NCBI GenBank assembly: GCA_038831005.1 | Contig: JAWBKZ010000003.1 | Location: 124,001-188,000, forward strand | Direction: 5' to 3' | DNA from: Ignisphaera sp. | GTDB taxonomy: Archaea > Thermoproteota > Thermoprotei_A > Sulfolobales > Ignisphaeraceae | Length of the DNA stretch: 64,000 nt | Part shown: in pieces, positions 1-64,000 of the stretch | Layout of the letters: every line of letters begins with the position of its first letter | Position numbering within the stretch: the first letter of the stretch is position 1 | Translations under genes and position numbers: made by a program | Notes under the pieces: model-generated | The model's input: only the letters and a program-made list of their open reading frames with translations | Databases searched by the model: none | What the model was told of the DNA's origin: nothing

Positions 1-2
1 CT

Positions 3-1127
3 AAGATTCTAGCTGAACTTACGAAGCCTTTTGTTGGTAGAGAAGAAGAGGCTAAGGTGATACTTTTAGCTCTACTGACAAAAGAGCATGCCGTTCTAAT
101 AGGTGAACCAGGTACAGCCAAAAGTGCATTAATACGAAGAACAGCAACTATCTTGAATATGAGGTGCTTCATCTATCTTTTAACACGATTCACGGAACCT
201 GCAGAACTTTTCGGTCCATTGGATATAAATGCATTAAAGGAAGGTAAGTATGTTAGGATAACGACAAACAAGTTACCAGAAGCTGAAATCGTTTTCTTAG
301 ACGAGATATTTAAAGCGAATTCAGCTATACTAAACACGCTTTTGACTATAATGAATGAAAGAGTATTTTACGATGGATATACCGAGATGAAGGTTTCTCT
401 ATGGAGTCTGTTTGGCGCTAGTAATGAAGTTCCGGAAGACCCTGAACTTGAAGCTCTTTATGACAGGTTTTTGCTGAGACACTATGTTAAACCTGTATCT
501 GATGATGTTTGGAAGGACTTACTCAGATATTCATGGAATATAGAGAAATACGGTTACGCGAAACCTGAAATAAGAGTTGATAAAGATGATTTAGAGAATA
601 TGCATAGGACGATATTTGAGGTAGATCTTACACCAATAGAAAGTAAGGTATTGAAACTTTTCTCGATATTTGAATCCAAAAACATACATCTAACCGATAG
701 AAGAAAGGGTAAGGTGCTAAAGGTTATAGCAGCTCATGCTGTGCTTAATGGGAGATCTACTGCTATAGAGGAGGATCTATCGGTACTAAAATTTGTTGCT
801 GCTCACGATATAGATGATTTTGAGCGTATAAACATAATTCTCTCTGAAGAACTTAAGACAGCTTACAGGTACCTTAAGGAACTTGAAGAAATACATAGAA
901 ATGTAAGAGAAGTGTACAACTACATATCTTCATTTCCCAGCGTAACATCTAGATTTGTTGAATATAGATTACTAGAGATATATCGAGATCTTGAATCAAC
1001 TCGAGATAGAGTCATATCTATAGTTAGAGAAACAAGTGACGAGAAAGTACATAAGAAGGCTACAGAAGTCATAGAGTATCTAAATGAGGTGTTAAGCAAA
1101 ATAAGACAGAAAATTGAGGGTAAGTAA
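3..1127 (+). CDS. MoxR-family AAA+ ATPase (5' end outside window)
   Basis: The reading frame is open from the first bases of the window and encodes KILAELTKPFVGREEEAK directly before the GTG at 57, so that GTG is internal and the true start lies upstream. A P-loop GEPGTAKSA, Walker B IVFLDEIFKAN and sensor-1 GASNEVPE identify a MoxR-type AAA+ chaperone-like ATPase; the C-terminal third is helical. The stop overlaps the next start by one base, and the partner is a VWA protein, the classic MoxR/VWA (RavA-ViaA-like) pair thought to remodel or insert metal cofactors into client complexes. The client is not visible here. Confidence 0.9.
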   Translation, partial: KILAELTKPFVGREEEAKVILLALLTKEHAVLIGEPGTAKSALIRRTATILNMRCFIYLLTRFTEPAELFGPLDINALKEGKYVRITTNKLPEAEIVFLDEIFKANSAILNTLLTIMNERVFYDGYTEMKVSLWSLFGASNEVPEDPELEALYDRFLLRHYVKPVSDDVWKDLLRYSWNIEKYGYAKPEIRVDKDDLENMHRTIFEVDLTPIESKVLKLFSIFESKNIHLTDRRKGKVLKVIAAHAVLNGRSTAIEEDLSVLKFVAAHDIDDFERINIILSEELKTAYRYLKELEEIHRNVREVYNYISSFPSVTSRFVEYRLLEIYRDLESTRDRVISIVRETSDEKVHKKATEVIEYLNEVLSKIRQKIEGK

Positions 1128-2449
1128 TGCCAGGTTCCCTAAAGAATATAGACTATCAAGACCCATTTGTTAGGTATAGAGGCCAGAAAATACTTGATAA
1201 TTTAAAGAAGTTTAGCATGCATAATGATGTTCAACTAGAGTTAGCTGTAGATGCCTATTATTCGCTCTATCTACCTTTTCCAATTCTTGAGGATGTTGAT
1301 AAAATTGCCGTAGGTAATAGAAATATTTACGAAATTATCAGGTCCGCTCTTGAAGACAGTGAATTCAGGAGACTTAGATACTATACTATTGCTGATGCTT
1401 TTGCTTCTGTAGCTATAGGGACACTATTTCTACTGAATCTTCAAGAAGAACTTAAAGCAGAAAACGAACAACAAGGTCACATGGGTAGAGGAAGAACAAG
1501 CACCAGAAACAAAGATACTGAAGTAGAAAATGGTAGCAAAGATAGCGATGGTTCGAAAAGTAGTGATTTGAAGAGCATAGTTAGAAATGCTGTAAAGAAA
1601 ACGGTAGAACATTCAGAAACAATAAAAGAATTACAGCATTTTACCTACGGCTATAGAGCAGGTGTGGGACATACACTTGATCTAGATGAAGATGTAAATA
1701 AGGTTCTAAGGTTGGTTAGAAATACTGATATAAAGAAGATATTAATGTTCTTAACAAAAATGCCCAACATAAATACTATAGTTAAGAAAAAGAAGGTGGG
1801 CTATCAAAGAGGCGAAGTAGAAGGATACACGATAGGTTCGGATATAGAGAGAATTGTATCCACAGAACTAGCCTATCCATCCATATACATATATATTAAG
1901 ATAGCTGAAAACAAGCTACTTCTATACAATAAGGTTCTGTACATGTCGCTAGGGCCTATATATGTGTTGATAGATAAGTCTGGAAGTATGGATGGAAACA
2001 AAATCTTGTGGGCAAAAGCTACAGCTCTTGCACTATTGATGAGAAGCAGGATTGAAAAGAGAGCATTCTATATAAGGTTTTTTGATTCTGAGCCCTACAA
2101 GCTTATGAGGATTAAACCTAATGCTAAACCATCAGAGGTGCTTAAAGTTGTTGAATATGTAGCTATGGTTAGAAATGGTGGAGGAACAGATATCTCTAAG
2201 TCGGTCATAACGGCTTGTAATGATATAATGAAGTTTCGATCTAGAGATTTTAGCGATATAATAATAATAACCGATGGAGAAGATAGAATAGCCAAAAGTT
2301 TGGTTAAAAAGTCTTTAGCCTATTCACGTTCTAGATTAATATCCGTTATGATTATGGGAGATAATAGCGATCTAAAAGAGATAAGCTATAAATATCTGAA
2401 AGTCGTAAAACTTTCCGAAAAAGAGATGCTTAATGTTATTGAGGCCTGA
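1127..2449 (+). CDS. VWA-domain protein, partner of the MoxR ATPase
   Basis: This 440-residue protein has a C-terminal von Willebrand factor A domain. The metal-site motif DKSGSMDG sits near residue 282, the MIDAS threonine in GGGTDIS and the aspartate in IIITDGED. The N-terminal half is helical, with a charged low-complexity linker around residues 115-150. The start ATG shares an A with the stop of the MoxR gene, so the two are translationally coupled. No signal peptide is seen, which fits a cytosolic co-chaperone of the ViaA/CoxE type. The specific substrate is unknown. Confidence 0.85.
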   Translation: MPGSLKNIDYQDPFVRYRGQKILDNLKKFSMHNDVQLELAVDAYYSLYLPFPILEDVDKIAVGNRNIYEIIRSALEDSEFRRLRYYTIADAFASVAIGTLFLLNLQEELKAENEQQGHMGRGRTSTRNKDTEVENGSKDSDGSKSSDLKSIVRNAVKKTVEHSETIKELQHFTYGYRAGVGHTLDLDEDVNKVLRLVRNTDIKKILMFLTKMPNINTIVKKKKVGYQRGEVEGYTIGSDIERIVSTELAYPSIYIYIKIAENKLLLYNKVLYMSLGPIYVLIDKSGSMDGNKILWAKATALALLMRSRIEKRAFYIRFFDSEPYKLMRIKPNAKPSEVLKVVEYVAMVRNGGGTDISKSVITACNDIMKFRSRDFSDIIIITDGEDRIAKSLVKKSLAYSRSRLISVMIMGDNSDLKEISYKYLKVVKLSEKEMLNVIEA

Positions 2450-2461
2450 TCTCGATTTATT

Positions 2462-3862
2462 TTAGCTACCTATTCTGAGTATTTCTACGCGTTGTTTTGG
2501 TTCTCTCAGACCATAAGTAAGTACAGCTAATTCTCCATAACTTACTAAACTGTTTTCTATAGCTTTTTTAAGCATTTTTTGCATTCCTTCTTCATAGCTT
2601 TTTGCTTCAACATGTAGTAGATTTAGCCCCCAGAGAATAGATAGTTTTCTAAGTACATGTATATCTGGCGATGCTACATATACCGGTATTCTAGGTCTTA
2701 GCGTTGATATTCTTTTAGCTGTATTCCCATACATACTGAACACAAAAAGTTTTGCCTCAATATCTTCTGCAAGCTCTAAAACACCTTTTGTAAACCTTAA
2801 GCGTAGGTCTTCAAGTCCTTCTCTAGCTTTTGAAGATGCTTCATTAATTGATTTATGTATATGTCTTTCCACAAAATCCACTATCTTTTTCAACCACTTT
2901 ACAGCTTCTAGAGGATGTTTTCCAGCTGATGTTTCACCTGTAAGCATTAAGGCATCTACGCCCATCTCTATAGCTATACTTACATCAACAACCTCCGCTC
3001 TTGTGGGAACAGTATTCTCCATCATAGATTCTAGGAGTTGTGTAGCAACTATGACAGGTATTCTCTTCTTCAAACATTTATCTACCACAAGTTTCTGTAG
3101 ATGATGTATTTCTTCAAGACCAAAGTTCATTCCTAGATCTCCACGAGCTACAAGAACTACATCACTTACTTCAATTATATCGTCAAGATTCTTTACGGCA
3201 TTTTTAGTTTCTATCTTAGCTATAATCCCTATATCGCTTCTACCGTATCTTTTTAATATATCTCTGACATTCTCTATATCTTCTGCTTTCCTAACATAGC
3301 TTAAACCAATATAGTCAATATCGTTTTCTACAGTAAACTTTATACACATCAAATCTCTATCACTTAAGATAGGCATATCTATCTCTTTTGCTTGTATTGT
3401 TAGTGTTTTTCTAGACTTTATCACCGATTCTGTAAGTGCTACAACATCTACATAATTAGAGCCCCTATCTATAACGCGAAGTCTTGTTCTCCCATCATCC
3501 ATAATGACTATATCTCCAACCTCAATTATATCAAAAAATTTCTTAGCAAGTATCGGTACAGTATTTGCATTACTAGGTGTAGAACCTAATATAAAACGTA
3601 CAGTATCGCCTTTCTTCAAGACTATAGGGTTAGAAACTTCACCAATCCTAATCGAAGGTCCCTGTATATCGCCAATAATCGGTAAAGGCTTCCCTAACTC
3701 AGCTTCAGCTTTCCTAACATATTCTATACGCATTTTCCATTCGTTTGGATCTCCATGAGCAAAATTTATCCTAAACCCATCTACACCAAACTCAACCATA
3801 GATCTAATGATTTCGTAACTATTTGATGATGGTCCTAGAGACGCTATCTTTTTTACAAACAT
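2462..3862 (-). CDS. pyk: pyruvate kinase
   Basis: Pyruvate kinase transfers phosphate from PEP to ADP in the last step of glycolysis. The 466-residue length is normal. Visible family motifs are IASLGPSS at the N-terminus, the catalytic-lysine segment GIIAKIETKNAV, VARGDLGMN, the effector-loop region ATQLLESMMENTVPTRAEVVD and LTGETSAGKHP. It is monocistronic and convergent with the VWA gene (12-bp gap). Triose-phosphate isomerase and FBP aldolase/phosphatase occur elsewhere in this window. Confidence 0.97.
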   Translation of the reverse strand: MFVKKIASLGPSSNSYEIIRSMVEFGVDGFRINFAHGDPNEWKMRIEYVRKAEAELGKPLPIIGDIQGPSIRIGEVSNPIVLKKGDTVRFILGSTPSNANTVPILAKKFFDIIEVGDIVIMDDGRTRLRVIDRGSNYVDVVALTESVIKSRKTLTIQAKEIDMPILSDRDLMCIKFTVENDIDYIGLSYVRKAEDIENVRDILKRYGRSDIGIIAKIETKNAVKNLDDIIEVSDVVLVARGDLGMNFGLEEIHHLQKLVVDKCLKKRIPVIVATQLLESMMENTVPTRAEVVDVSIAIEMGVDALMLTGETSAGKHPLEAVKWLKKIVDFVERHIHKSINEASSKAREGLEDLRLRFTKGVLELAEDIEAKLFVFSMYGNTAKRISTLRPRIPVYVASPDIHVLRKLSILWGLNLLHVEAKSYEEGMQKMLKKAIENSLVSYGELAVLTYGLREPKQRVEILRIGS

Positions 3863-3982
3863 ATCTGTAGACCTTAATACATTTTCGGTAAGACCATAAA
3901 GAGTTAAAAATATTGATGCTACATTGATAAATATAAACCAAGAAATAGCTACTCTTTAGAATGAAGAAGAATTACTATACGA

Positions 3983-5356
3983 TTATATGCCTATAGAACT
4001 AATTACATCGTCTCTACATGTCTTCAAATCATTTTCTGAAAGCACTATAGGCTCTCTTTCTCTCCTCCATAGATATACAATCTTGCTGAGTTTATCTCCG
4101 GGGAACCTGTATTTGAATGCGATATTGATATCTGCCAATCTCGAGAATAACATGGTTATATCACTGTTTGCTCTAATAGACATTATTATGGTTAGTATTT
4201 TCCGGCTTTTCATATAGTTCACCATATTATAGATCGTAGACATGTGTTTAGGTTTATATGCTAACGCAAATATATCAAAGGCGTGGAGCAGAACTATATC
4301 TGGTTTCACAACATTTACTACCTCTATTATCTGTGTCATGAGTTCTGTACTTGAGTATGCAAATGGATTATAGCTTTTAAATACGAAATTGCTTTCTATA
4401 AATTTCTCTACCCTTATATCGCTGATACCGAAAGACTCGAGACTCTTAATTATTGTTTGCTTCATTGTTGCAGGTGAAATCCTAAAACTTATTACGAGCG
4501 CTCTAGCCTTGTTCGCTAATGTAAATCCATAGATTTGGAGAAATATTTCTGGTGGACGAGCTATTGATGGATAAGATATAAAGATTACATGACCTTTTTG
4601 GATATCACCTAAAGCGTTTGCTAGATGTCTACATGGTGGCTCTACTCTACCTCCTTCTGATGGAATATCCTCGAGAATTGGAGGTACATACACTTTGAGA
4701 CCCTGTTTCTCTAGTATCGTAAAAGGTATTTCAGCAACTGTTATAGGTGATCCCCGAGCTTTTCTTATCTCAATTATTCGAACAAGTCTACCATCTTCAA
4801 CTCTATGTTTAAGAATAAACACGGCGTCAGCTACAAACTCTATAGAACCCAAATCTACTGTTTCAGAACCGAAAGGTAGCTCTGCAACAAGTACTACGAC
4901 GCCATCTATTTGTTTTGCAAGTTCGTAAAAGTAGTTCTGTAACCATGCACGTTTACTTTCATCTGATGTCGATAAAAGAAATGTATTTATCGAGTCAATT
5001 ACTAATACTTTAGGTTTAAAGCTTTCTACTATTCTATGTATTTCAGCAACAATATCATTAACATTTAGAACTATGGGCAACCTAGTGAACAAGAAGTTCC
5101 CTAATTTTTCGACTTTTTCAAAATCTATACCTAACTTCACTAGATTCTTATATAGCTTTTCTTTATGTTCTTGAAAAGATATATAGAGACATTTATTATC
5201 ATTTAACGCATTTCTATAGCAGATAGTTGAAGCTAGTATAGTTTTACCAGCTCCAGGGTGACCTGCTACTACTATTGTTGATGGGGATGTTAATGTACTT
5301 CCAAAAAGCTTATCTAAGACATCAATGCCAAAAACAATGCTATTCAATTTTATCAT
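3983..5356 (-). CDS. KaiC-like RecA-family ATPase with degenerate second domain
   Basis: The ATG at 5356 is chosen because GGTGA lies 7 nt upstream; an upstream TTG at 5386 would swallow that site. The first about 230 residues form a KaiC/RadA-type domain with Walker A AGHPGAGKT and Walker B VLVIDSINTFLL. The second half repeats the fold but the P-loop position reads GHVIFISYPSIARP, with no lysine, while a Walker-B-like DIVLLHAFDIF remains. It is therefore a two-domain KaiC homologue with one apparently inactive site. Archaeal KaiC-like proteins act in signalling; the role here is not known. Confidence 0.75.
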   Translation of the reverse strand: MIKLNSIVFGIDVLDKLFGSTLTSPSTIVVAGHPGAGKTILASTICYRNALNDNKCLYISFQEHKEKLYKNLVKLGIDFEKVEKLGNFLFTRLPIVLNVNDIVAEIHRIVESFKPKVLVIDSINTFLLSTSDESKRAWLQNYFYELAKQIDGVVVLVAELPFGSETVDLGSIEFVADAVFILKHRVEDGRLVRIIEIRKARGSPITVAEIPFTILEKQGLKVYVPPILEDIPSEGGRVEPPCRHLANALGDIQKGHVIFISYPSIARPPEIFLQIYGFTLANKARALVISFRISPATMKQTIIKSLESFGISDIRVEKFIESNFVFKSYNPFAYSSTELMTQIIEVVNVVKPDIVLLHAFDIFALAYKPKHMSTIYNMVNYMKSRKILTIIMSIRANSDITMLFSRLADINIAFKYRFPGDKLSKIVYLWRREREPIVLSENDLKTCRDDVISSIGI

Positions 5357-5470
5357 ACCTGTGTCACCGTCTGTAGCCTGGTACAACTGTATCGGATTCC
5401 ATATCTGTTCATATGAGTAAAACGCTTATAAGCATCCTATACAGCGATACGTGTGAAGATACCTCGAGGA

Positions 5471-5642
5471 TGGATTGAGAGCCACTGAGATGCCCTGAAC
5501 AGTGGCTCTTCCAAAACATCCAGGATGTGGGGTACCTGGAATCCACATAAACTCCTCTAAGCCCGATGAAAACCCGAGTGAAGTACAGAGGAAAAGAGAT
5601 GAGGTGATAACCTCAACCGATATAGACCCATATAAGAGCTGA
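5471..5642 (+). mobile_element. TnpB (IS200/IS605-type) 3'-end relic A with hairpin
   Basis: The frame from 5526 to the TGA at 5640-5642 reads CGVPGIHINSSKPDENPSEV and continues about 18 codons, matching the C-terminal end of TnpB proteins. No zinc ribbon, RuvC core or 5' half is present. Just upstream is an inverted repeat, AGAGCCACT at 5478-5486 and AGTGGCTCT at 5501-5509, that could fold into a 9-bp hairpin. About 120 bp from 5525 are clearly similar to the second relic near 39.35-39.47 kb. In TnpB elements this 3' region overlaps the guide (omega) RNA scaffold. Confidence 0.7.
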
Positions 5643-5717
5643 ACAGCCCTTGATGGAGTATCAATGTTTCTAATCAAGATAGTAATTTTAATAATTCTTT
5701 AGGCTGGCTCTATGAAT

Positions 5718-5728
5718 GCATTTAAATC
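5718..5728 (+). promoter_or_regulatory. probable TATA box for MetRS
   Basis: An AT-rich GCATTTAAATC element lies about 65 bp before the MetRS TTG start, in the expected place for an archaeal TATA box giving a leader of roughly 35-40 nt. No other TATA-like sequence is closer. Confidence 0.4.
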
Positions 5729-5788
5729 CGCTAATATGCGTTATCCCAGGGTTTTGCAGGAGAGCTACCTCAACTAGGTGTATCGATA

Positions 5789-7294
5789 TTGACAGATGTG
5801 TGTTCAGTCTATGTAACTACACCTATATATTATCCAAACGATAAACCTCATCTAGGCCATGCATATACCACCGTTTTAGCTGATATAGCATTTCGTTGGT
5901 ATTCCTTAATTGGGTGTGAAGTTCTATTCTTAACCGGCACAGATGAACACGGTCTAAAGCTTCAACGTGAAGCCGAAAAACATGGTGTAGATCCTAAGCG
6001 ATTTGTTGATAGTATGGTCAACATATATAAAGAATACTGGAAACTACTTAATATTAGGTATAGCAGGTTTATAAGAACAACTGATAGCGATCATGAGGAA
6101 ACTGTTAGACATGTTCTTAATGAGCTCTATGGAAGAGGTTATGTGTATAAAAGCAGGTATAGTGGATGGTATTGTACAGGATGCGAGAAATTCTATAGCG
6201 AAAAAGAGTACTTCATCGAGAATGGTAAGCCTTTATGCCCTATACATAGAAGACCCCTCGAATTTATTGAAGAAGATGCATATTTCTTGAAGCTTTCAGC
6301 TTTCAAAGACTATGTGGTAAGGATATTGCGTGAGGGCGATACCGTCTATCCAAAACATTACGCTCTAGAGGTTCTAAGCAAAATAGAGATAGAGGGCTTA
6401 CAGGATATAGCTATCTCTAGACTCAAAAACAGAGTTTATTGGGGTATAGAGCTCCCTTTCGATCCTCAGTATACAGCTTATGTATGGATTGACGCACTCC
6501 TCAACTATCTATCTGGATTAGGCTATCCTAGAAATACAGATAAGTTCAACAAGTTTTGGAGCAATTCTATACAATTCATAGGCAAGGATATCTTATGGTT
6601 CCACACAGCTATATGGTTCTCATTGCTAGCTATGATCGGTATACCACCGCCTAAGAAACTTGTTGTACATGCTTTTCTAACGTTTAAAGGACAGAAAATG
6701 GGTAAATCGTTAGGTAATGTTGTATCTATAGACGATATGGCTAAAAGATATGGTACAGCTGAAGCAATAAGATTCATTATTGCTAGAATATCGAATTTCG
6801 ATAAAGATAGCGAAATCTCTTGGGATATCTATGACTCTATATATACCAATGACCTGGTTAATAACTATGGCAACTTGGTTAGACGTGTAACAACATTAGC
6901 TAAGAAAATTCTTGAAGGTATAGTCGAGAAAGATCTGGATACCGACTTCGGGCAAACAGTTTCTGAAATAAGAGATAAGGCTATTGAGAGCTACAATGAG
7001 TTAAAGATATCTGAAGCAGTTAAACACGTTCTAGATATTGCTCATGAAACTAATGCTTACCTCAATAAGAAGGAACCCTGGAAATCTAGCAACCCTAGAC
7101 CAACGATATATACATCATTAGAAGCCGTAAGAATTTCATCTCTACTCCTCTATCCAGTTATACCTGAAACTATTGAAAAATTATTTGTGGCTATTGGTAT
7201 TGAGATTAAGAAAGGATTAGAGCAATTCAATATGGGTTTTGTTTCTAGATACATTATCAAAGAGTCTCCGATACTTTTTAAGAAAATAGATTAA
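5789..7294 (+). CDS. metG: methionyl-tRNA synthetase, bacterial-like short form
   Basis: The enzyme charges tRNA-Met with methionine. Start TTG is preceded by AGGTG 8 nt upstream. The HIGH signature is HLGH near residue 22, the KMSKS loop is KMGKSLGN near residue 305, and a single zinc knuckle is visible (CTGCEKF, then CPIH). The N-terminal VTTPIYYPNDKPHLGH and FLTGTDEHGLK wording matches the bacterial (Thermus/Thermotoga-like) MetRS group rather than the usual archaeal one, which starts VTSALPY and carries two knuckles. At 501 residues it lacks the C-terminal tRNA-binding/dimerisation extension. I infer ancient horizontal acquisition. Confidence 0.95.
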   Translation: MTDVCSVYVTTPIYYPNDKPHLGHAYTTVLADIAFRWYSLIGCEVLFLTGTDEHGLKLQREAEKHGVDPKRFVDSMVNIYKEYWKLLNIRYSRFIRTTDSDHEETVRHVLNELYGRGYVYKSRYSGWYCTGCEKFYSEKEYFIENGKPLCPIHRRPLEFIEEDAYFLKLSAFKDYVVRILREGDTVYPKHYALEVLSKIEIEGLQDIAISRLKNRVYWGIELPFDPQYTAYVWIDALLNYLSGLGYPRNTDKFNKFWSNSIQFIGKDILWFHTAIWFSLLAMIGIPPPKKLVVHAFLTFKGQKMGKSLGNVVSIDDMAKRYGTAEAIRFIIARISNFDKDSEISWDIYDSIYTNDLVNNYGNLVRRVTTLAKKILEGIVEKDLDTDFGQTVSEIRDKAIESYNELKISEAVKHVLDIAHETNAYLNKKEPWKSSNPRPTIYTSLEAVRISSLLLYPVIPETIEKLFVAIGIEIKKGLEQFNMGFVSRYIIKESPILFKKID

Positions 7295-7309
7295 AATTTT
7301 AGGATCAAG

Positions 7310-7651
7310 TTACGATGGTATGGATACAGCTACCTCTCTTTGAGTCCAAAGAGATTGTAGGTATGTCCAAAGGGTTTCAAGCTCTTCATCAACTCTAACT
7401 CTATAGGTAGCTATATATACTGCTAATGTATATCCAAGTAGGTTGCTTAGCTCTATACATGTATCTTGATCTAGATACTGATAGCTACAGTAGGCGTTAC
7501 TTAGCAAAAGTGCTGTCAGAATTGCTGTAGCGAATTCTTTATCAGCTTCTTTAGCAAAACCATTGCTCCTTAAGATCTGTACTCTATGATTCGCATGCTC
7601 TAGAACATCGACGATCTGTTGCTCTATAAGTAGCTTTGAGACTCCCTCCAT
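7310..7651 (-). CDS. small helical protein of unknown function
   Basis: A 113-residue protein if started at the ATG at 7651, which has AGGTG 9 nt upstream; the in-frame GTG at 7663 overlaps that site. It is predicted almost fully helical, with a central hydrophobic stretch (ATAILTALLLSNAY) and a Tyr-rich middle. I recognise no domain. It is convergent with MetRS and separated from it by 15 bp, and upstream lies a 190-bp AT-rich gap. Confidence 0.55.
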   Translation of the reverse strand: MEGVSKLLIEQQIVDVLEHANHRVQILRSNGFAKEADKEFATAILTALLLSNAYCSYQYLDQDTCIELSNLLGYTLAVYIATYRVRVDEELETLWTYLQSLWTQREVAVSIPS

Positions 7652-7837
7652 ATCTATGGACACCTAGGTATAGAGTTGATGTGTATTTACTTAAAAGAAC
7701 TGAGAGAGGAAATACCTCAGAAATACTTACGGAATAAATAACTTTGTAATATAGAGAATTATGTTGTGGTTTGTGTACATAGCATAAATAACATAGATAA
7801 AATGCGACTTATGAATATCATATACTAGGAGAATTGG

Positions 7838-8770
7838 TTATGGTGATATCGTCCATATCCTTATATTCGATATTTGTTTATTTTCCAGAGTTTTTAAGGC
7901 ATTATTACCACACGTTTGAGCACCATCTTTCTCTAACTCAATGTATATATTGGCTGTTTCAGTATCATGAACTAAACGTAGAAAAGCTTCTTCAATATTT
8001 CCACTAACATATACATACCTAGGTCTTTTTTCTTGAACAATTCTTTTTATTTTCTCGATAACCTCATCTAGCGACAATGATGTTGGTACTGATTCTACAA
8101 TCTTTGAAGATCTAATAACACTGTAGAGAGTTAAAGGATCTATACATTCATTAGATATAGAAATCTCCTTAGCTACGGTAGGTGTTGGAGGAACAGAAGG
8201 CTGCGGAGGTACAATAGTCTCCGCCTGCTTCGGTATTGCTTTTTCTTCAGCGACACTTACAACTGAGGGTGGTGAAGGTTGTGGGGCCGACTCTACAGAT
8301 TCTACTACAGATTCTACTGATGCTACAGGTGCTTCCTCCTTTGGTTTTGTTGCAGGAGGTAGTATAGCTTCTGTTGGTGTAGGAGCGGTTGGTGTCACAA
8401 CTGCTTCAGAACCTAGGGATGTTATTAGAGCTGTCCTTTCCTCTAGTCTAGATAGCGGAAATATCACTAAATCAATTAAAACATTTCTCTTAGAGACATC
8501 TACAACTTCTATAACTCCATCAGGTTGATAGAGGTACCTCATTGCTGTATCGCTACATGTTGTACCCTCGTATACAACACCTCTATCTACAGCTCTACAA
8601 CCAACTACATTCCCATCGACCATAGATATGGATATGTATACCCCTTGCACAACATTCCTGTAGTTTATATGTCCTGTAAACTTCTTCGTTATATATTCTC
8701 TTAATACACGACCTAATGACTTTAAATCTGCTTCAACTGTTTCTACAATGTTACCGCTACTTAAAAACAT
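7838..8770 (-). CDS. unknown two-domain protein with Pro/Val/Glu-rich linker
   Basis: The protein has a folded N-terminal domain (about residues 1-115), a disordered linker rich in Pro, Val, Ala and Glu (about 120-210), and a C-terminal mixed alpha/beta domain with two cysteines. It has no signal peptide or membrane segment. ATG 8770 has AGGTG 9 nt upstream and a TATA-like TATATAAAAG at about 8812-8821, so it is divergently transcribed from the coiled-coil gene at 8913. I do not recognise the family; the layout (domain, flexible arm, domain) suggests a tether or regulator. Confidence 0.6.
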   Translation of the reverse strand: MFLSSGNIVETVEADLKSLGRVLREYITKKFTGHINYRNVVQGVYISISMVDGNVVGCRAVDRGVVYEGTTCSDTAMRYLYQPDGVIEVVDVSKRNVLIDLVIFPLSRLEERTALITSLGSEAVVTPTAPTPTEAILPPATKPKEEAPVASVESVVESVESAPQPSPPSVVSVAEEKAIPKQAETIVPPQPSVPPTPTVAKEISISNECIDPLTLYSVIRSSKIVESVPTSLSLDEVIEKIKRIVQEKRPRYVYVSGNIEEAFLRLVHDTETANIYIELEKDGAQTCGNNALKTLENKQISNIRIWTISP

Positions 8771-8912
8771 TAATTATTACACCTGAATACCTATGAATCA
8801 CTCTATTTTTGAATATATAAAAGTATTTATGAAACTCTGATATCGATATCTTATCTAGTATACGAAATATTTTTATTCCAGTTCTGCAAGTGTGGTATTA
8901 TGGTGGATCTCT

Positions 8913-9326
8913 TTGTCTACGGTTATAAGAGAATTTGGAAGTATAGCTGAATTCACTAAAAGCCTAGATGATGCTGTTTCTGAATATAGAAGAAGACTAG
9001 GTGAAATGCTTAGAAGACTTGAAGAACTGAGGGTTAGATCTGAGCAAGAGAAAAAGCTTAAGGGTGTACTCACTAAACTAGGTTTGCCAGAATCATCATC
9101 ACCTAACGAGATAGCTCTACGTAATGTAAGAGTAGTAGTGAATCCATCGCCTTCACAAGAGTTATCAGCTATAGAATCAGCTGTAGAAGCATTAAACAAC
9201 AAAATTACATTGCTTACGGCTGTTAGAAAGGAGCTTGAAATACTGAGCAATATAGATGTAGAAGCTAAATTAATTGTTGTCTACATAGATGATGTACCTA
9301 GAACCGTTGTACTGAAGTTCAGTTAG
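8913..9326 (+). CDS. coiled-coil protein of unknown function
   Basis: TTG 8913 is preferred because GGTGG lies 6-7 nt upstream; a GTG at 8892 in the same frame has no such site. The 137-residue product begins STVIREFGSIAEF, followed by a strongly charged heptad-like helix (about residues 18-50), a short proline/serine linker, a second helix and a small C-terminal beta strand segment (LIVVYIDDVPRTVVLKF). It shares a roughly 140-bp divergent promoter region with the 310-residue linker protein at 7838-8770, which suggests that the two may be used together. No known domain recognised. Confidence 0.6.
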   Translation: MSTVIREFGSIAEFTKSLDDAVSEYRRRLGEMLRRLEELRVRSEQEKKLKGVLTKLGLPESSSPNEIALRNVRVVVNPSPSQELSAIESAVEALNNKITLLTAVRKELEILSNIDVEAKLIVVYIDDVPRTVVLKFS

Positions 9327-9468
9327 AGAGTGTAAATTTCATAATAACCTCCTTCTATGTATTATTTTAAAATATTTTCTATAGCTTAAGTCTAATGATC
9401 AAATAATACTTGTATATAGTAATAAAATGAAAATATAGTTGAATCCGGAACACATTATTTGTTATCTT

Positions 9469-12400
9469 CTAAAATAGTTCTTCTTCTGGCGCTAACCTTC
9501 TAGCAAGTATGGCTCTAATCTTCATTACTGCATAAACCGCTATACCAAGACATATTAACGTGGCTATTACCGGCATGTATCTCCAAATTAGTGCTATTGG
9601 TGTTGGAGATATCGATATTAATTCGCTTCTATCATTATCAAGCGTTATATAGGGTATTTCTCCGATGTTGTAATCAGGATGTGAGACCACTATTCTATAA
9701 GACCCATAGGGTATTTTCGTCTCAATAGCGCCCCTCTCGTCTGTTATCAGTTGTGTTACTGTTGTTAAGGTTTCCATACTATATATAGTTACAATGGCGT
9801 TTCTAACAGGATTTACACCTTCTACAACTACAACCTTTAACGCATAAGTTTTTCTATCTACAGGTATAGTGATAGAGGTATCGCCTACTACATTAACAAC
9901 AATAGGCTTAGATGGTTCGTAACCTCTATCCCATGTGCCACTAGGTATGAGCTGAACCGAGTATACTCCATAGGGTATATCAAGAGATGTACTAATAGCC
10001 ATGTTCTCAGCTTTCTTTGTTCCATTGATATATACATCGAATCTTCCAACAACAATACCTATATATCTATCTTCAGCTTTAATCTCGAGTCTATATTCAA
10101 CTCTCTGAATGGGTATCTTTACATTTTGTGAAGATCTTACTTCTATAGCCATTGTATGAGACTTATAGATGGAAGTATTTGAAGGCTGTATATCAATACC
10201 GTAACTTCCATAGGGTAACATTAGATATATAGTTCTACCCGGAGGTTCAACAATACGTTCAGTAGATACAGGACCTCTCATGGCTATGGATAATGGTGAT
10301 ACAATTTTTCCATATACATCAACTAGATCTATTGTTATAGTGTAATTAACTCTGGGAACATTGACTTCTCGAACAGTATCTTCATAAACACCAAGCTCTA
10401 TATCATGTGATTCGTACACGTAATCATAGCCTTTAGATGGCGCTACCTTGAGCGTCCAATTACCGTAGGATATGCTACGTACAATCCTAGGTTCTGTAAT
10501 ATTTGACACAATTAATGTACCATTTAAGTAGAGATCAATCGGAGCAACTAGTCCTTCACTATATATGTCACGTAACCTTATATCAACTCTATACATGTTT
10601 CTAGACATGTTGATCATGTAGACCTTGACCTTAGGAACGTTCATCTCTATTTCTTTCACACCATAGACTTTTTCATAACCTTTACAAGGTTTGACTGCGG
10701 CTTTATAAGCTCCGTAGGGCAATGTTACATTAATTACATAGTTTTCAGGTGATATCATATAGAAGGTCTTGAATATAGTCATGTTTATAGGAGCTATGGG
10801 GTACGAATTTGTAAGTTCATCCACCACCTTAATCATTATATTGTATGTTTTCCTTTTGATAACTATTTGAACTTCTGTATCTCTGTCTATAAAGACCTCA
10901 GTTAGATTAGTAATATAAGCATCTTCGAAATCTTTTGAAGGTCTTACCTCTAATCTATGTACACCATATAGCATTCTGACTGTATATGTCTCTTCATATG
11001 TGTTTTCTTTCAAAACCATATCATCTATATATATATCAATTGGCGCTACAGGTTGTTTACGTTCAAAATCATCCACTATCCTTAATACAACATTATATTC
11101 TCTATATCTTAACCCTAAATCAAGATTACAGCATCTGGGTTTCGTTGGCAGGTCTGTGTATTCTTTCCTAATGATGTCTATAGTCATATCTTCTCTAAGT
11201 ATAAATCTTATAGAGCTATTGTATATGTATGGTCTACCAGTATATATGTTCAATTCGTACTCAACACCAATTAATATGTTCTTCAGCATTAGTGATGTAT
11301 TTCCATTTAATCTATACTCTACAGTACCTTCCGGATACTTGAATACAGCTATAGTATCTACTGTAGTTTCATTTCCAGGCATATTGATGTTTACCATAAT
11401 ATTCCTAGCCATTATGTCGTCAACAGACAGTATCATCTGTCTCTCTACAGCCATGTCACTGTTTCTAACAATCACTACGCTACTTAAGTCTAGTAATGCA
11501 ATTGTCGATACATCTAATAATGTGTCTCCATCTATATACCTTGGCGACGATAGACAAAGATCCAGCAATTTTCTGAATATGGGCTGCGGATAAGGAATGG
11601 TCCTTAGAACCTGAACACCACTTTCAGATACAACTACATAGGTATAGCCAGAAGCTGTAGGTATAGTGGTTATAGATCTTATTGATGGCAGTAATGTATA
11701 TATATATTTTAATGTGAAACCTCCTCCTGCTTGAGGTAAGTATACCCTTAGCCTACCATCAGATAGACCAACCATGATGTAACTTCCATCGCTATAGGTA
11801 CTCGCATCACTAATAATGGTTGTTCCTATACCTACGTAATCTTCTACTGTTACTATGTTTCTGATTCTATCCGTTTCAATAGCTACCGTTGATACATATA
11901 TGTATCCTGGAGATCCATACACGAGCTTAGACATGGCTTCTTTTGATCCACGTATAAAGAATAGTCCGTGGAGCGGTGGATCTAGAAGGAATGTTGCAGA
12001 CATGTTTCTTCCCATACTAATTGGTGCAGGTGTAGTATCTACGAGCATGAGGTTTACTCTAAGGAACCCAGGTATTCCGTATACTTTTTCTGCAGGTCTT
12101 GTATCTACATGTGATGTTGGTAGGATTGCTGGAGGTACAGGAATTTCTTCAGGAAGTATTCTGTATCTGTTAGGCTCATAAATGAATTTGTAGGTCCAAA
12201 CAATTTCGCCAGCTATATTCCTTATCACAAAAGTTATGTACGTAGGTCTTTGGGAATCTACTTGTACAGGTATGTAGGCTACTCCTCTATCATTAGCGTT
12301 TACACCATAAACCATAGAGGTAAGTCCCCTTACTGTTGCGTTTACTTCTACAAGCGCCTTTGATATAGCTTCAACTTTTCCTTCGTACATGTATGTAACA

Positions 12401-13185
12401 TTAAGGACAAATCTAACCACATCTTTTTGAGGTATATAGGCTAGTAATACTTTTGAAGCATCCCAATAGAATCCATCGTCACCATATATAGCTAGAGGAG
12501 CTACATCTTGGATATACACACCTTCATATGCTCTACCTAGAGCTGTAGCATTCCCTACCTTAGGACCTATTCTGAATACTCCTTGAGCTTCTTCATCGAG
12601 TATGTAGAGGTGACAATTCATACAAGGTGCTACACTAGCTCCTCCTTCACTTACTAACGCCAAGATCTTTACGTTTCCTACACTATCTTTTGCTAGAAAT
12701 ATTTTATTTACGTAAAAGTCTGCTCCAAGAACTATGTAGAGGTATTTGGTTATTCTACCTCCATCAACTCTGAATACAAGTATCTCTCCACGATCACTTC
12801 CAACAGCTATTCTTGTTGTTGGATAACCATCTTTGGCTGTACATGTGGGTGAGCCCGTTAATGGATAAATATCCTCTACTATAGGGTCTCTGTAGGGATT
12901 TGATACCTCAAGTACAGCAACACCATTAACATTACCTATATTACCTACAACCATAACTCTTGATCTATCTAGTAAGTTGATGTGTTTCGGTGTTATACCT
13001 ATAGATGCTAAGTCAATTGAGTATGCGAAAACCATGTTCCTAGGCTCTATGAATTGTGTATGTACATAAAGTTCTCGATTAAGGCAACACGAAACGATGC
13101 ATAGAGATATTAGTATGGCCACAACTGTAGATATCCTACTAATTCTCGATATGGGTTTCATTTTTGGTGTAAGCTTTAGGTTCAT
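9469..13185 (-). CDS. large exported, membrane-anchored repeat protein
   Basis: ATG 13185 has GGGTG 5 nt upstream; an ATG at 13197 is also possible. The N-terminus is a basic segment followed by the hydrophobic stretch STVVAILISLCIVSCC, consistent with an export signal. About residues 50-560 look like beta-propeller sequence. From about residue 690 there are six tandem modules of about 80 residues, each with a core like PYGxYxxxVxPSKGY, resembling Ig-like/carboxypeptidase-regulatory-type sandwiches. A C-terminal membrane helix (PVIATLICLGIAVYAVMKI) is followed by basic residues. I infer a surface protein anchored at its C-terminus. It is divergent from the secretion ATPase gene and opens the surface locus. 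Confidence 0.75.
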   Translation of the reverse strand: MNLKLTPKMKPISRISRISTVVAILISLCIVSCCLNRELYVHTQFIEPRNMVFAYSIDLASIGITPKHINLLDRSRVMVVGNIGNVNGVAVLEVSNPYRDPIVEDIYPLTGSPTCTAKDGYPTTRIAVGSDRGEILVFRVDGGRITKYLYIVLGADFYVNKIFLAKDSVGNVKILALVSEGGASVAPCMNCHLYILDEEAQGVFRIGPKVGNATALGRAYEGVYIQDVAPLAIYGDDGFYWDASKVLLAYIPQKDVVRFVLNVTYMYEGKVEAISKALVEVNATVRGLTSMVYGVNANDRGVAYIPVQVDSQRPTYITFVIRNIAGEIVWTYKFIYEPNRYRILPEEIPVPPAILPTSHVDTRPAEKVYGIPGFLRVNLMLVDTTPAPISMGRNMSATFLLDPPLHGLFFIRGSKEAMSKLVYGSPGYIYVSTVAIETDRIRNIVTVEDYVGIGTTIISDASTYSDGSYIMVGLSDGRLRVYLPQAGGGFTLKYIYTLLPSIRSITTIPTASGYTYVVVSESGVQVLRTIPYPQPIFRKLLDLCLSSPRYIDGDTLLDVSTIALLDLSSVVIVRNSDMAVERQMILSVDDIMARNIMVNINMPGNETTVDTIAVFKYPEGTVEYRLNGNTSLMLKNILIGVEYELNIYTGRPYIYNSSIRFILREDMTIDIIRKEYTDLPTKPRCCNLDLGLRYREYNVVLRIVDDFERKQPVAPIDIYIDDMVLKENTYEETYTVRMLYGVHRLEVRPSKDFEDAYITNLTEVFIDRDTEVQIVIKRKTYNIMIKVVDELTNSYPIAPINMTIFKTFYMISPENYVINVTLPYGAYKAAVKPCKGYEKVYGVKEIEMNVPKVKVYMINMSRNMYRVDIRLRDIYSEGLVAPIDLYLNGTLIVSNITEPRIVRSISYGNWTLKVAPSKGYDYVYESHDIELGVYEDTVREVNVPRVNYTITIDLVDVYGKIVSPLSIAMRGPVSTERIVEPPGRTIYLMLPYGSYGIDIQPSNTSIYKSHTMAIEVRSSQNVKIPIQRVEYRLEIKAEDRYIGIVVGRFDVYINGTKKAENMAISTSLDIPYGVYSVQLIPSGTWDRGYEPSKPIVVNVVGDTSITIPVDRKTYALKVVVVEGVNPVRNAIVTIYSMETLTTVTQLITDERGAIETKIPYGSYRIVVSHPDYNIGEIPYITLDNDRSELISISPTPIALIWRYMPVIATLICLGIAVYAVMKIRAILARRLAPEEELF

Positions 13186-13291
13186 TTTTACACCCATACC
13201 TACAACCTATTGATTCCTACATTAATACACTAATAGACCTTCTATATATTTCTTAATGAATGTTTCTCGAATTCTGTAGTGGAATACATAA

Positions 13292-13301
13292 GATATTTAT
13301 A
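13292..13301 (+). promoter_or_regulatory. TATA box for the ATPase/TadC operon
   Basis: GATATTTATA lies about 60 bp upstream of the ATPase start, the spacing expected for an archaeal TATA box and a leader of about 30 nt. It sits in the 160-bp divergent gap shared with the large repeat protein. Confidence 0.5.
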
Positions 13302-13355
13302 CTACTCTACAGTAGTTAGTTTTTGTGTACCTAGATTTAGTGTTGTGTGGAGACC

Positions 13356-14990
13356 ATGTCTGGAGACACAAAGAGTACTAAATCTGTTTTTTTTAGCAAA
13401 TTTAGAGGAAAGAAGGAACAACAAAAGAAGATCGAAGAAGAGAATATAGTTGAGGAAAGTAAATCTGAAGGAGAGGCCACTGAACTCATTAGGTATACAC
13501 ATAAGCTCTACAGCATTAGAAGAGGCTACAAAGTCCTCGAGAGTTACCCCATACACGAACCTTTCGTATATATAAATATTGTTGAGGATCCTGATGGTAA
13601 ACTCGTATATGAGGTCTACGAGATTTCCCTTACACCAGAGGAGGAGAAGATATATAGAGAGGTTAAAGATCATATAGTGTGGGAGATAAAGCCTATAGCT
13701 ACCCTTGATATAGATGTTGCTAAAGAGATCAAAAAGATTGCTAGAAAGGTTATCAGAGAGTTCCAGATAAGGTTCACAAAGACACCTGGTCTTTCTTGGA
13801 GCAAGATAGAGTACTATATAGAGAGAGACGTTATAGGCTACGGTATACTTGACCCTATATTCAGGGATAGACACATAGAGGATATATCATGTAATGGTCC
13901 TAGGAAACCCGTCTATATTTGGCATAGAAAATATGAGTCTATACCTACAAACATAGAGTTCATATCTGATGTAGAGCTAGATGAATACATTCTCAAACTT
14001 GCACATATGTCTGGAAAACATATCTCTGTAGCCTATCCCATATTAGACGCCATACTGCCCGGAGGACATAGATTAGCGGCAACGTTTAGGAAAGAGGTAT
14101 CCACCTCTGGATCCACGTTCACGATAAGGAAGTTCAGCGAATCACCTATAACCATAGTTGACATGATTTCGTTCAAAACACTTTCACCAGAGATAGCTGC
14201 GTATTTCTGGCTAGCAATGGACTACAAGATGACTACACTAATAATGGGTGTAACAGGTGCAGGAAAAACATCAACATTGAATGCTCTTGCAACCCTTCTT
14301 AGACCTACGTACAAGATAGTCACTATAGAGGATACCCCTGAGATAAGGATACCCCATGAGAACTGGGTACAGCTTGTATCAAGACCTTCATATATAGGTA
14401 GTGGTGTTGGAGAGGTATCACTATTCCATCTAGTGAAACTCTCTCTGAGGTACAGGCCAGATGTCATTGTTGTCGGCGAGGTTAGAGGCGAAGAGGCTTA
14501 CGTGCTCTTCCAGGCTATCGCTACAGGTCACAGCGGTATGACCACGCTTCACGCAGAGAATATAGATGCTGCCGTCAAGAGACTTACCTCCGAACCCATG
14601 AACATACCCTCATCCTATATACCTCTGGTCAATATAGCCATGGTTATAAGGAGAGTTCAGATAAGAGATGAAAAAGGTAAATCTAGACCAGGTAGAAGAA
14701 TAACTAATATCTGGGAGGTCAGAGACTACGAAAATTATATAGAGATAGCCAGGTGGAATCCATCAGAAGACGTCTTTACCATGGATCTCAAAAACAGTAT
14801 AGTTATCAAAAGGATAGGCGAATTGACGGGACAACCATACGATGCTCTTATAGATGAGCTTGAAAGACGTAAAAGAGTTCTAGAATGGCTCATTACTAAG
14901 AAAAAGAATGACTATCGGTCTGTAGCAACATACGTCTACAGATACTATGTGGATCCCAAATCTGTATTCAAAGAGGTGGAGATAAGCTAA
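13356..14990 (+). CDS. type II/IV secretion (pilus/archaellum-type) ATPase
   Basis: A VirB11/TadA/FlaI-class hexameric ATPase that powers pilus assembly. After a charged, Lys/Glu-rich N-terminus it has the family N-domain, Walker A GVTGAGKTST near residue 298, an Asp box around EDTPEIRIP, Walker B PDVIVVGEVRGEEA and the histidine box GHSGMTTLHAEN. The start could also be GTG 13347; ATG 13356 is used as the clearer codon. Its stop overlaps the ATG of the membrane partner, so the two form one translational unit. No archaellum-specific genes (FlaF/G/H) are next to it, so I favour an adhesive pilus. Confidence 0.92.
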   Translation: MSGDTKSTKSVFFSKFRGKKEQQKKIEEENIVEESKSEGEATELIRYTHKLYSIRRGYKVLESYPIHEPFVYINIVEDPDGKLVYEVYEISLTPEEEKIYREVKDHIVWEIKPIATLDIDVAKEIKKIARKVIREFQIRFTKTPGLSWSKIEYYIERDVIGYGILDPIFRDRHIEDISCNGPRKPVYIWHRKYESIPTNIEFISDVELDEYILKLAHMSGKHISVAYPILDAILPGGHRLAATFRKEVSTSGSTFTIRKFSESPITIVDMISFKTLSPEIAAYFWLAMDYKMTTLIMGVTGAGKTSTLNALATLLRPTYKIVTIEDTPEIRIPHENWVQLVSRPSYIGSGVGEVSLFHLVKLSLRYRPDVIVVGEVRGEEAYVLFQAIATGHSGMTTLHAENIDAAVKRLTSEPMNIPSSYIPLVNIAMVIRRVQIRDEKGKSRPGRRITNIWEVRDYENYIEIARWNPSEDVFTMDLKNSIVIKRIGELTGQPYDALIDELERRKRVLEWLITKKKNDYRSVATYVYRYYVDPKSVFKEVEIS

Positions 14991-16834
14991 TGACAGCTAA
15001 ACAAGAAGATTCTAAAGCTTCTAAAAAACTCTTCAAGAAAAAAGAAGAGCAGCAGACGAAAGCTAGCCGAAAACCTGCTAGACATGTTAGAATAACTACG
15101 AGAGATGTTTTCACGGCGTTCTCTCTAACATTCTTCGAATCTACTGGTAGAAAATTCGCTAGAGCTTTTGAGCTAGAAAAAGCATTTAATAGAGCTGGCC
15201 TCAATGTACATCCTGTTAAATATGGTGCTGAAACTCTATCTATATTGTTCTTCTCGATACTGTTTACAGTTGTCGGCTTCCTCATCATAGTTCTCACTAC
15301 TCCTTTAACAGTTATTCAATTGATCATAGGCATAGTTGTAGCAATAACGATACCCCTCATGGTGCTTATGGTAAGGCTTCTCTATCCCTATATGCTCATC
15401 ACTATGAGGAGAGTGGATGTCGAGAACGAGTTACCGTTCTTTATGGCCTATATAGCTACAATGGTTAGAGGTGGATATAGTCTAGAGAAAGTTATTGAGA
15501 GAATCTCCCAGCTAAAGGTGTTTAAAGCTATTAGGAGAGAAGCCCAGAGGGTTATGACTAGGATCAAGATATTTGGTGAAGATCCTGTAACAGCTCTTGA
15601 GAAAGTTGCTTCTAATCATCCAAGCTCAAAATTCAGAGACATTATGTTGGGATACACAACTACCCTTAGGAGTGGTGGTGATGTTCTTCACTATCTAGAG
15701 ATAAGAACGAGAGAGCTTTTCGAGGCTAGAGCAACTGAGGTTAGAGGTATTCTAAATAGGCTTATGTCTTTTCTCGAAGTCTACATAATATTTGGTGTTA
15801 TCGTTTCTGTCGTTATATTTGTGTTCTTTGTAGTTTCAGCTGCTATATCTGCTGCACAAGCTCTTAGAACCCCAGAACAGCTTGAAGGCTTCTCTATCGA
15901 TATAACAACACCTTCTCTATACAACTTCTTTGTGCTACCAGTTATGGGTATAGCTATAGCTCTAGCTATACACATAAACCAGCCTAGAAATCCTGTAGGA
16001 TTTGGAGAAACATATACCGTGTTACTCACATGGATCCCCATATCTATAGCCATATTCGTAATTGCTCTGGCAGTTACAGGAGGTATGGATATCTTCATGG
16101 GGAGACTAGGTACTCAGCAAGTTAAATCAGCTGTATATGCAACTTCATCAGCACTTATAGCTCTCTCTGTACCACCAGCACTAAAGTATAGATCTCTTCT
16201 CAAAGGTCATAGAGGGCTTGTGAAAGCTACAGCAGATCTTCTTAGAGATATAAGTGAGGTAAGGAAAACTGGTCTAAGTCCAGAGAAATGCATTATCCTT
16301 GTATCTTCTAGAAACTATAGATCTCTAACACCAGTAGTCGAAAGATCTGCAGCTGCTCTATCGATAGGGTTTAGTCTTGAAGAAGCTCTTAGAAAAGCTC
16401 TAAAAGGTGTGAAAGAATGGTTCACTATAGCTTCATTCAGATTTCTAACAGATTCTATAATTGTTGGTGGTGGTTCTCCAGAGGTTATAGATACTCTAGC
16501 TAGATTCACACAAGTTTTGAGTGAGTTAGAGGAAGAAACTAGGAGAAGGATGAGGAGCCAGATATTCCTGCCATACTTCGGAGCAATACTACTCTCATCT
16601 ATACCGATAATAATTCTCTATATGCTTCTCTCTATAGCAAACATACCTATAGCCAAACTATCACCATTACTTCTAGTAATATCTCTAGGAAGTATAGTAA
16701 ACTCATACATGATGGGCATAATAGCTGGTAAAGCATCACAAACAACAATAGCTGCAGGCTTTCTCCATGCAACAATTCTAACAACAGTATCCACTATAGC
16801 GACTCTAGCAACATTCATGTACATAGGTATATAG
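14990..16834 (+). CDS. TadC/FlaJ-type pilus assembly membrane protein
   Basis: This 614-residue polytopic protein carries two T2SSF-like cytoplasmic segments, about residues 140-260 and 420-525, each followed by membrane helices (for example around IYIIFGVIVSVVIFVFFVV and PYFGAILLSSIPIIILYML). A Lys-rich 30-residue N-terminus precedes the first domain. The tandem duplication is typical of archaeal TadC/UpsF-like platforms. It starts within the stop of the ATPase gene and is followed after 10 bp by a pilin-like gene with GAGGT before its ATG. Confidence 0.9.
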   Translation: MTAKQEDSKASKKLFKKKEEQQTKASRKPARHVRITTRDVFTAFSLTFFESTGRKFARAFELEKAFNRAGLNVHPVKYGAETLSILFFSILFTVVGFLIIVLTTPLTVIQLIIGIVVAITIPLMVLMVRLLYPYMLITMRRVDVENELPFFMAYIATMVRGGYSLEKVIERISQLKVFKAIRREAQRVMTRIKIFGEDPVTALEKVASNHPSSKFRDIMLGYTTTLRSGGDVLHYLEIRTRELFEARATEVRGILNRLMSFLEVYIIFGVIVSVVIFVFFVVSAAISAAQALRTPEQLEGFSIDITTPSLYNFFVLPVMGIAIALAIHINQPRNPVGFGETYTVLLTWIPISIAIFVIALAVTGGMDIFMGRLGTQQVKSAVYATSSALIALSVPPALKYRSLLKGHRGLVKATADLLRDISEVRKTGLSPEKCIILVSSRNYRSLTPVVERSAAALSIGFSLEEALRKALKGVKEWFTIASFRFLTDSIIVGGGSPEVIDTLARFTQVLSELEEETRRRMRSQIFLPYFGAILLSSIPIIILYMLLSIANIPIAKLSPLLLVISLGSIVNSYMMGIIAGKASQTTIAAGFLHATILTTVSTIATLATFMYIGI

Positions 16835-16844
16835 AGGTAACCAA

Positions 16845-17246
16845 ATGAATACATTTTTTGCTGCAATAATAATACTTGGAGTAGCTATAGCGATAACAAT
16901 AGCTGCTGTAGTATGGATAACAACAACATATCACTCAATGATTTGGAGACCAGAAATACTAAAAATAATAGAGATAGAGATATATAGAAACACTACAGAC
17001 AACAACTGGTGGCTCTACATAAAAGCTGAAAACATGGGAGAAAACAAAGCAGAAATATACAAACTAGAGATATACGGAATAGAGATAAAAGAACTCAAAC
17101 CACCAAAAACCATTGATCCAGGAAAAATCGACGAAATATACATAAAGCTAGATAAAGAATACGTATATGGAACAATGTATACAGTAAAACTATACCTAAA
17201 ATCAGGAACAGTATACCCAGTACTAGAAAAAACAATAAGAGTATAA
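16845..17246 (+). CDS. small pilin-like protein with N-terminal membrane helix
   Basis: The 133-residue product starts with a hydrophobic helix (about residues 4-26, AAIIILGVAIAITIAAVVW) and continues with a beta-rich domain, the layout of archaeal type IV pilins and pseudopilins. There is no positively charged prepeptide before the helix, so it may not be cleaved by the prepilin peptidase. It follows TadC by 10 bp with its own GAGGT site. Codons end mostly in A or C, unlike the genes just downstream. Confidence 0.7.
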   Translation: MNTFFAAIIILGVAIAITIAAVVWITTTYHSMIWRPEILKIIEIEIYRNTTDNNWWLYIKAENMGENKAEIYKLEIYGIEIKELKPPKTIDPGKIDEIYIKLDKEYVYGTMYTVKLYLKSGTVYPVLEKTIRV

Positions 17247-17285
17247 CTCACAACAGCAACCAATATAGGTACCCAACCTCAACAC

Positions 17286-17292
17286 TTATATA
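17286..17292 (+). promoter_or_regulatory. TATA box of the major pilin candidate
   Basis: TTATATA lies about 38 bp before the ATG at 17327 and 40 bp after the previous stop, so the pilin probably has its own strong promoter with a leader of about 12 nt that still contains the GGGAG ribosome site. Confidence 0.55.
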
Positions 17293-17326
17293 CCGAGCTA
17301 ACAACCAATATATAGTGGGAGAAAAA

Positions 17327-17734
17327 ATGAAGAAACTATACAGAGGTATAGAGCCAATAATAGCTGTGGTAATACTTGTAGCAATAACACTAGTCATAGC
17401 AATAGGAGTAATAGGATGGATAATGGGTTGGTGGGGAACCTTTGGAGCAACAGAAAGCATAAAAATATTCCCAGACAGCTACATTAACTCAACTAATGGA
17501 CGACTGATTCTGCATTTAAAGAATGAGGGATCAGCAACAGCTGTTATCTATAAAATAGAACTAACTGGAGGATTAACTGTTAATTTGGCTGGGGACCTTA
17601 CTGTTTCTCCTGGTGTGGAATCAACAGAAACAATTAGTATAGCTGGTGGTAATCCTATTAGTGGTACTAATTATCAGGTCAAGATATATACTAGAGCTGG
17701 TAATGTTATCTCAGCTACTGTACAGGCTAGGTAA
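17327..17734 (+). CDS. archaeal type IV pilin (candidate main subunit)
   Basis: ATG 17327 follows a GGGAG site. The N-terminus MKKLYRG then IEPIIAVVILVAITLVI is a class III (prepilin) signal: a short basic leader, glycine at the cut site, and a hydrophobic assembly helix with a glutamate early in the mature part. The mature head is a small beta domain of about 95 residues. It has its own promoter, so it may be made in excess of the assembly proteins. The 5' third uses A/C-ending codons and the 3' half T-ending codons. No prepilin peptidase is visible in the window. Confidence 0.85.
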   Translation: MKKLYRGIEPIIAVVILVAITLVIAIGVIGWIMGWWGTFGATESIKIFPDSYINSTNGRLILHLKNEGSATAVIYKIELTGGLTVNLAGDLTVSPGVESTETISIAGGNPISGTNYQVKIYTRAGNVISATVQAR

Positions 17735-17742
17735 ACATTTTA

Positions 17743-18957
17743 ATGAAGTCGTCAAATCTGTTTTTTAAATATTATTTATATTTATTTATGTTTTTTCTTT
17801 TGGTTGTATCTGTTTTTTATTTTGTTTTAGATAGTTTTGGTAATAGACTTCCTAGGTATGGTGATGAGGTTTATTATATTGATTGTGGTTTGAGGTATGT
17901 TTCTGGTGTTCCTCCTTATCTATGTAATTTTGAGCATCCTCCTTTTGCTAAGTATTTTATAGGTTTTCTTCATGTTTTTGGTGTAGATCGTATTGTTTTT
18001 CGTTTGTTGTGTTTTTGTTGTTGTTTTCTTGTTTTTTTGATTGTTTATAGGTTTTGTGGTGATGTTTTTCTTGGTTTTTCTTGTTTTCTTCTTCTTGTTT
18101 TGGATTCTCTTTTTGTTAATGTTTTTCGTTTTCTTCTTCTTGATCCTGTTTCTCTTTTCTTTTCTTTTCTAGCTCTTTATCTTTTTTTGGAGAAACGTTA
18201 TATTTTTTCAGCTGTTTTTCTTGGTCTAGGTATTGCTTCTAAGTTTAGTGCTATTCCTATTGCTTTAGGTATATTTATTCTGTTTATCTGTTTGAGAGAT
18301 TATAGGAAGATGTTTCTTTATTTCTCTATAGTCTTTATTGTCTATATCTCTACCTATGTTGCTGATTTTTCTTTGGGGTGGGATGCTGTTGTTAGACATC
18401 ATATAGATATGTTTAGGTATATGTCTTGGAGACATGGATTTTCTCTACCTATAGCTGCTAACGGTTTTCTAAAGCTTTTGGCTAAGGTTGAGGTCTGGAG
18501 ATATGTTGGTGAACTTAGTATTGTTTTAGGTAATGTTTCTGGAACATATGTTGTTTTGAATCAGAGTTTTGTGTATCTAGATTCTATAGAGCTCTATACT
18601 GTAGTTGGTGTTGGTATGGGTTCTATAGTTTGGTATCTATTTATCCCTCTACTTCTCTATACAACATATCTGGTTCTAGTTGGTAGAGATCTTGGTTTAT
18701 GTTCTGGTATATCTACAAGTTTTAGTGGTTTTGTTATGTTTTCATGGCTTTCTCTACTCAATATTGTTGCTGGCCCTATAGATTGGTACTATGTGTATGT
18801 TCTACCTTTTCTATACATAAATACTGTTGTAGCTTTAGAGAGAATAGCTAGAAAGAAGACTAGACTAGTTATAGCTCTAGTTATATCTATACAGTTCATA
18901 ACATTTATTGCTACTATACTTGGCTACATACCCTTTAAATATGTGGCTATATGGTGA
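17743..18957 (+). CDS. membrane glycosyltransferase, PMT/ArnT-like (GT-C fold)
   Basis: A 404-residue polytopic protein with about ten membrane helices. The first loop holds YGDEVYY, with an acidic residue where GT-C enzymes place the catalytic Asp, followed by EHPPFAKYFIG, the hallmark of dolichyl-phosphate-mannose-dependent glycosyltransferases (GT39/PMT-like). Its place directly after the pilin gene (8 bp) suggests it glycosylates the surface proteins of this locus. The first 500 bases are extremely T-rich on the coding strand, both from hydrophobic residues and from T-ending synonymous codons. Confidence 0.75.
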   Translation: MKSSNLFFKYYLYLFMFFLLVVSVFYFVLDSFGNRLPRYGDEVYYIDCGLRYVSGVPPYLCNFEHPPFAKYFIGFLHVFGVDRIVFRLLCFCCCFLVFLIVYRFCGDVFLGFSCFLLLVLDSLFVNVFRFLLLDPVSLFFSFLALYLFLEKRYIFSAVFLGLGIASKFSAIPIALGIFILFICLRDYRKMFLYFSIVFIVYISTYVADFSLGWDAVVRHHIDMFRYMSWRHGFSLPIAANGFLKLLAKVEVWRYVGELSIVLGNVSGTYVVLNQSFVYLDSIELYTVVGVGMGSIVWYLFIPLLLYTTYLVLVGRDLGLCSGISTSFSGFVMFSWLSLLNIVAGPIDWYYVYVLPFLYINTVVALERIARKKTRLVIALVISIQFITFIATILGYIPFKYVAIW

Positions 18958-19021
18958 TGCTCTCTATCTAGTTGTTAAAGCATATTAATCTCTACTACCC
19001 AGTTTATCTTGGTGATGCTTT

Positions 19022-20068
19022 TTGGAGATTATATGGAGCCATGTTTCGAGTCCTAGTGGCTATAGAGATGGTGTATATAGTGTATGTGTTTCTAGCGGTA
19101 TTGTGTATGCTGTTGGTTTCGATGAGCTGATGGGCTACGGTAAACAGAGGTATCGTGTAGAAGGTGTAGATGCTAGAGATGGGCATATGATAGCTAAATG
19201 GGTTGACGATAAAGCACATTCCTTCGCATCTCTATACAGCTGTACAGCTGTTGGCGACCGTATCTATGTTTTTGGTGCAACAGATAGATTCTGGACCATT
19301 ATGGTATTCGATAAACTTCTCAACCCCGTGAAGAGAGTAGATAGAGAGAAGCCATATATATTACCGTTTTCTGTAGTTAATGTGGGTAGATATATCTATG
19401 TAGCAGGTGTAGAGATAACTCCTACAGGTTCTACAGCTATCCATGTATCTAGGATATCTATAGACGATCTATCTATAGTCAATAGCTATACATCTAATCC
19501 AAAAGATAGAGGTGCAGGTGCATACTCTATAGCGTATAACAAGAAAATGAAGCAGATTATTGTTGGAGGATTCGATAAAATTGATGGTGTATCCAACTGG
19601 AGAATAGAGTATCTAACCGAAGACCTCAACCTGATCAAGATATCTAGACCCAGTGTAAAGGGATCGATAACTGGTTTAGCTCTTGATGCAGATGGATTCA
19701 TATATACAGCAGGTAGAACACGTATAGCTAGAATCAGTAGAGAAGGAGAAACACTAAACACAGTTACATCACCACAAGCAGTCAAGATATATACATCACA
19801 AGAATCTCTACCAATACTAGGAACAAATATAGCTGTAGCAACAGACAACGAAGCATATATACTCACAAATGATACACTATCGATAGTAGAGGCAATAAGA
19901 CTCTCTAGAGGACCACAAATACTATCAATGATGCTAGGATCTATGGATGCAGATAACGAGAGAATATATCTAGCATCAACACAAATAGCAACAAAAGATG
20001 ATTGGAACTGGTCAATACTAGCTCTAAAACCAAGAGGAAGAGGATTCCTAAGACTCTTCAGAAGATAA
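19022..20068 (+). CDS. beta-propeller-like protein of unknown function
   Basis: TTG 19022 has GGTGAT 5 nt upstream. The 348 residues contain repeated blade-like units with the pattern xxYVAGxxx or xxYAVGxxx followed by a turn and an IxRIS or VxRV strand, as in WD40/NHL/YVTN-type propellers of about six or seven blades. No signal peptide or membrane helix is visible, so it would be cytosolic. It closes the rightward part of the surface locus. The coding strand shifts from T/G-rich at the 5' end to A/C-rich at the 3' end. Confidence 0.6.
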   Translation: MEIIWSHVSSPSGYRDGVYSVCVSSGIVYAVGFDELMGYGKQRYRVEGVDARDGHMIAKWVDDKAHSFASLYSCTAVGDRIYVFGATDRFWTIMVFDKLLNPVKRVDREKPYILPFSVVNVGRYIYVAGVEITPTGSTAIHVSRISIDDLSIVNSYTSNPKDRGAGAYSIAYNKKMKQIIVGGFDKIDGVSNWRIEYLTEDLNLIKISRPSVKGSITGLALDADGFIYTAGRTRIARISREGETLNTVTSPQAVKIYTSQESLPILGTNIAVATDNEAYILTNDTLSIVEAIRLSRGPQILSMMLGSMDADNERIYLASTQIATKDDWNWSILALKPRGRGFLRLFRR

Positions 20069-20279
20069 ACCTGGTACTAATATAACCATTCTAATAAACA
20101 TTATACACCATCTAAAACACAGTAACTAAACCAATGAAGTGAAGAGATCAACAGAAATTCTAAAGTGATATAACTACATATACTTATATCTAGCGTAACA
20201 ATAATGCATAAAAATTGTGTATAAAAACATATAACAATGTTCTCCGCATAGTGCAGTTGTATATATAGAGAAATAGACT

Positions 20280-21950
20280 CTATCTATAGAAAGGTACCAC
20301 ACCTATAAACTCTAACCCAACTGTAAAATCTGCATCATTTCTTAGCCCTGTTCCATAGCTGTCTTGAAATGCTACTGCTATCCAGTATCTACCTGTTGAT
20401 GGAAGAGGTACATATATTGATTGAGATATTTTCGCAAAATAGTTATCTCTACCGAAATCTGTTACACGTGTTTTGTGATAATTGCATATCTCTTGGTATC
20501 TATACTCTCTAATTATATACTCGTTATTGTCTCTATCTATAAGCAGTATCCTTAAAACCCAATCAGTTCTATCAATATCATTAAGCTGATTTTCATCAGG
20601 ATGAGAATTATCGTGAAAGAATATGTTCATGTATAGAGCTACACCAGAATATACACTTCCATCTATTGATCCATCATCTGAACCCAAGGCTCTACCTATC
20701 TGCAGAAGCTTTAAAGTAAGTGGAACAGTAGTCCAATCACTTAAATCATCATTTCCATACATATCATTGGTTCTAGAGCTATTACCGTAATACGCATCTT
20801 CTGTTATAAATATTATCTCGTTTAAACCATTTCCATCTATATCACCTATAAACAGATATGGATAATAAGATGACTCGCCAGTAACCGAATTCTCCGAGGC
20901 CATCCTCATGAATCTAGCTACATATGTAGCAAAACCATTCAAATATATCCTAATTGAGCTATCTGTAGTTCCATAGTACCAGGTACCTATTGCTGGTAGA
21001 TCTATACCGCTACATCCGCTCGGTACTGTAGAAGAACAGGCAATAATAGTGTTATCTTTTTTTATCTGGATAACACCTGTATAGTTATTTATGACAATTC
21101 TATAGCCATTGCCAGTTAATGTATATTGTTTACCACCTATTGTTATCTTTTCTTGACCTGTAAATGCTGGACCAGATATCATTATCGTGAATCTCGGTGG
21201 TATATCTTCATTAGGTTTACTCATCTTTTCTCTAACCCAGCTAGGATCATAACCGATTACTGCAACACCAAAAGCTACACCACTACTCTCTGTTTCAACG
21301 GTTGCATTTATGAATTCTGCTTCTTGACCTGGTGGAAGCAGCAATAGTTTTGATGATTTTACTCCTCTGTATCTCTCTTGAGTCATACTTCTTGTGTATG
21401 GTTTTGCTATAAGACTTCTATTTACATCAAATATTTCTTGTAGATCTTCTGGAGAATTTATGTTGTCGAATGTTATAGATATCATGTAGGTTGTGTTAGC
21501 TCTAACAGCATAAGCTTTTATTAGAGGTTCATGTATATCTACAACTGTTCCACCAGGTGTTACAATAGCTATGTATTCGTAATCTCGTCTACACGTTATT
21601 GCTCTATATGTTGGTATTACACATGAACTACATATACCTTGGGAAACAATGTTTATTGCATCTACAACTTGTATAGAGCCTGTGTAGTCTTTTATTATCA
21701 TTTTGTCTATAACTATATCGCTTGAACCTATATTCTTGATCTCAACACTATTCATGGTTTTATTTAACACAAGCTGATGTATTTCATGGGAATGTGAATA
21801 TCTCACAATATTTCTGAATGCTATAGAACTGGTGTATGCAGAATGCATCATATTGAGTATAACATATGTGGATACTACCAAAACTACTAGAGAGATCATG
21901 AATGAAATAAATGCTGTTGAAATACCCTTACCTAGTCTAGATCTATCCAT
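20280..21950 (-). CDS. large pilin-like surface protein with shared C-terminal module (1)
   Basis: Last gene of the five-gene pilin-like operon; ATG 21950 follows GGTGGTGA. The N-terminus MDRSRLGKG then ISTAFISFMISLVVLVVS is a class III prepilin-like signal and assembly helix. A beta-rich middle contains a CSSC motif. From about residue 360 to the end is a module of about 190 residues beginning YLFIGDIDGNGLNEIIF and ending FTVGLEFIGV, shared with the two genes upstream. DxDGNGxxE resembles a calcium-binding loop. At 556 residues it is far larger than ordinary archaeal pilins, suggesting a tip adhesin or structural surface fibre. Confidence 0.75.
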   Translation of the reverse strand: MDRSRLGKGISTAFISFMISLVVLVVSTYVILNMMHSAYTSSIAFRNIVRYSHSHEIHQLVLNKTMNSVEIKNIGSSDIVIDKMIIKDYTGSIQVVDAINIVSQGICSSCVIPTYRAITCRRDYEYIAIVTPGGTVVDIHEPLIKAYAVRANTTYMISITFDNINSPEDLQEIFDVNRSLIAKPYTRSMTQERYRGVKSSKLLLLPPGQEAEFINATVETESSGVAFGVAVIGYDPSWVREKMSKPNEDIPPRFTIMISGPAFTGQEKITIGGKQYTLTGNGYRIVINNYTGVIQIKKDNTIIACSSTVPSGCSGIDLPAIGTWYYGTTDSSIRIYLNGFATYVARFMRMASENSVTGESSYYPYLFIGDIDGNGLNEIIFITEDAYYGNSSRTNDMYGNDDLSDWTTVPLTLKLLQIGRALGSDDGSIDGSVYSGVALYMNIFFHDNSHPDENQLNDIDRTDWVLRILLIDRDNNEYIIREYRYQEICNYHKTRVTDFGRDNYFAKISQSIYVPLPSTGRYWIAVAFQDSYGTGLRNDADFTVGLEFIGVVPFYR

Positions 21951-21961
21951 AGATTCACCAC

Positions 21962-23431
21962 CTAGCGACTAGAGAGAGCTATACCTATATACTCTAACCC
22001 GATTATTAAATCTGTATCATTTCTATTAACTTCGCGACTATAGGGATCTAGAAACTCTATAGCTAGATAGTAAATGTTCCCTGTTTTCGGTATATGTATA
22101 GTGAAGTCCTTAGCTATATATGATATAGAGAATGGCTTTACATTTCTATATCTATTAAGCTCATAGTAGCTAAGCTGGGTACTGTATATAAACAATCTAG
22201 TAGAAGCATCATAGAGACCAACCCTCATTATAACCCTATTATCGTTATCACTTATATCATCTCCAGAACTATCCCAGAAAAACATCCTCATACTGAGTAT
22301 AGCTGAAGAATACATATTGCTATCTATAGGTACACCAGTAAAAACAATTCTCATAGGATTAACCGTAGAGTCTATATAATAGAGATCACTCGTATCTTCT
22401 CTGATGTAGTCATTAACTCTCGTTCTACTACCTGTTGTGAAATCTTGTGTAACAAATATTATCTCTACATTACTGTTATTGTTTATATCGCCTACAAATA
22501 TATATGGATCTAGACCAACAACACCTGATATACTTCTACTCGCATTATATAGTGTAATTCTATCTGCTCTACCATTTAGAACTAGATTGCAGAAACTAGA
22601 TCTATTTATATAGCATGTATGTATACCCAAGCCCAGGTTTATAGATCCTGTGAAATTCTCTATCTTGAGCCTATATCTAGCAGGAGCTACCCCAGCTATA
22701 CTCATTATCGAGTCACCAACTCTTATATAGGAATTAGATCTACCTCTCCCTATAGCAAGTATATTTAGTTTTTTGGTTACAGGATCTGCTACACCTATGA
22801 ACACTAGTGAGGCATTGAGTTGTGCTTCTACATTTATGTTTATACCAGATGCATTTATTATGGGGGTTAATGACGTAGTAGTATTTATTGCACCTCTATA
22901 CATAATTGACTTATTTTCTAAGAACTTCAGCAGTTCAGAAGTTGATTTAAGCATAACACCACCATATATAGTGGTCATAGGTATTCCTAGTGTTTTCTCA
23001 AGAGCTATAGCATAGAATTCGGGGCTTACAGAGAATACTCTACCGTTTTCAGTAATGATGGCTATAGGTATATAGCCTAGACAGCTAACCATAGATGTAT
23101 CTTCAGGTCTGAGGATCGTTGATGATATATTGCATAGTTTATTAGATGATACATCAATAACTATTTTCGTGCCACCACTACTAACCGCAACTATATGTGT
23201 TATACGTGATACTGTAGAACCAACATTCTTTATATTTAATACATTCTCTATCAAAAATGGAACAAGCTTCTCATTAACATAGCTACTAGGTGTAGCTACA
23301 ACTTGTTGCTGGATCAACAATACTGAATAGAAGTTTAGAATTAGATAAAATATAGAAATAGCTATAATAGAGAAAGCAATAACAACAGCAACACCTTCAG
23401 CAATACCTCTCCTCAATTTATTACATACCAT
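21962..23431 (-). CDS. large pilin-like surface protein with shared C-terminal module (2)
   Basis: ATG 23431 has AGGTGAAG 6 nt upstream; 11 bp separate its stop from the next gene. The N-terminus MVCNKLRRG then IAEGVAVVIAFSIIAIS is prepilin-like, with a charged residue early in the mature helix. The C-terminal about 185 residues align with the modules of the two flanking genes: YIFVGDINNNSNVEIIF, SRTRVNDY, MFFWDSSGDD, PKTGNIYYLAIEFLDPY, DLIIGLEYIGI. The middle section is divergent, which is what a surface-exposed variable region would look like. Confidence 0.75.
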   Translation of the reverse strand: MVCNKLRRGIAEGVAVVIAFSIIAISIFYLILNFYSVLLIQQQVVATPSSYVNEKLVPFLIENVLNIKNVGSTVSRITHIVAVSSGGTKIVIDVSSNKLCNISSTILRPEDTSMVSCLGYIPIAIITENGRVFSVSPEFYAIALEKTLGIPMTTIYGGVMLKSTSELLKFLENKSIMYRGAINTTTSLTPIINASGININVEAQLNASLVFIGVADPVTKKLNILAIGRGRSNSYIRVGDSIMSIAGVAPARYRLKIENFTGSINLGLGIHTCYINRSSFCNLVLNGRADRITLYNASRSISGVVGLDPYIFVGDINNNSNVEIIFVTQDFTTGSRTRVNDYIREDTSDLYYIDSTVNPMRIVFTGVPIDSNMYSSAILSMRMFFWDSSGDDISDNDNRVIMRVGLYDASTRLFIYSTQLSYYELNRYRNVKPFSISYIAKDFTIHIPKTGNIYYLAIEFLDPYSREVNRNDTDLIIGLEYIGIALSSR

Positions 23432-23447
23432 ATAACTTCACCTAAAA

Positions 23448-25031
23448 TCAGCTTATCGGTAATATAGATAGAGACTCTATATAGAGAGTGAAATCAAGAT
23501 CATCTAGATTACCGTTATAGTGATAAGGATCTTGGATAGCTATAAACACATAGAACTTCTTTTCACCAGTTTCTCTCGGTGGAAGAGGTATGAATACTAA
23601 GCTACTTTGTGCTTGTGCTGTTGGTGGAGAAGTATCTTCGTATCTCGTTAACTCTCTAAAAGTATAGCTTCTATAGCTATAGATAGCTCCATTCTCGTCA
23701 ACAAGACCAACAAGCATTATAGGTCTATCGACAGATATTCCAGTAGCATCGCTACCCTCATTATCATGAAACCTATAGTTAACAGCAATAACAACAGCAC
23801 TACTATCATAATTAGATACAACATAATCTCTATACACCAGGACAAGAGCTTGTGTAGAATAATCAAGTAAAGAATCAACATCTTCATTTCTAGTGTTGTA
23901 AGATCCCCCTGTTCTGTCTATTGATGTAAATAGTATTCCTGCTGAACCAGAGCTTTTGTCTGTGTTCATGAGCATTATGTATGGATTGTAGCTTGATTCT
24001 GAACCTGTTGAACGTACATATATCTCGATTCTATCAGCTCTACCACTCAAAACCAATGCACTATTGTTGAATGTATAATCAGCTATATCTTGGCTTGGTC
24101 GTGTAATGCTTTTCTCTCTAAGTCGTAGAATTTCTTGAGATGTTGATGGTGTAAAACCGTATATCTTTATCCTTGTATAAGTGTTTGTTGTTACCCCTCT
24201 GCCACCTATTGATAATACATTTGATGTAATGCTATCCGCTGTTATGAGTATGTTGTATCTTGATGTGTTTCTAGGATCATAACCTATCCATAGATTCCTT
24301 ATGTTCAAATTATTTATTCTTATCTCTGTGTTTGTATATACATTTTGTAGGCTCCATATGTGTTTTGTTGTTGTTCCTCCACTCATACCTTTTCCTAGGT
24401 CTGTGAATTGTGATATTCTTGTTGGATTATCTCTATTGTCTAGAGTAGATATGTTGAATGATTTTCTGAAGATAGATATGTTCCATATCTCATCATTTGG
24501 TGCTAGTTTCATGGGTATGAGCTGTATTGCTGAAGATATTCCTATAGGTATTGTTGTATTGAAGAGTTGTGATTGTATTTTCTGTAGATCTTCTGGTGTT
24601 AATACTGTGCTACTTATTACTGATCCTTCTACTGTTATTAGGTGTAGAGCTACTGTTCTTTGGTTTTGACATAGCGATGGAATTGGTATGGATATCAGAA
24701 CGGTTTGTCCTGACTTTATTGTTGTTTGTATATGTGTGTCTATATAGTGGTTTGTGTTTTCACAAGATATGTGTAGAATTGCTTTCTCTATCTCTATATC
24801 TGTTCCACCTATATTGGTTAAATATAGTTCTGAACTTGATGTATTAAGGAATGCCCTAATATCTCTACTCATCTCTTTCATAGCTATTGATACTCTTCTG
24901 GTTGTTGGGTTTTCATATAGTTGTTGATTATTTAGTAAAGCATAGTAGATGTGAACTGTTAGAGGTATTACTGATAGTATTAGAATTGAGAAGAATAGTA
25001 TAGCTATTATTATGTTTCCCTGACCCTTCAT
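23448..25031 (-). CDS. large pilin-like surface protein with shared C-terminal module (3)
   Basis: ATG 25031 is preceded by GAGGTGG with 7-nt spacing inside the end of the upstream gene. The start MKGQ then GNIIIAILFFSILILSVI has the archaeal KGQ prepilin cut-site style. Conserved C-terminal elements from about residue 345 are YNPYIMLMNTD, TRNEDVDSLLDYS, YRFHDNEGSD, RPIMLVGLVD and YVFIAIQDPYHYNGNLDDLDF. It has the weakest DxDGNG loop of the three (NTDKSSGSAGI). Codon bias reverses sharply inside the gene near 23900. Confidence 0.75.
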   Translation of the reverse strand: MKGQGNIIIAILFFSILILSVIPLTVHIYYALLNNQQLYENPTTRRVSIAMKEMSRDIRAFLNTSSSELYLTNIGGTDIEIEKAILHISCENTNHYIDTHIQTTIKSGQTVLISIPIPSLCQNQRTVALHLITVEGSVISSTVLTPEDLQKIQSQLFNTTIPIGISSAIQLIPMKLAPNDEIWNISIFRKSFNISTLDNRDNPTRISQFTDLGKGMSGGTTTKHIWSLQNVYTNTEIRINNLNIRNLWIGYDPRNTSRYNILITADSITSNVLSIGGRGVTTNTYTRIKIYGFTPSTSQEILRLREKSITRPSQDIADYTFNNSALVLSGRADRIEIYVRSTGSESSYNPYIMLMNTDKSSGSAGILFTSIDRTGGSYNTRNEDVDSLLDYSTQALVLVYRDYVVSNYDSSAVVIAVNYRFHDNEGSDATGISVDRPIMLVGLVDENGAIYSYRSYTFRELTRYEDTSPPTAQAQSSLVFIPLPPRETGEKKFYVFIAIQDPYHYNGNLDDLDFTLYIESLSILPIS

Positions 25032-25678
25032 CCTAGAGCCACCTCATGTACACCAACAATATAGGGTGTACCACCATGGATCGTAACTATAAATATTCTG
25101 GCTATAGATGTTTCTGGAAGCTGTATTCTGGCTATAGTGCTATCTCTACATAGACCTTGAGTAGATGTGTATCTACATACATTCTCAATTCTACAGATAT
25201 GTATAGTATCTGAAAGTGTGAAGCCCATAGATCTTGCATATGAACGGAAATCAACTATAGATCCTTCCCAAGGCACATACACTCTCTCCATAGATCCAGA
25301 GTATATAGATGAAGAATATATACAGTCTCTCCCAACATCATTACATATAACTCCATCACTATCTTCACGAGGATTATAGAAAGAGATAGAGTTACAAGGC
25401 AGATAAGATGTACCTACATCAACAGCAACAAAAAAATCACTTAGAGATCCATCAATTCTCTTGAACAAGAGCCATAGAGTAGATGCTCTATCATCATAAG
25501 ATATCTCGCTAACAAATATATTAACAGATTCTATCTGAAGATTATTCAATAAATCTAGCTGACTTCTATAGCCAGCAAGTACTGAAGAGAAGTAACTAAG
25601 CATAGCTACACCTACAACAACTGCAAGACCTATATACATGAATGTTGTAAGTAACTCACTCTGACCCTTTACAAACAT
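25028..25678 (-). CDS. pilin-like protein with cysteine-rich head
   Basis: About 216 residues; ATG 25678 fits the GGG site better than ATG 25684, two codons upstream. The leader MFVKGQ then SELLTTFMYIGLAVVVGVA is a class III signal of the KGQSE type. The head domain carries seven cysteines, enough for disulfide cross-linking in a surface protein of a hyperthermophile. Its stop overlaps the start of the next gene by 4 bases. It lacks the large C-terminal module. Confidence 0.7.
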   Translation of the reverse strand: MFVKGQSELLTTFMYIGLAVVVGVAMLSYFSSVLAGYRSQLDLLNNLQIESVNIFVSEISYDDRASTLWLLFKRIDGSLSDFFVAVDVGTSYLPCNSISFYNPREDSDGVICNDVGRDCIYSSSIYSGSMERVYVPWEGSIVDFRSYARSMGFTLSDTIHICRIENVCRYTSTQGLCRDSTIARIQLPETSIARIFIVTIHGGTPYIVGVHEVALG

Positions 25679-25728
25679 AACCATAATCCCTTACACCATA
25701 TATAATCTACTCTAGATAGATAAAAAAC

Positions 25729-26913
25729 CTAACTAAACTTGTAATCATATTCCTCAACTAGATGTGGAACATTGTTTATATAAGTCACAACAAGTATTGA
25801 TAATCTATCGACTTTAGCTTCATCTGGCATAGAACCTATATAAACAGCTCTAGCTATACCTTCGGCATGTAGATTGTTGCTATCAAGTTGTAGAACCATT
25901 TGGGTAGAGCTGTCTATCTTCCAGTCTACAACCTTTATATAGTCGCTATTGTTCCAGTAATCAACAAGTGTTGAACCTCCGTATGTTACTCTTACGAATC
26001 CTGGTGGTATAGGCATTATCTCTATAGCTAGTGTTGATCTTAGCGAATCTATGTCTATAGCTACCTCACTTTTTATCTCTACATTAACATTTCTCTCGAG
26101 TAGAGCATTATTTATATATACTCTTTCTGCAGAAACGTTAAACGATAGAATCCATGCACCTATCTGACCATTTGGAAGCTGTTGTGGTGTTAGATCTATC
26201 TTTCCTATCCTTGTATTTACATCAACTCTAACAATATCTCCTTCTTTAAGCTGGTACCAACTACCATTAACTGATATATGTGTTCCTCTAGGATTGCCCA
26301 GGTATGCAACTCTAAACTCTATAGATCCATATAATCTCCATACACGATTATTAGAATGAACCACTACTTTGTTATATCCTTTGGCTACTGGTTCTAGTTC
26401 TTTTGCTAGCTGTAGAACTAGAACAGCGTTTTTGTCTATCTCTAGCTCACATATCTCTATATAGCCTGTATCTGGATATCCTTTAGCTCTAGCATAGTAT
26501 TTAAAGCTATAGATAGTGTCTCTAGATACTACAGTAACATCATCAACTCTATGCATATATCTATTGATTATCCTTCCACCAACAACATCTCTAACAACAT
26601 CTGAACAATTGATATAGCTACTACCATTGAATAACGTAAGCCATATCTTGTTGCTGGTGTCAAGTCTTCTAAAAAGTAGAGCTATAGATCCTTTCGAAGA
26701 ATTAATAAGTCTCACAATAGTGCTTAACCTCTCGTGCTCAATAACCCTCTGGATAACTAGTAGATTCTGCTGTATACTGTAATCACTCTGCATATAGCTA
26801 AGAAAAGATACAGATAGAGCCACAGCTACTCCAAGCAATATTGCTAGAGCTACTGTATCTGATAGACCTCTACGTAGATTCCTAATATGTGTAGACATAT
26901 CCTCTACAACCAT
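25729..26913 (-). CDS. pilin-like protein, first gene of the surface operon
   Basis: The 394-residue protein has a longer leader (MVVEDMSTHIRNLRRG) before the assembly helix LSDTVALAILLGVAVALSV. The body is beta-rich and the C-terminus (LSILVVTYINNVPHLVEEY) resembles that of the 218-residue neighbour, but it has no copy of the 190-residue module. A TATA box about 25 bp upstream puts the transcript start at or next to the ATG, so this gene is probably translated leaderless while the downstream four have clear Shine-Dalgarno sites. Confidence 0.7.
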   Translation of the reverse strand: MVVEDMSTHIRNLRRGLSDTVALAILLGVAVALSVSFLSYMQSDYSIQQNLLVIQRVIEHERLSTIVRLINSSKGSIALLFRRLDTSNKIWLTLFNGSSYINCSDVVRDVVGGRIINRYMHRVDDVTVVSRDTIYSFKYYARAKGYPDTGYIEICELEIDKNAVLVLQLAKELEPVAKGYNKVVVHSNNRVWRLYGSIEFRVAYLGNPRGTHISVNGSWYQLKEGDIVRVDVNTRIGKIDLTPQQLPNGQIGAWILSFNVSAERVYINNALLERNVNVEIKSEVAIDIDSLRSTLAIEIMPIPPGFVRVTYGGSTLVDYWNNSDYIKVVDWKIDSSTQMVLQLDSNNLHAEGIARAVYIGSMPDEAKVDRLSILVVTYINNVPHLVEEYDYKFS

Positions 26914-26933
26914 CTATACTAAGTATAAAGCGC

Positions 26934-26943
26934 TATATAAATC
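26934..26943 (-). promoter_or_regulatory. TATA box of the pilin-like operon
   Basis: Read on the minus strand this is GATTTATATA. Its centre lies about 25 bp before ATG 26913, which predicts a leaderless transcript for the first gene of the operon. Confidence 0.55.
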
Positions 26944-27082
26944 TTAAACATGATGCTACACAATGATACTGATAATATGGTGCATTATATGGTAACTAAT
27001 CCCTACCTCATCGAAATATGTATAGGTAGTAGATTGTTGTTAGAGATCTTTAGAAAGAGTATTACCTGGCATAATGTTGTGT

Positions 27083-27640
27083 TTAACGATTTAGAGTTCT
27101 TTTTGCTAGAATCTCTAGAGTTTTTAGAATTATTTCTATTGCTTCTTGAGGAGAAAAACTCTCTGTGTTTATGATTATATCGAAGTCTGTATAATCGGTT
27201 ATATCTATTCCATAATATCTTCTGTATCTATCTCTCTCTACTTCTTCCCTCATTTTTGTTTCTCTAACAACTTCTTCAAATGGTTTTCTATCTCTTTCCG
27301 ATAATCTTCTGTATCGTATTTCTGGTTTCGCTATAACTGCTATCCTTAGATGCGCTAGTCCCTTTAATAGCCATGGAGCTGCATGACCATCTATAACTAT
27401 ACCCCCTTTTTTTGCTTCTTCTATAACCATATTGTCTAGGTAGAGATCTATTGATGGATCTTGTTGAGCTATTCTACTCAACTCTTCTATAGATACTCCT
27501 CTCTCTTGAGCTAGCTTTCTGAAGAAGAAACCCACGGATATGTGTCTAAGCCCTAGTCTTTCTGCCAAAAGCTTAGCTATAGTTGTTTTCCCACTTCCCG
27601 GTGGACCACCTATCGCTACAACTAGTCTAGATATATCCAA
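27083..27640 (-). CDS. cmk: cytidylate kinase
   Basis: Archaeal-type CMP/dCMP kinase, 185 residues. It starts with the P-loop AIGGPPGSGKTTIAKLLAE, followed by the CMP-binding helix (HISVGFFFRKLAQERG), the DGHAAPW segment and the lid region RLSERDRKPFEEVVRET. The archaeal secY-L34e-cmk neighbourhood is conserved, and here it lies 90 bp downstream of L34e on the same strand. Confidence 0.93.
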   Translation of the reverse strand: MDISRLVVAIGGPPGSGKTTIAKLLAERLGLRHISVGFFFRKLAQERGVSIEELSRIAQQDPSIDLYLDNMVIEEAKKGGIVIDGHAAPWLLKGLAHLRIAVIAKPEIRYRRLSERDRKPFEEVVRETKMREEVERDRYRRYYGIDITDYTDFDIIINTESFSPQEAIEIILKTLEILAKRTLNR

Positions 27641-27730
27641 GACTCTCTACCCAAACAGTAGATAGCTATATTCCAGCTGTATCTACTAGATATGGTTTAT
27701 AAGATATGTGAGGAATATAGAATGCGTTAC

Positions 27731-28018
27731 TTACTGTACAACTTGAGATGAGAATGTAGTTCTGATGACTCTCTTCAATACTATTCTAAGACACCTAGAA
27801 CACAACACTCCTCCAAACATTCTCTCAGGTCTTTTAGCTGTCTTAGGCAGTTTTCTTCTTTCACTATCCTTCATAGGTACACTAGGTAGCATGGCCCCAC
27901 ATCTACCACACCTCATAGGGGTATTCTTTCTTTTCTCGTAATGGATAACTGTTTCTCCACCAGGCGTTCTTCTATATACCCTCTTATACGATCTAGATCT
28001 ATAGAGTGGTCTAACCAA
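27731..28018 (-). CDS. rpl34e: 50S ribosomal protein L34e
   Basis: Large-subunit protein of archaea and eukaryotes. The 95-residue sequence begins MVRPLYRSRSYKRVYRRTPGG and carries a zinc ribbon (CGRCGAMLP then CSRCL). Upstream are 273 bp without a recognisable gene, then the EMC3-like gene; downstream is cmk. Confidence 0.95.
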   Translation of the reverse strand: MVRPLYRSRSYKRVYRRTPGGETVIHYEKRKNTPMRCGRCGAMLPSVPMKDSERRKLPKTAKRPERMFGGVLCSRCLRIVLKRVIRTTFSSQVVQ

Positions 28019-28291
28019 TTAAAGACACCTTCTTTAATCCTTCTTTAGTGTTTCTGAAGAGTTTCAGAAATAAAAGCTTTGATAAAAGATGGCTCTCTAT
28101 TTCTGGTAATCAGTTCAGCTAAATAGATATCTATGTTCTTTCACATTCTGTAGAATCGATTATTTGTTATTCATAAAACATGAGCTTCGGTACAGCTTAA
28201 CAAACATGCAGTTATTGGTGTAATCCATCTATAATCTATATCTAGCGCAGCTGAAATTATAGAGAGAAATAAGTATAGATATCAATTAATG

Positions 28292-28759
28292 TTACTCTAG
28301 ATATTTCTTTGCGTAATATGTGTATAGTGGTAGATATAAGAGGAAGACTAGGAAGAATATCCACGACATCTGCATTGAGCAGGTACCTCTATTGTTATCT
28401 GGAAACTGTATTGGTATTGGAGCTATACATGTATTAGCTATCTCAAGTACAAGCGGATTTCCTTCGGTATAGACTATGGATGCTGCAAATATGTATATGA
28501 ATATCGATGCTATGAATATTGACATAGGTATTAAGAATTGATAGAAGCTCAATCTAAATACTGTACTCTTTATTCTCTTGATCTGTGTAACTGCTATCTC
28601 TTTCTTCTTTCTACTGACATAAGCTTTCCTCATGCTTCTCTCTATCTTTGAGCCATCTTTAACCGAACTATACTTCCTTAATATCTTAATTATTGTGTAG
28701 AGAGCTAATGTGTTCATGGATATTGCTATAGCTAGTGCTAGAGCTAAGTATATACGCAA
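28292..28759 (-). CDS. EMC3/TMCO1-like (DUF106) membrane insertase
   Basis: A 155-residue membrane protein in the place, size and topology of the archaeal DUF106/Ylp1 proteins, distant relatives of YidC/Oxa1 that sit next to secY. It has an N-terminal helix, a Lys/Arg-rich cytoplasmic coiled segment (about residues 30-65) and two further helices. It lies 3 bp from the stop of secY and so is in the same transcript. Function in co-translational membrane insertion is by family. Confidence 0.8.
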   Translation of the reverse strand: MRIYLALALAIAISMNTLALYTIIKILRKYSSVKDGSKIERSMRKAYVSRKKKEIAVTQIKRIKSTVFRLSFYQFLIPMSIFIASIFIYIFAASIVYTEGNPLVLEIANTCIAPIPIQFPDNNRGTCSMQMSWIFFLVFLLYLPLYTYYAKKYLE

Positions 28760-28762
28760 AGG

Positions 28763-30145
28763 TTATTCGCCTATAAATCTCTTCAGTAGTGGATACATCT
28801 CTAGTGTTCTTTCGTATACAAGTATCTGGTAATAGTTGTAAAGTATACCTACAGCTAACAGCAATCCTGTACCGGTACCGAAGCTTCCAAAGATATCGCC
28901 TACCAGAGCTATTACTGCTACAGCTATAGAACTGAATATAGTTAGCGGATATATGTATCTGGCTAGATACGAGCTTAGTATCTTTGTTGATCTCCTCATG
29001 CCTGGGATATTTAGTTCAGCTTTTATCAAGTTTTCTGCCTGTGCTTCAGGATTTAGACCCGCTATCTCTATCCAGAGTATACCGAAACCTATGCAGAGAA
29101 CAAGGAATAAAGCTACATAGATCATAGACTGGAGCGGATATATAGAGAATCTGGCGAGAGTTGGTGATGATAGATAGGGGCCAGCTACATTAACTAGATC
29201 TATACCTAGATAGTTTCTTAAGAGATTGAGTATCAGTAGAACATTAGATATAAGGATACCTGTTAGAAGTACAGGAATATTCGTTACATACATCAATTGT
29301 AGCGGAACCTTGGTCCTTATACCTCCATAACGTGCAACAGTTATGGGTATATTTATTCGTGCAACACTTAGATAGGTTATAACAGCTATAAGAACTATAG
29401 TTACTATAAGCCCTGTGAGAGAAGGATATCCATAGAAAAGCCTACCTATAAACATATCGTAGAAACTAATATAACCGTTTCTAGCAGACTCAACAATATA
29501 TGGTATGAGTCCGTAAGGCATAGCTATTTCTTCAGATATGCTGTGGGGAGCCAAAAGCTCGCTAAAGAACCTCTGAGCAACACCAATCAATATAAACAAG
29601 CTTATACCGCTACCAAGACCCCAGCCTTTCTGTATAGCTTCATCAAGCACAATTATTATTATTGAGCCCCATAGAAGCTGAAGGAGTACTGCAGCCCTAA
29701 CCCATACAGATACTGTTTGAGGAATATGCCAGAATATACCGCTTACAACAAATCCTGCTGCCTCTACAATAGCCAAAATTATCGCTAGACCTTTGTTTGC
29801 TAAAGTAAACTTACGTCTATCTTCAGGATCATTTAGATCCATATCTATGATCTTTGCACCAACAAGTATCTGGAGAATTAATCCAGATGTAACTATAGGA
29901 CCTATACCTAGTTGAGCCAAGGTACCTGAAGCCATAGCCAAAACTATAGAGATCATAGGAGATATAGGTGAAACACCTACACGTTGAATACCATAGAGAG
30001 GTGTTGCTGATAACAAAATAAATGCTACAGCCGCTAATCCCGTAAAGAGAAGCCTCTTACCGAGACTAGGTCTACGTACAGGTCTAGGTGCTGAGGGCAC
30101 TACTAGACCTATCTTCGCTAATACATCCATAAAACCCATTCTCAA
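28763..30145 (-). CDS. secY: preprotein translocase subunit SecY
   Basis: The 460-residue ten-helix channel protein for Sec export. Typical sequence includes LFTGLAAVAFILLSATPLYG in helix 1, the plug region after it, LGIGPIVTSGLILQILVG and WGLGSGISLFILIGVAQ. A TATA-like GTTTTTAAGC on the minus strand near 30175-30186 gives a leader of only about 10 nt. It is divergent from the tRNA-Gln gene. Confidence 0.97.
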   Translation of the reverse strand: MRMGFMDVLAKIGLVVPSAPRPVRRPSLGKRLLFTGLAAVAFILLSATPLYGIQRVGVSPISPMISIVLAMASGTLAQLGIGPIVTSGLILQILVGAKIIDMDLNDPEDRRKFTLANKGLAIILAIVEAAGFVVSGIFWHIPQTVSVWVRAAVLLQLLWGSIIIIVLDEAIQKGWGLGSGISLFILIGVAQRFFSELLAPHSISEEIAMPYGLIPYIVESARNGYISFYDMFIGRLFYGYPSLTGLIVTIVLIAVITYLSVARINIPITVARYGGIRTKVPLQLMYVTNIPVLLTGILISNVLLILNLLRNYLGIDLVNVAGPYLSSPTLARFSIYPLQSMIYVALFLVLCIGFGILWIEIAGLNPEAQAENLIKAELNIPGMRRSTKILSSYLARYIYPLTIFSSIAVAVIALVGDIFGSFGTGTGLLLAVGILYNYYQILVYERTLEMYPLLKRFIGE

Positions 30146-30274
30146 CCCCAGCTAAATAGACACAGAAAAACAGGAAGCTTAAAAACGATAAAGATTCATG
30201 AACAGAGGAGAAGATGCTATCTTAAACATTGTACAAAAAGCTAATAAATTTGCAACAACTACATTACATCTTGA

Positions 30275-30371
30275 AGCCGGGTCGTCTAGCGGCCAAGGAT
30301 GCGGGGCTCTGGAGCCTATAGCTAGGTGGAGTACCCCCGTGACCGGGGTTCGAATCCCCGCCCGGCTACCA
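30275..30371 (+). tRNA. tRNA-Gln (CUG) with 21-nt intron
   Basis: The acceptor stem AGCCGGG (30275-30281) pairs with CCCGGCT (30361-30367), followed by discriminator A and encoded CCA. The T-arm is CGGGG-TTCGAAT-CCCCG. The anticodon stem CGGGG pairs with CCCCG (30335-30339) and the anticodon CTG is at 30309-30311. An intron at 30313-30333 interrupts position 37/38. A strict bulge-helix-bulge can be drawn: bulge GGA, 4-bp helix CTCT/GGAG, bulge TAC, plus an inner CCTA/TAGG stem. Confidence 0.9.
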
Positions 30372-30396
30372 TACAATACTTGTAATACTTGTGTTT

Positions 30397-30445
30397 GTGA
30401 TGAGCAGAGGGTCTTTTGATTGGTGAAGAGAGCCGGAAATGCTGA
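30397..30445 (+). ncRNA. candidate box C/D sRNA
   Basis: Box C GTGATGA (30397-30403) is followed by 12 nt, a D'-like TTGA (30416-30419), a C'-like TTGGTGA (30420-30426), a 15-nt spacer and box D CTGA (30442-30445). The total of 49 nt and the 12-nt first guide fit archaeal methylation-guide RNAs. The D' box is imperfect and there is no spacer between D' and C', so this is a candidate. It lies 25 bp after tRNA-Gln and may be processed from the same transcript. Targets were not identified. Confidence 0.5.
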
Positions 30446-30491
30446 ATCTTAAAATTACATTTTTAATATCAGTATACCTTTGGGGTGTAGA

Positions 30492-31910
30492 TTGAGAAAA
30501 GATTCTGCAGATTTTTTGGATATCGAGCCTAGATTAAAGAAACTAGTTGTTGCTAATCTAGATGATGTATGTGGATATGTTTTGAGTAGATATAGGGTTG
30601 GTTTAGCTGAAGTTGTTATCTGTGTAGATAAACAGAATACAGCTAGATACCTAGTTCTAGAGCCTCATGTAGATGATGTATGCGGAAAGCTTTACCCCTT
30701 GATCATGGATTCACTCTATGTGTCGCTACTTGATGTCTCTTCTGAAGAAACTCTCGAAAATACTGTCGATACTATAGCATCTGGATTAGGTTTCAGAGAT
30801 TCCTTTAGACAATGTAGAGAAACGCTCATGTATTACGTAAAGAGGGATTCCTTTGGCTATGGAGTTCTTGACGTCTTATTTAGGGATCCAGGGATAGAGG
30901 ATATAGAACTTTGTGATTGGAGGAAACCTGTAACTGTTATTCATAGAGATTTCCTTATTTTTGAAGCACTTTTAACGAATATACAGTTCAGTAGTGAAGA
31001 AGAGGCTAGAGGCTATGTAGAGAGACTAGCACTCAAAGGTGGCAAAAGTATCTCATTAGCTAAACCAGAAATACATACAGTACTATCTGAAGGACACAGA
31101 CTTTCAGTGACCCTGGGCAATCCTGTGAGTAGAGGCCCCACATTTAGTATTAGAAAGCTTCCCGATACCCCCATAGATATTGTTACCCTCATAAATCAGA
31201 AAGTTGTAGAACCTCATCTAGCAGCACTAATATGGCTCGTGAATGACGCGAAACTATTCTACGGCATTATAGGTGGTAGTGGAACAGGTAAAACAACTAT
31301 TCTTAATGCCTTTCTTCAGCTTACAGACCCGAACTGGAAGATAATAGTTGTCCAAGATGTTATGGAGATAAGGATGCCGACAAGATCAAGGTTCATACAA
31401 TTTTTTGGAGAATCATCAGAAGAGATACTTCAGAGATGCTTCACAGCATTAAGATATAGACCAGATATTCTTGTTGTTGGCGAAGTTAGAGGTAGAGAGA
31501 TATCAGCGCTTGTAAGAGCTGTTGCCTCTGGTTCTGGCTCCACTACGACATTTCATGCATCTTCTCCCGAAGAATATGAAATGGCTGTAAGAAATCTATT
31601 GCCAAGAGATCTGTACACAATGTTGTCGCTAAATACAGCACTATTGATCTTCGTTTCACGTATACGTATAGAAAACAGTCTCGCTAGAAGGATTTGGAAA
31701 GTATATGAACGGGTTAATGATGAATGGAGAGAAATATATGGACCCGAGAACGACTCTATATACACTAGCTATATACTCAAGAGATTAAGCAGACGGCTAC
31801 TTATAGACGATATTGAGGCAGATCTAGAGTATAGAACAAAAATACTGATGTCTACTCAACAAGGATTTGAATCCGTTGAAAAACTCCTAAAGAAGTTCTA
31901 TAGAGTCTAA
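30492..31910 (+). CDS. second VirB11/TadA-type secretion ATPase, orphan
   Basis: TTG 30492 is chosen because GGGGTG lies 5 nt upstream; the TTG at 30480 is part of that site's surroundings. The 472-residue protein has Walker A GGSGTGKTT, an Asp box VVQDVMEIRMP, Walker B PDILVVGEVRGREI and SGSGSTTTFHAS. It is shorter and divergent from the pilus ATPase at 13.4 kb. No TadC/FlaJ-type partner or pilin adjoins it: the right neighbour is convergent uL2, with overlapping stop codons. It may power a separate machine or share a platform encoded elsewhere. Confidence 0.88.
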   Translation: MRKDSADFLDIEPRLKKLVVANLDDVCGYVLSRYRVGLAEVVICVDKQNTARYLVLEPHVDDVCGKLYPLIMDSLYVSLLDVSSEETLENTVDTIASGLGFRDSFRQCRETLMYYVKRDSFGYGVLDVLFRDPGIEDIELCDWRKPVTVIHRDFLIFEALLTNIQFSSEEEARGYVERLALKGGKSISLAKPEIHTVLSEGHRLSVTLGNPVSRGPTFSIRKLPDTPIDIVTLINQKVVEPHLAALIWLVNDAKLFYGIIGGSGTGKTTILNAFLQLTDPNWKIIVVQDVMEIRMPTRSRFIQFFGESSEEILQRCFTALRYRPDILVVGEVRGREISALVRAVASGSGSTTTFHASSPEEYEMAVRNLLPRDLYTMLSLNTALLIFVSRIRIENSLARRIWKVYERVNDEWREIYGPENDSIYTSYILKRLSRRLLIDDIEADLEYRTKILMSTQQGFESVEKLLKKFYRV

Positions 31911-32629
31911 TGGGCTCCCTTCTTCCTACCCGTCCTTCTAGCAGCTATATGGCCAACCTTACATCCAGAAGGTGCATTACGCGATATTGTTGTAGGTTTC
32001 GATTCACTCTGATGAGAACCTCCACCATGTGGATGATCTACAGCATTCATTGCTACACCTCTCACTCTAGGCCATTTACGTGCTCTTGCTCTCCACTTGT
32101 AGTAAGCATTACCAGCTTTCAATAGAGGTTTCTCAATCCTACCACCACCGGCAACCATACCTATTGTCGCTCTACAATCAAGTAGAAACTGTTTTTGTTT
32201 ACCACTTGGTAGAACCAGTGTGACATGAGTAGATGATTTGCCTACAATAATAGCATAACCCCCACCTGTTCTCACGAGCTTACCACCATCACCAGGTCTA
32301 ACCTCTATATTACATACCTTTGTTCCTTCCGGAATACTTCTCAACGGGAGGATATTGCCTATGGATATAGAGGCTCCGGGCCCTATCTCCACCATCTGAC
32401 CCACAATAAGTCCTTCAACAGCTACATTATATATCTCTTCACCATTTTCAAGCTCTATCAAAGCAATGGGAGCACTTCGACCTGGTTCATGAACTATTTC
32501 CACTACCACACCTTTAAGCGTTTCATTTGATGATGTTGGATACCTTACTGGTGCAATCCTTAGATGTTTAGGGCTTCTGTAGGTAGATGTTCCTCTACCT
32601 AGTCTCTGAATCCGTATTCTTTTACCCAT
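31907..32629 (-). CDS. rpl2: 50S ribosomal protein L2 (uL2)
   Basis: Start ATG 32629 has GGTGAG just upstream; the open frame runs further but MGKRIRIQRLGRG is the normal archaeal N-terminus, giving 240 residues. The peptidyl-transferase-centre histidine lies in the conserved MNAVDHPHGGGSHQ. It follows S19 by 13 bp, an order opposite to the usual L2-S19. Its stop overlaps the stop of the convergent ATPase. Confidence 0.97.
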   Translation of the reverse strand: MGKRIRIQRLGRGTSTYRSPKHLRIAPVRYPTSSNETLKGVVVEIVHEPGRSAPIALIELENGEEIYNVAVEGLIVGQMVEIGPGASISIGNILPLRSIPEGTKVCNIEVRPGDGGKLVRTGGGYAIIVGKSSTHVTLVLPSGKQKQFLLDCRATIGMVAGGGRIEKPLLKAGNAYYKWRARARKWPRVRGVAMNAVDHPHGGGSHQSESKPTTISRNAPSGCKVGHIAARRTGRKKGAH

Positions 32630-32642
32630 GGCTCTCACCACA

Positions 32643-33080
32643 TTACTTAAGGGCAACAAACAAAGTGCTTCTAGTAGCCTTTAGACCTGGCTCACCATGT
32701 TTAACCTGTTTGGTTGTTGAAGTAAATTCTCCTAGATAATGACCTATCATCTCCGGCACTATTCTTACAGGCACAAACTCTTTACCATTGTGTATAGCTA
32801 TCTTAAGTCCAACCATTATCGGAAGAACCACCATATCTCTTACGCTTGTCTTAATTACAACCTCTTTGCACTCTGTTATAAGCTTCTGTCTTGCTTCAAT
32901 CACTTTTTCCAGAAGTTTTCTATGTGAAGGTGAGAACCCTCTAATTAAACTTCTTCTAGCTCTTGCTGGTAGAATTTTTGCTAATTCATCCATAGACATA
33001 TCCAGTAGCTCTTTAAGAGATTTACCTCTATACCTAAACTTCTTCCATTCAGCCGGTATATCCCAGCATTGCGTACTCAT
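32643..33080 (-). CDS. rps19: 30S ribosomal protein S19 (uS19)
   Basis: 145 residues, normal for archaeal S19. Landmarks are [15 protein letters not shown] near the N-terminus and the head-binding C-terminal segment [22 protein letters not shown]. It is preceded by a 60-bp gap holding a TATA box, so S19 and L2 probably form their own transcript instead of reading through from L3-L4-L23. Confidence 0.97.
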
Positions 33081-33126
33081 TTGACAACCCTCTATGAATC
33101 CCGACGAACATAGTACCAGTTAAGCG

Positions 33127-33137
33127 CTTATAAATAG
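33127..33137 (-). promoter_or_regulatory. TATA box for S19-L2
   Basis: On the minus strand the sequence is CTATTTATAAG, about 50 bp before the S19 ATG and directly after the L23 stop. It indicates an internal promoter within the ribosomal cluster. Confidence 0.5.
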
Positions 33138-33140
33138 ATA

Positions 33141-33404
33141 TCATCTAGATAATCTATCGAGTATATCTAGGGCATTATACTCTGGTGCAAGCCTTACATA
33201 AGCTTTCTTATAGCCATCTCTATCAATTACAGTATTTACTTTAACAACAGTAATATTGTACAACTTCTCTATAGCCTCCTTTATCTGTTCCTTATCTGCT
33301 TCACGCCGAACCTTAAATAAGAGGTAGTTATGTTTTTCAGCTAATCTATAGGCTTTCTCAGTAGATATGACGTTAATTATTATGGATGAGGTATTCGGAC
33401 TCAA
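33141..33404 (-). CDS. rpl23: 50S ribosomal protein L23 (uL23)
   Basis: 87-residue archaeal L23, which lines the polypeptide exit of the ribosome and helps dock SRP. The motifs are STEKAYRLAEKHNYLLFKV and EAIEKLYNITVVKVNTV. Its start overlaps the stop of L4 by 4 bases. Confidence 0.97.
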   Translation of the reverse strand: MSPNTSSIIINVISTEKAYRLAEKHNYLLFKVRREADKEQIKEAIEKLYNITVVKVNTVIDRDGYKKAYVRLAPEYNALDILDRLSR

Positions 33405-34216
33405 GCTTTTTCCACCGGAAACAAGTGCGATATCATTTCCAGAGCCTTTACTGTGATTATACTCAACCTTCCTGGTAGACCTCCAGGAGCTAGCTTCAAT
33501 ATGTTCAGAGTCATTGGTGTAACGTAATCTGAACCAGGCAAGTTTCTTATAGCTCTCGTTAATGGAGCTTTACTACTTGAAATTATGAAGAGGAGACTTT
33601 TAGGCTCTACATAACGTCTTCCACGCATCTTACCTCTACCAGCTCTTATACGTGTCATCTCTTGTGCTCTCTCGATATTTCCCCATAGACCAAGCCTTAC
33701 CAAGAACTTCTTGAGATCCTTTGTTGCTGATATATCTTCGATACTGTTGACAACTACTATAGGTATGTTCTCTACACTCTTTGGAACCACATAACTTCTC
33801 TTGAACACGAATTTAGGATCGGCTAGACCAGCTAGAGAAGACATTATTGCCAACTTCATTTCTTTACGATTTATTTCTTCATGTATTCTCTCCATAACTG
33901 TTGGCGCAAATTGTCTTCTACCTCCTCTCACGTTAGGTGCGAAAACAGCTCTACCATTATCTAATCTAGGTACTCTTGCAACACTATAGCCTATACCCCA
34001 AGACTCGCCAACACGCCTTTTACCCGCTAAAGGATCTCTACCTTTTGGTTGAAGTTTTGCTGTTAAAGCTGAATGAACTGCTCTACGAATAACATCTATT
34101 CTAACGGGTAAACTAAAGACTAGTGGAAGTTCAATTTTATCAACAATATTTCCATCTATATCGACAAGAGTTCCATACTTTTTCTCTGCAGGATATACAA
34201 TCCACAATCTGTCCAT
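33401..34216 (-). CDS. rpl4: 50S ribosomal protein L4 (uL4)
   Basis: 271 residues. The extended loop that enters the exit tunnel is visible as DPLAGKRRVGESWGIG and FAPNVRGGRRQFAP. It is 7 bp from L3 and overlaps L23, making a tight L3-L4-L23 unit. Confidence 0.97.
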   Translation of the reverse strand: MDRLWIVYPAEKKYGTLVDIDGNIVDKIELPLVFSLPVRIDVIRRAVHSALTAKLQPKGRDPLAGKRRVGESWGIGYSVARVPRLDNGRAVFAPNVRGGRRQFAPTVMERIHEEINRKEMKLAIMSSLAGLADPKFVFKRSYVVPKSVENIPIVVVNSIEDISATKDLKKFLVRLGLWGNIERAQEMTRIRAGRGKMRGRRYVEPKSLLFIISSSKAPLTRAIRNLPGSDYVTPMTLNILKLAPGGLPGRLSIITVKALEMISHLFPVEKA

Positions 34217-34223
34217 ATATACA

Positions 34224-35252
34224 TCACCCAGCTATCTTGCTCTCTAAACTAATGTACTTTATGGTGGGAGGTCCCTGGGGTAACCACTTAGGTGGCCTAA
34301 TAGGCCATCGGAGGATTATAGGCCTTTTAGGAGAGCCCATAATACTACCTTGCACTACTACGTAAGCTGATCTGACTATGCCATAGTGAGGAAAGCCGCC
34401 CGAAGGAGTAACACTGTAACCATCATTACCTATAGCAAGTATCCTCTTATTGTACTCAGTCCTTCTATGAAATCCCATCTGGCCTGGCTGGGGTACAGCA
34501 GACATAGCTCCTTCTGCAGGACTTCTGCTACCAACTCTTCTACTACCTTTTCTATGCTTATGCCATTTTGGTAACTCTTTTACGTGAAACCTCTTTATAA
34601 CTCCTTGGAAACCTTTCCCTTTTGCAACACCTATTACGTCTATGAATTGACCTGGAGAAAACACTTGATCCACAGAAATCTTTTTACCTAGTATACTGAC
34701 TGTGTAGTCTATTACTTCATCTACAGATTTTCCTCCACCAATTCTTATCTCAATTATATCGGGTTTCTTCTTACTTAATCCTCCAGTATATTTAGGCATT
34801 GATGCTGCTATAACGCTAACTTCAGCTATCTTGTCAATATTCTCCTTAATAATCTGCAACCTGCTATCTACATCTCTTGTTGGTCTGTATGTGGAGACTT
34901 TGCGCCATATCTCCAACTCTTCAGGGACCTCAACCCATATATCTGTAAATACAGATAGCCCGCCGATACCATTATACTTGTAAGTTCTTAGAGCTATAGG
35001 CATCATAGGAGGCGTTTCAATAATAGTTACAGGTACTATGATCTCTTTTCCTTCAGTAATACTACCAGGTCTATCATCTACGATAATTGCGTGAGTCATA
35101 CCTACCTTATAACCTAGAAACCCCAGAGGTCTATATGATGATAGAGCTACATTAGGCCAGTTTCTGACTCTAGGCACAATTCTACTGGCTCTTTTACGTG
35201 GCCTCACTCCTAGACTACCGCGCTTAGGTGCACTAGTCTTTCTATGCGCCAT
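34224..35252 (-). CDS. rpl3: 50S ribosomal protein L3 (uL3)
   Basis: 342 residues, archaeal/eukaryotic length. It starts MAHRKTSAPKRGSLGVRPRKR and contains FLGYKVGMTHAI and the conserved internal loop GQMGFHRRTEYNKR. It is the first gene of the L3-L4-L23 unit. Confidence 0.97.
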   Translation of the reverse strand: MAHRKTSAPKRGSLGVRPRKRASRIVPRVRNWPNVALSSYRPLGFLGYKVGMTHAIIVDDRPGSITEGKEIIVPVTIIETPPMMPIALRTYKYNGIGGLSVFTDIWVEVPEELEIWRKVSTYRPTRDVDSRLQIIKENIDKIAEVSVIAASMPKYTGGLSKKKPDIIEIRIGGGKSVDEVIDYTVSILGKKISVDQVFSPGQFIDVIGVAKGKGFQGVIKRFHVKELPKWHKHRKGSRRVGSRSPAEGAMSAVPQPGQMGFHRRTEYNKRILAIGNDGYSVTPSGGFPHYGIVRSAYVVVQGSIMGSPKRPIILRWPIRPPKWLPQGPPTIKYISLESKIAG

Positions 35253-35320
35253 GTATTACTCACACCATAACCTACTTACAATATTATTGTATCGGAACCT
35301 TAGACACGACACACTTGCTA

Positions 35321-35431
35321 TTAGCTGGATTTTTTAGCTTTTTTCTTCTGTTGCTCACTAGGCTTTGAGGCACTTGATTGCGCCACAGTTTCTTTCACAA
35401 TAAATAGGGTTGTTTTCTGGCGACCACCCAT
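35321..35431 (-). CDS. possible 36-residue basic mini-protein
   Basis: From an ATG at 35431 the frame encodes MGGRQKTTLFIVKET followed by a Ser/Gln/Lys tail ending in KKAKKSS. The frame continues open to 35503, but MGG is the more likely start. MGG plus lysines recalls the beginning of archaeal S25e, yet the rest does not match, so it may be a truncated relic or an independent small basic protein upstream of L3. No clear ribosome site is seen. Confidence 0.3.
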   Translation of the reverse strand: MGGRQKTTLFIVKETVAQSSASKPSEQQKKKAKKSS

Positions 35432-35739
35432 AAGCATCAACCTTTTGTAGCAAGTTTCTAGTAACAAGAACGATTTATAAGCTCTAGGTATTTTATAACT
35501 CAACCTCTACATTAATTCGTAGGAATCATAAAGTTGCTATTTTCGACTCCATTACATAATATCCTTATACGAATATCATGATACGACTTCGAAAGACCTT
35601 CAAGATCTTTGAGCCTATGCTAGCACTAACACTATATAACTGAGCAGTCTGTTAACAATACTTATAAACCCTTACTATATCTAGACAACAATCATAAACA
35701 AAGGCAAAGATCTTGCATAGATTCGTTAAGTGATGGATA

Positions 35740-36438
35740 ATGGATAATGATATCAATATACTACTGGTTTCAGCTTCACCAAGAAGATACGGGGCTGTAG
35801 GTTTTGTCGAGAAATTCATTATTGAGTTAGGAAAAGAGGTGGAAAAAATAAATATTAATGCTATAAATGTTTACGAATACAACATACAGCCATGTTTAGG
35901 TTGCGTATCTGATGATATTAAATTCTGTGTACTTCCATGTATCATAGATGATGATATGAGGAACCTATACAATATCGTATTGAAGAGTGATGGATTTATA
36001 TTTGTAACACCTATCTATTGGTACAATGTTCCGGGACCACTAAAAAACTTTATAGACAGACTAACGGTTCTAGAAAACGCTATATTCATTGAAGGACGCA
36101 GCAAAGTAGAGGGTAAGGTAGCGGGATTCATAGCCGTAGGTAATGATACTGGCGCCTTAGCCGTAATACAGAATCTTATGGCAATAATGAATAGTTTCGG
36201 TATCACAATACCACCCTGGGCTCTAGCTTACCATGAATCAGAAGAAGATCCTGTGTATAATGAAAAATTTGTACTTGATATAGCTAATGTCTTAAGATGT
36301 GTTGTCCTTATGGTGAAACTCCTAAAAGGAAAAATATATCATGTAGAATACTGGTATAGAGCTGACACTGATTACATCTCTACTACAATGAAAATAGCTA
36401 GAAGAGTTTATGATATGCTTCTAGATGAGATTAATTAA
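35740..36438 (+). CDS. NADPH-dependent FMN reductase / iron-sulfur flavoprotein family
   Basis: 232 residues with a flavodoxin-like fold. It has the phosphate-binding loop SASPRRYGAVG, the region VTPIYWYNVPGPLKNFIDRL that contacts flavin, and a cysteine cluster after PCLGC (spacing C-x2-C-x7-C-x3-C). The cluster is more spread than in classical iron-sulfur flavoproteins, so whether it binds Fe-S is uncertain. A TATA-like ACTTATAAACC lies about 75 bp upstream. Redox partner unknown. Confidence 0.8.
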   Translation: MDNDINILLVSASPRRYGAVGFVEKFIIELGKEVEKININAINVYEYNIQPCLGCVSDDIKFCVLPCIIDDDMRNLYNIVLKSDGFIFVTPIYWYNVPGPLKNFIDRLTVLENAIFIEGRSKVEGKVAGFIAVGNDTGALAVIQNLMAIMNSFGITIPPWALAYHESEEDPVYNEKFVLDIANVLRCVVLMVKLLKGKIYHVEYWYRADTDYISTTMKIARRVYDMLLDEIN

Positions 36439-36532
36439 TGAATTTCATTATGATAGATATCATCAATTGCATAAAGATAGTTGTAGAAATACTTCAGGAA
36501 CTACATTTCTATACTAGAGATAAATGCTCAAT

Positions 36533-36865
36533 TTAGCCTTTAGGCTCAGAGCCAGATCCCTTTACTTCTTGTTTGACTACCAATTTTGCAGGTTTAGTTT
36601 TCCTAGCATTAATTAGATCAGAAATTTGATTTACAATATTTCTAAGGTTTTCGACATTATTTTTGTGGATACTACGCCTCTTTGGATCTATAGGTATGTT
36701 GAGTTGTTTAGCTAGATATGGTGTAAGGCCTGCTTCTTTTATTTCACCAATACTATATCCTCTCCCTACTCTAAACACCGTAGCCATCCCCCTATATTTT
36801 GTTATCCTAGGCATCTTAGCCGTGGGAGGAGGTATTACAATTATTACTATATTTTCGTTAGTCAT
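36533..36865 (-). CDS. rpl13e: ribosomal protein L13e
   Basis: ATG 36865 is chosen because GGTG lies a few nt upstream, overlapping an earlier in-frame ATG at 36877. The diagnostic crenarchaeal L13e segment is RVGRGYSIGEIKEAG then PIDPKRRSIHKNNVENL. The C-terminus is a Lys/Glu-rich tail. It is a single gene between two unrelated ones. Confidence 0.85.
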   Translation of the reverse strand: MTNENIVIIVIPPPTAKMPRITKYRGMATVFRVGRGYSIGEIKEAGLTPYLAKQLNIPIDPKRRSIHKNNVENLRNIVNQISDLINARKTKPAKLVVKQEVKGSGSEPKG

Positions 36866-36917
36866 TATCTGCACCATAGATTACCAATGATTTCTAGCTT
36901 ATAAGCTGTTCTTAAAC

Positions 36918-37925
36918 TTATTCTTTTATCTTGATAGGTATGTCCTGTTCGAATAACTGGTATGCTTTAGACCAAACTATACGTAAAACGACACCGTTAG
37001 TCTTTACATTCGCTTGTTTAATACTCTCTATACCGATTTCGTAATCCAAATGTTCCTGGGGCTCTAAGGACTTCAACGATACTCTATATATAGGAATACC
37101 ATGTCTAATTATTAGTAACTCTAGTTTATCACTTCTACTGTTACCTACATTTGTAAGCCTAAACTTTATTGCCGATTTTTCAATTCTCAGATCCTCAACA
37201 ACTATTTTTGGAAACTCTGAGTACCTAAAGATAGTGCATGAGAATATGTGTCTTAGATTCTCATTATCACTGATTATGCGAAACGCTGTAACGTCATTTC
37301 TGTCCAGTTTCACTTCAAAAACATTGTATCCTTTAAACAACTTTATCTTTTTCTCGCCACCATATGTAGCTACATTTAGTAAGCTATTTGATGGAGATGT
37401 CACTCCCATATTCAAAAGAATTTCGTTGGCTTTGAAAGATGGAACAATAGTGAGTGGTTTTTGAACTGGATTAACTAATGTATACGGATCTACTTCACAG
37501 TACATATGTATATGAAAACCTTTATAACGTAAGAGCGCTACTAGTGTTGCACCATCTAGATATATGTAACCTTTTGCATTACATAATATCCTTAGCAAAA
37601 CGTCATTACTGTTCACAATTTTCGAGACATCATATACGAAAACAGCCTGCGTATAGTCTTCATTCACCGTCTTCTCTATATGTGGTTTAAATTCTCGTGT
37701 TAGGATTACGTTGTTGAGAGCTATTTTCCACTTCATAACATCGATATTTACCGATCTAGTAATTGAAAGAATTAGATAAGCCGCCTCAATTTCAGGGGTA
37801 GGTAGACTTATTTTCGAGATAATGGATTCTTTATTTTTACTATTATTGCAAAGCACCTTATCCTCAACAAAGTTATGCACATAGTACACAGTATCAGTAT
37901 GTTCTCTTTGAATTACTATTGCCAC
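36918..37925 (-). CDS. unknown beta-rich protein with CARDB-like C-terminus
   Basis: 335 residues, GTG start. I do not recognise the N-terminal two thirds, which are beta-rich. Residues about 245-335 (VEDLRIEKSAIKFRLTNVGNSRSDKLELLI) have the look of a CARDB/Ig-like sandwich often found on archaeal surface proteins. However, there is no signal peptide or membrane helix, so it would stay inside the cell unless exported by an unusual route. It ends 40 bp before the L13e start region. Confidence 0.55.
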   Translation of the reverse strand: MAIVIQREHTDTVYYVHNFVEDKVLCNNSKNKESIISKISLPTPEIEAAYLILSITRSVNIDVMKWKIALNNVILTREFKPHIEKTVNEDYTQAVFVYDVSKIVNSNDVLLRILCNAKGYIYLDGATLVALLRYKGFHIHMYCEVDPYTLVNPVQKPLTIVPSFKANEILLNMGVTSPSNSLLNVATYGGEKKIKLFKGYNVFEVKLDRNDVTAFRIISDNENLRHIFSCTIFRYSEFPKIVVEDLRIEKSAIKFRLTNVGNSRSDKLELLIIRHGIPIYRVSLKSLEPQEHLDYEIGIESIKQANVKTNGVVLRIVWSKAYQLFEQDIPIKIKE

Positions 37926-38018
37926 CTATATACACCGCATTAATGCTTTACCAGAAACCTTAGATATTTTTATAGACTTAAAAATTACCATAGTAATGCC
38001 ATGCAAATCGATATAAGT

Positions 38019-38987
38019 TTAGTATAATTTATGCAATATTTTCTTGATATCTTCGACAAGTTCGCAGAACTTACATATCGATCTATTTGGTGATGTTGGT
38101 TCTCCACAAATTTTACAGGTAGGTAAAGCTATACGTGGTTTCACGAGTATGTTGGCTATTGTGTTGTCCAAGAATTCTAAAAGCTTTAGCTGAACACCTG
38201 GATAAAGCTTCTCTAGCTCAATCAATACATCTCTAACTTTTGTTCTGAGTGTAGGTCTTGTTACTATATAGGGACATTCATATTCTTGAAAAGTATATCC
38301 AAGTAGGTATGCATAATATGTAGATTCATATTCGTATATACTTCTTAATGGTTTAACTCTCTTAACCAGTTTGTCGCTATGTGTTTCACTTAATGGATGG
38401 AGTTGTGCAAGCCTCATTACATCACCACGTATAATGTTTATAATATATGTCTGAATCTCGTCATCAAGATTATGTCCAGTAACCACTTTGTTTGCTTTTA
38501 GTTCTCTTGCATACATGTTTAAAATTCTTCTCCTAGCTATTCCACAATAAGTACATGCAGATATAGAGTACACATTGTTTTCTTTAGCGTATTCTAGATA
38601 AAACTTCATAAACCTATCAACACTAAAGCCTAGGATTTTCTCCATAGATACATAAATACAGTCTACACCAATATCTGAACAGAATTTTCTTACCGCAATA
38701 TACATATCTTCACGTGTATAGCCAGCTATACCTTCATCTATCATTACACCAATTATGTTGTTAGGATTAACTATTTCTGAAAGTATATGTAGTACAACAT
38801 AACTATCTTTGCCACCAGAGACTCCTACAACTACCCTATCTCCAGAACTTATCATAGAATAACGTGATATCTGTTCTTTAACTCTATAACGTATATCATT
38901 AATGAAACATTCTCTACATAGCCTTCTTCCACTATGTTTCTGAAAAAATATGGCTTGATTTTTGCCACAGACGCTACATATGACCAT
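38019..38987 (-). CDS. TtuA/Ncs6-like tRNA 2-thiolation enzyme
   Basis: ATG 38987 has GTGGGA upstream, giving 322 residues. It has an N-terminal zinc finger (CSVCGK, then LCREC), the PP-loop VGVSGGKDSYV, a second cysteine pair CTYCGIARRR, the motif TGHNLDDEIQTYI, and a C-terminal zinc finger CKICGEPT then CKFC. This is the TtuA/Ncs6 (TtcA-related) architecture that thiolates uridines in tRNA, using a ubiquitin-like sulfur carrier. A MoaD-like gene occurs at 49.8 kb. The exact tRNA position cannot be told from sequence alone. Confidence 0.85.
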   Translation of the reverse strand: MVICSVCGKNQAIFFQKHSGRRLCRECFINDIRYRVKEQISRYSMISSGDRVVVGVSGGKDSYVVLHILSEIVNPNNIIGVMIDEGIAGYTREDMYIAVRKFCSDIGVDCIYVSMEKILGFSVDRFMKFYLEYAKENNVYSISACTYCGIARRRILNMYARELKANKVVTGHNLDDEIQTYIINIIRGDVMRLAQLHPLSETHSDKLVKRVKPLRSIYEYESTYYAYLLGYTFQEYECPYIVTRPTLRTKVRDVLIELEKLYPGVQLKLLEFLDNTIANILVKPRIALPTCKICGEPTSPNRSICKFCELVEDIKKILHKLY

Positions 38988-39058
38988 ATATTGATATCCC
39001 ACTTAACCATAATCGATTAATACATGATACTAATTATCTCTATCACTATGACTAATCT

Positions 39059-39606
39059 ACTGACCTCCTCCCAGTCCTAAAGGACGAGGGTTCTGGGGAG
39101 ATTTGGAGCTACATTCCCGTTCTCGGGATTCAGCCCTGCGCCTGGTCTTAGCGCATTACCCCACACATAGGGGGCTCAGGGATATGGTTTCTCGATATGG
39201 TTTCTCGATACCTAAAGAATACAGAGCTTATAAACCTTACCACGTTATCCCCGCCCTAAAGTGATGATAGAGTACTACAATGCACTAAATGCGGATTCAT
39301 AGGCAATAGAGACGTAATTGCATGTATAAACCTGTTCTACAGATACACAAGATGTGGGGTGCTAGGGGTGCTCCTGAACGCCTCCAAGCCCGATGAGAAC
39401 CCGAGCGAGATGTAGGGAAACAGAGATGAGGCAAGGAAATCAACCAACATAAACCTGCATCAGAGCTGAACCAAGATAGCGTTGAAAAGTTCACCGAAAA
39501 AGAATGTGCTAGAGGAGCGCTTGGAATGATAGAACACGGGTGGATGCTCTTATCTAGCATCATCAGGAGAATTCAAGTGATGTGATAAAGCTCCGAGGAG
39601 GTCAGT
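39059..39606 (+). mobile_element. internally deleted TnpB element (relic B) with 12-bp inverted ends
   Basis: The left end ACTGACCTCCTC (39059-39070) is the exact reverse complement of GAGGAGGTCAGT (39595-39606). Next to the left end is a subterminal hairpin, GTCC-TAAA-GGAC flanked by CCTC/GAGG, as in IS200/IS605-group ends. From 39269 to a TAG at 39413-39415 the frame reads the TnpB C-terminus: zinc-ribbon CTKCGF, GNRDVIACINLF with the last RuvC aspartate, then SKPDENPSEM. Relative to relic A the TAG replaces CAG, and the frame would otherwise continue about 18 codons. Most of tnpB is missing, so it cannot encode an active nuclease. Confidence 0.75.
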
Positions 39607-39648
39607 GAACTTTATGAAAAAGTGTGTTTAAAAATTAAAAGGACCTTA

Positions 39649-41064
39649 TTAAGACCTTATGTAGACAGAGTAGCTACTGTCCCGAAGATATGCCTGGAAC
39701 GCAATGTTTACGCTGTCTCCAGTGTTTAGTTCCATGTAGAACGACTGGTATATTATCATCGGCATGACTCCGCCTGGTTTGTTTGGATCAAGGAAGCCAA
39801 ATGAGCTTGGCTCTACAGTAAACACCATATTGTTTAAACGGCTTTCACTAAATCCGCCCCTCTCAACCCAGTGCCTTACTCTAACTCTACCCATATCAGG
39901 GTTCGTGTGATCCGTCACAGTGAAATATGGAGCGTAGGGCTCGGTAAAGCCTGTACTGTAGGATACAGAGACCTGCATATTTCTGGTACCAGCGCTAATA
40001 CCAGCTGACATAGAGTATTGTATTGTACGAGCCGAACCTACATTCTTAGGTTGCCAGTCGTCTAGAACCTGACCAGGCCACGTATCAGTTCGCCAGTGTA
40101 TAGTGGTTTCGAAGAGCCTAGGGTAGTGATTATAGGTTTGCCAGGTACACGTTGTTTTAAATCCTACACCAGCATGCATTGTGTACACGTACCATACGTG
40201 GTATGTAACTCCAGTAGCTGCTGTGACATTACCATAATAGTACCTAGTGTAAACATACTGCCTCCCGGTTTCTTCGCCGCAACCTCTTCCGTACGTTGAA
40301 TTCGTGATCCACCCTATGTACCCCAGTAGTAGCATATTAGTGGGTCCTGAGACCATACTTTGATGCGGTATGCGTGCTTCAGGTGGAATCTCGCTCTGAG
40401 ATAGTAGCTCACTCCACTCTAGTACAGCACCAAGTACTATGTGAAAGTCCTTAACGCTGAGGGTCTCAACAATTATTAATCCAGGGGGATCAGCTGTGAA
40501 CACTATCATATCTGCACTCTCAAGCACCGGGTGAATGAGCCCTATTCCAAGCTTATCATTGTTTACAGGTTGATCAGGGCTTAGAGGGATAATGGGTTCA
40601 ACTCCAATGGAGCCTAATGCTTTGAGAACAGCAGAGTATGAGTCTACAGCCTCAGCCTCTAACCCCCTTACCTTGGGATCTATGTTCAAGTATGCTACAG
40701 CACATTTTCTGCAAGTACTTAGAATCCTTGTTAGAAGCTCTGTGTACCAAGGTAAGTTCTTCGCAACCCTCTTTGAGTGAACAAACACTAGGGATCTCTC
40801 GAGCACAGCTTTATCACGGTCCAGTTGCTTCACGGCTTTATCAAGTCCTACATTATTCAAAAGACTCAGGAATTCGGGTGACAAGTACTCTACGTAGTAG
40901 AATGAGACTTCTTTCGCAAGATCTCCCAGGTCAGCCTTGAACACATAGCTATTCACATCATTAGTGTGGAAGATAGGAGAAGAAGGGAATATGGTGAACA
41001 CAATTGTGATTGTTACAAGTATTACTGCTGAAAGTACATATAGGATTTTACCCCGCGGTTTCAC
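39649..41064 (-). CDS. exported protein of unknown function, foreign composition
   Basis: GTG 41064 follows GGTGGA. The 471-residue product begins with a basic stub and a membrane/signal helix (ILYVLSAVILVTITIVFTIF). The exported part has a helical N-half and a beta-rich, Tyr/Trp/Thr-rich C-half (about residues 250-470) of the kind seen in secreted proteins. GC is near 50% in parts, clearly above the roughly 35% of nearby genes, and the TnpB relic ends 43 bp beyond its stop. I infer horizontal transfer. No family recognised. Confidence 0.65.
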   Translation of the reverse strand: MKPRGKILYVLSAVILVTITIVFTIFPSSPIFHTNDVNSYVFKADLGDLAKEVSFYYVEYLSPEFLSLLNNVGLDKAVKQLDRDKAVLERSLVFVHSKRVAKNLPWYTELLTRILSTCRKCAVAYLNIDPKVRGLEAEAVDSYSAVLKALGSIGVEPIIPLSPDQPVNNDKLGIGLIHPVLESADMIVFTADPPGLIIVETLSVKDFHIVLGAVLEWSELLSQSEIPPEARIPHQSMVSGPTNMLLLGYIGWITNSTYGRGCGEETGRQYVYTRYYYGNVTAATGVTYHVWYVYTMHAGVGFKTTCTWQTYNHYPRLFETTIHWRTDTWPGQVLDDWQPKNVGSARTIQYSMSAGISAGTRNMQVSVSYSTGFTEPYAPYFTVTDHTNPDMGRVRVRHWVERGGFSESRLNNMVFTVEPSSFGFLDPNKPGGVMPMIIYQSFYMELNTGDSVNIAFQAYLRDSSYSVYIRS

Positions 41065-42138
41065 AGTTCCACCTGGCTTATGAATTTTATTTTCCCTATT
41101 TATAAATTTTACTTTATGTAATTTTTACTTTTACAAATTCTCTCCCTCTTTTTCCATAGGGTTGCCTCCTCCTATGTTCAACTATGTGGAGAGTTCAAAG
41201 AGATATCATCAGAGGTCTGCTTAATGTTCGGCGAGAAAGCCTCCGAACAGGGTACTGAGCTTTCTTCGAGCCTCACTTTTGGCGATGTTTATCTAATTCT
41301 ACACAACCTTCTCCGAGCTTACTTAGAGGTGGAAAAGAACGTTTGATCGCAGTGCATAAACTACATTCCATTATATGTACGATACGCTCCAAACCGCGGT
41401 GTACATGGTCTCCGAAACTTAAAAATAGGTTGAAGTGATCGGAGAAGCCTATTGTCAGCGACGATTTATTACAGAGGATACTTACGAGAAAGCCTGCATC
41501 GAATAGCGTTAAGCTATAAAAGAAGTGTAGAATCCTCCAAGAAGTTCCAGGTGCTCCTCCGCTATGTAGCGAAATGCGCTTTTTATAAAGTTCACCCACG
41601 TGGTTTCGAGCATCTTAAGAAAGTCTAAGAAAGGAGTTTGTTTGTCTGTAATTGAAGTTCTCTGGGAGTGAGAGAATTTCAAGCTAGTTAAGAGTTCCTA
41701 GAGCATGTGATGAACCTGCGTTAGGGGGTTTAAAGCAGAATGCACTAGATGTGAACAATGATTTACCCGAATACCTAGTACTTCCTGAGGGATGGAGGTT
41801 TGGTAAATGAAAATCGTGGTACCTCTGCACGTTTCCGAGATCTGGATAGCTAGATACTCAGCTAACCCCTTGAAACGGCAAGGCTTTTGGGATTGTAAAG
41901 CTTATGATTTTGTGTATAGATATGTATACCAATGATCATGAATTAGAATGTTTCTTAATAGCCATAGAATGCATTATGACAGGAGGTATATCTGAAGTGT
42001 TTATATTTACAGATAATGATAGTGTACTATTGAGGTATTACTCTACAAATTGAGTCTCACAATAAGACGTATCTATATTAACATATATATTATAGGAATA
42101 TGTGTGAAGTGTATAGTAATGTGTAGGTATCAATAGTT
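41065..42138. other. 1.07-kb region of decayed ORFs
   Basis: No intact gene is convincing here. On the plus strand an open stretch at about 41122-41349 gives a helical C-terminus ending LRAYLEVEKNV without a good start. At 41688-41810 an open stretch ends LPEGWRFGK. Its stop overlaps (ATGA) an ORF at 41807-41935 that begins MKIVVPLHVSEIWIARYSAN and soon loses sense. A 49-codon ORF lies at 41904-42053. The left part keeps the higher GC of the island and the composition returns to host-like from about 41900. A TATA-like run near 42081-42092 probably serves the next gene. Confidence 0.5.
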
Positions 42139-42822
42139 ATGACGATAAAGCCTATAGATATGATTATTCTTGATGCTTATCAAAGATATGGTCAGAAACT
42201 CTACATAGTTCTGTCTACGGCAATAAAAATAACAAAAATGAATAGATTGAAGGGAACTAACACTCTTGGCGACTTTGAGTATAGATCTCTCGTAGAAGAA
42301 CTTGAGAAAACTAACTTTAGCTATAACCCTTCTATGATGTTAAGAGCTCTAGAAAAAGAATATGGAATTATAGAGACAACATACAAATCAGGTAATCAGC
42401 GATGGTATCGATTTAAAGATTTAGAAGAAATAGAAAGAGCGTTAAACTCGGTTGCTGGAATAGTTGCAGATGTTGATGAACCTGAGGTAGTGATGCTTAA
42501 GATACAGATGAAGAGTCTTCAGCTAGGTTACTGGCTTAAAAAACTAAAACACATGAGTATAAAGCAGAACATTAGTACAACTGATGTAGAGGTGTTTAGA
42601 CGATTCGCATTTGATGTTTTACCAAAGCTTGTACATATATTAAAGAAAGCAGAAGAATACGAAGATCAACTCTATGTTGAAATAAATATGCTGAAAGAAA
42701 TCTTAGGATTAGCCACTATTGTAGCAGATAGAGTTGATCTAAGTAAAACTATAAATGATACGGGAGTTGGTATCAGATTAAGAACAGAATATGCAGATAT
42801 AACAGAATATTCACAAACTTAG
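42139..42822 (+). CDS. putative winged-helix protein, function unknown
   Basis: 227 residues. The first about 100 (with FEYRSLVEELEKTNFSYNPSMMLRALEKEYGIIET and then RWYRFKD) look like a winged helix-turn-helix. The rest is a long helical region that could be a coiled coil or dimerisation domain. The gene faces hjc convergently with a 62-bp gap. Role as a regulator or a DNA-structural protein is inference. Confidence 0.6.
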   Translation: MTIKPIDMIILDAYQRYGQKLYIVLSTAIKITKMNRLKGTNTLGDFEYRSLVEELEKTNFSYNPSMMLRALEKEYGIIETTYKSGNQRWYRFKDLEEIERALNSVAGIVADVDEPEVVMLKIQMKSLQLGYWLKKLKHMSIKQNISTTDVEVFRRFAFDVLPKLVHILKKAEEYEDQLYVEINMLKEILGLATIVADRVDLSKTINDTGVGIRLRTEYADITEYSQT

Positions 42823-42884
42823 TCTAGAAGCTTATCAGCTAAACAATACTTATGATATGATTACGGTACAATAGATATTGATTG

Positions 42885-43385
42885 TTATACGTCATCATAA
42901 CCATCTTTAATATGAATAGAAGATTTAGAAGTGTATGCATCTAGACTTACATTTATCCTCTTTCTAAGATACTCTATAAGGTCTTCTGCATTCTTTATCA
43001 TCTCTTTATCTATTCTTATTTTCTCACTAGATACTTCTACAGTATTGTTCATGATGATATCGAGAGGTATTATTTTCCATGAACGTAATTCTGCTACCTT
43101 TACAGCAATAACTGCTTCACCTTCAGCTCGTCTAGCAAATTCTTTTAGTTTTTCAATTTGTGTTCTATCTATATAGATGTGATCTAGTTTAGATCTCTTC
43201 TTAACTTCTATCACAAAGATGTGTCTATTTTTGATGGCTACAACATCTGGATATACACTTCTCCTGATTTTAGCACCACTAGCTGGACCTCTTACAACAG
43301 CAAAACCTAATTTCCACAGCTTCCTTACGAGCTCTCTTTCAGCACTTATTCCACGTTGTCGTCTCTTTGGAAGATTCTCTTGCAA
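42885..43385 (-). CDS. hjc: Holliday junction resolvase Hjc
   Basis: Archaeal junction resolvase of the restriction-endonuclease fold. The active-site pattern is visible: glutamate in RGISAERELVRKLWK, the aspartate in YPDVVAIK, and the E-x-K of VIEVKKRSK. Length is 166 residues, with a C-terminal extension after the core of about 120. It lies 21 bp downstream of the PIN/ATPase gene on the same strand, a common archaeal neighbourhood. Confidence 0.92.
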   Translation of the reverse strand: MQENLPKRRQRGISAERELVRKLWKLGFAVVRGPASGAKIRRSVYPDVVAIKNRHIFVIEVKKRSKLDHIYIDRTQIEKLKEFARRAEGEAVIAVKVAELRSWKIIPLDIIMNNTVEVSSEKIRIDKEMIKNAEDLIEYLRKRINVSLDAYTSKSSIHIKDGYDDV

Positions 43386-43406
43386 TACACCATCACTATA
43401 ACGATT

Positions 43407-44957
43407 TTATGGTATTCTGATTTCGATTTCGTAGCCCATTTTATTTAACCTCTTTTTAATCCGTTTGATAGATTTTAGTACAGTTTCTGTATATAGTGAC
43501 TTAGGTATGTTTAAGATTACGATTTTGTTGTTCACCTCTATATCTGCATATGGAATATATTTCTTCACAAGTTCAGCAACATGTTGTGATTTCTGTTCTT
43601 TCAAAACCTTTTTAACTGGTACAACAACTGTTTGTTCACCAAATACATATATCTCATACTCAAGTTCTCCTGATAAAAAGTCTTTAACCTCTACTACAGG
43701 TCTAGCCAAATCAGCTTCACGCAAACCTGTGGGAAGCTTTACAGTAAGTCCAACTTCGTATATTTTAGATGCCGAACCTTTCTCTATAAATATAACGGTA
43801 TCTATAACACTAGGTATCATACCTATGTCAACTCTACCTATAAACCTTTGTATAGCATCTATCGGAGATGTAGCATGCACTACTCCTATCATACCTATAC
43901 CTGCTAATCTTAAATCAACATATATCTTGAAATCTTCATCATCTCTCATTTCATCAAATACTGTATAGTCAGGTCTACTAAGGAGAAGAATGTCATGAAG
44001 CTCTCTTGATGATGCATAGAATTTCGAGTATTGAGACACAATTGGTGGTAGCTTCATATCTCTTGGAGACTCTATTGTTTTCACAATTTTTCCTTTACGG
44101 CTATAGTATTCTGCTAATGCCTGAGCAAATGTAGTCTTACCCATACCTGGTGCTCCTGCTATTAAGATACCTTCTGCCCTCTCATCTAATCTCTTCACAA
44201 CCTTAGATGGCAAGCCGTAATCCTCTAACTTTAGCCTAATTATTGGTTTTGTTACCGTTATCTCATACCCTGTACCTATAGGTGGCATAACGATAATTAT
44301 CCTATAATCTCTAAGCTGTAGCAACATTACTCCTTTACTTTCTATCTCTATAAATCCTTCACCAGCTTTTGTCCGTCTAACTATCTCTTCAATTAACAAC
44401 TCAACAATATCTCTCGACTGAGGCTTTTCGTCTACTACAGCTAGAACCCATTCACCAGGACGTCCCTTCTTTGCAAGAATCGGGGATCCTTCCTTTATGT
44501 GGAGGCTTAGAGTATTGCGATCAAAATATTTCTCAAACCAGAGTTCTTCGTCAATAGATCGTTGAAGCAAAACAACATCTATGCCCATTATTTCACATAA
44601 TGTTTTCTGCATTTCGCTATGTGTTAGGATCTTTGCACCAATCTTCTTAGCTAATTCTCTAGCTAATTGATCTAATAGAGAAACGTCATTTATGGTATCT
44701 ACGCGGTACCCGGAATCTATAAACGATATCTCTATATCGTTCTCATTTCTAGCTATGCTTATAGTATTGTACACCTCTTGTATGCAGAGTAACCCTAAAG
44801 CACTTCCTTGTAGAGCTTTATTCTCGAAATAATTTATGAATTCTCTAGGTATGACTATCCTGCCTTTTATATGTTTTTCCTTCACGATTCTAGACAAACT
44901 TCTCTCTATTATTATAGTAGTATCAGGTACATAGAGATCCTCAAACGCTATCTTCAT
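43407..44957 (-). CDS. PIN-domain/VirB11-type ATPase/KH-domain protein (archaeal PilT-like)
   Basis: 516 residues with an N-terminal PIN domain (VPDTTIIIERSL, then the acidic core around GIDVVLL), a central VirB11/PilT-like ATPase (Walker A IAGAPGMGKTTFAQALAEYY; VFDEMRDDEDF; GIGMIGVVHATSP) and a C-terminal KH-like region. This is the conserved archaeal PINA-type protein, reported in Sulfolobus to act with Hjc at Holliday junctions, in agreement with its place next to hjc. A TATA-like element lies about 47 bp upstream. Confidence 0.88.
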   Translation of the reverse strand: MKIAFEDLYVPDTTIIIERSLSRIVKEKHIKGRIVIPREFINYFENKALQGSALGLLCIQEVYNTISIARNENDIEISFIDSGYRVDTINDVSLLDQLARELAKKIGAKILTHSEMQKTLCEIMGIDVVLLQRSIDEELWFEKYFDRNTLSLHIKEGSPILAKKGRPGEWVLAVVDEKPQSRDIVELLIEEIVRRTKAGEGFIEIESKGVMLLQLRDYRIIIVMPPIGTGYEITVTKPIIRLKLEDYGLPSKVVKRLDERAEGILIAGAPGMGKTTFAQALAEYYSRKGKIVKTIESPRDMKLPPIVSQYSKFYASSRELHDILLLSRPDYTVFDEMRDDEDFKIYVDLRLAGIGMIGVVHATSPIDAIQRFIGRVDIGMIPSVIDTVIFIEKGSASKIYEVGLTVKLPTGLREADLARPVVEVKDFLSGELEYEIYVFGEQTVVVPVKKVLKEQKSQHVAELVKKYIPYADIEVNNKIVILNIPKSLYTETVLKSIKRIKKRLNKMGYEIEIRIP

Positions 44958-45179
44958 TTGGATACCCTATTCTTAGCTTATGTAGTGGATATGTTGAACA
45001 ACTTAAAAATAGATTAGAAACGATTAACTCTGTGTAAGCCCATAAACCATAACATAATCCAATAATGGGTAAAGCATAAACCCATGACTAGTACAAAAGG
45101 ATTTGAGTAACAATATGGAATCTCCAGCATCCTTAATAATGAAAAGGGTAAGATTATTTGTCAAAGATGGCGAAATGCT

Positions 45180-45872
45180 TTACCTACTAATTGAATATGA
45201 TTTATAAGCTGATTCAGCCATATCTCTTATAACTTTTGAAGGATCTTTAGCTTTCATTATAGCTGACGCCACCAGAACACCTGCTGTTCCAAGCTTTATT
45301 GCGGCTTCTACATCTTCTGCAGAAGATATTCCCGCACCTGTGAGTATTATTACCTCTTTATTAACTTCTCTAACCTTTTCTACAGTATTTGTAACTACCT
45401 CTGGTTTAGCTTTAGAGACAGCTACGCCTGTCCCTATAAGCTCTGGAGGTTCTACAGCTATTGCTGTAGGTTCTAGTGTAGCTATAGCTGCAGCCGCTAT
45501 AGGCGTATCTGCACATACAAGCGTTTCAAGGTTATACTTTCTCGCATTTTCAACTATTGCAACAATTTCATCAAGTCTAAGTCTATGTTCACTATGATTA
45601 ACTAGTACACCTTTAACCCCTATATCTTTAAGAGCTGATATAGGAAGCCAACCAGTATATGCACCAAAATCGTATGGATCGGCATGTTGAGCATATACAG
45701 GAATAGAGATCTCTTTAATCATGCTCCTTAATTCTGTAGCCGGAGGTACAACTATAACCTCTATACCAAATTCTCTTGCTACTTTTTCAGCATATTTAGC
45801 TATATCTATTGCTTTAGACCCAAAAGATGTATTGTAAGCTTTATAATTTATTGCCAGTACGGGAGGCTTCAT
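45180..45872 (-). CDS. tpiA: triose-phosphate isomerase
   Basis: ATG 45872 (MKPPVLAINYKAY) has GGGGT 7 nt upstream; the frame extends to 45890. The archaeal short form has about 230 residues. The active-site lysine is in INYKAY, the histidine in VNHSEHRL, and the glutamate/loop region in AVEPPELIGTG. It interconverts DHAP and glyceraldehyde 3-phosphate. It lies 66 bp downstream of the FBP aldolase/phosphatase gene, which makes and uses the same triose phosphates. Confidence 0.96.
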   Translation of the reverse strand: MKPPVLAINYKAYNTSFGSKAIDIAKYAEKVAREFGIEVIVVPPATELRSMIKEISIPVYAQHADPYDFGAYTGWLPISALKDIGVKGVLVNHSEHRLRLDEIVAIVENARKYNLETLVCADTPIAAAAIATLEPTAIAVEPPELIGTGVAVSKAKPEVVTNTVEKVREVNKEVIILTGAGISSAEDVEAAIKLGTAGVLVASAIMKAKDPSKVIRDMAESAYKSYSISR

Positions 45873-45955
45873 ACACATTACCCCATACAAGAGGATTCCA
45901 TTGTTTAGATTAAAATGACCTTCATTAATTAAATACGAAACATAAAAAAGATATA

Positions 45956-47104
45956 TTACTCCAGTAGTTCTGTCTTAACCTTAGGTCCCTTAACTTGATA
46001 TAGTTTAGCTTCTGTGAATCTATCCTGTAGTTTCTGTAGTACTTGTGGTAATGTAGTGTACTCCATTTCCTCAGGACCAAGTCTATGCGGCATAAATGGT
46101 CCATGTCTTCTCATGTATTCTGCTACTGTTTGGGCTAATCTTCTAGTCTCATCAAATGCGGGATCATCAAAGAGATCTGCCGGCCCTATAAGTCTTCCAT
46201 TCTTTATCTGGAACCCTAATGCTACAACTCTTGGTGGACCATCAAATCTTGTGCACCTGGCATTACGTTGACCCACGGGCATTAATGGTCCAAAATGACT
46301 TCCTCTCATCCAACCTGCCACAAGATGTGGAAATGCAAAAGCCTCTATAACTTCTCCAACTGCTGGAAAACCTGACTGAGCTCTAACAATAGCCACGGGA
46401 TCATCTTTACCTACATACTGACCCGCTATAAGATTCAGTCTCTCTACAGCAACAACTGCACCAATTTCATTATCACTCTTCCTAAATATCCTCCTTATAA
46501 CAAATCTTCCTGGTGTACCTATAAGAGCTAGAAGATCGTACATCTCTTCAGGAGAATTAAGAACAACATACTTGCCAGCTATAACATCGTATACTTCAAA
46601 CTTAAACCCATCATGAATCTTTGGATCTATGACTAGCCCTGCTGTATTGAATGGATCTGCAAATACTCTGAAGAGTGGAAGGTTAAAGGCACCGGGCTCA
46701 GTCTTATCGGCCATAAAGACTATTACCGGTTCCGAGGGTCTTTCCACAAACTCCATCTCAGCTGCCGATGGACCCAAACCTCTAACGTTTCCAGAGAACG
46801 CATCTGTAAGCAAATCTTGTCCTGCAGCATAAAGCCCTAGTTCTTTGGCAACTCTAGCTGCTTCCTTGAACGCATTCCAAGCTGTTTCATGAACCTCAGA
46901 AGCATCAACACCTTTTCTATGAGTCATTATCAGCTCTAGATCGTCTCCAACATGTGTTATGTAATAGTCTGTTAATATACCTTTACTTTTTGCTTCAGCA
47001 AGAACTTTAGCGGCTGCAGCCATGGTGTCTGGATGAACCATGTGGTGTCCTGCTAATGAACCTATATCAGCCTTAATAACTGAGATAGTTGTTTTTTCAC
47101 TCAT
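45956..47104 (-). CDS. fbp: fructose-1,6-bisphosphate aldolase/phosphatase
   Basis: The bifunctional archaeal (class V) enzyme that condenses triose phosphates and dephosphorylates FBP to fructose 6-phosphate, making gluconeogenesis one-directional. 382 residues. Typical motifs are VIKADIGSLAGHHMVHP, THVGDDLELIMTH, FMADKTEPGAFNLPLFRVFADPF (metal ligands and Schiff-base region) and SHFGPLMPVG. It lies upstream of tpiA on the same strand. Confidence 0.97.
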   Translation of the reverse strand: MSEKTTISVIKADIGSLAGHHMVHPDTMAAAAKVLAEAKSKGILTDYYITHVGDDLELIMTHRKGVDASEVHETAWNAFKEAARVAKELGLYAAGQDLLTDAFSGNVRGLGPSAAEMEFVERPSEPVIVFMADKTEPGAFNLPLFRVFADPFNTAGLVIDPKIHDGFKFEVYDVIAGKYVVLNSPEEMYDLLALIGTPGRFVIRRIFRKSDNEIGAVVAVERLNLIAGQYVGKDDPVAIVRAQSGFPAVGEVIEAFAFPHLVAGWMRGSHFGPLMPVGQRNARCTRFDGPPRVVALGFQIKNGRLIGPADLFDDPAFDETRRLAQTVAEYMRRHGPFMPHRLGPEEMEYTTLPQVLQKLQDRFTEAKLYQVKGPKVKTELLE

Positions 47105-47222
47105 TTAATTTACACCGATTTCCGTACATGTACTATTAAAAATAAATTTTACTAATATATTGAGTTTAACCGTATATAAAGTATACACCATATGGGAACC
47201 GATTTCCACTAAGTTAATTAAG

Positions 47223-49031
47223 TTAATCTAGATAAAAGTATTGTCCTATAGATTTCTGATATCTATCTAGATAACTATTTGGTTTATTTATTCTAGGTCT
47301 ACCTGATTGAGGATCTCTCCTCATAGTTATATTGAGTTCTTTCAAGAAGTTATTGAATGTTCTAGCAACAACATCCGGAGCATTTCCGTAACCCTTTGAG
47401 CCGGGGATTCCTGAAAAGAGCATAAGTCTATCTACAGCATAGTCTATGAACAACACATTGTGGTCAACAACAAATATTGATGCCTTTCTTATTCTTGCTA
47501 CACGCTTTATTACTCTAGATACCGACAACTGGTCTTCTACATCTATATGTGATGACGGTTCATCTAGAAGATATATATCGGCTTCCTGTATTAGTGTACG
47601 AGCTATATGGAATTTTTGTAGCTCGCCTCCACTTAAGATGGATACCTCTTTAGACATTAACCTATCCAGATTAAGTCGCTTAATTATTTCACTATTCATC
47701 CAGTTGTCTTCATCTAGAGCATCCTTATTTGTATTCTTTAAGCATTCTTCAACAGTTGTACAACCTTCTATCTGTCTTGGAAGATATTGAGGTTTATAGC
47801 TTAACTTAAGGGCTACGGTTGTTGTATAACCATCATCAGGTTTAATTTCGCCTGCAAGAGTTCTTATGAATGTCGTCTTACCTATGCTGTTAGGACCTAC
47901 AATACCTATAACTTCACCTCTATGTGCTTCTCCAGGCTCTACGTAGAGCTCGAAATTGTTTAGCCTCTTCTTAATTGCTCCCCAAGAGCATAATACCTCG
48001 CTATATTCTATTTCTTTCTCATTTCTAGATTCATGTAATCTAAATGTTATGCTCTCAGATCTTATTTTCATATTTTCAGAAGGTAAGAAACCCTTTAAAT
48101 AGTAGTCTATACCAGCATTAGTTGGGTACAGATTTGAAAATATGCCATAGGTACCTGGCACACCATATGTTATAACAACATTGTCAGCTATATAGTCTAG
48201 GAATGTTAAATCATGATCTACGATGAATACGTACCTATTGCGGAGCACAAGTTCGTCTAATGCTTTAGCAAGTACTACCCTTTCTTTTATATCTAAATAG
48301 CTAGTAGGTTCGTCAAACAGATATACATCTCCCTCTCTCATTAATGCAACAGCTATAGCAAGCTTCTGTAGCTCCCCTCCACTTAAGATGCTAATATCCT
48401 TGTCAACAATGTTTTCCATATTTAATACTGATATAACGTCCCTAAATAATCCACGTTCATCAACCTTTGCCAGAATCGACTTTACGCTATCCTTTTTGAC
48501 ATATTTAGGTATGTACTCTATGTACTGGATCTTATGAACTATCTTTATATTTTGAGCATAAAGGTTAGCAAAGTATTCATAGAATTGTGTACCTTTAAAT
48601 TTATCAAGTACAGAATCTATCTTTGCTTCATCTTCATATTTACCAAAGTTCGGGATAATGTTACCAGACAATATCCTTAAAGCTGTTGTCTTACCTGCAC
48701 CATTGGGTCCTATGATTGCTATAAACTTTCCTCTTATGGGAACAGGTAGACCATATAATTTAAATGCATTAGGTCCATATCTATGGATAAGCTTTTCCTC
48801 TATTTCTTCTGGAAGATTCACTATCCTTATTGCAGCAAAAGGACATTTTTTAATGCATATACCACAAGCAATACATTTATCCTCATATATGAGTGGTTTT
48901 CCATTCTTACTCTCACTAAGATCTATTGCTTTATAAGGTCTTGTTCTATTTATTGGACAAAACCTAATGCACGGTATACCACATTTCTGTGGATTACAAA
49001 GTTCGTAATCTATTGAGGCAACCCTAACCAT
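47223..49031 (-). CDS. ribosome recycling ATPase ABCE1 (RNase L inhibitor homologue)
   Basis: 602 residues. It has two N-terminal 4Fe-4S motifs (CGIPCIRFCP and CIACGICIKKCPF), then two ABC domains with Walker A GPNGAGKTT and GPNSIGKTT and two LSGGELQK signatures. ABCE1 splits ribosomes after termination. ATG 49031 is preceded by GAGAGGTT at long spacing and a weak TATA-like TTTTAACT. A T-run (TTTTTTT on the coding strand, about 49078-49084) separates it from the mini-gene upstream and could stop part of the transcripts. Confidence 0.97.
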   Translation of the reverse strand: MVRVASIDYELCNPQKCGIPCIRFCPINRTRPYKAIDLSESKNGKPLIYEDKCIACGICIKKCPFAAIRIVNLPEEIEEKLIHRYGPNAFKLYGLPVPIRGKFIAIIGPNGAGKTTALRILSGNIIPNFGKYEDEAKIDSVLDKFKGTQFYEYFANLYAQNIKIVHKIQYIEYIPKYVKKDSVKSILAKVDERGLFRDVISVLNMENIVDKDISILSGGELQKLAIAVALMREGDVYLFDEPTSYLDIKERVVLAKALDELVLRNRYVFIVDHDLTFLDYIADNVVITYGVPGTYGIFSNLYPTNAGIDYYLKGFLPSENMKIRSESITFRLHESRNEKEIEYSEVLCSWGAIKKRLNNFELYVEPGEAHRGEVIGIVGPNSIGKTTFIRTLAGEIKPDDGYTTTVALKLSYKPQYLPRQIEGCTTVEECLKNTNKDALDEDNWMNSEIIKRLNLDRLMSKEVSILSGGELQKFHIARTLIQEADIYLLDEPSSHIDVEDQLSVSRVIKRVARIRKASIFVVDHNVLFIDYAVDRLMLFSGIPGSKGYGNAPDVVARTFNNFLKELNITMRRDPQSGRPRINKPNSYLDRYQKSIGQYFYLD

Positions 49032-49108
49032 TAATTGTTAACCTCTCTAGAAACCTAACCTGGTAGTTAAAACAGCAAAAAAATGCTTTAGTCATATGCC
49101 CGAGGTTG

Positions 49109-49183
49109 TCACCATTCTTCTTCTTCCCACTCTTCCTCTTCTTCCCACCATTCTTCTTCTTCCCACTCTTCCTCAAACATCAT
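49109..49183 (-). CDS. 24-residue mini-protein made almost only of Glu and Trp
   Basis: The frame from ATG 49183 to TGA 49109-49111 encodes MMFEEEWEEEEWW followed by two more Glu runs each closed by a single Trp: 16 Glu, 5 Trp, 2 Met and 1 Phe in all. AGGTG (49191-49195) lies 7 nt before the ATG and a TATA-like ACTTTTAAATC (49217-49227) about 39 nt before it, so it looks like a real gene with its own start signals. It is too short for routine gene calling. It sits 77 bp upstream of ABCE1 on the same strand. No family is known to me. Confidence 0.7.
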   Translation of the reverse strand: MMFEEEWEEEEWWEEEEEWEEEEW

Positions 49184-49216
49184 TTATCCACACCTGCATT
49201 AGCTTCACAAAACCAG

Positions 49217-49227
49217 GATTTAAAAGT
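49217..49227 (-). promoter_or_regulatory. TATA box of the Glu/Trp mini-gene (and perhaps ABCE1)
   Basis: ACTTTTAAATC on the minus strand predicts a transcript start near 49195, placing the AGGTG ribosome site at the very 5' end of the RNA. Confidence 0.45.
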
Positions 49228-49289
49228 ATTTTCTGTAGTTAATTCATTAATATGTTAAACATAACACAGAGAACATATATCCATAAACC

Positions 49290-49808
49290 CTAATCCTTAA
49301 TCAATAGATTGCTACATCCGATAATCCCTAATACCATCTTATCATATTCAATACTATTAAATATATTAGTTCTGTCTTTACCAATCTTTGTCTTTAGGTA
49401 GTTAACGTAAAATTGATTTAGATATGAATCATAAGTCTCGTACAAAAAGCTGCATTTAGCATCCTTTAAAACATTCCTTAATACTTTTGAGGCACATTCA
49501 TTAATTGAATAAACAAGTAAAAGTTTATGACCTTCTGAAAATCTTGGGAGATACTCATTCAGCACTGTATGTATCTGTCTTTCTGCGAAAAACCTTATAT
49601 AGAATTCTAGCTCCGGTTTTCTTGCCACATTTTCCTTGGTCTCCATAGCTTTAACTGTATTGAAGAAAGCTAATACAATGCTTTGCCATGGTGCCTTAAT
49701 TCCTTGGAGTAGCAAGCATAGTTTCACCCCATAGCATAATTCATTAACTTTTGTACAGATTTCTTCATCATGATCTGATTCACATTGAATAAACGCTAAC
49801 GATATCAA
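49290..49808 (-). CDS. Cgi121-like KEOPS subunit
   Basis: 172 residues. The segment SIVLAFFNTVKAME, followed by RKPELEFYIRFFAERQIHTVL, has the arrangement of Cgi121 family proteins (helix, then the ExLLxxxGxRQI-like motif). Cgi121 recruits tRNA to the KEOPS complex, which makes t6A at position 37. Similarity is modest and it could be a divergent member. Its start overlaps the stop of the MoaD-like gene by 4 bases. Confidence 0.6.
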   Translation of the reverse strand: MISLAFIQCESDHDEEICTKVNELCYGVKLCLLLQGIKAPWQSIVLAFFNTVKAMETKENVARKPELEFYIRFFAERQIHTVLNEYLPRFSEGHKLLLVYSINECASKVLRNVLKDAKCSFLYETYDSYLNQFYVNYLKTKIGKDRTNIFNSIEYDKMVLGIIGCSNLLIKD

Positions 49809-50077
49809 ATGGATCCTCCATGAGCTATAGGTATGATTGTTATAGTATCCTCGTTTTTTACTACAGCATTGTCTATTTCACCATAAACGTTAACATCAAC
49901 ATCGTTAACTAATATCAAGTATTCATTTTGAAGATCTCTACTATTAATTATACTTTTGAGCTCAGGTACTCTATTAGCAAGCCTAGTGAGAAAGTTATGT
50001 AAAGGTTCTTCATCATGGATCTCTACATCTACTTCAGGTAAACCTATTCTCGATTTTAAATGACCTAGGAATCTCAC
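49805..50077 (-). CDS. MoaD/Urm1-like ubiquitin-fold sulfur carrier with HGGSI end
   Basis: A 90-residue beta-grasp protein, GTG start. The sequence follows the MoaD/ThiS pattern: an N-terminal strand pair, LHNFLTRLANRVPEL helix, NEYLILVNDVDVN, and DTITIIPIAHGG near the end. Two residues (SI) follow the diglycine, so activation would require trimming, or the protein is not a carrier. Possible partners are the TtuA-like thiolase at 38 kb, MoCo synthesis, or protein tagging. Confidence 0.8.
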   Translation of the reverse strand: MRFLGHLKSRIGLPEVDVEIHDEEPLHNFLTRLANRVPELKSIINSRDLQNEYLILVNDVDVNVYGEIDNAVVKNEDTITIIPIAHGGSI

Positions 50078-50109
50078 CTTGACTATTTATGTCACCCTTT
50101 AGCTCCAAA

Positions 50110-50313
50110 TCATGATTCTGTTTGTCTCTGCCTTAGTTTTACTAAGTGCGTAATATATCCTGCAATCTGATTACGTAACTTTCTGGACTTTGTATTAACC
50201 AATTTAGATACCAACTCTTTGTTGTATTGAAATTCTGGCTTGAACATATCTGGATACAATGTTAGTAGTTTTCGTGCAGTTCTTTTCACTATGCCTATTC
50301 TAACTTTACCCAT
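50110..50313 (-). CDS. rps17e: 30S ribosomal protein S17e
   Basis: 67-residue archaeal S17e. The N-terminus MGKVRIGIVKRTARKLL and the core YPDMFKPEFQYNKELV with KLRNQIAGYITHLVK are diagnostic. It is divergent from the thermosome gene and is followed by the MoaD-like gene after 32 bp. Confidence 0.96.
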   Translation of the reverse strand: MGKVRIGIVKRTARKLLTLYPDMFKPEFQYNKELVSKLVNTKSRKLRNQIAGYITHLVKLRQRQTES

Positions 50314-50485
50314 GGTATCACCATATTCAGTATGTTATTACATTACTCCATAGTGGTTGTGTACAGACGTACTCTGTAGACCTAAACCAGCTCTAAGCTT
50401 TTAAAGGTTTCATGGAAATAAATATGTTATTTTCATTAAAATTTATATAGAACCTCTGTAGATGAACGTTATTCGGTGTAGGTAT

Positions 50486-52147
50486 ATGGCTCAACAAGCT
50501 TTACCACCCTACGAACCCACAGGCATACCTGTAATAATATTGAAGGAGGGATCCAGTAGAACTACTGGACGTGATGCACTAAGAGCTAACATGATGGCCG
50601 CCATAACAGTGACTGAAATGATAAAAACTACATATGGACCTAGAGGAATGGATAAAATGCTTGTTGATGCATTAGGAGATGTGACAATAACAAATGATGG
50701 TGCTACTATATTAGACAAAATGGATGTGCAGCACCCGGCAGCAAAAATGCTAGTTCAGATAGCTAAGGGACAAGATGAAGAAGCTGGTGATGGTACTAAG
50801 ACTGCTGTAATAATTGCAGGTGAATTACTGAAACGTGCTGAAGAACTTCTGGATAAGGGTCTACATCCTACAGTTATAGTTAGCGGATATAAGAAGGCTT
50901 TAGATTATGTATTAACGATAGCCCACAACATAGCTGAAGAGGTTGATGTAGAGAATTCTTCAGCTGATGAAACACTAAAGAGTGTTGCTATTTCATCCTT
51001 AACTAGCAAAGCAGTACATGGTGCGCGAGAGTACATAGCAGAACTAGTCGTTAAAGCTGTTAGACAGATAGCTGAAAAGAGGGGTGAGAGATGGTATGTC
51101 GATATAGATAACGTTCAAATAATAAAGAAGAAAGGTGGAGGTCTACTAGACTCACAATTAGTATATGGTGTTGTTCTAGATAAGGAGGTTGTTCATCCAG
51201 CTATGCCTAGAAGAGTAGAAAAAGCAAGAATAGCTTTACTCGATACACCTCTAGAAATAGAGAAACCAGAAATTGATGCAGAAATAAGAATAAGTGATCC
51301 TACTCAAATGCGTAGATTCTTGGAAGAAAAAGAAAACATACTCAACAGTTATGTTGAGAAGATTGCTTCTGTTGGTGCTAATGTTGTTATCTGCCAGAAG
51401 GGTATTGATGATGTTGCTCAGCATTATCTAGCTAAGAAAGGTATTATGGCTGTTAGAAGAGTCAAGAGAAGCGATATGGAGAAACTAGAAAGAGCTTCGG
51501 GAGGTAGAATAGTTAGTAATATTGAAGATTTAACAGAAAAAGATCTAGGTGAATGTGAATTAGTTGAAGAAAGAAAGGTTGGCGAAGATAAAATGGTATT
51601 CATAGAGAACTGTAAGAGTCCTAAATCAGTATCGATAGTTCTTAGAGCAGGTCTAGAGAGACTCGTTGATGAAGCAGAAAGATACACTAAAGACGCTTTA
51701 AGTGCTGTTGCAGACATCTTTAGGTTGCCTAAGATAGTGTATGGAGCTGGAGCCTTCGAAATTGAGCTTGCTAAACATGTAAGAGATTATGCTAATAAAG
51801 TTGGAGGTAAGGAGGGTTTAGCTGTAGAAGCATTTGCAAGAGCTATAGAAGGTATTGTTGAGACTTTAGCAACAAATGCTGGTCTAGATCCCGTTGAAAT
51901 AATTATGAAGCTTAGAGCAGAACACATGAAGCCTGAGGGCAAGTACATAGGATTTAATGTATTTACTGGCGAACTAATAAATGCAAAGAAGTTAGGTATA
52001 ATAGATCCTCTCTTAGTCAAGTTATCTGCACTAAAAGCAGGAACCGAAGCCGCTACTCTAATCCTCAGAATAGATGATGTAATAGCAGCCTCTAAGAGGA
52101 AAGAGGAAGAAAAGAAGAAGGAAGAAAAGAAGGAGGAAGAAAAGTAA
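50486..52147 (+). CDS. thermosome (group II chaperonin) subunit
   Basis: ATG 50486 gives the usual start [16 protein letters not shown] and 553 residues; the frame extends to 50462. ATP-site motifs are [20 protein letters not shown] and GDGTKTAV, with GGG and a DPVEI-type C-terminal motif, and a Lys/Glu-rich tail. A BRE/TATA-like GCTTTTAAA near 50396-50404 marks a strong promoter. The chaperonin folds proteins in the cytosol of thermophilic archaea; other subunits are not in this window. Confidence 0.97.
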
Positions 52148-52151
52148 ACAT

Positions 52152-53648
52152 CTACACCCTAACTATTTTTACAAGTATAGGTTCAGCTAGCTCTGGTAAA
52201 ACAACTAATGCTTCACCAGGCTTTAGTGCAGAAATCATTTTTTTATGTTCTTTTCTAAGTGGTATGACAGATAAAACTGTCTTTACATCACTAGAGGACT
52301 TCAACGAATGAATAATCTTCGTATTGGTATTCTTAAGTACTACAGATGATAGCATTGAAGGAGCTTGAGTAATTGTGACGAAACCTATGTTCCATTTCCT
52401 CACTTCGGCAACCAAGTTAGACACAGGATTCCCCGAATATAGTACGTTGTGAGCTTCATCAACTATTATCAATATTGGCTTCACAATATTGTTGTATTGA
52501 GCCTTAATCACTATGGATCTAATCAAAAGAGATGATAAAACTCTCTTTACCCTGGTATTCGGTATATGTGATATATCAAATACATATATCTTTTCTCTAT
52601 CGATAACTATTTTCTTAAGTTTGTTCCAATATATCTTTAGGTAATCACTTGAAAGTGGCTTTAGTTTTCTTAACAATGCTTCCCTTGACTCTGTAAACCA
52701 TCGGGCAGATGCAGAACTGTTCTGTACAACATCTATTATCTCATCTATATAGTAACTACTGCTAGTAGTACGTCGAGAAATGATATTTATAGCATCTTCT
52801 AGTATATGGGCTTGAGGAGGTGTTAGTTCTAATGCACTTTCTAAAATCTCTAAAAATGATAGAGGTTCTTTCTTTATTAACTCTTCAAAACTTAGGGTCT
52901 CTAGGATTGTTCCACTCAATGGATTTGTGTAAACCATATTGTTTTTTGATTGTATGAGTTCTTTGTATTCTCCATGCCAATCCAGTACTACTACGGCATA
53001 ACCATTCTCAGCAGATTTTTCCGCTATTATTGATGCCGTTGTCGATTTACCACTACCAGTAGAGCCAACAATAGCTATATGTCTAAATATGTGATCATTA
53101 TTAAGTGTGACAATGATCTTTGAATTGGAATACAAATGACCTAACGATATAGTTCCGTGACTGAATATAGATGATAGATATTCGTATTCTTCAACACTAT
53201 TAATATTATAAGAAGGATTCACAGATAAAGCATGTAGCTGTACTGAGGTTTCCTCTTTTCCTCTTTTTAAAATCTTAATCAAGTAATTAATTGGGCTCTG
53301 TAGACCAAGACATTCGTTAAGTAAAGTTAAAGGATCATCCCTAACTAAACACTTTATTTCACCTTGTCCAAGGGTTTCCACTAATGCACAAATAGTATCT
53401 AGTTCTTTAAGTACTTCATCATTTGAATTACACATTACAATAAGATTTGCCTCGACACTATATGGGTTAATACATGTTACAAACATATACTTTCTATTAA
53501 TTGAGCTCCTATGATTCAGAACGGTAATAATATCTGAAACTCTATCCAGATACTGATCCCCTCTAGCTTTATCACCATCAACAAGCACAAGCTTTAGAGC
53601 ACCTATGAGGAGATTTCTCCTGTAGGGCTCAATATGTAGTTGAACCAT
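52152..53648 (-). CDS. HerA-like bipolar helicase/ATPase family protein
   Basis: 498 residues. After an N-terminal domain of about 170 residues comes the HerA/FtsK-like ATPase core: Walker A VGSTGSGKSTTA, VVLDWHGEY, Walker B ILIIVDEAHNVL and a sensor-like FVTITQAPSML. HerA works with NurA in DNA end resection in thermophilic archaea, but this is not next to nurA/mre11/rad50. It may be a paralogue in conjugation-like or repair processes. It is convergent with the thermosome gene, 4 bp apart. Confidence 0.85.
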   Translation of the reverse strand: MVQLHIEPYRRNLLIGALKLVLVDGDKARGDQYLDRVSDIITVLNHRSSINRKYMFVTCINPYSVEANLIVMCNSNDEVLKELDTICALVETLGQGEIKCLVRDDPLTLLNECLGLQSPINYLIKILKRGKEETSVQLHALSVNPSYNINSVEEYEYLSSIFSHGTISLGHLYSNSKIIVTLNNDHIFRHIAIVGSTGSGKSTTASIIAEKSAENGYAVVVLDWHGEYKELIQSKNNMVYTNPLSGTILETLSFEELIKKEPLSFLEILESALELTPPQAHILEDAINIISRRTTSSSYYIDEIIDVVQNSSASARWFTESREALLRKLKPLSSDYLKIYWNKLKKIVIDREKIYVFDISHIPNTRVKRVLSSLLIRSIVIKAQYNNIVKPILIIVDEAHNVLYSGNPVSNLVAEVRKWNIGFVTITQAPSMLSSVVLKNTNTKIIHSLKSSSDVKTVLSVIPLRKEHKKMISALKPGEALVVLPELAEPILVKIVRV

Positions 53649-53799
53649 ATTATCAGCTTTCTCAAAAAATATGCTAACATTTTTCCTCTTAATTATACTG
53701 ATCCCAACATATGTAGAGATCTATTAAAGTGGTATTAGATAAAAATATAAACAGTACTTATTGTTCACAGGCTTTAGAATAACTCAGAAGGTAATGAGT

Positions 53800-54150
53800 A
53801 TGGAGTTAAGCTGTAAGGTAGTAGATGTTGTGGATTCGTATCTACCAAACGTTAATATACTGAATATTGATTGTGGCATAGCGATAATAAAAATGGATAT
53901 ACATAAAGAACTCACCCTTGCTAAAAAAGGAGACTTAATCAACATAGGTATATACAAATCATTACCATCATATGCTGCAGGTAAGGACTTTTTAGCCCAT
54001 GGTTACGTTATAACCAAGAAGAAAGATGAGAATCACATAAACATCTACATAAGTTTATGGGGCTATTTAATAGTCATTAAAACTAACGAAAACAGATTAA
54101 ATGAGTACTTAAATACTATGGATAAAGTATACATAAAACTGTGGAAATAG
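53800..54150 (+). CDS. rpo8: RNA polymerase subunit Rpo8 (RpoG/Rpb8)
   Basis: 116 residues from ATG 53800, which has AGGT 7 nt upstream. The sequence matches the crenarchaeal Rpb8 homologue: an OB-like beta barrel, GKDFLAHGYVITKKK and ISLWGYLIVIKT near the C-terminus. This subunit is present in crenarchaea and korarchaea but not most euryarchaea, and so supports the taxonomic placement. It is divergent from the HerA-like gene. Confidence 0.88.
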   Translation: MELSCKVVDVVDSYLPNVNILNIDCGIAIIKMDIHKELTLAKKGDLINIGIYKSLPSYAAGKDFLAHGYVITKKKDENHINIYISLWGYLIVIKTNENRLNEYLNTMDKVYIKLWK

Positions 54151-54294
54151 TTATTAGCAAAAATAATGATAAACACAAAGATGTTAATACATCATAATTT
54201 AGGAAATAAAGTAATATTTATGGTATATCATACAGATTAATAATACTTATTATATCTTGTTAAAAATAGATATCGCAACCTAGGTGTGCCCACT

Positions 54295-54735
54295 ATGAGC
54301 TATGTCACGAGAAGCGTCTCTGGTGAACTTTCACGTTTAATGGATAAAAAAGTTATAGTGAGGCTGGTAGACGGAAAGGTCTATGTAGGGAAAATGCTGT
54401 CGTTCGATCCTAGCACACTCCACATAGTGCTAGGCGATGCAGAAAGTAATGATGGAAAGAAGTTTTACCGCATAATTGTTAGTGGAACAAGAGTTTCTGA
54501 GATTCTTATAGAAGAACAACCGCTTTTTGATGCCGAAGAGTTTGCCGCAATTTTGGCATCAAAGTTGGGACTTAGACCCGATGTAATTAAGGTTCTACAT
54601 GATGTTAATGTAGTAGTAGTATATGACAGGATAAAGGTTAGTGAATCTGGTGTTGAAGGTTCTGGAAGTTTTGCTCAGAGAATATACGAAGTGTATACAG
54701 AGTATATAGAAAATAAGAAGAGAGGTGCTAAATAG
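54295..54735 (+). CDS. Sm-like archaeal protein 3 (SmAP3)
   Basis: ATG 54295 has AGGTG 8 nt upstream. Residues about 8-75 form the Sm fold (VIVRLVDGKVYVGKMLSFDPSTLHIVLGD is Sm1-like; VSGTRVSEILI is Sm2-like). They are followed by a C-terminal alpha/beta domain of about 70 residues, as in SmAP3 proteins. Unlike SmAP1, the RNA-binding role is not established. Its stop codon precedes the TGT gene by one base, suggesting coupled translation. Confidence 0.8.
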   Translation: MSYVTRSVSGELSRLMDKKVIVRLVDGKVYVGKMLSFDPSTLHIVLGDAESNDGKKFYRIIVSGTRVSEILIEEQPLFDAEEFAAILASKLGLRPDVIKVLHDVNVVVVYDRIKVSESGVEGSGSFAQRIYEVYTEYIENKKRGAK

Positions 54736-54736
54736 A

Positions 54737-56315
54737 TTGTTTTGAGGTAAAAGATGTAGATCTCGCAGCTAGAATAGGTAAGATTAAGACAAAACGAGGT
54801 GTAATTGAGACACCATATATTTTTCCTGTTGTAGATCCAACTTTAAAGAATCAATTCGTATCTCTTAATGATGTTCGCACCATTGGATTTAACGCTATTA
54901 TAACTAATGCATACTTGCTTAAGAAGCGATTACAAAAAGTTGAGGAAGTTCATAGTGTTCTGAACTTTGATGGTATAATTATGACCGATTCTGGGGCTTA
55001 TCAGCTACTTAGATATGGTGATGTAGATGTAACCAATGTCGAGATAGTTGATTATCAGTGTGAAATTGGTAGCGATATAGGCGTGATACTCGATATTCCT
55101 ACGTCTTATGATGTGTCATATGAAAAAGCGTTAGAAAGTGCCGAAACAACGTTTCAAAGAGCTATTGAAGTGCGGAACATCATTGAAAAATGCACAAACA
55201 CTCTCTGGACATTACCGATACAGGGGGGTACCCACCTAGAGATTTTGCAAAAATATGCTATAAAATCTGACAGTATAGTTGGGTATGGATATAGTCTATT
55301 CGCACTAGGTAGTCCTACGACACTTCTAGAGAACTATATGTTTGATAAAGTTATAGAAATGATAGCCACAGTTAGACCACACATACGTCCCTCATATCCT
55401 CTTCACCTTTTTGGTGCAGGTCATCCACTCATTATGCCTTTCGTAATAGCTTTAGGTGTAGATCTTATGGATTCTGCAAGCTATATTCTATATGCTAAAG
55501 ATGGGCGATACATGACCAGAAAAGGTACCTATGAAGTAGAGGAATTATCGTACTTCCCATGCACATGTCCTGTATGTTCTAAATATACAGTTGAAGAATT
55601 CAGTAAATTAGCTAGACAAGATAAATGGAAACTTTTAGCGCTACACAATCTTTACACATTGTTTAGAGAATTAAATGAAGTAAAGGAATGTATTAAAGAG
55701 GGAAGACTTTGGGAATATTTAGAGGAAAAAGCGAGATCCCATCCAGCAGCTAAAAGAGCATTTGATACAATTAAAAAGAATCTAGAGTACATTTACAGAA
55801 AAAGTCCGCGTGAAAAGCCTAAAGGAAAAGCTCTCTTCATCTTATCTGAAGATTCTATATACAACCCCAAGGTAATGCTAGCAAGAAGAGATATATTTTC
55901 CAGAATTCCAAGAATTCCATCAAAAAAGAAATGCATAGTATTTGTACCACTAATAGCCAGGTCATCACCTAAGAAATCACATAAAGCTACCGCAAAAAGA
56001 TGCAATCTTTATTTCTATTACCCGATACTGGGTGTAATTCCTTACACTTTGATCAATACATATCCATTCTCTCAATTTGAGACGTATAACGAGTTTTCAT
56101 ATAGTGTCATAAAAGACCTAGCTTACATAGTGATGGAATACATAATGAATTTGCACAAAAACTTTATTCACACAATCGAGGTAACGCTATATGTACAGAA
56201 CAATGTTGAATGGCAATATAAATTTATAGAAATAATTAAAGAATATCTACGAATACTGAATCAAAAAGAAATAGAAATCAAAATATTGAAACTAGACAAT
56301 AACTCAATGTATTGA
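54737..56315 (+). CDS. tgtA: archaeosine tRNA-guanine transglycosylase with displaced start
   Basis: The enzyme exchanges G15 of tRNA for preQ0 in archaeosine synthesis. The catalytic region MTDSGAYQLL, the zinc site CTCPVC with a downstream His, and the length (about 525 residues with extra C-terminal domains) are right. The family N-terminus FEVKDVDLAARIGKIKTK is encoded from 54741, but that frame has no ATG, GTG or TTG after the stop at 54729-54731; the first TTG is at 54915. A TTG at 54737, with GAGGTG 9 nt before it, is followed by TTTT (54740-54743) where TTT would keep frame. One extra T therefore separates start from gene: frameshift, recoding, ATA start at 54732, or sequence error. 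Confidence 0.8.
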
Positions 56316-57067
56316 AAGTACTTATTCGATTCCAATATATCATTACATTACACAAACAAAATCCACTATAGCATATCTTAGCTAATTAGAACCTCTTACA
56401 ATATGACTATCCTAATTTTGTATACAATTCAATTAAATTTATTAAAGCTAAAAACGCTACAAAACGGAATACTAGTGGTAGATGATGAAGAAGAGCCGAT
56501 GTGAAGCCTAAATTTATGATCTTATTATCCTCAGCTGATGTTAGATTGTATGTTAAATGAATTATAAAGATAAATTGTCAATCAGACCTATCTACACTAT
56601 GGTTTTTGTATAGCAAGGTATAGCAGTATTGCAAGGCTAGATGAGTGTAAGGAAATTTTATAGATTTAATGCAATTGTGTTAAATCTATATTTAAATCTT
56701 CGGATACATATCATTACTTAAATTAGATGATATGAGTAAATTATCTAAGACGAAAATCAGCTACTAATTCATCGATACCTCTACATACTCTGTATGTGCC
56801 CTCAACTATATTAAAATTGAAGATTCATAACCACTAAACATAACTCATCTAACTATAGTATTAGACATATCCTTACAGGAAAAGAATCAATCTACTTGTT
56901 ACTTTGGCCATTTTTACCTGTTCTGAATAATTATGCTTTATTGATAAATACTTGAGATATACATAACATGAATCAATCTAATTGCGCTAAATAACGGTGG
57001 ACCAAGAAAAATATACATAAGCTAGATATAAAATCTGTTAAGTAACATCATTTACTTGGTGACACGT
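56316..57067. other. 750-bp AT-rich gap without a recognisable gene
   Basis: Stops are dense in all frames and no tRNA, strong hairpin or long repeat was seen. An RTGATGA-like word at 56482-56488 and CTGA at 56535-56538 have the wrong spacing for a C/D RNA. The last part must contain the promoter of the next gene. The gap is the longest in the window and may hold an undetected RNA or a decayed gene. Confidence 0.5.
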
Positions 57068-57943
57068 ATGAAGGTACTGATCACAGGACTTATGGTTTAT
57101 GATTCGGGTAAAACATGGTTTACTGTAACTTTAGCTAGAAAACTTATTAGCAAAGGATTCAAAATATCTATATATAAACCTGTTTCAGGTCATAGTTTGT
57201 GGCATCAGTATTCAACTATTGTTGAAAGTATTGAAAAAGGTATGCTTTTTGGAGAAGATATTCTTAAATATGGAGAAGTTTTAGATATAAGGGACAGTAA
57301 GCGACTTGCATTAATGAATCCTATAGACATTCTATTTGCGCCTTTAGATATTGTTAAGTATATTGATGATAGAAATATAGAGAAAGCACTTGTAGATCTC
57401 GATAACCAGTTTCTACAGATGATTTTAGCTAGAGTAAGTTTCTGTCCAGATGGTATAACTAAACATTATGTGTTCGGAGAGAATACCTCTAGAACTACAC
57501 AAACAGTAAGAGAAGTAATAGAATCATTAGCAAAGAAGTTTAATGCTATAGAAACTGATGTTATGAGTTTTAATAGATTACTACAGAGCAAAGAAGTTGA
57601 TGACAAACTTAGTACATGTTTAGAGATGTTAACTAAAGGTAATGATGCTGTTTTAATTGAATCATTTAATAATTCATTAATACCATATATGGGGTTAATT
57701 AAGGAAGAAATAGATCTACTCTTTGTCGTGTATCCTAGCGTAGTGCTAATCTATAGGAGTAGCATCAAGGATTTAATGAGGTTTGTGACACAAAACATCC
57801 ATATCTATGGTGGTAAGGCTCTTGTAACAGATGTACTGGTAAACAATTTTAAGTATGATAAGTACTATGTACTCAAGCCTAGGGTCTCAATATATGACAA
57901 TGACGAAATATTTGACGATATCATTAAGTACATAGCTTTATAG
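57068..57943 (+). CDS. P-loop protein of dethiobiotin-synthetase/CobQ-like type
   Basis: ATG 57068 follows GGTGA by 5 nt. The N-terminus KVLITGLMVYDSGKTWFTVTLARKL is a Walker A in the deviant SIMIBI style of BioD/CobQ/ParA NTPases, followed by FKISIYKPVSGHS, like the substrate loop of BioD. The rest (291 residues) does not align by eye with BioD; no biotin genes are nearby. I call it a SIMIBI-class NTPase of unknown role. Its stop overlaps convergently with the aldolase gene. Confidence 0.65.
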   Translation: MKVLITGLMVYDSGKTWFTVTLARKLISKGFKISIYKPVSGHSLWHQYSTIVESIEKGMLFGEDILKYGEVLDIRDSKRLALMNPIDILFAPLDIVKYIDDRNIEKALVDLDNQFLQMILARVSFCPDGITKHYVFGENTSRTTQTVREVIESLAKKFNAIETDVMSFNRLLQSKEVDDKLSTCLEMLTKGNDAVLIESFNNSLIPYMGLIKEEIDLLFVVYPSVVLIYRSSIKDLMRFVTQNIHIYGGKALVTDVLVNNFKYDKYYVLKPRVSIYDNDEIFDDIIKYIAL

Positions 57944-58567
57944 GTTCTTTGATATATCAATCAATAATTTCACAAATAGCGTATTTAATTGTACTATTGC
58001 TAGATCTTCAATCGTTTCCGCTATAGTTTCAGCTTCATATATGTTTGTACCCAATGACACAACACCGTGTTTCTTCAATATCAATGCGTTAACATTTTTT
58101 GAAACCTTTTCCGCTACATTTTTTGCCAGCTCTTCACTTCCCGGCTCAGCTTCAGCCACATATTCTATGCCTTTTATATAAAACTTTGATTCTATCAGTA
58201 ACTTAGGATCTAGCTTCATATCTAGTAGATCTAATATCAATACGTTTGGATTGTGTGTATGAACTACTGCAGCAATATCTGGCCTAGATTTGTATATAGC
58301 TACATGAAATCTCCATTCACTAGAAGGTTTATGATGCCCCTCTATTATATTTCCATTCAAATCCATCTTAATCATATCATCAGTCTTTATCTCAGCCTTA
58401 TATATACTTGAAGGAGTAATCCATATATACTCCGTGCCAGGCACACGCACACTTATGTTGCCTGATAGGGCCGATATAAGCCCCCTTCGGTATAGGTTCC
58501 TCATAACAGTTACTATATCTTGTTTAATTAAATCTTCCACATCATAAAGCTCATAGAGACTTACCAT
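57938..58567 (-). CDS. class II aldolase/adducin-family protein (FucA-like)
   Basis: 209 residues. It has the zinc-binding histidines of the fuculose-phosphate aldolase family (VVHTHNPN and KKHGVVSLG), the phosphate-binding SGNISVR and ITPSSIYK, and the acidic residue in PSSEWRFH. The family covers fuculose/rhamnulose-phosphate aldolases and methylthioribulose-1-phosphate dehydratase (MtnB); the substrate cannot be fixed from this sequence. It is a single gene with a short leader. Confidence 0.85.
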   Translation of the reverse strand: MVSLYELYDVEDLIKQDIVTVMRNLYRRGLISALSGNISVRVPGTEYIWITPSSIYKAEIKTDDMIKMDLNGNIIEGHHKPSSEWRFHVAIYKSRPDIAAVVHTHNPNVLILDLLDMKLDPKLLIESKFYIKGIEYVAEAEPGSEELAKNVAEKVSKNVNALILKKHGVVSLGTNIYEAETIAETIEDLAIVQLNTLFVKLLIDISKNL

Positions 58568-58775
58568 TATAATTACCTAGAGCACTTGTGTCTTGATTAA
58601 TGTATTCGACAAATTTACACGCTTAGAGATAATATGCATTAATGAAGCTATAGATTAAAATTGTTGATTATCAATATATAAAGCACTTAAGAACGCTGGA
58701 GATCATCTAGAGTTAATGCAGGGTTACAGGAGAAGATAATAGCTGAGCTGCCGGTTTCAGAAGGTGATAAATAAA

Positions 58776-60032
58776 TTGAGTTTAAATGTTGAAAAGATTA
58801 GAGAGGATTTCCCTATATTCAAGAATAATCCTGATTTAGTGTATCTAGATAATGCTGCTACTACTCATAAGCCTATTCAAGTAATAGATGCCGTAAGAGA
58901 ATTCTATACAATGTATAATGCCAATATACATAGAGGTGTATACAGACTTAGTGTAAAGGCTACAGAACTTTATGAGGAAGCTCATACAAAAATTGCAAAA
59001 TTCATTGGTGCAAATAGTTGGGATGAAGTAGTATTCACTAAAAATGCCACAGATGCTATAAACATGATAGCTTACGCCTTAGGTTTCACATTCCTGGAAC
59101 CTGGAGATGAGATAGTGATTACTATTATGGAGCACCATAGTAATATGCTTCCATGGATAAGGATAGCTGAAATAAGGAAAGCTATGGTAAAGTTCGTAGA
59201 GGTGAATAGTAACGGTATCCTCAATTATGAACAACTAACTGAATTTGTTAACAAAAAAACTAAGATTGTAAGCGTGACACATGTATCTAATGTATTAGGG
59301 ACGATTAACAATTTACAGAGAGCATCAAAAATAGTTAGACAAAACTCGGAAGCAATGCTTATTGTTGATGGAGCACAATCAGTTCCGCATTTACCTATAA
59401 ATGTAAGAGAATTAGATATAGATTTCCTAGTTTTTAGTGGACATAAAATGCTTGGGCCTACAGGTATAGGGGTTTTATGGGGTAAGAGAGATCTACTGGA
59501 AAAAATGCTCCCAGCAATCTATGGAGGAGACATGGTAGAGAAAGTGGAAATAATTGTGAAAAATGGTACTATTGTGTATAAACAAATAAACTATAACATA
59601 CTGCCATGGAAATTTGAGGCAGGAACACCAAATATTGCAGCAGGCATAGGTTTGGCCAAAGCTGTAGAATATCTCGAGAACATAGGGATGCAGAACATTG
59701 AGACACATGAAAAAGAGCTAACAAAATACGCCATAAAACGCTTAAATGAAGAGCTAGAAGGATGTATAAAAATCTTAGGCCCTCAAGACCTAGATATCCG
59801 TGGAGGTATAGTTTCATTCACTATGAAGGGTCTAGATCCACATGTAATTGCAACACTTTTATCTATGAACAACGTAGCTATTAGAGCGGGATTTCATTGT
59901 GCTCAACCACTACACATGTTCTTAGGTCTTTCAAAAGGAAGTGCTCGAGCAAGTTTCTACATATATAATGACTATAGAGATATAGATGCATTCGTTAACG
60001 AACTCAAGAAGCTACGAAGTCTGGCTAAGTAA
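58776..60032 (+). CDS. sufS: SufS-type cysteine desulfurase
   Basis: TTG 58776 has GGTGAT 7 nt upstream; the GTG at 58764 overlaps that site. PLP enzyme that releases sulfur from cysteine as a persulfide. Key residues are DNAATTHKP, the histidine in EHHSNMLPW, the PLP lysine in SGHKMLGPTG and the active cysteine in IRAGFHCAQPLH. No SufB/C/D/U lies nearby; the next gene is TusA-like, suggesting a sulfur-relay role. A TATA-like CAATATATAAAG lies at about 58671-58682. Confidence 0.93.
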   Translation: MSLNVEKIREDFPIFKNNPDLVYLDNAATTHKPIQVIDAVREFYTMYNANIHRGVYRLSVKATELYEEAHTKIAKFIGANSWDEVVFTKNATDAINMIAYALGFTFLEPGDEIVITIMEHHSNMLPWIRIAEIRKAMVKFVEVNSNGILNYEQLTEFVNKKTKIVSVTHVSNVLGTINNLQRASKIVRQNSEAMLIVDGAQSVPHLPINVRELDIDFLVFSGHKMLGPTGIGVLWGKRDLLEKMLPAIYGGDMVEKVEIIVKNGTIVYKQINYNILPWKFEAGTPNIAAGIGLAKAVEYLENIGMQNIETHEKELTKYAIKRLNEELEGCIKILGPQDLDIRGGIVSFTMKGLDPHVIATLLSMNNVAIRAGFHCAQPLHMFLGLSKGSARASFYIYNDYRDIDAFVNELKKLRSLAK

Positions 60033-60112
60033 ATTAGGAACATGAGTGATTATATGAACTAAGTATTTAAGCTAAATTAATGCAAAAATATTGTGGAAAT
60101 AGGTGTAACACG

Positions 60113-60346
60113 ATGACTATAACAATAGATCTAACAAAAGAGGATGTATCCTGTGTTGAACATCCTATAGTAAAGCTTGTAAGAACTCTTAGTGACCTTA
60201 ATGAGAGTGAGGTTATAGTGATTGTTAGCAAAGATGATATTCCATCCGGTAAAATACTTGAAATGATAGCTGATAAAATAGGATACAAAATTATCGAGAT
60301 GACTGAAAATGAGAAAACCATAAAAGCTAAGTTTATCAGGATTTAA
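60113..60346 (+). CDS. TusA/SirA-like small protein
   Basis: 77 residues. The pattern DLTKEDVSCVEHPIVKLVRTL, then SEVIVIVSKDDIPSGKILEMIADKIGYKIIEM follows the TusA fold (strand, Cys, Pro-containing helix, strand, helix, strand). The CxxxP spacing is longer than the CPxP of true TusA, so sulfur transfer is plausible but not sure. It is 80 bp after sufS on the same strand. Confidence 0.55.
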   Translation: MTITIDLTKEDVSCVEHPIVKLVRTLSDLNESEVIVIVSKDDIPSGKILEMIADKIGYKIIEMTENEKTIKAKFIRI

Positions 60347-60681
60347 ATTAACGTCATAATCGGATTTTGGTCACGATTTTAAATTATTCATATTAGTTTC
60401 GATAATACTGGATTATCAATTTGTTGCTGACAATCTCTCACCATTAGGTGAATACCATGTTGTATGTTTCAAGCTTAGGGCTCAGTATATAATTCAATTC
60501 CATAAAATCATGAATGCATGTTTTAATCATTACTTGATTCTACATAAGAATTGAATTTCTAGATAAGATAGTGAGGTATAGATAAATTCAAATATTATCC
60601 ACCAACATACATGACATAAACATTTTTATACTTCTGTATACATCTGTACCTTAGGCGTCATATACTGTATTGGGTGTTTTA
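60347..60681. promoter_or_regulatory. regulatory gap upstream of the tandem RHH-like genes
   Basis: The gap has no gene. A TATA box TTTTTATA is at 60623-60630. Just downstream TCTGTA occurs twice, at 60633-60638 and 60643-60648, exactly 10 bp apart and overlapping the expected transcript start, a likely operator. Further up, AATTCAATTC (60491-60500) is the exact reverse complement of GAATTGAATT (60548-60557), a 10-bp inverted repeat with a 47-bp spacer. Confidence 0.45.
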
Positions 60682-61254
60682 ATGCCTAGGAGGAGAATGA
60701 TGCCTATTTCTGAAGAAATAATAGATGAAGCAATAAAAGTTGGAGAAAGGATAGGGATACCGTATCTAGTTCTTGTAGAGAAGATACTTTCATCTGTTCT
60801 TAGGATTATGCAGCATAAGGGTAATATTCTTGAAGTGCTATCTATGGTGGATGCACTAGATGATATTAAAAGACTTGGGGGAATTCTGTTTCCTGCTTCT
60901 ATGGTTAACAGTTCTCTAATAAACTTTAAGAGTGATTCGTTTCAAACACTATGTAATGAATATATTAAAATGTGTACATGGTTTGGTGAACTAAGTAGAA
61001 TTAAGAGGTCTGCAACAGTAAATGAATTTAAATCGGTTTTAACTTTATGGCTTCCCACGGCATCAATGGATGTTTCGCACAATGGTGACGATTATAAATT
61101 TGTTATAGGATTTCTAGGGTATAGCCCAGAAGTGGTGAGTTTAGCACGATGTATAATTGAAGGACTTATTAGAGGCTACGACTTAAATGCATCAGAGATG
61201 ATAGTTAAAGACTTCTTTATAGTCGTTAGGGTGAGAGGCTTTGTCGAAGAGTAG
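60682..61254 (+). CDS. small protein with RHH-like N-terminus (1 of 2)
   Basis: ATG 60682 has GGGTG 5 nt upstream; 190 residues. The beginning PRRRMMPISEEIIDEAIKVGERIGIPYLVLVEKIL has the strand-helix-helix pattern of ribbon-helix-helix DNA-binding domains. The remainder is a mixed alpha/beta domain with three cysteines that I do not recognise. It overlaps the next gene by 14 bases, and both have an N-terminal RHH-like part with a separate C-terminal domain. Confidence 0.55.
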   Translation: MPRRRMMPISEEIIDEAIKVGERIGIPYLVLVEKILSSVLRIMQHKGNILEVLSMVDALDDIKRLGGILFPASMVNSSLINFKSDSFQTLCNEYIKMCTWFGELSRIKRSATVNEFKSVLTLWLPTASMDVSHNGDDYKFVIGFLGYSPEVVSLARCIIEGLIRGYDLNASEMIVKDFFIVVRVRGFVEE

Positions 61255-61738
61255 AAGATGTATAGGTATCGATACAGAGTTAGCTGAAGAACTAAAGAAC
61301 ATATCTAAAGCTAGAGGTATGAGTATTGTTAACTATTTACGTAAACTTCTAGAGGAATTAATAGACCTAGAGAAACAGGGATATTACGTACCTGATCTAC
61401 TTCATGAAAAAAAGATCGAGTTAGTTTTATCTAAACTAGGATTTGTTTATGTTCCTTCAGAAGTAGTATCAGAAACACTTAAGCCTGAGGATGTTGAGAC
61501 AATAGGAGAAAAAATTGGTAAAGCACTGATTGAACTTGATTTAGATATTGAGGAAATTATAGAAAGAATAGCTATAAAAAACGATATAGCTATTGTTCAA
61601 CGTAATTCAATAATATTGATCCCAACAGTTGGTGTGAAAGAAATGATAAAATATATTTTAATAGGTATAGCCAAAGCCGCAGGCATACCTGTATCCACAT
61701 CAGGTAGTACTGTGATGATTAGAAGTAAACGATATTAA
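61241..61738 (+). CDS. small protein with RHH-like N-terminus (2 of 2)
   Basis: TTG 61241 with GGTGAG 7 nt upstream, inside the end of the preceding gene; 165 residues. The N-terminus RRCIGIDTELAEELKNISKARGMSIVNYLRKLLEEL is a convincing ribbon-helix-helix. The C-terminal domain (about residues 60-165) ends with a strand-rich segment, IPVSTSGSTVMIRSK, resembling the end of the partner. The pair may form a hetero-oligomer and autoregulate through the repeats upstream. Confidence 0.6.
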   Translation: MSKSRRCIGIDTELAEELKNISKARGMSIVNYLRKLLEELIDLEKQGYYVPDLLHEKKIELVLSKLGFVYVPSEVVSETLKPEDVETIGEKIGKALIELDLDIEEIIERIAIKNDIAIVQRNSIILIPTVGVKEMIKYILIGIAKAAGIPVSTSGSTVMIRSKRY

Positions 61739-61837
61739 AATACGAATATTATATCACGATTCCCGAAACTTATTAGGTAGACATCTTTATATGAATTTAT
61801 AATCTTTCCTACATATTTTCTCTAAAGGTGATAATAT

Positions 61838-62644
61838 GTGATAGATCTAACTATACTGTTTGTAGCATTCTTAGTAACCATTATTATGGCTCTGATACTG
61901 TCAAGGTACATTAGAATCGTGAAAGAATGGGAACGCTTTATAGTTCTTCGGTTAGGCAGATATCAAGGTGTTAGAGGACCTGGACTTATTTTCTTAGTTC
62001 CATTTATAGATAGAGGTGTCACCGTTGATCTACGTATTACTACAGTTGATGTTCCTAAACAAGAGGTTATAACTAAGGACAACGTAACTGTGACGGTTGA
62101 TGCTGTAGTTTATTATCGTATTGTCGATCCTGAAAGTGCTGTTCTAAAAATTAAGGATCCACATTATTCTGTAGCACTTCTTACACAAACAACAATAAGA
62201 GATGTTATAGGTCAAGTAGATCTAGATACTCTACTCACCCAAAGAGAAGAAATAGGCAAAACTATACAGTCTATTGTTGATAGAATTACAGAAGTTTGGG
62301 GTGTGAAAATATCTCTACTAACACTAAAGGCTATAGAACTTCCTCAAGGACTTATAAGAGCTATGGCTAAACAAGCAGAAGCAGAAAGACTTCGAAGAGC
62401 TAGAATTATTGAAGCAGAAGCAGAAAGAGAAGCCGCTAAGATACTATCTGAAGCCGCCATAGTGTATGAAACTCATCCGACTGCATTAAGGTTAAGAGAG
62501 CTTCAGACATATACAGATATAGCTAGAGAAAAGAATCTAATAATAATAACAGAAGCCTCATCTAAATCAGCATCAACTGCTGCCGCCATATCTACAGCAT
62601 TATCCGGTAGATATCCTTCTCAGGCTGAGAAGAGTGAAGAATAG
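61838..62644 (+). CDS. stomatin/prohibitin (SPFH) family membrane protein
   Basis: GTG 61838 with GGTGAT upstream; 268 residues. An N-terminal membrane helix (LTILFVAFLVTIIMALILS) is followed by the SPFH domain (KEWERFIVLRLGRYQGVRGPGL, VPKQEVITKDNVTVTVDAVVYYRI) and a coiled-coil helix rich in Ala/Glu (about residues 175-225). The downstream gene is the NfeD protease, overlapping by 11 bases; this stomatin-NfeD pair is widespread, and in Pyrococcus the protease cleaves the stomatin C-terminus. Confidence 0.95.
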   Translation: MIDLTILFVAFLVTIIMALILSRYIRIVKEWERFIVLRLGRYQGVRGPGLIFLVPFIDRGVTVDLRITTVDVPKQEVITKDNVTVTVDAVVYYRIVDPESAVLKIKDPHYSVALLTQTTIRDVIGQVDLDTLLTQREEIGKTIQSIVDRITEVWGVKISLLTLKAIELPQGLIRAMAKQAEAERLRRARIIEAEAEREAAKILSEAAIVYETHPTALRLRELQTYTDIAREKNLIIITEASSKSASTAAAISTALSGRYPSQAEKSEE

Positions 62645-63965
62645 CATTTGTCTCATTATTATGTCTATAATGATATTATGTTTTGATATACAATTTCTTA
62701 CATTAGTTACTACGGATAGCTCTAATAACATTATTGAAGAAGCATTTGTTATAAAAATAGAAGGTTATACCTCGTTAATAGATACTCCTGTGCAAGAATA
62801 TGTGACTAACGCTCTAAACATTGCTAAGAACAGAAATAAACCCTTAATAATATATATTGACACCTATGGAGGATATTTAGATTCTGCCCTCACGATATCG
62901 AAAGTTTTGCTCGAAGTCGAAGTACCTGTCATAGTTTTCGTAAGAGATAAAGCATATAGTGCAGGAGCATTAATATCAATAGCGGCACACATTCTCGTTA
63001 TGAGGCCTACAGCTGTCATAGGAGCAGCACAACCTATATCAATAAATCCCGTTACAGGAGAAATAATTTTTATAAATGAAAGCAAAATTTTGAATCCAAT
63101 ATTAAAAAATATGGAATTATGTGCTGAAGCAAGGAAAAGGAATACCACAATTATCAAGCGCTTTGTCTATGAGAACCTTGTCTTATCTGGTAAAGAAGCT
63201 CTTCAGTATAAAGTCATAGACTATGTTGCCGATAGCATTGAGGAACTTCTATCACATCTTCAAGGTATAGAGGTAAACATATCGGGAGTTATCTGGAGAT
63301 TATATATAAATCGATACGAGGAACTTCCTCCAAGTCTAGACATATATGTCAAGATATTTCTTAGGAACTCTCTCGTAAATTCACTATTACTCTTTATAGG
63401 CATATTCGGAACACTAGGACTTCTATACACAGGTCGCATAGATCTTCTACCTATAACAATCATAGCGTTAATGTTGGCATTGTTTGGAAGCGATATAGAG
63501 GCTAAAGCTGTACCGGCGATACTTATAGCTTTAGGATCTATATTACTGTCAATAGAATTATTTGTAACTCCAGGTTTTGGTGTATTAGGAGTTTCAGGTA
63601 TAATTGCTATTATTATAGGATTATTATTAACACCGCTACCCTCAACTTTGTATACTGTAGGCATTGTAACCCTTTGGAGAATAATAACGGTTTTTGCAAT
63701 AGGTTTTGGAACACTATTTGTGTTCATACTTTATAAAGCTATACTGGTTATAAAGAAGCCTAGAAACATTAGATATGTACCAGAAGGTAAGGTAGTTGGA
63801 AAAGCTATAGACAGGCTAGAACCAGGTTTAAAAGGGTATGTATTAATCGATGGTGAATTATGGGAAGCAGAAAGCAATGAAGTAATAGAAGTTGGAGAAG
63901 AAGTAGAATTAATAGAAAGGAAGGGATTTATTGTAAGGGTTAAGAAGAGACCAAGAAATACATAA
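62634..63965 (+). CDS. NfeD-family membrane serine protease
   Basis: GTG 62634, 443 residues. A signal helix is followed by a ClpP-like protease domain: the oxyanion region IDTYGGYLDSA, the catalytic serine in DKAYSAGALISIAAH near residue 109 and the lysine in KEALQYKVIDYVAD near residue 192. Then come four membrane helices and a C-terminal OB-fold (GKVVGKAIDRLEPGLKGYVLIDGELWEAES). It is translated from within the end of the stomatin gene. Confidence 0.93.
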   Translation: MKNSICLIIMSIMILCFDIQFLTLVTTDSSNNIIEEAFVIKIEGYTSLIDTPVQEYVTNALNIAKNRNKPLIIYIDTYGGYLDSALTISKVLLEVEVPVIVFVRDKAYSAGALISIAAHILVMRPTAVIGAAQPISINPVTGEIIFINESKILNPILKNMELCAEARKRNTTIIKRFVYENLVLSGKEALQYKVIDYVADSIEELLSHLQGIEVNISGVIWRLYINRYEELPPSLDIYVKIFLRNSLVNSLLLFIGIFGTLGLLYTGRIDLLPITIIALMLALFGSDIEAKAVPAILIALGSILLSIELFVTPGFGVLGVSGIIAIIIGLLLTPLPSTLYTVGIVTLWRIITVFAIGFGTLFVFILYKAILVIKKPRNIRYVPEGKVVGKAIDRLEPGLKGYVLIDGELWEAESNEVIEVGEEVELIERKGFIVRVKKRPRNT

Positions 63966-64000
63966 TGGCATTACTACCTACATATACTATATAAGCTTAT

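Follow-up and report, generated by a model that had tools for sequence, protein, structure and literature searches.

The tip of the type IV pilus (T4P) of S. sanguinis, PilA-PilB-PilC, consists of modular pilins with lectin and vWA modules (PMC9934059, PMC8179133), and the Kil pilus of Myxococcus bears exchangeable three-subunit tips, KilL-KilM-KilN (PMC12075869). Archaeal pili are regarded as the source of the Tad system (PMC10191384). As far as our literature search shows, the make-up of the tip in archaeal type IV pili is still to be worked out. The available portion of Makarova et al. (2016) reports three to four extra components of untraced origin in the T4P loci of Desulfurococcales subclade 4A, with a guess at the minor pilin set, and describes no domain, fold, triplication, or exchange for those components (PMC4858521). 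A paper on "dark matter islands" names Ignisphaera solely in the context of CRISPR.

We describe here a tight run of five prepilin-like genes (MP5, MP4, LP3, LP2, LP1) on the minus strand at 20280-26913 of the window, which is the whole 64,000-nucleotide stretch of DNA analyzed. The host is a crenarchaeal genome (1.7 Mb, 99.5% complete) whose closest named relatives at the locus are Ignisphaera MAGs. The spacing of the genes, with 44 bp between MP5 and MP4, a 4-bp overlap of MP4 and LP3, 16 bp between LP3 and LP2, and 11 bp between LP2 and LP1, is as expected for an operon. The three ORFs of 556, 489, and 527 aa with prepilin-type N-termini that the initial annotation had noted are present as claimed; however, its three-gene set is part of a five-gene operon, since 25028-26913 adds two smaller prepilins:

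20280..21950, minus strand: LP1 (P0001), large modular prepilin of 556 aa, last gene of the operon (ORF; orthologues L001-L010; alignment A1; structure model)
21962..23431, minus strand: LP2 (P0002), large modular prepilin of 489 aa (ORF; alignment A2; hhalign to LP1 100%)
23448..25031, minus strand: LP3 (P0003), large modular prepilin of 527 aa (ORF; alignment A3; model of residues 147-527, pTM 0.87)
25028..25684, minus strand: MP4 (P0004), small prepilin of 218 aa, accompanying LPs at most of the loci read (sequence and gene maps)
25729..26913, minus strand: MP5 (P0005), prepilin of 394 aa, first operon gene in Ignisphaera-like loci (related to MP4 by profile)

Read directly, the N-termini of LP1, LP2, and LP3 carry a class-III-like prepilin motif (GKG/ISTAF, RRG/IAEGV, and KG/QGNII, respectively) followed by a hydrophobic helix, so that the LPs have both the class III signal peptide and the long hydrophobic N-terminal helix (residues 3-57 in the LP1 model) of type IV prepilins. 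They are not members of Pilin_N (PF07790) by sequence, as no protein of this genome, LPs included, matched that family at E<=0.001. The first five mature positions contain no acidic residue in 10/10 LP1 orthologues; MP4 (QSE) and MP5 (LSD) of the window have one. The bacterial capping tip pilin likewise lacks Glu5, a parallel that may not extend to archaea.

The tails of the three LPs, compared alone by pairwise BLAST, are clearly similar to each other: 32% identity over 220 aa for LP1/LP2 (E=3e-22), 29% over 207 aa for LP2/LP3 (E=2e-16), and 27% over 227 aa for LP1/LP3 (E=4e-14). The scores of 55-77 bits compare with 28 bits for the best shuffle (300 shuffles per pair), in agreement with the earlier proposal of alignable C-terminal modules in all three proteins, and every tail motif named in that proposal was found in the sequences. 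Across the LPs, pairwise identity is 27-33% in the tails and 10-26% in the pilin stem. The module was put at about 190 residues and proves to be larger, comprising the ~210-225 C-terminal residues plus one strand ahead of the middle of the protein. The C-terminal parts are:

20283..20960, minus strand: LP1 jelly-roll tail, residues 331-556, the most conserved part (tail BLAST; 60-77% identity to orthologues; VIA Z 9.9)
21965..22597, minus strand: LP2 jelly-roll tail, residues 279-489 (tail BLAST; identity to orthologues)
23451..24077, minus strand: LP3 jelly-roll tail, residues 319-527 (tail BLAST; VIA Z 10.7)
20817..20846, minus strand: LP1 GDIDGNGLNE loop, residues 369-378, a possible calcium site (read from sequence)

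Eight tail columns (P364, D385, D405, D447, E487, Y491, P517, and D530 in LP1 numbering) are invariant over 29 sequences, as is N73 in the pilin head. The DxDGNGxxE loop, which had been ascribed to the first copy, is conserved in the form GDxDG/D in 10/10 LP1 orthologues; it is mostly kept in LP2 and is lost in LP3. Acidic residues of the jelly rolls probably hold calcium. The tails contain no named domain in Pfam, NCBIfam, PHROG, or PDB sequence searches. Specifically, the Pfam CBM families gave zero matches in 29/29 tails at E<=0.5, the PDB sequence search was negative, and the LPs have no PilY1, DUF2341, lectin, or vWA family match in Pfam. A weak FG-GAP signal in 3/29 tails (best E 0.03, not significant) probably comes from a DxDxDG-like loop and was rejected. 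Zero viral contigs encode a relative of LP1.

The AlphaFold2 model of LP1, built from an alignment of 29 LPs (mean pLDDT 83.9, pTM 0.69), predicts a helix at residues 3-57, a beta head at 60-140, and a large beta region that extends to the C-terminus. Residues 147-527 of LP3 were modelled alone (pTM 0.87). The C-terminal domain of LP1 aligned by VIA at Z 9.9 with 3km5 (156 residues, 3.6 A) and 2y64 (154 residues, 3.1 A), and that of LP3 with 2y64 (Z 10.7, 156/167 residues, rmsd 3.5 A). Matches were to the jelly rolls of CBM4/CBM16/CBM22, gingipain K (cleaved adhesin), MAM, and Eph ligand-binding domains at Z 9 to 10.7 over ~155 residues, nearly the whole target domain; the CBM, Eph, and MAM rows were tied, and the best rows were carbohydrate-binding modules and adhesin domains. 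The models of LP1 and LP3 both predict a jelly roll (Z 9.9 and 10.7) rather than unrelated folds. Thus, the models place the tail in a well-populated jelly-roll fold class, whereas its sequence family is absent from the libraries searched. The description of the module as unrecognized therefore holds for the sequence libraries, which are silent, but not for its fold class, which is known. A Z of ~10 marks the fold class of the LP jelly roll and proves neither function nor descent, jelly rolls being common. Long Foldseek alignments to Cry toxins, IBDV VP2, and phage proteins had rmsd of 15-29 A and were set aside.

The LP models thus have the predicted jelly-roll beta-sandwich of CBM4 and its relatives, but the LPs do not belong to a CBM family by sequence. 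Likewise, the jelly rolls of CBM4, gingipain K, MAM, and Eph have the same overall arrangement as the LP models, whereas the LPs show no detectable sequence similarity to them. Unlike these known jelly rolls, the LPs have ~150 extra residues after the first strand. VIA alignments of LP1 start at residues 152-155 and end at 553-556, and those of LP3 start at residue ~166. Because the aligned range starts before the middle and covers only ~155 of 400 residues, strand 1 appears to precede the middle, and these limits, together with the listed strands, lead us to infer that the middle is an insertion into the jelly roll:

21531..21779, minus strand: LP1 Ig-like pilin head, residues 58-140 (LP1 model; profile match 8fk7)
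21465..21497, minus strand: LP1 jelly-roll strand 1, residues ~152-162, ahead of the inserted domain (VIA ranges; strand E157-159; approximate boundary)
20961..21464, minus strand: LP1 putative inserted middle domain, residues ~163-330 (from the model; equivalent insertion in the LP3 model)

The helix and head of LP1 match the archaeal flagellin/pilin chain 8fk7 (profile E=3e-4), and in the LP1 model this pilin head at 58-140 is followed by an extra globular domain, the jelly roll with its insert, as in modular minor pilins. The middles had been described as different, and pairwise they are indeed unrecognizable (E 0.03-0.1), but profiles align them (99.8-100%). Since the profiles of the three LP families (9-10 orthologues each) align over essentially their full length by hhalign (100, 99.9, and 99.8%), the sequences identify LP1, LP2, and LP3 as full-length paralogues.

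In the gene maps read, prepilin-type proteins bear the tail family in f1, f2, f3, f4, f6, and f8, all families of the order, and it was also found in G230 and G483, two genomes that belong to different families within the phylum; matches in f5 were to the pilin stem only. The module is therefore present in other archaea on pilin-type stems. Loci follow two plans: many genomes have one LP beside one MP, and elsewhere, as in the window, a single MP is followed by three LPs. The neighboring LP-MP pair was found again in most loci read. In an unrooted tree of 61 tails, LP1/position C, LP2/position B, and LP3/position A form clades with bootstraps of 100, 98, and 100%, respectively, that match the gene order MP-LP3-LP2-LP1 across families f1, f2, f6, and f8; shuffled labels never do. 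This tree rules out independent recent duplications and marks the LP trio as an ancient, retained triplication. Instead of three mutually different adhesins with a common tail, as first proposed, the LPs are fixed-position paralogues in this tree, and such separate clades with fixed places are expected of distinct, non-exchangeable subunits of one complex. Single LPs fall in several groups of the tree, and two copies may possibly have been lost in some lineages.

The operon adjoins a locus for T4P machinery, so that the new surface fibre suggested by the initial annotation is not needed:

9469..13197, minus strand: GIANT, 1242-aa surface protein with a C-terminal TM helix, divergent from the ATPase (sequence; gene maps)
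13347..14990, plus strand: T4P assembly ATPase (T2SSE; Pfam PF00437, 4e-34)
14990..16834, plus strand: TadC-like platform protein (T2SSF; Pfam PF00482, 7e-20)
16845..17246, plus strand: small prepilin pilX (ORF; conserved beside TadC in L004, L067, L106, and L111)
17315..17734, plus strand: probable major pilin, UpsA-like (NCBIfam NF046073, 5e-12, below the curated cut-off; TIGR02537, over the cut-off)

In two genomes (G052 and G131) the operon lies inside this locus, with a single LP and a single MP in one run with the ATPase, TadC, and pilin genes. In two others (G387 and G389), the LP trio and the pilus machinery are on different contigs. GIANT is secreted and has repeated Ig/CnaB-like stretches, with a match to the collagen adhesion protein PDB 6fwv over residues 1068-1180 (E=6e-5). 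Many genomes of the order retain it as a neighbor of the T4P ATPase, and it is a candidate for the base of the pilus or for a stalk on the surface.

Congeners with the same machinery can carry a different cassette, in which the LPs are replaced by an MP and one prepilin of ~390-410 aa (type B). Common to both tip types are the 1242-aa protein, the ATPase, TadC, small pilins, a multi-TM gene, and a kelch-like protein. The type-B stem is homologous to the LP stem (hhalign 97.8% over 130 residues). A relationship of the type-B tail to the LP jelly-roll tail was rejected (hhalign 5%), even though a DxDxNGxxE-like loop is common to both. Both types occur within each of three genera: g1 (G294 and G383 versus G000, G161, and others), g17 (G367-G369 versus G366 and G370), and g163 (G421 and G423 versus G422 and G424). 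A good match to the 1242-aa protein was obtained in 38 genomes, of which 15 encode the jelly-roll type alone, 12 type B alone, 1 (G388) both, and 10 neither (one-sided Fisher p=0.002, with the relatedness of the genomes ignored); over all 214 genomes, exclusion is not significant (p=0.17). One genome (G244) has a third type, a 717-aa prepilin within the pilus locus (L118:4707-6860) whose tail is unlike the jelly roll by sequence. A type-B example at L107:12575-13735 is ~387 aa long, and its family keeps the DxDxNGxxE-like loop and a RLEYxAVTG end.

We consider it probable that the operon encodes a heteromeric minor-pilin tip of a type IV pilus in Ignisphaera-like and related Thermoproteota. 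The modular tip adhesins of the initial annotation are the best reading: their modular pilin build is read from the sequences and predicted models, and we infer the tip position and the ligand. This reading is favored by the five co-operonic prepilins with adjoining T4P genes, by the single run of LP, MP, and machinery genes in G052 and G131, by the recurring LP-MP pair, by a tail better conserved than the pilin head or TadC, by the jelly-roll fold in two paralogues with CBMs and adhesin domains as the best rows, and by the S. sanguinis PilA-PilB-PilC and Myxococcus Kil precedents; the alternative tips on the same machinery set favor exchange. Co-operonic LPs in a fixed order and in separate clades fit a tip complex, short of showing its location. 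Counted against the tip are the high conservation of the tail, unlike that of adhesins under diversifying pressure, and the LP trio away from the machinery genes in G387 and G389; the two p values, one ignoring relatedness and the other not significant, count against the evidence for exchange. In the proposed pathway, a prepilin peptidase would trim the leaders of the five prepilins, and MP4 and LP1-3 would assemble first, their helices bundling in the membrane to prime the pilus. The adjacent ATPase and TadC would then extrude the pilus behind the MP4/LP bundle, and the three bulky jelly rolls, too large for the shaft, would form a heterotrimeric head at its distal end. At least one of the three jelly rolls would probably bind carbohydrate or a glycosylated surface, possibly with calcium. 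The whole cassette would be exchangeable on the same pilus machinery for a type with a different tail.

Like the LPs, S. sanguinis PilABC are large minor pilins with a pilin stem, an Ig-like part, and a grafted domain; they form a small heteromeric complex of the kind we propose for the LPs, and PilC has a beta-sandwich lectin module. Unlike the LPs, they are bacterial, and the modules of PilB and PilC (vWA and ConA-like lectin) are mutually unrelated, whereas the three paralogous LPs share one jelly roll, interrupted by an inserted domain. The Kil pilus resembles the proposed LP tip in that its tip is built of three minor pilins and comes in versions that can be exchanged on a single machine; several Kil tips coexist per genome, whereas the archaeal loci here usually have one type per genome.

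The tail is the slowest-evolving part of the LPs measured. Identity of LP1 to the genera of L005 and L007-L009 is 60-63% in the tail, 37-42% in the insert, and 14-18% in the head, compared to 45-47% for TadC in genus g157 (G401 and G404-G406), to which L005-L009 appear to belong. Such slow evolution fits a conserved ligand or conserved head-head contacts and is not the pattern of an arms-race adhesin. It would also be expected if the jelly rolls packed together as a structural cap and primer with no ligand, and a different protein (the major pilin or the 1242-aa protein, for example) were responsible for attachment. That LP1, LP2, and LP3 never swap places is consistent with this explanation, as is the conservation of the bacterial core minor pilins HIJK, which prime assembly (PMC10191384). 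However, a 40-kDa head would be needless for a pure primer, and genomes of other families make do with one LP or a quite different tail, so we regard this alternative as unlikely.

The resemblance of the fold to carbohydrate-binding modules would equally suit a short pseudopilus or bindosome-like surface assembly that takes polysaccharide or sugars for uptake, rather than an extended adhesive pilus; in the available portion of PMC4858521, the Sulfolobus bindosome is T4P-related and has a ~500-aa secreted component. Against this, the UpsA-like character of the small prepilin nearby suggests an extended pilus, and a sugar transporter was not found as a conserved neighbor among the annotated neighbors in the loci listed. 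This explanation is improbable. We hold it similarly improbable that the LPs are minor pilins along the filament, acting as bulky decorations that provide many weak attachment points. Some bacteria do have system-specific minor pilins along the shaft (PMC10191384), but three distinct subunits of 490-560 aa with a fixed order and a small partner suggest a complex of defined stoichiometry, and such very large heads would be hard to fit in a helical shaft. That the tails are enzymes (glycan hydrolases or lyases) delivered at the cell surface is very doubtful: there are conserved acidic residues, and multidomain glycosidases are among the Foldseek rows, but those rows align over ~140-156 residues only, equivalent to one accessory domain, and no family match was obtained.

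The system behind the minor-pilin tip reading is real, new in its details, and of a known kind. We judge the odds to be even that three paralogous jelly-roll pilins, each with an insert, form a fixed heterotrimer that is a previously undescribed archaeal tip, and that close relatives exchange whole cassettes while keeping a single conserved machine. Some of the extra Desulfurococcales components of Makarova et al. (2016) may be genes of the LP operon. For the candidate tip genes named here, we now have a domain layout, a likely small partner, evidence of an old triplication, and natural exchange between congeners, and the tip location, the ligand, and the role of each LP head become directly testable.

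A kelch/beta-propeller-like protein (19022-20068, plus strand) adjoins the tip operon and is conserved with both tip types (L067, L107, and L113). Relatives of a 144-aa ORF at 8892-9326 (plus strand) adjoin GIANT and the ATPase in L032, L069, L106-L108, L110, L111, L115, and L118. The window also contains a second T2SSE-type ATPase at 30480-31910 (plus strand).

Follow-up and report, generated by a model that had tools for sequence, protein, structure and literature searches.

The window, by which we mean the whole 64,000-nucleotide stretch of DNA that was analysed and to which the positions below refer, belongs to an archaeal genome of 1.70 Mb and carries on its minus strand a micro-gene, here termed EW, together with the following neighbouring genes and signals.

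47223..49031, minus strand: ABCE1, 602 aa (Pfam Fer4_RLI, Fer4 and ABC_tran), the commonest recurrent neighbour of EW
49077..49083, minus strand (A7 on the plus strand): T7 run 3' of the EW stop, likely an archaeal T-rich terminator
49109..49183, minus strand: EW micro-gene, 24 codons plus TGA, encoding MMFEEEWEEEEWWEEEEEWEEEEW, identified by its orthologues and by codon-level selection
49192..49196, minus strand: AGGTG, ribosome-binding-site-like, in the arrangement gcaggtgtggataa-ATG; gaggtg or aggtg recurs upstream in the family
49216..49225 (approximate), minus strand: TATA-like tract (cttttaaa), from its sequence and the relatives likely the EW gene's own promoter
49290..49808, minus strand: Cgi121-like KEOPS subunit, the upstream neighbour, an HMM match to NCBIfam NF011465 with E=2.8e-4, below cut-off

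The EW open reading frame runs from an ATG at 49183 to the end of a TGA at 49109 and reads ATG ATG TTT, then 21 codons drawn from GAA, GAG and TGG, then TGA, which gives 16 Glu, 5 Trp and, for the remaining three residues, Met-Met-Phe. The original prediction had described this stop-terminated 24-codon frame, its TATA-like box, its AGGTG site and a 77-bp gap from the EW stop to the ABCE1 start with the T7 run inside it, and every one of these elements was recovered here. The T7 run is likely the T-rich terminator of the micro-gene; alternatively, it could be part of the ABCE1 promoter. Exact matches to a looser pattern, W-EEE-xx-W, occur in the organism's own genome at the EW locus only. Upstream, the Cgi121-like gene was also matched by an HMM built from the CGI-121 cluster of the neighbours, and it is preceded by a ThiS/Urm1 ubiquitin-like protein (PF02597, PF09138) at 49805-50077 of the window.

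A near-identical EW peptide was present in all 16 ABCE1-upstream regions obtained from the organism's own GTDB family (f1), in which its length varied always by whole Glu codons. The core WWEEEEEWEEEEW, comprising the last 13 codons, is common to 13 f1 genomes, and within it the Glu third positions were A/G-polymorphic (GAA/GAG) at 9 of 9 sites, while 0 of the 30 other positions were variable. Were all positions equivalent, such a 9-versus-30 split would have a probability of 1/C(39,9) = 4.7e-9, which is a guide and not a P-value because the calculation takes no account of relatedness. A purine tract without coding constraint would vary at first and second positions too, and is thus disfavoured by their invariance in the core. 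EW is a genuine protein-coding micro-gene that is conserved on the amino-acid level and not on the DNA level, and the codon pattern supports protein-level purifying selection. The original prediction had staked its case on conservation of the frame, and on selection acting upon it, in related genomes, and both were found (16/16 loci; 9/9 versus 0/30). Its suggestion of a functional acidic and aromatic peptide is likewise strengthened by this selection, by the near-universal presence of EW in the family and by its conservation across phyla. As such, we consider it highly probable that EW is a real gene with a predicted trans-acting product.

The gene also tends to behave as an independent unit, with a predicted promoter, ribosome site and T-run of its own. 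A TATA-like element lies at -60 to -20 in 77 of 139 relatives, compared with 26.4 in shuffled sequences and 12.2 in random windows, and a run of at least five T within 87 nt past the EW stop is found in 108 of 139, compared with 32.3 after shuffling. Ribosome sites were observed upstream of 69 relatives, counted over all of them, against 21.7 in the shuffled sequences.

The 141 distinct EW peptides are 21-73 aa long (median 30) and consist of 64.9% Glu and 15.7% Trp, together about 80%, with a mean net charge of about -21. The last residue is Trp in 119 of the 141 (84%) and Phe in another 5, and the penultimate residue is Glu in 136; since Trp takes up only 14% of internal positions, the C-terminal Trp is strongly enriched. 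An amphipathic helix was considered and rejected, as the phasing of Trp at 100 degrees was no better than random (0.364 versus 0.362) and no face of a helix was favoured. A 5-residue periodicity of Trp did stand out (0.495 versus 0.360 for random), and a Trp about every five residues without preference for a helix face suits a disordered multivalent binder. On the level of codons, the Glu directly after a Trp prefers GAA (GAA:GAG 298:179, counted over window positions 49109-49183 and the relatives), with a ratio of about 1:1 at four or more codons after Trp, possibly reflecting avoidance of the ribosome-site-like GGGAG.

Relatives of EW extend over much of thermophilic Archaea: they were found in Thermoproteota, where at least 38 GTDB families have them, in Thermococcales and, sparsely, among Asgard archaea. 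The pattern W-EEEE-x0-4-W, searched in DNA, matched 51 of 60 order-level relatives, almost always at a single place, with near-zero matches among the same 60 for the control read backwards. A stricter pattern matched 117 of 398 genomes of the phylum and its control none, and an Asp-tolerant pattern added Sulfolobaceae-like forms such as WEEIEEEDWEEIEEEDWEEDEW as well as further members of f14. Groups with EW include Desulfurococcales, Pyrodictiaceae, Thermofilaceae, Bathyarchaeota, Brockarchaeota, Methanomethylicota, Nezhaarchaeota, Calditenuaceae and Hecatellales. In the phylum of Thermococcus, 19 of 115 genomes had matches, the Thermococcales form being longer with a basic start (MQPPKKKKVEEIEEEEFF...EEEEW), and among Asgard genomes 3 of 148 did. 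Pattern searches gave no EW-like match in the f15 and f51 genomes, and a strict pattern matched no viral contig. These counts of presence are lower bounds because the patterns were strict; they demanded internal Trp codons but left the terminal residue free, and many of the genomes surveyed were MAGs. Bacterial matches (L100, L101, L144) proved to be longer, different acidic proteins and were not accepted as relatives; likewise not counted were L141, where no EW reading frame was found, and L137, a LysW-like fusion. The shared C-terminal Trp, the spacing, the single place per genome and the partial synteny suggest common descent of all EW peptides, short of proof, particularly between Thermoproteota and Thermococcales, because low-complexity sequence blocks homology searches.

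No match above cut-off was obtained for EW representatives in Pfam, NCBIfam or PHROGs, with one sub-threshold hit to TOPRIM_C (E=0.059). A PDB sequence search with a Thermococcales-type peptide matched nothing, and Rfam returned weak sub-threshold matches to animal RNAs alone, which were taken as chance. In the open-licence literature we found no description of the peptide, and the sole match to a sequence string was a kiwifruit paper. Judged against these libraries and papers, EW is apparently a microprotein family not described so far. Its absence from annotation is expected because the gene is short enough for standard gene callers to skip.

ABCE1 lies within 8 kb of EW in 34 of 60 wide, EW-centred loci, and 19 of the 37 families sampled have the two no more than 1.5 kb apart; adding f1 and f2 from the ABCE1-upstream regions (f2 being already among the 37) brings the latter to 21 of 38. 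For a random gene, such closeness is expected in about 0.2% of genomes, although the family count measures retention and not independent origins because the families are related, and the proximity may reflect an order of genes that was inherited. The commonest order is Cgi121, EW, (RPB9-like zinc ribbon), ABCE1, FBPase, TIM, and in many families EW lies on the same strand directly 5' of ABCE1 with a gap of about 47-500 bp. The pair is retained without a detected Cgi121 in f11 (L031), f24 and f68. EW is divergent from ABCE1 at L255-L257, L262 and L265, the first three of which are f9 loci where it is divergent from the zinc ribbon as well, and it lies downstream of ABCE1 in G028 and G056. In f3, the order Cgi121-ABCE1-FBPase-TIM is intact, with EW on a different contig; in finished genomes of f22, f31 and Thermococcales the distance is 89 kb to >1 Mb, and over all unlinked lineages it is 20 kb to >1 Mb. 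At loci without a nearby ABCE1, no other recurrent gene was seen among the neighbours, and ABCE1 is the sole neighbour that recurs over about half of the families.

An RPB9/TFS-like protein of about 100 aa, which has an acidic tail and only the N-terminal zinc ribbon, has its gene between or beside EW and ABCE1 in many families (L239:1984-2286; cluster c7 in L229-L231, L238, L242, L243, L246, L250, L251 and L254-L258) and may be a functional partner of EW or of ABCE1. In addition, EW-like tails are attached to zinc-ribbon or Cys-rich domains at L220, L232, L137 and L309, one of them LysW-like (PF21344, E=3.1e-7), and these fusions are possible Rosetta-stone links.

Here we propose that the EW product acts in trans as a polyanion that is unfolded. 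Its Trp side chains, set at regular intervals, and the Trp at its C-terminus would dock into hydrophobic pockets of a basic surface, several docked Trp together giving multivalent binding. More tentatively, the putative docking surface may be ABCE1 or the small-subunit recycling complex that it forms, and the peptide could thereby modulate how ribosomes are split or how ABCE1 is released, much as eIF3j with its acidic-Trp arm, or the P-stalk with its tail, engages translation factors. Because 21 of 38 families have EW no more than 1.5 kb from ABCE1, in some cases with other neighbours gone, ABCE1 or the ribosome-recycling complex is the best single guess for a partner, and as a candidate we hold it with rather less than even confidence. 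The fuller reading, an ancient archaeal ABCE1 cofactor that docks through its Trp residues and C-terminus, controls splitting or ABCE1 release and forms a free-standing counterpart of the eIF3j arm, is in our estimate unlikely. To our knowledge, ABCE1 is near-universal among archaea, and the lack of an EW-like match in f15 and f51 implies that a role with ABCE1 is not required everywhere.

The closest functional analogue is eIF3j/Hcr1, which resembles EW by composition only, in being acidic with a conserved Trp: an acidic motif centred on Trp52 of eIF3j occupies a hydrophobic pocket of eIF3b (PMC2824034), and eIF3j and ABCE1 are found together on the post-splitting 40S subunit (PMC10175282). 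However, the eIF3j/Hcr1 motif sits within a larger multi-domain protein and the Trp pocket demonstrated for it belongs to eIF3b and not to ABCE1, whereas EW stands free, contains 3-8 Trp and shows no homology that could be detected. Membership of EW in eIF3j/Hcr1 is unsupported, as its 21-73 aa, nearly all Glu or Trp, hold no additional eIF3j domain. The P-stalk protein aP1 belongs to the ribosomal proteins and has a dimerisation domain, and the hydrophobic residues of its tail are preceded by an acidic linker. Like EW, it has hydrophobic residues close to its C-terminal end, and through a conserved Phe this C-terminus binds translation factors including aABCE1 (PMC6791870), although its contacts are Met and Phe while EW has repeated Trp. 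EW was rejected as an aP1, since a near-two-letter peptide of 21-73 aa is too short for the N-terminal dimerisation domain. A likeness exists also to DSS1/Sem1, a small, disordered, acidic, Trp-containing protein. DSS1, however, has a C-terminal helix and a varied sequence, and the low complexity of EW yields no usable signal of homology.

The strongest alternative to an ABCE1 partnership, to which we give not quite an even chance, is that EW is a real trans-acting disordered protein with another partner, such as a protein that binds RNA or helps to assemble ribosomes, RNA polymerase or one of its zinc-ribbon factors, or basic proteins at large, for which it might serve as nucleic-acid mimic or chaperone. 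EW is unlinked to ABCE1 in f3, f4, f5, f22, f31, f35 and Thermococcales; in a Pyrococcus-like genome its reading frame overlaps by about 10 nt the start of the gene for the ribosome-biogenesis factor NIP7 (L300:7854-8538); zinc ribbons carry a fused EW-like tail in f66, f37, the LysW-like protein and an Asgard protein; the RPB9-like gene often stands between EW and ABCE1; and the alternation of acidic and aromatic residues would fit nucleic-acid mimicry. That no neighbour but ABCE1 recurs over about half of the families argues against it.

The original prediction had offered, as one of two readings, a sensor leader that adjusts ABCE1 expression, that is, a cis-acting frame whose acidic chain, while being made, would stall or destabilise ribosomes, as mgtL/mgtQ do for their own genes. 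These are likewise tiny frames that lie 5' of another gene and contain many acidic codons, in Salmonella mgtQ the acidic codons at the start affect downstream translation (PMC8092293), and EW shares both the acidic start and, in many families, the site directly upstream of ABCE1 on the same strand. Such leaders work in cis, however, whereas EW is conserved as a protein and the same kind of peptide is retained where its gene is divergent to ABCE1, follows it or lies at a distance, the same-strand upstream site failing in f3, f4, f5, f8, part of f9, f22, f31 and Thermococcales; moreover, a T-run follows the EW stop in 108 of 139 relatives, and a destabilising chain has no obvious need of so strongly conserved a final Trp. 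Because EW is divergent, displaced or distant in many lineages, a cis-only leader cannot be the conserved function, and we consider this explanation improbable. As a general function the sensor leader is thus set aside, given also the gene's own signals, while a local role as leader may exist within the genus.

More doubtful still, and in our view very improbable, is a client or adaptor tail for the insertion of iron-sulphur clusters into ABCE1. ABCE1 carries two 4Fe-4S clusters, and the C-terminal Trp of yeast Lto1, which like that of EW follows an acidic residue, is needed for bringing the CIA complex to Rli1/ABCE1, which it serves to mature (PMC4523923), a parallel to the C-terminal Trp of 119 in 141 EW peptides. 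The targeting motif [LIM]-[DES]-[WF], however, is present in 0 of 141 EW peptides and is reported as conserved in eukaryotic CIA clients only (PMC10623007). That EW is no gene but a purine-rich repeat or DNA element open by chance, as its simple-sequence composition might suggest, is barely credible, since the A/G changes of the core are confined to third positions and start, stop, spacing and C-terminal Trp are all retained at one place per genome.

Together, these comparisons describe a protein made almost entirely of two amino acids that selection has kept in several phyla of archaea and for which no curated family exists; what is new concerns the protein family, the mechanism being a proposal by analogy. 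If ABCE1 is the target, EW would be a missing regulator of ribosome recycling, which archaea and eukaryotes have in common. If the target lies elsewhere, EW would offer a clean test case for the specificity of a disordered Glu/Trp polymer at high temperature.
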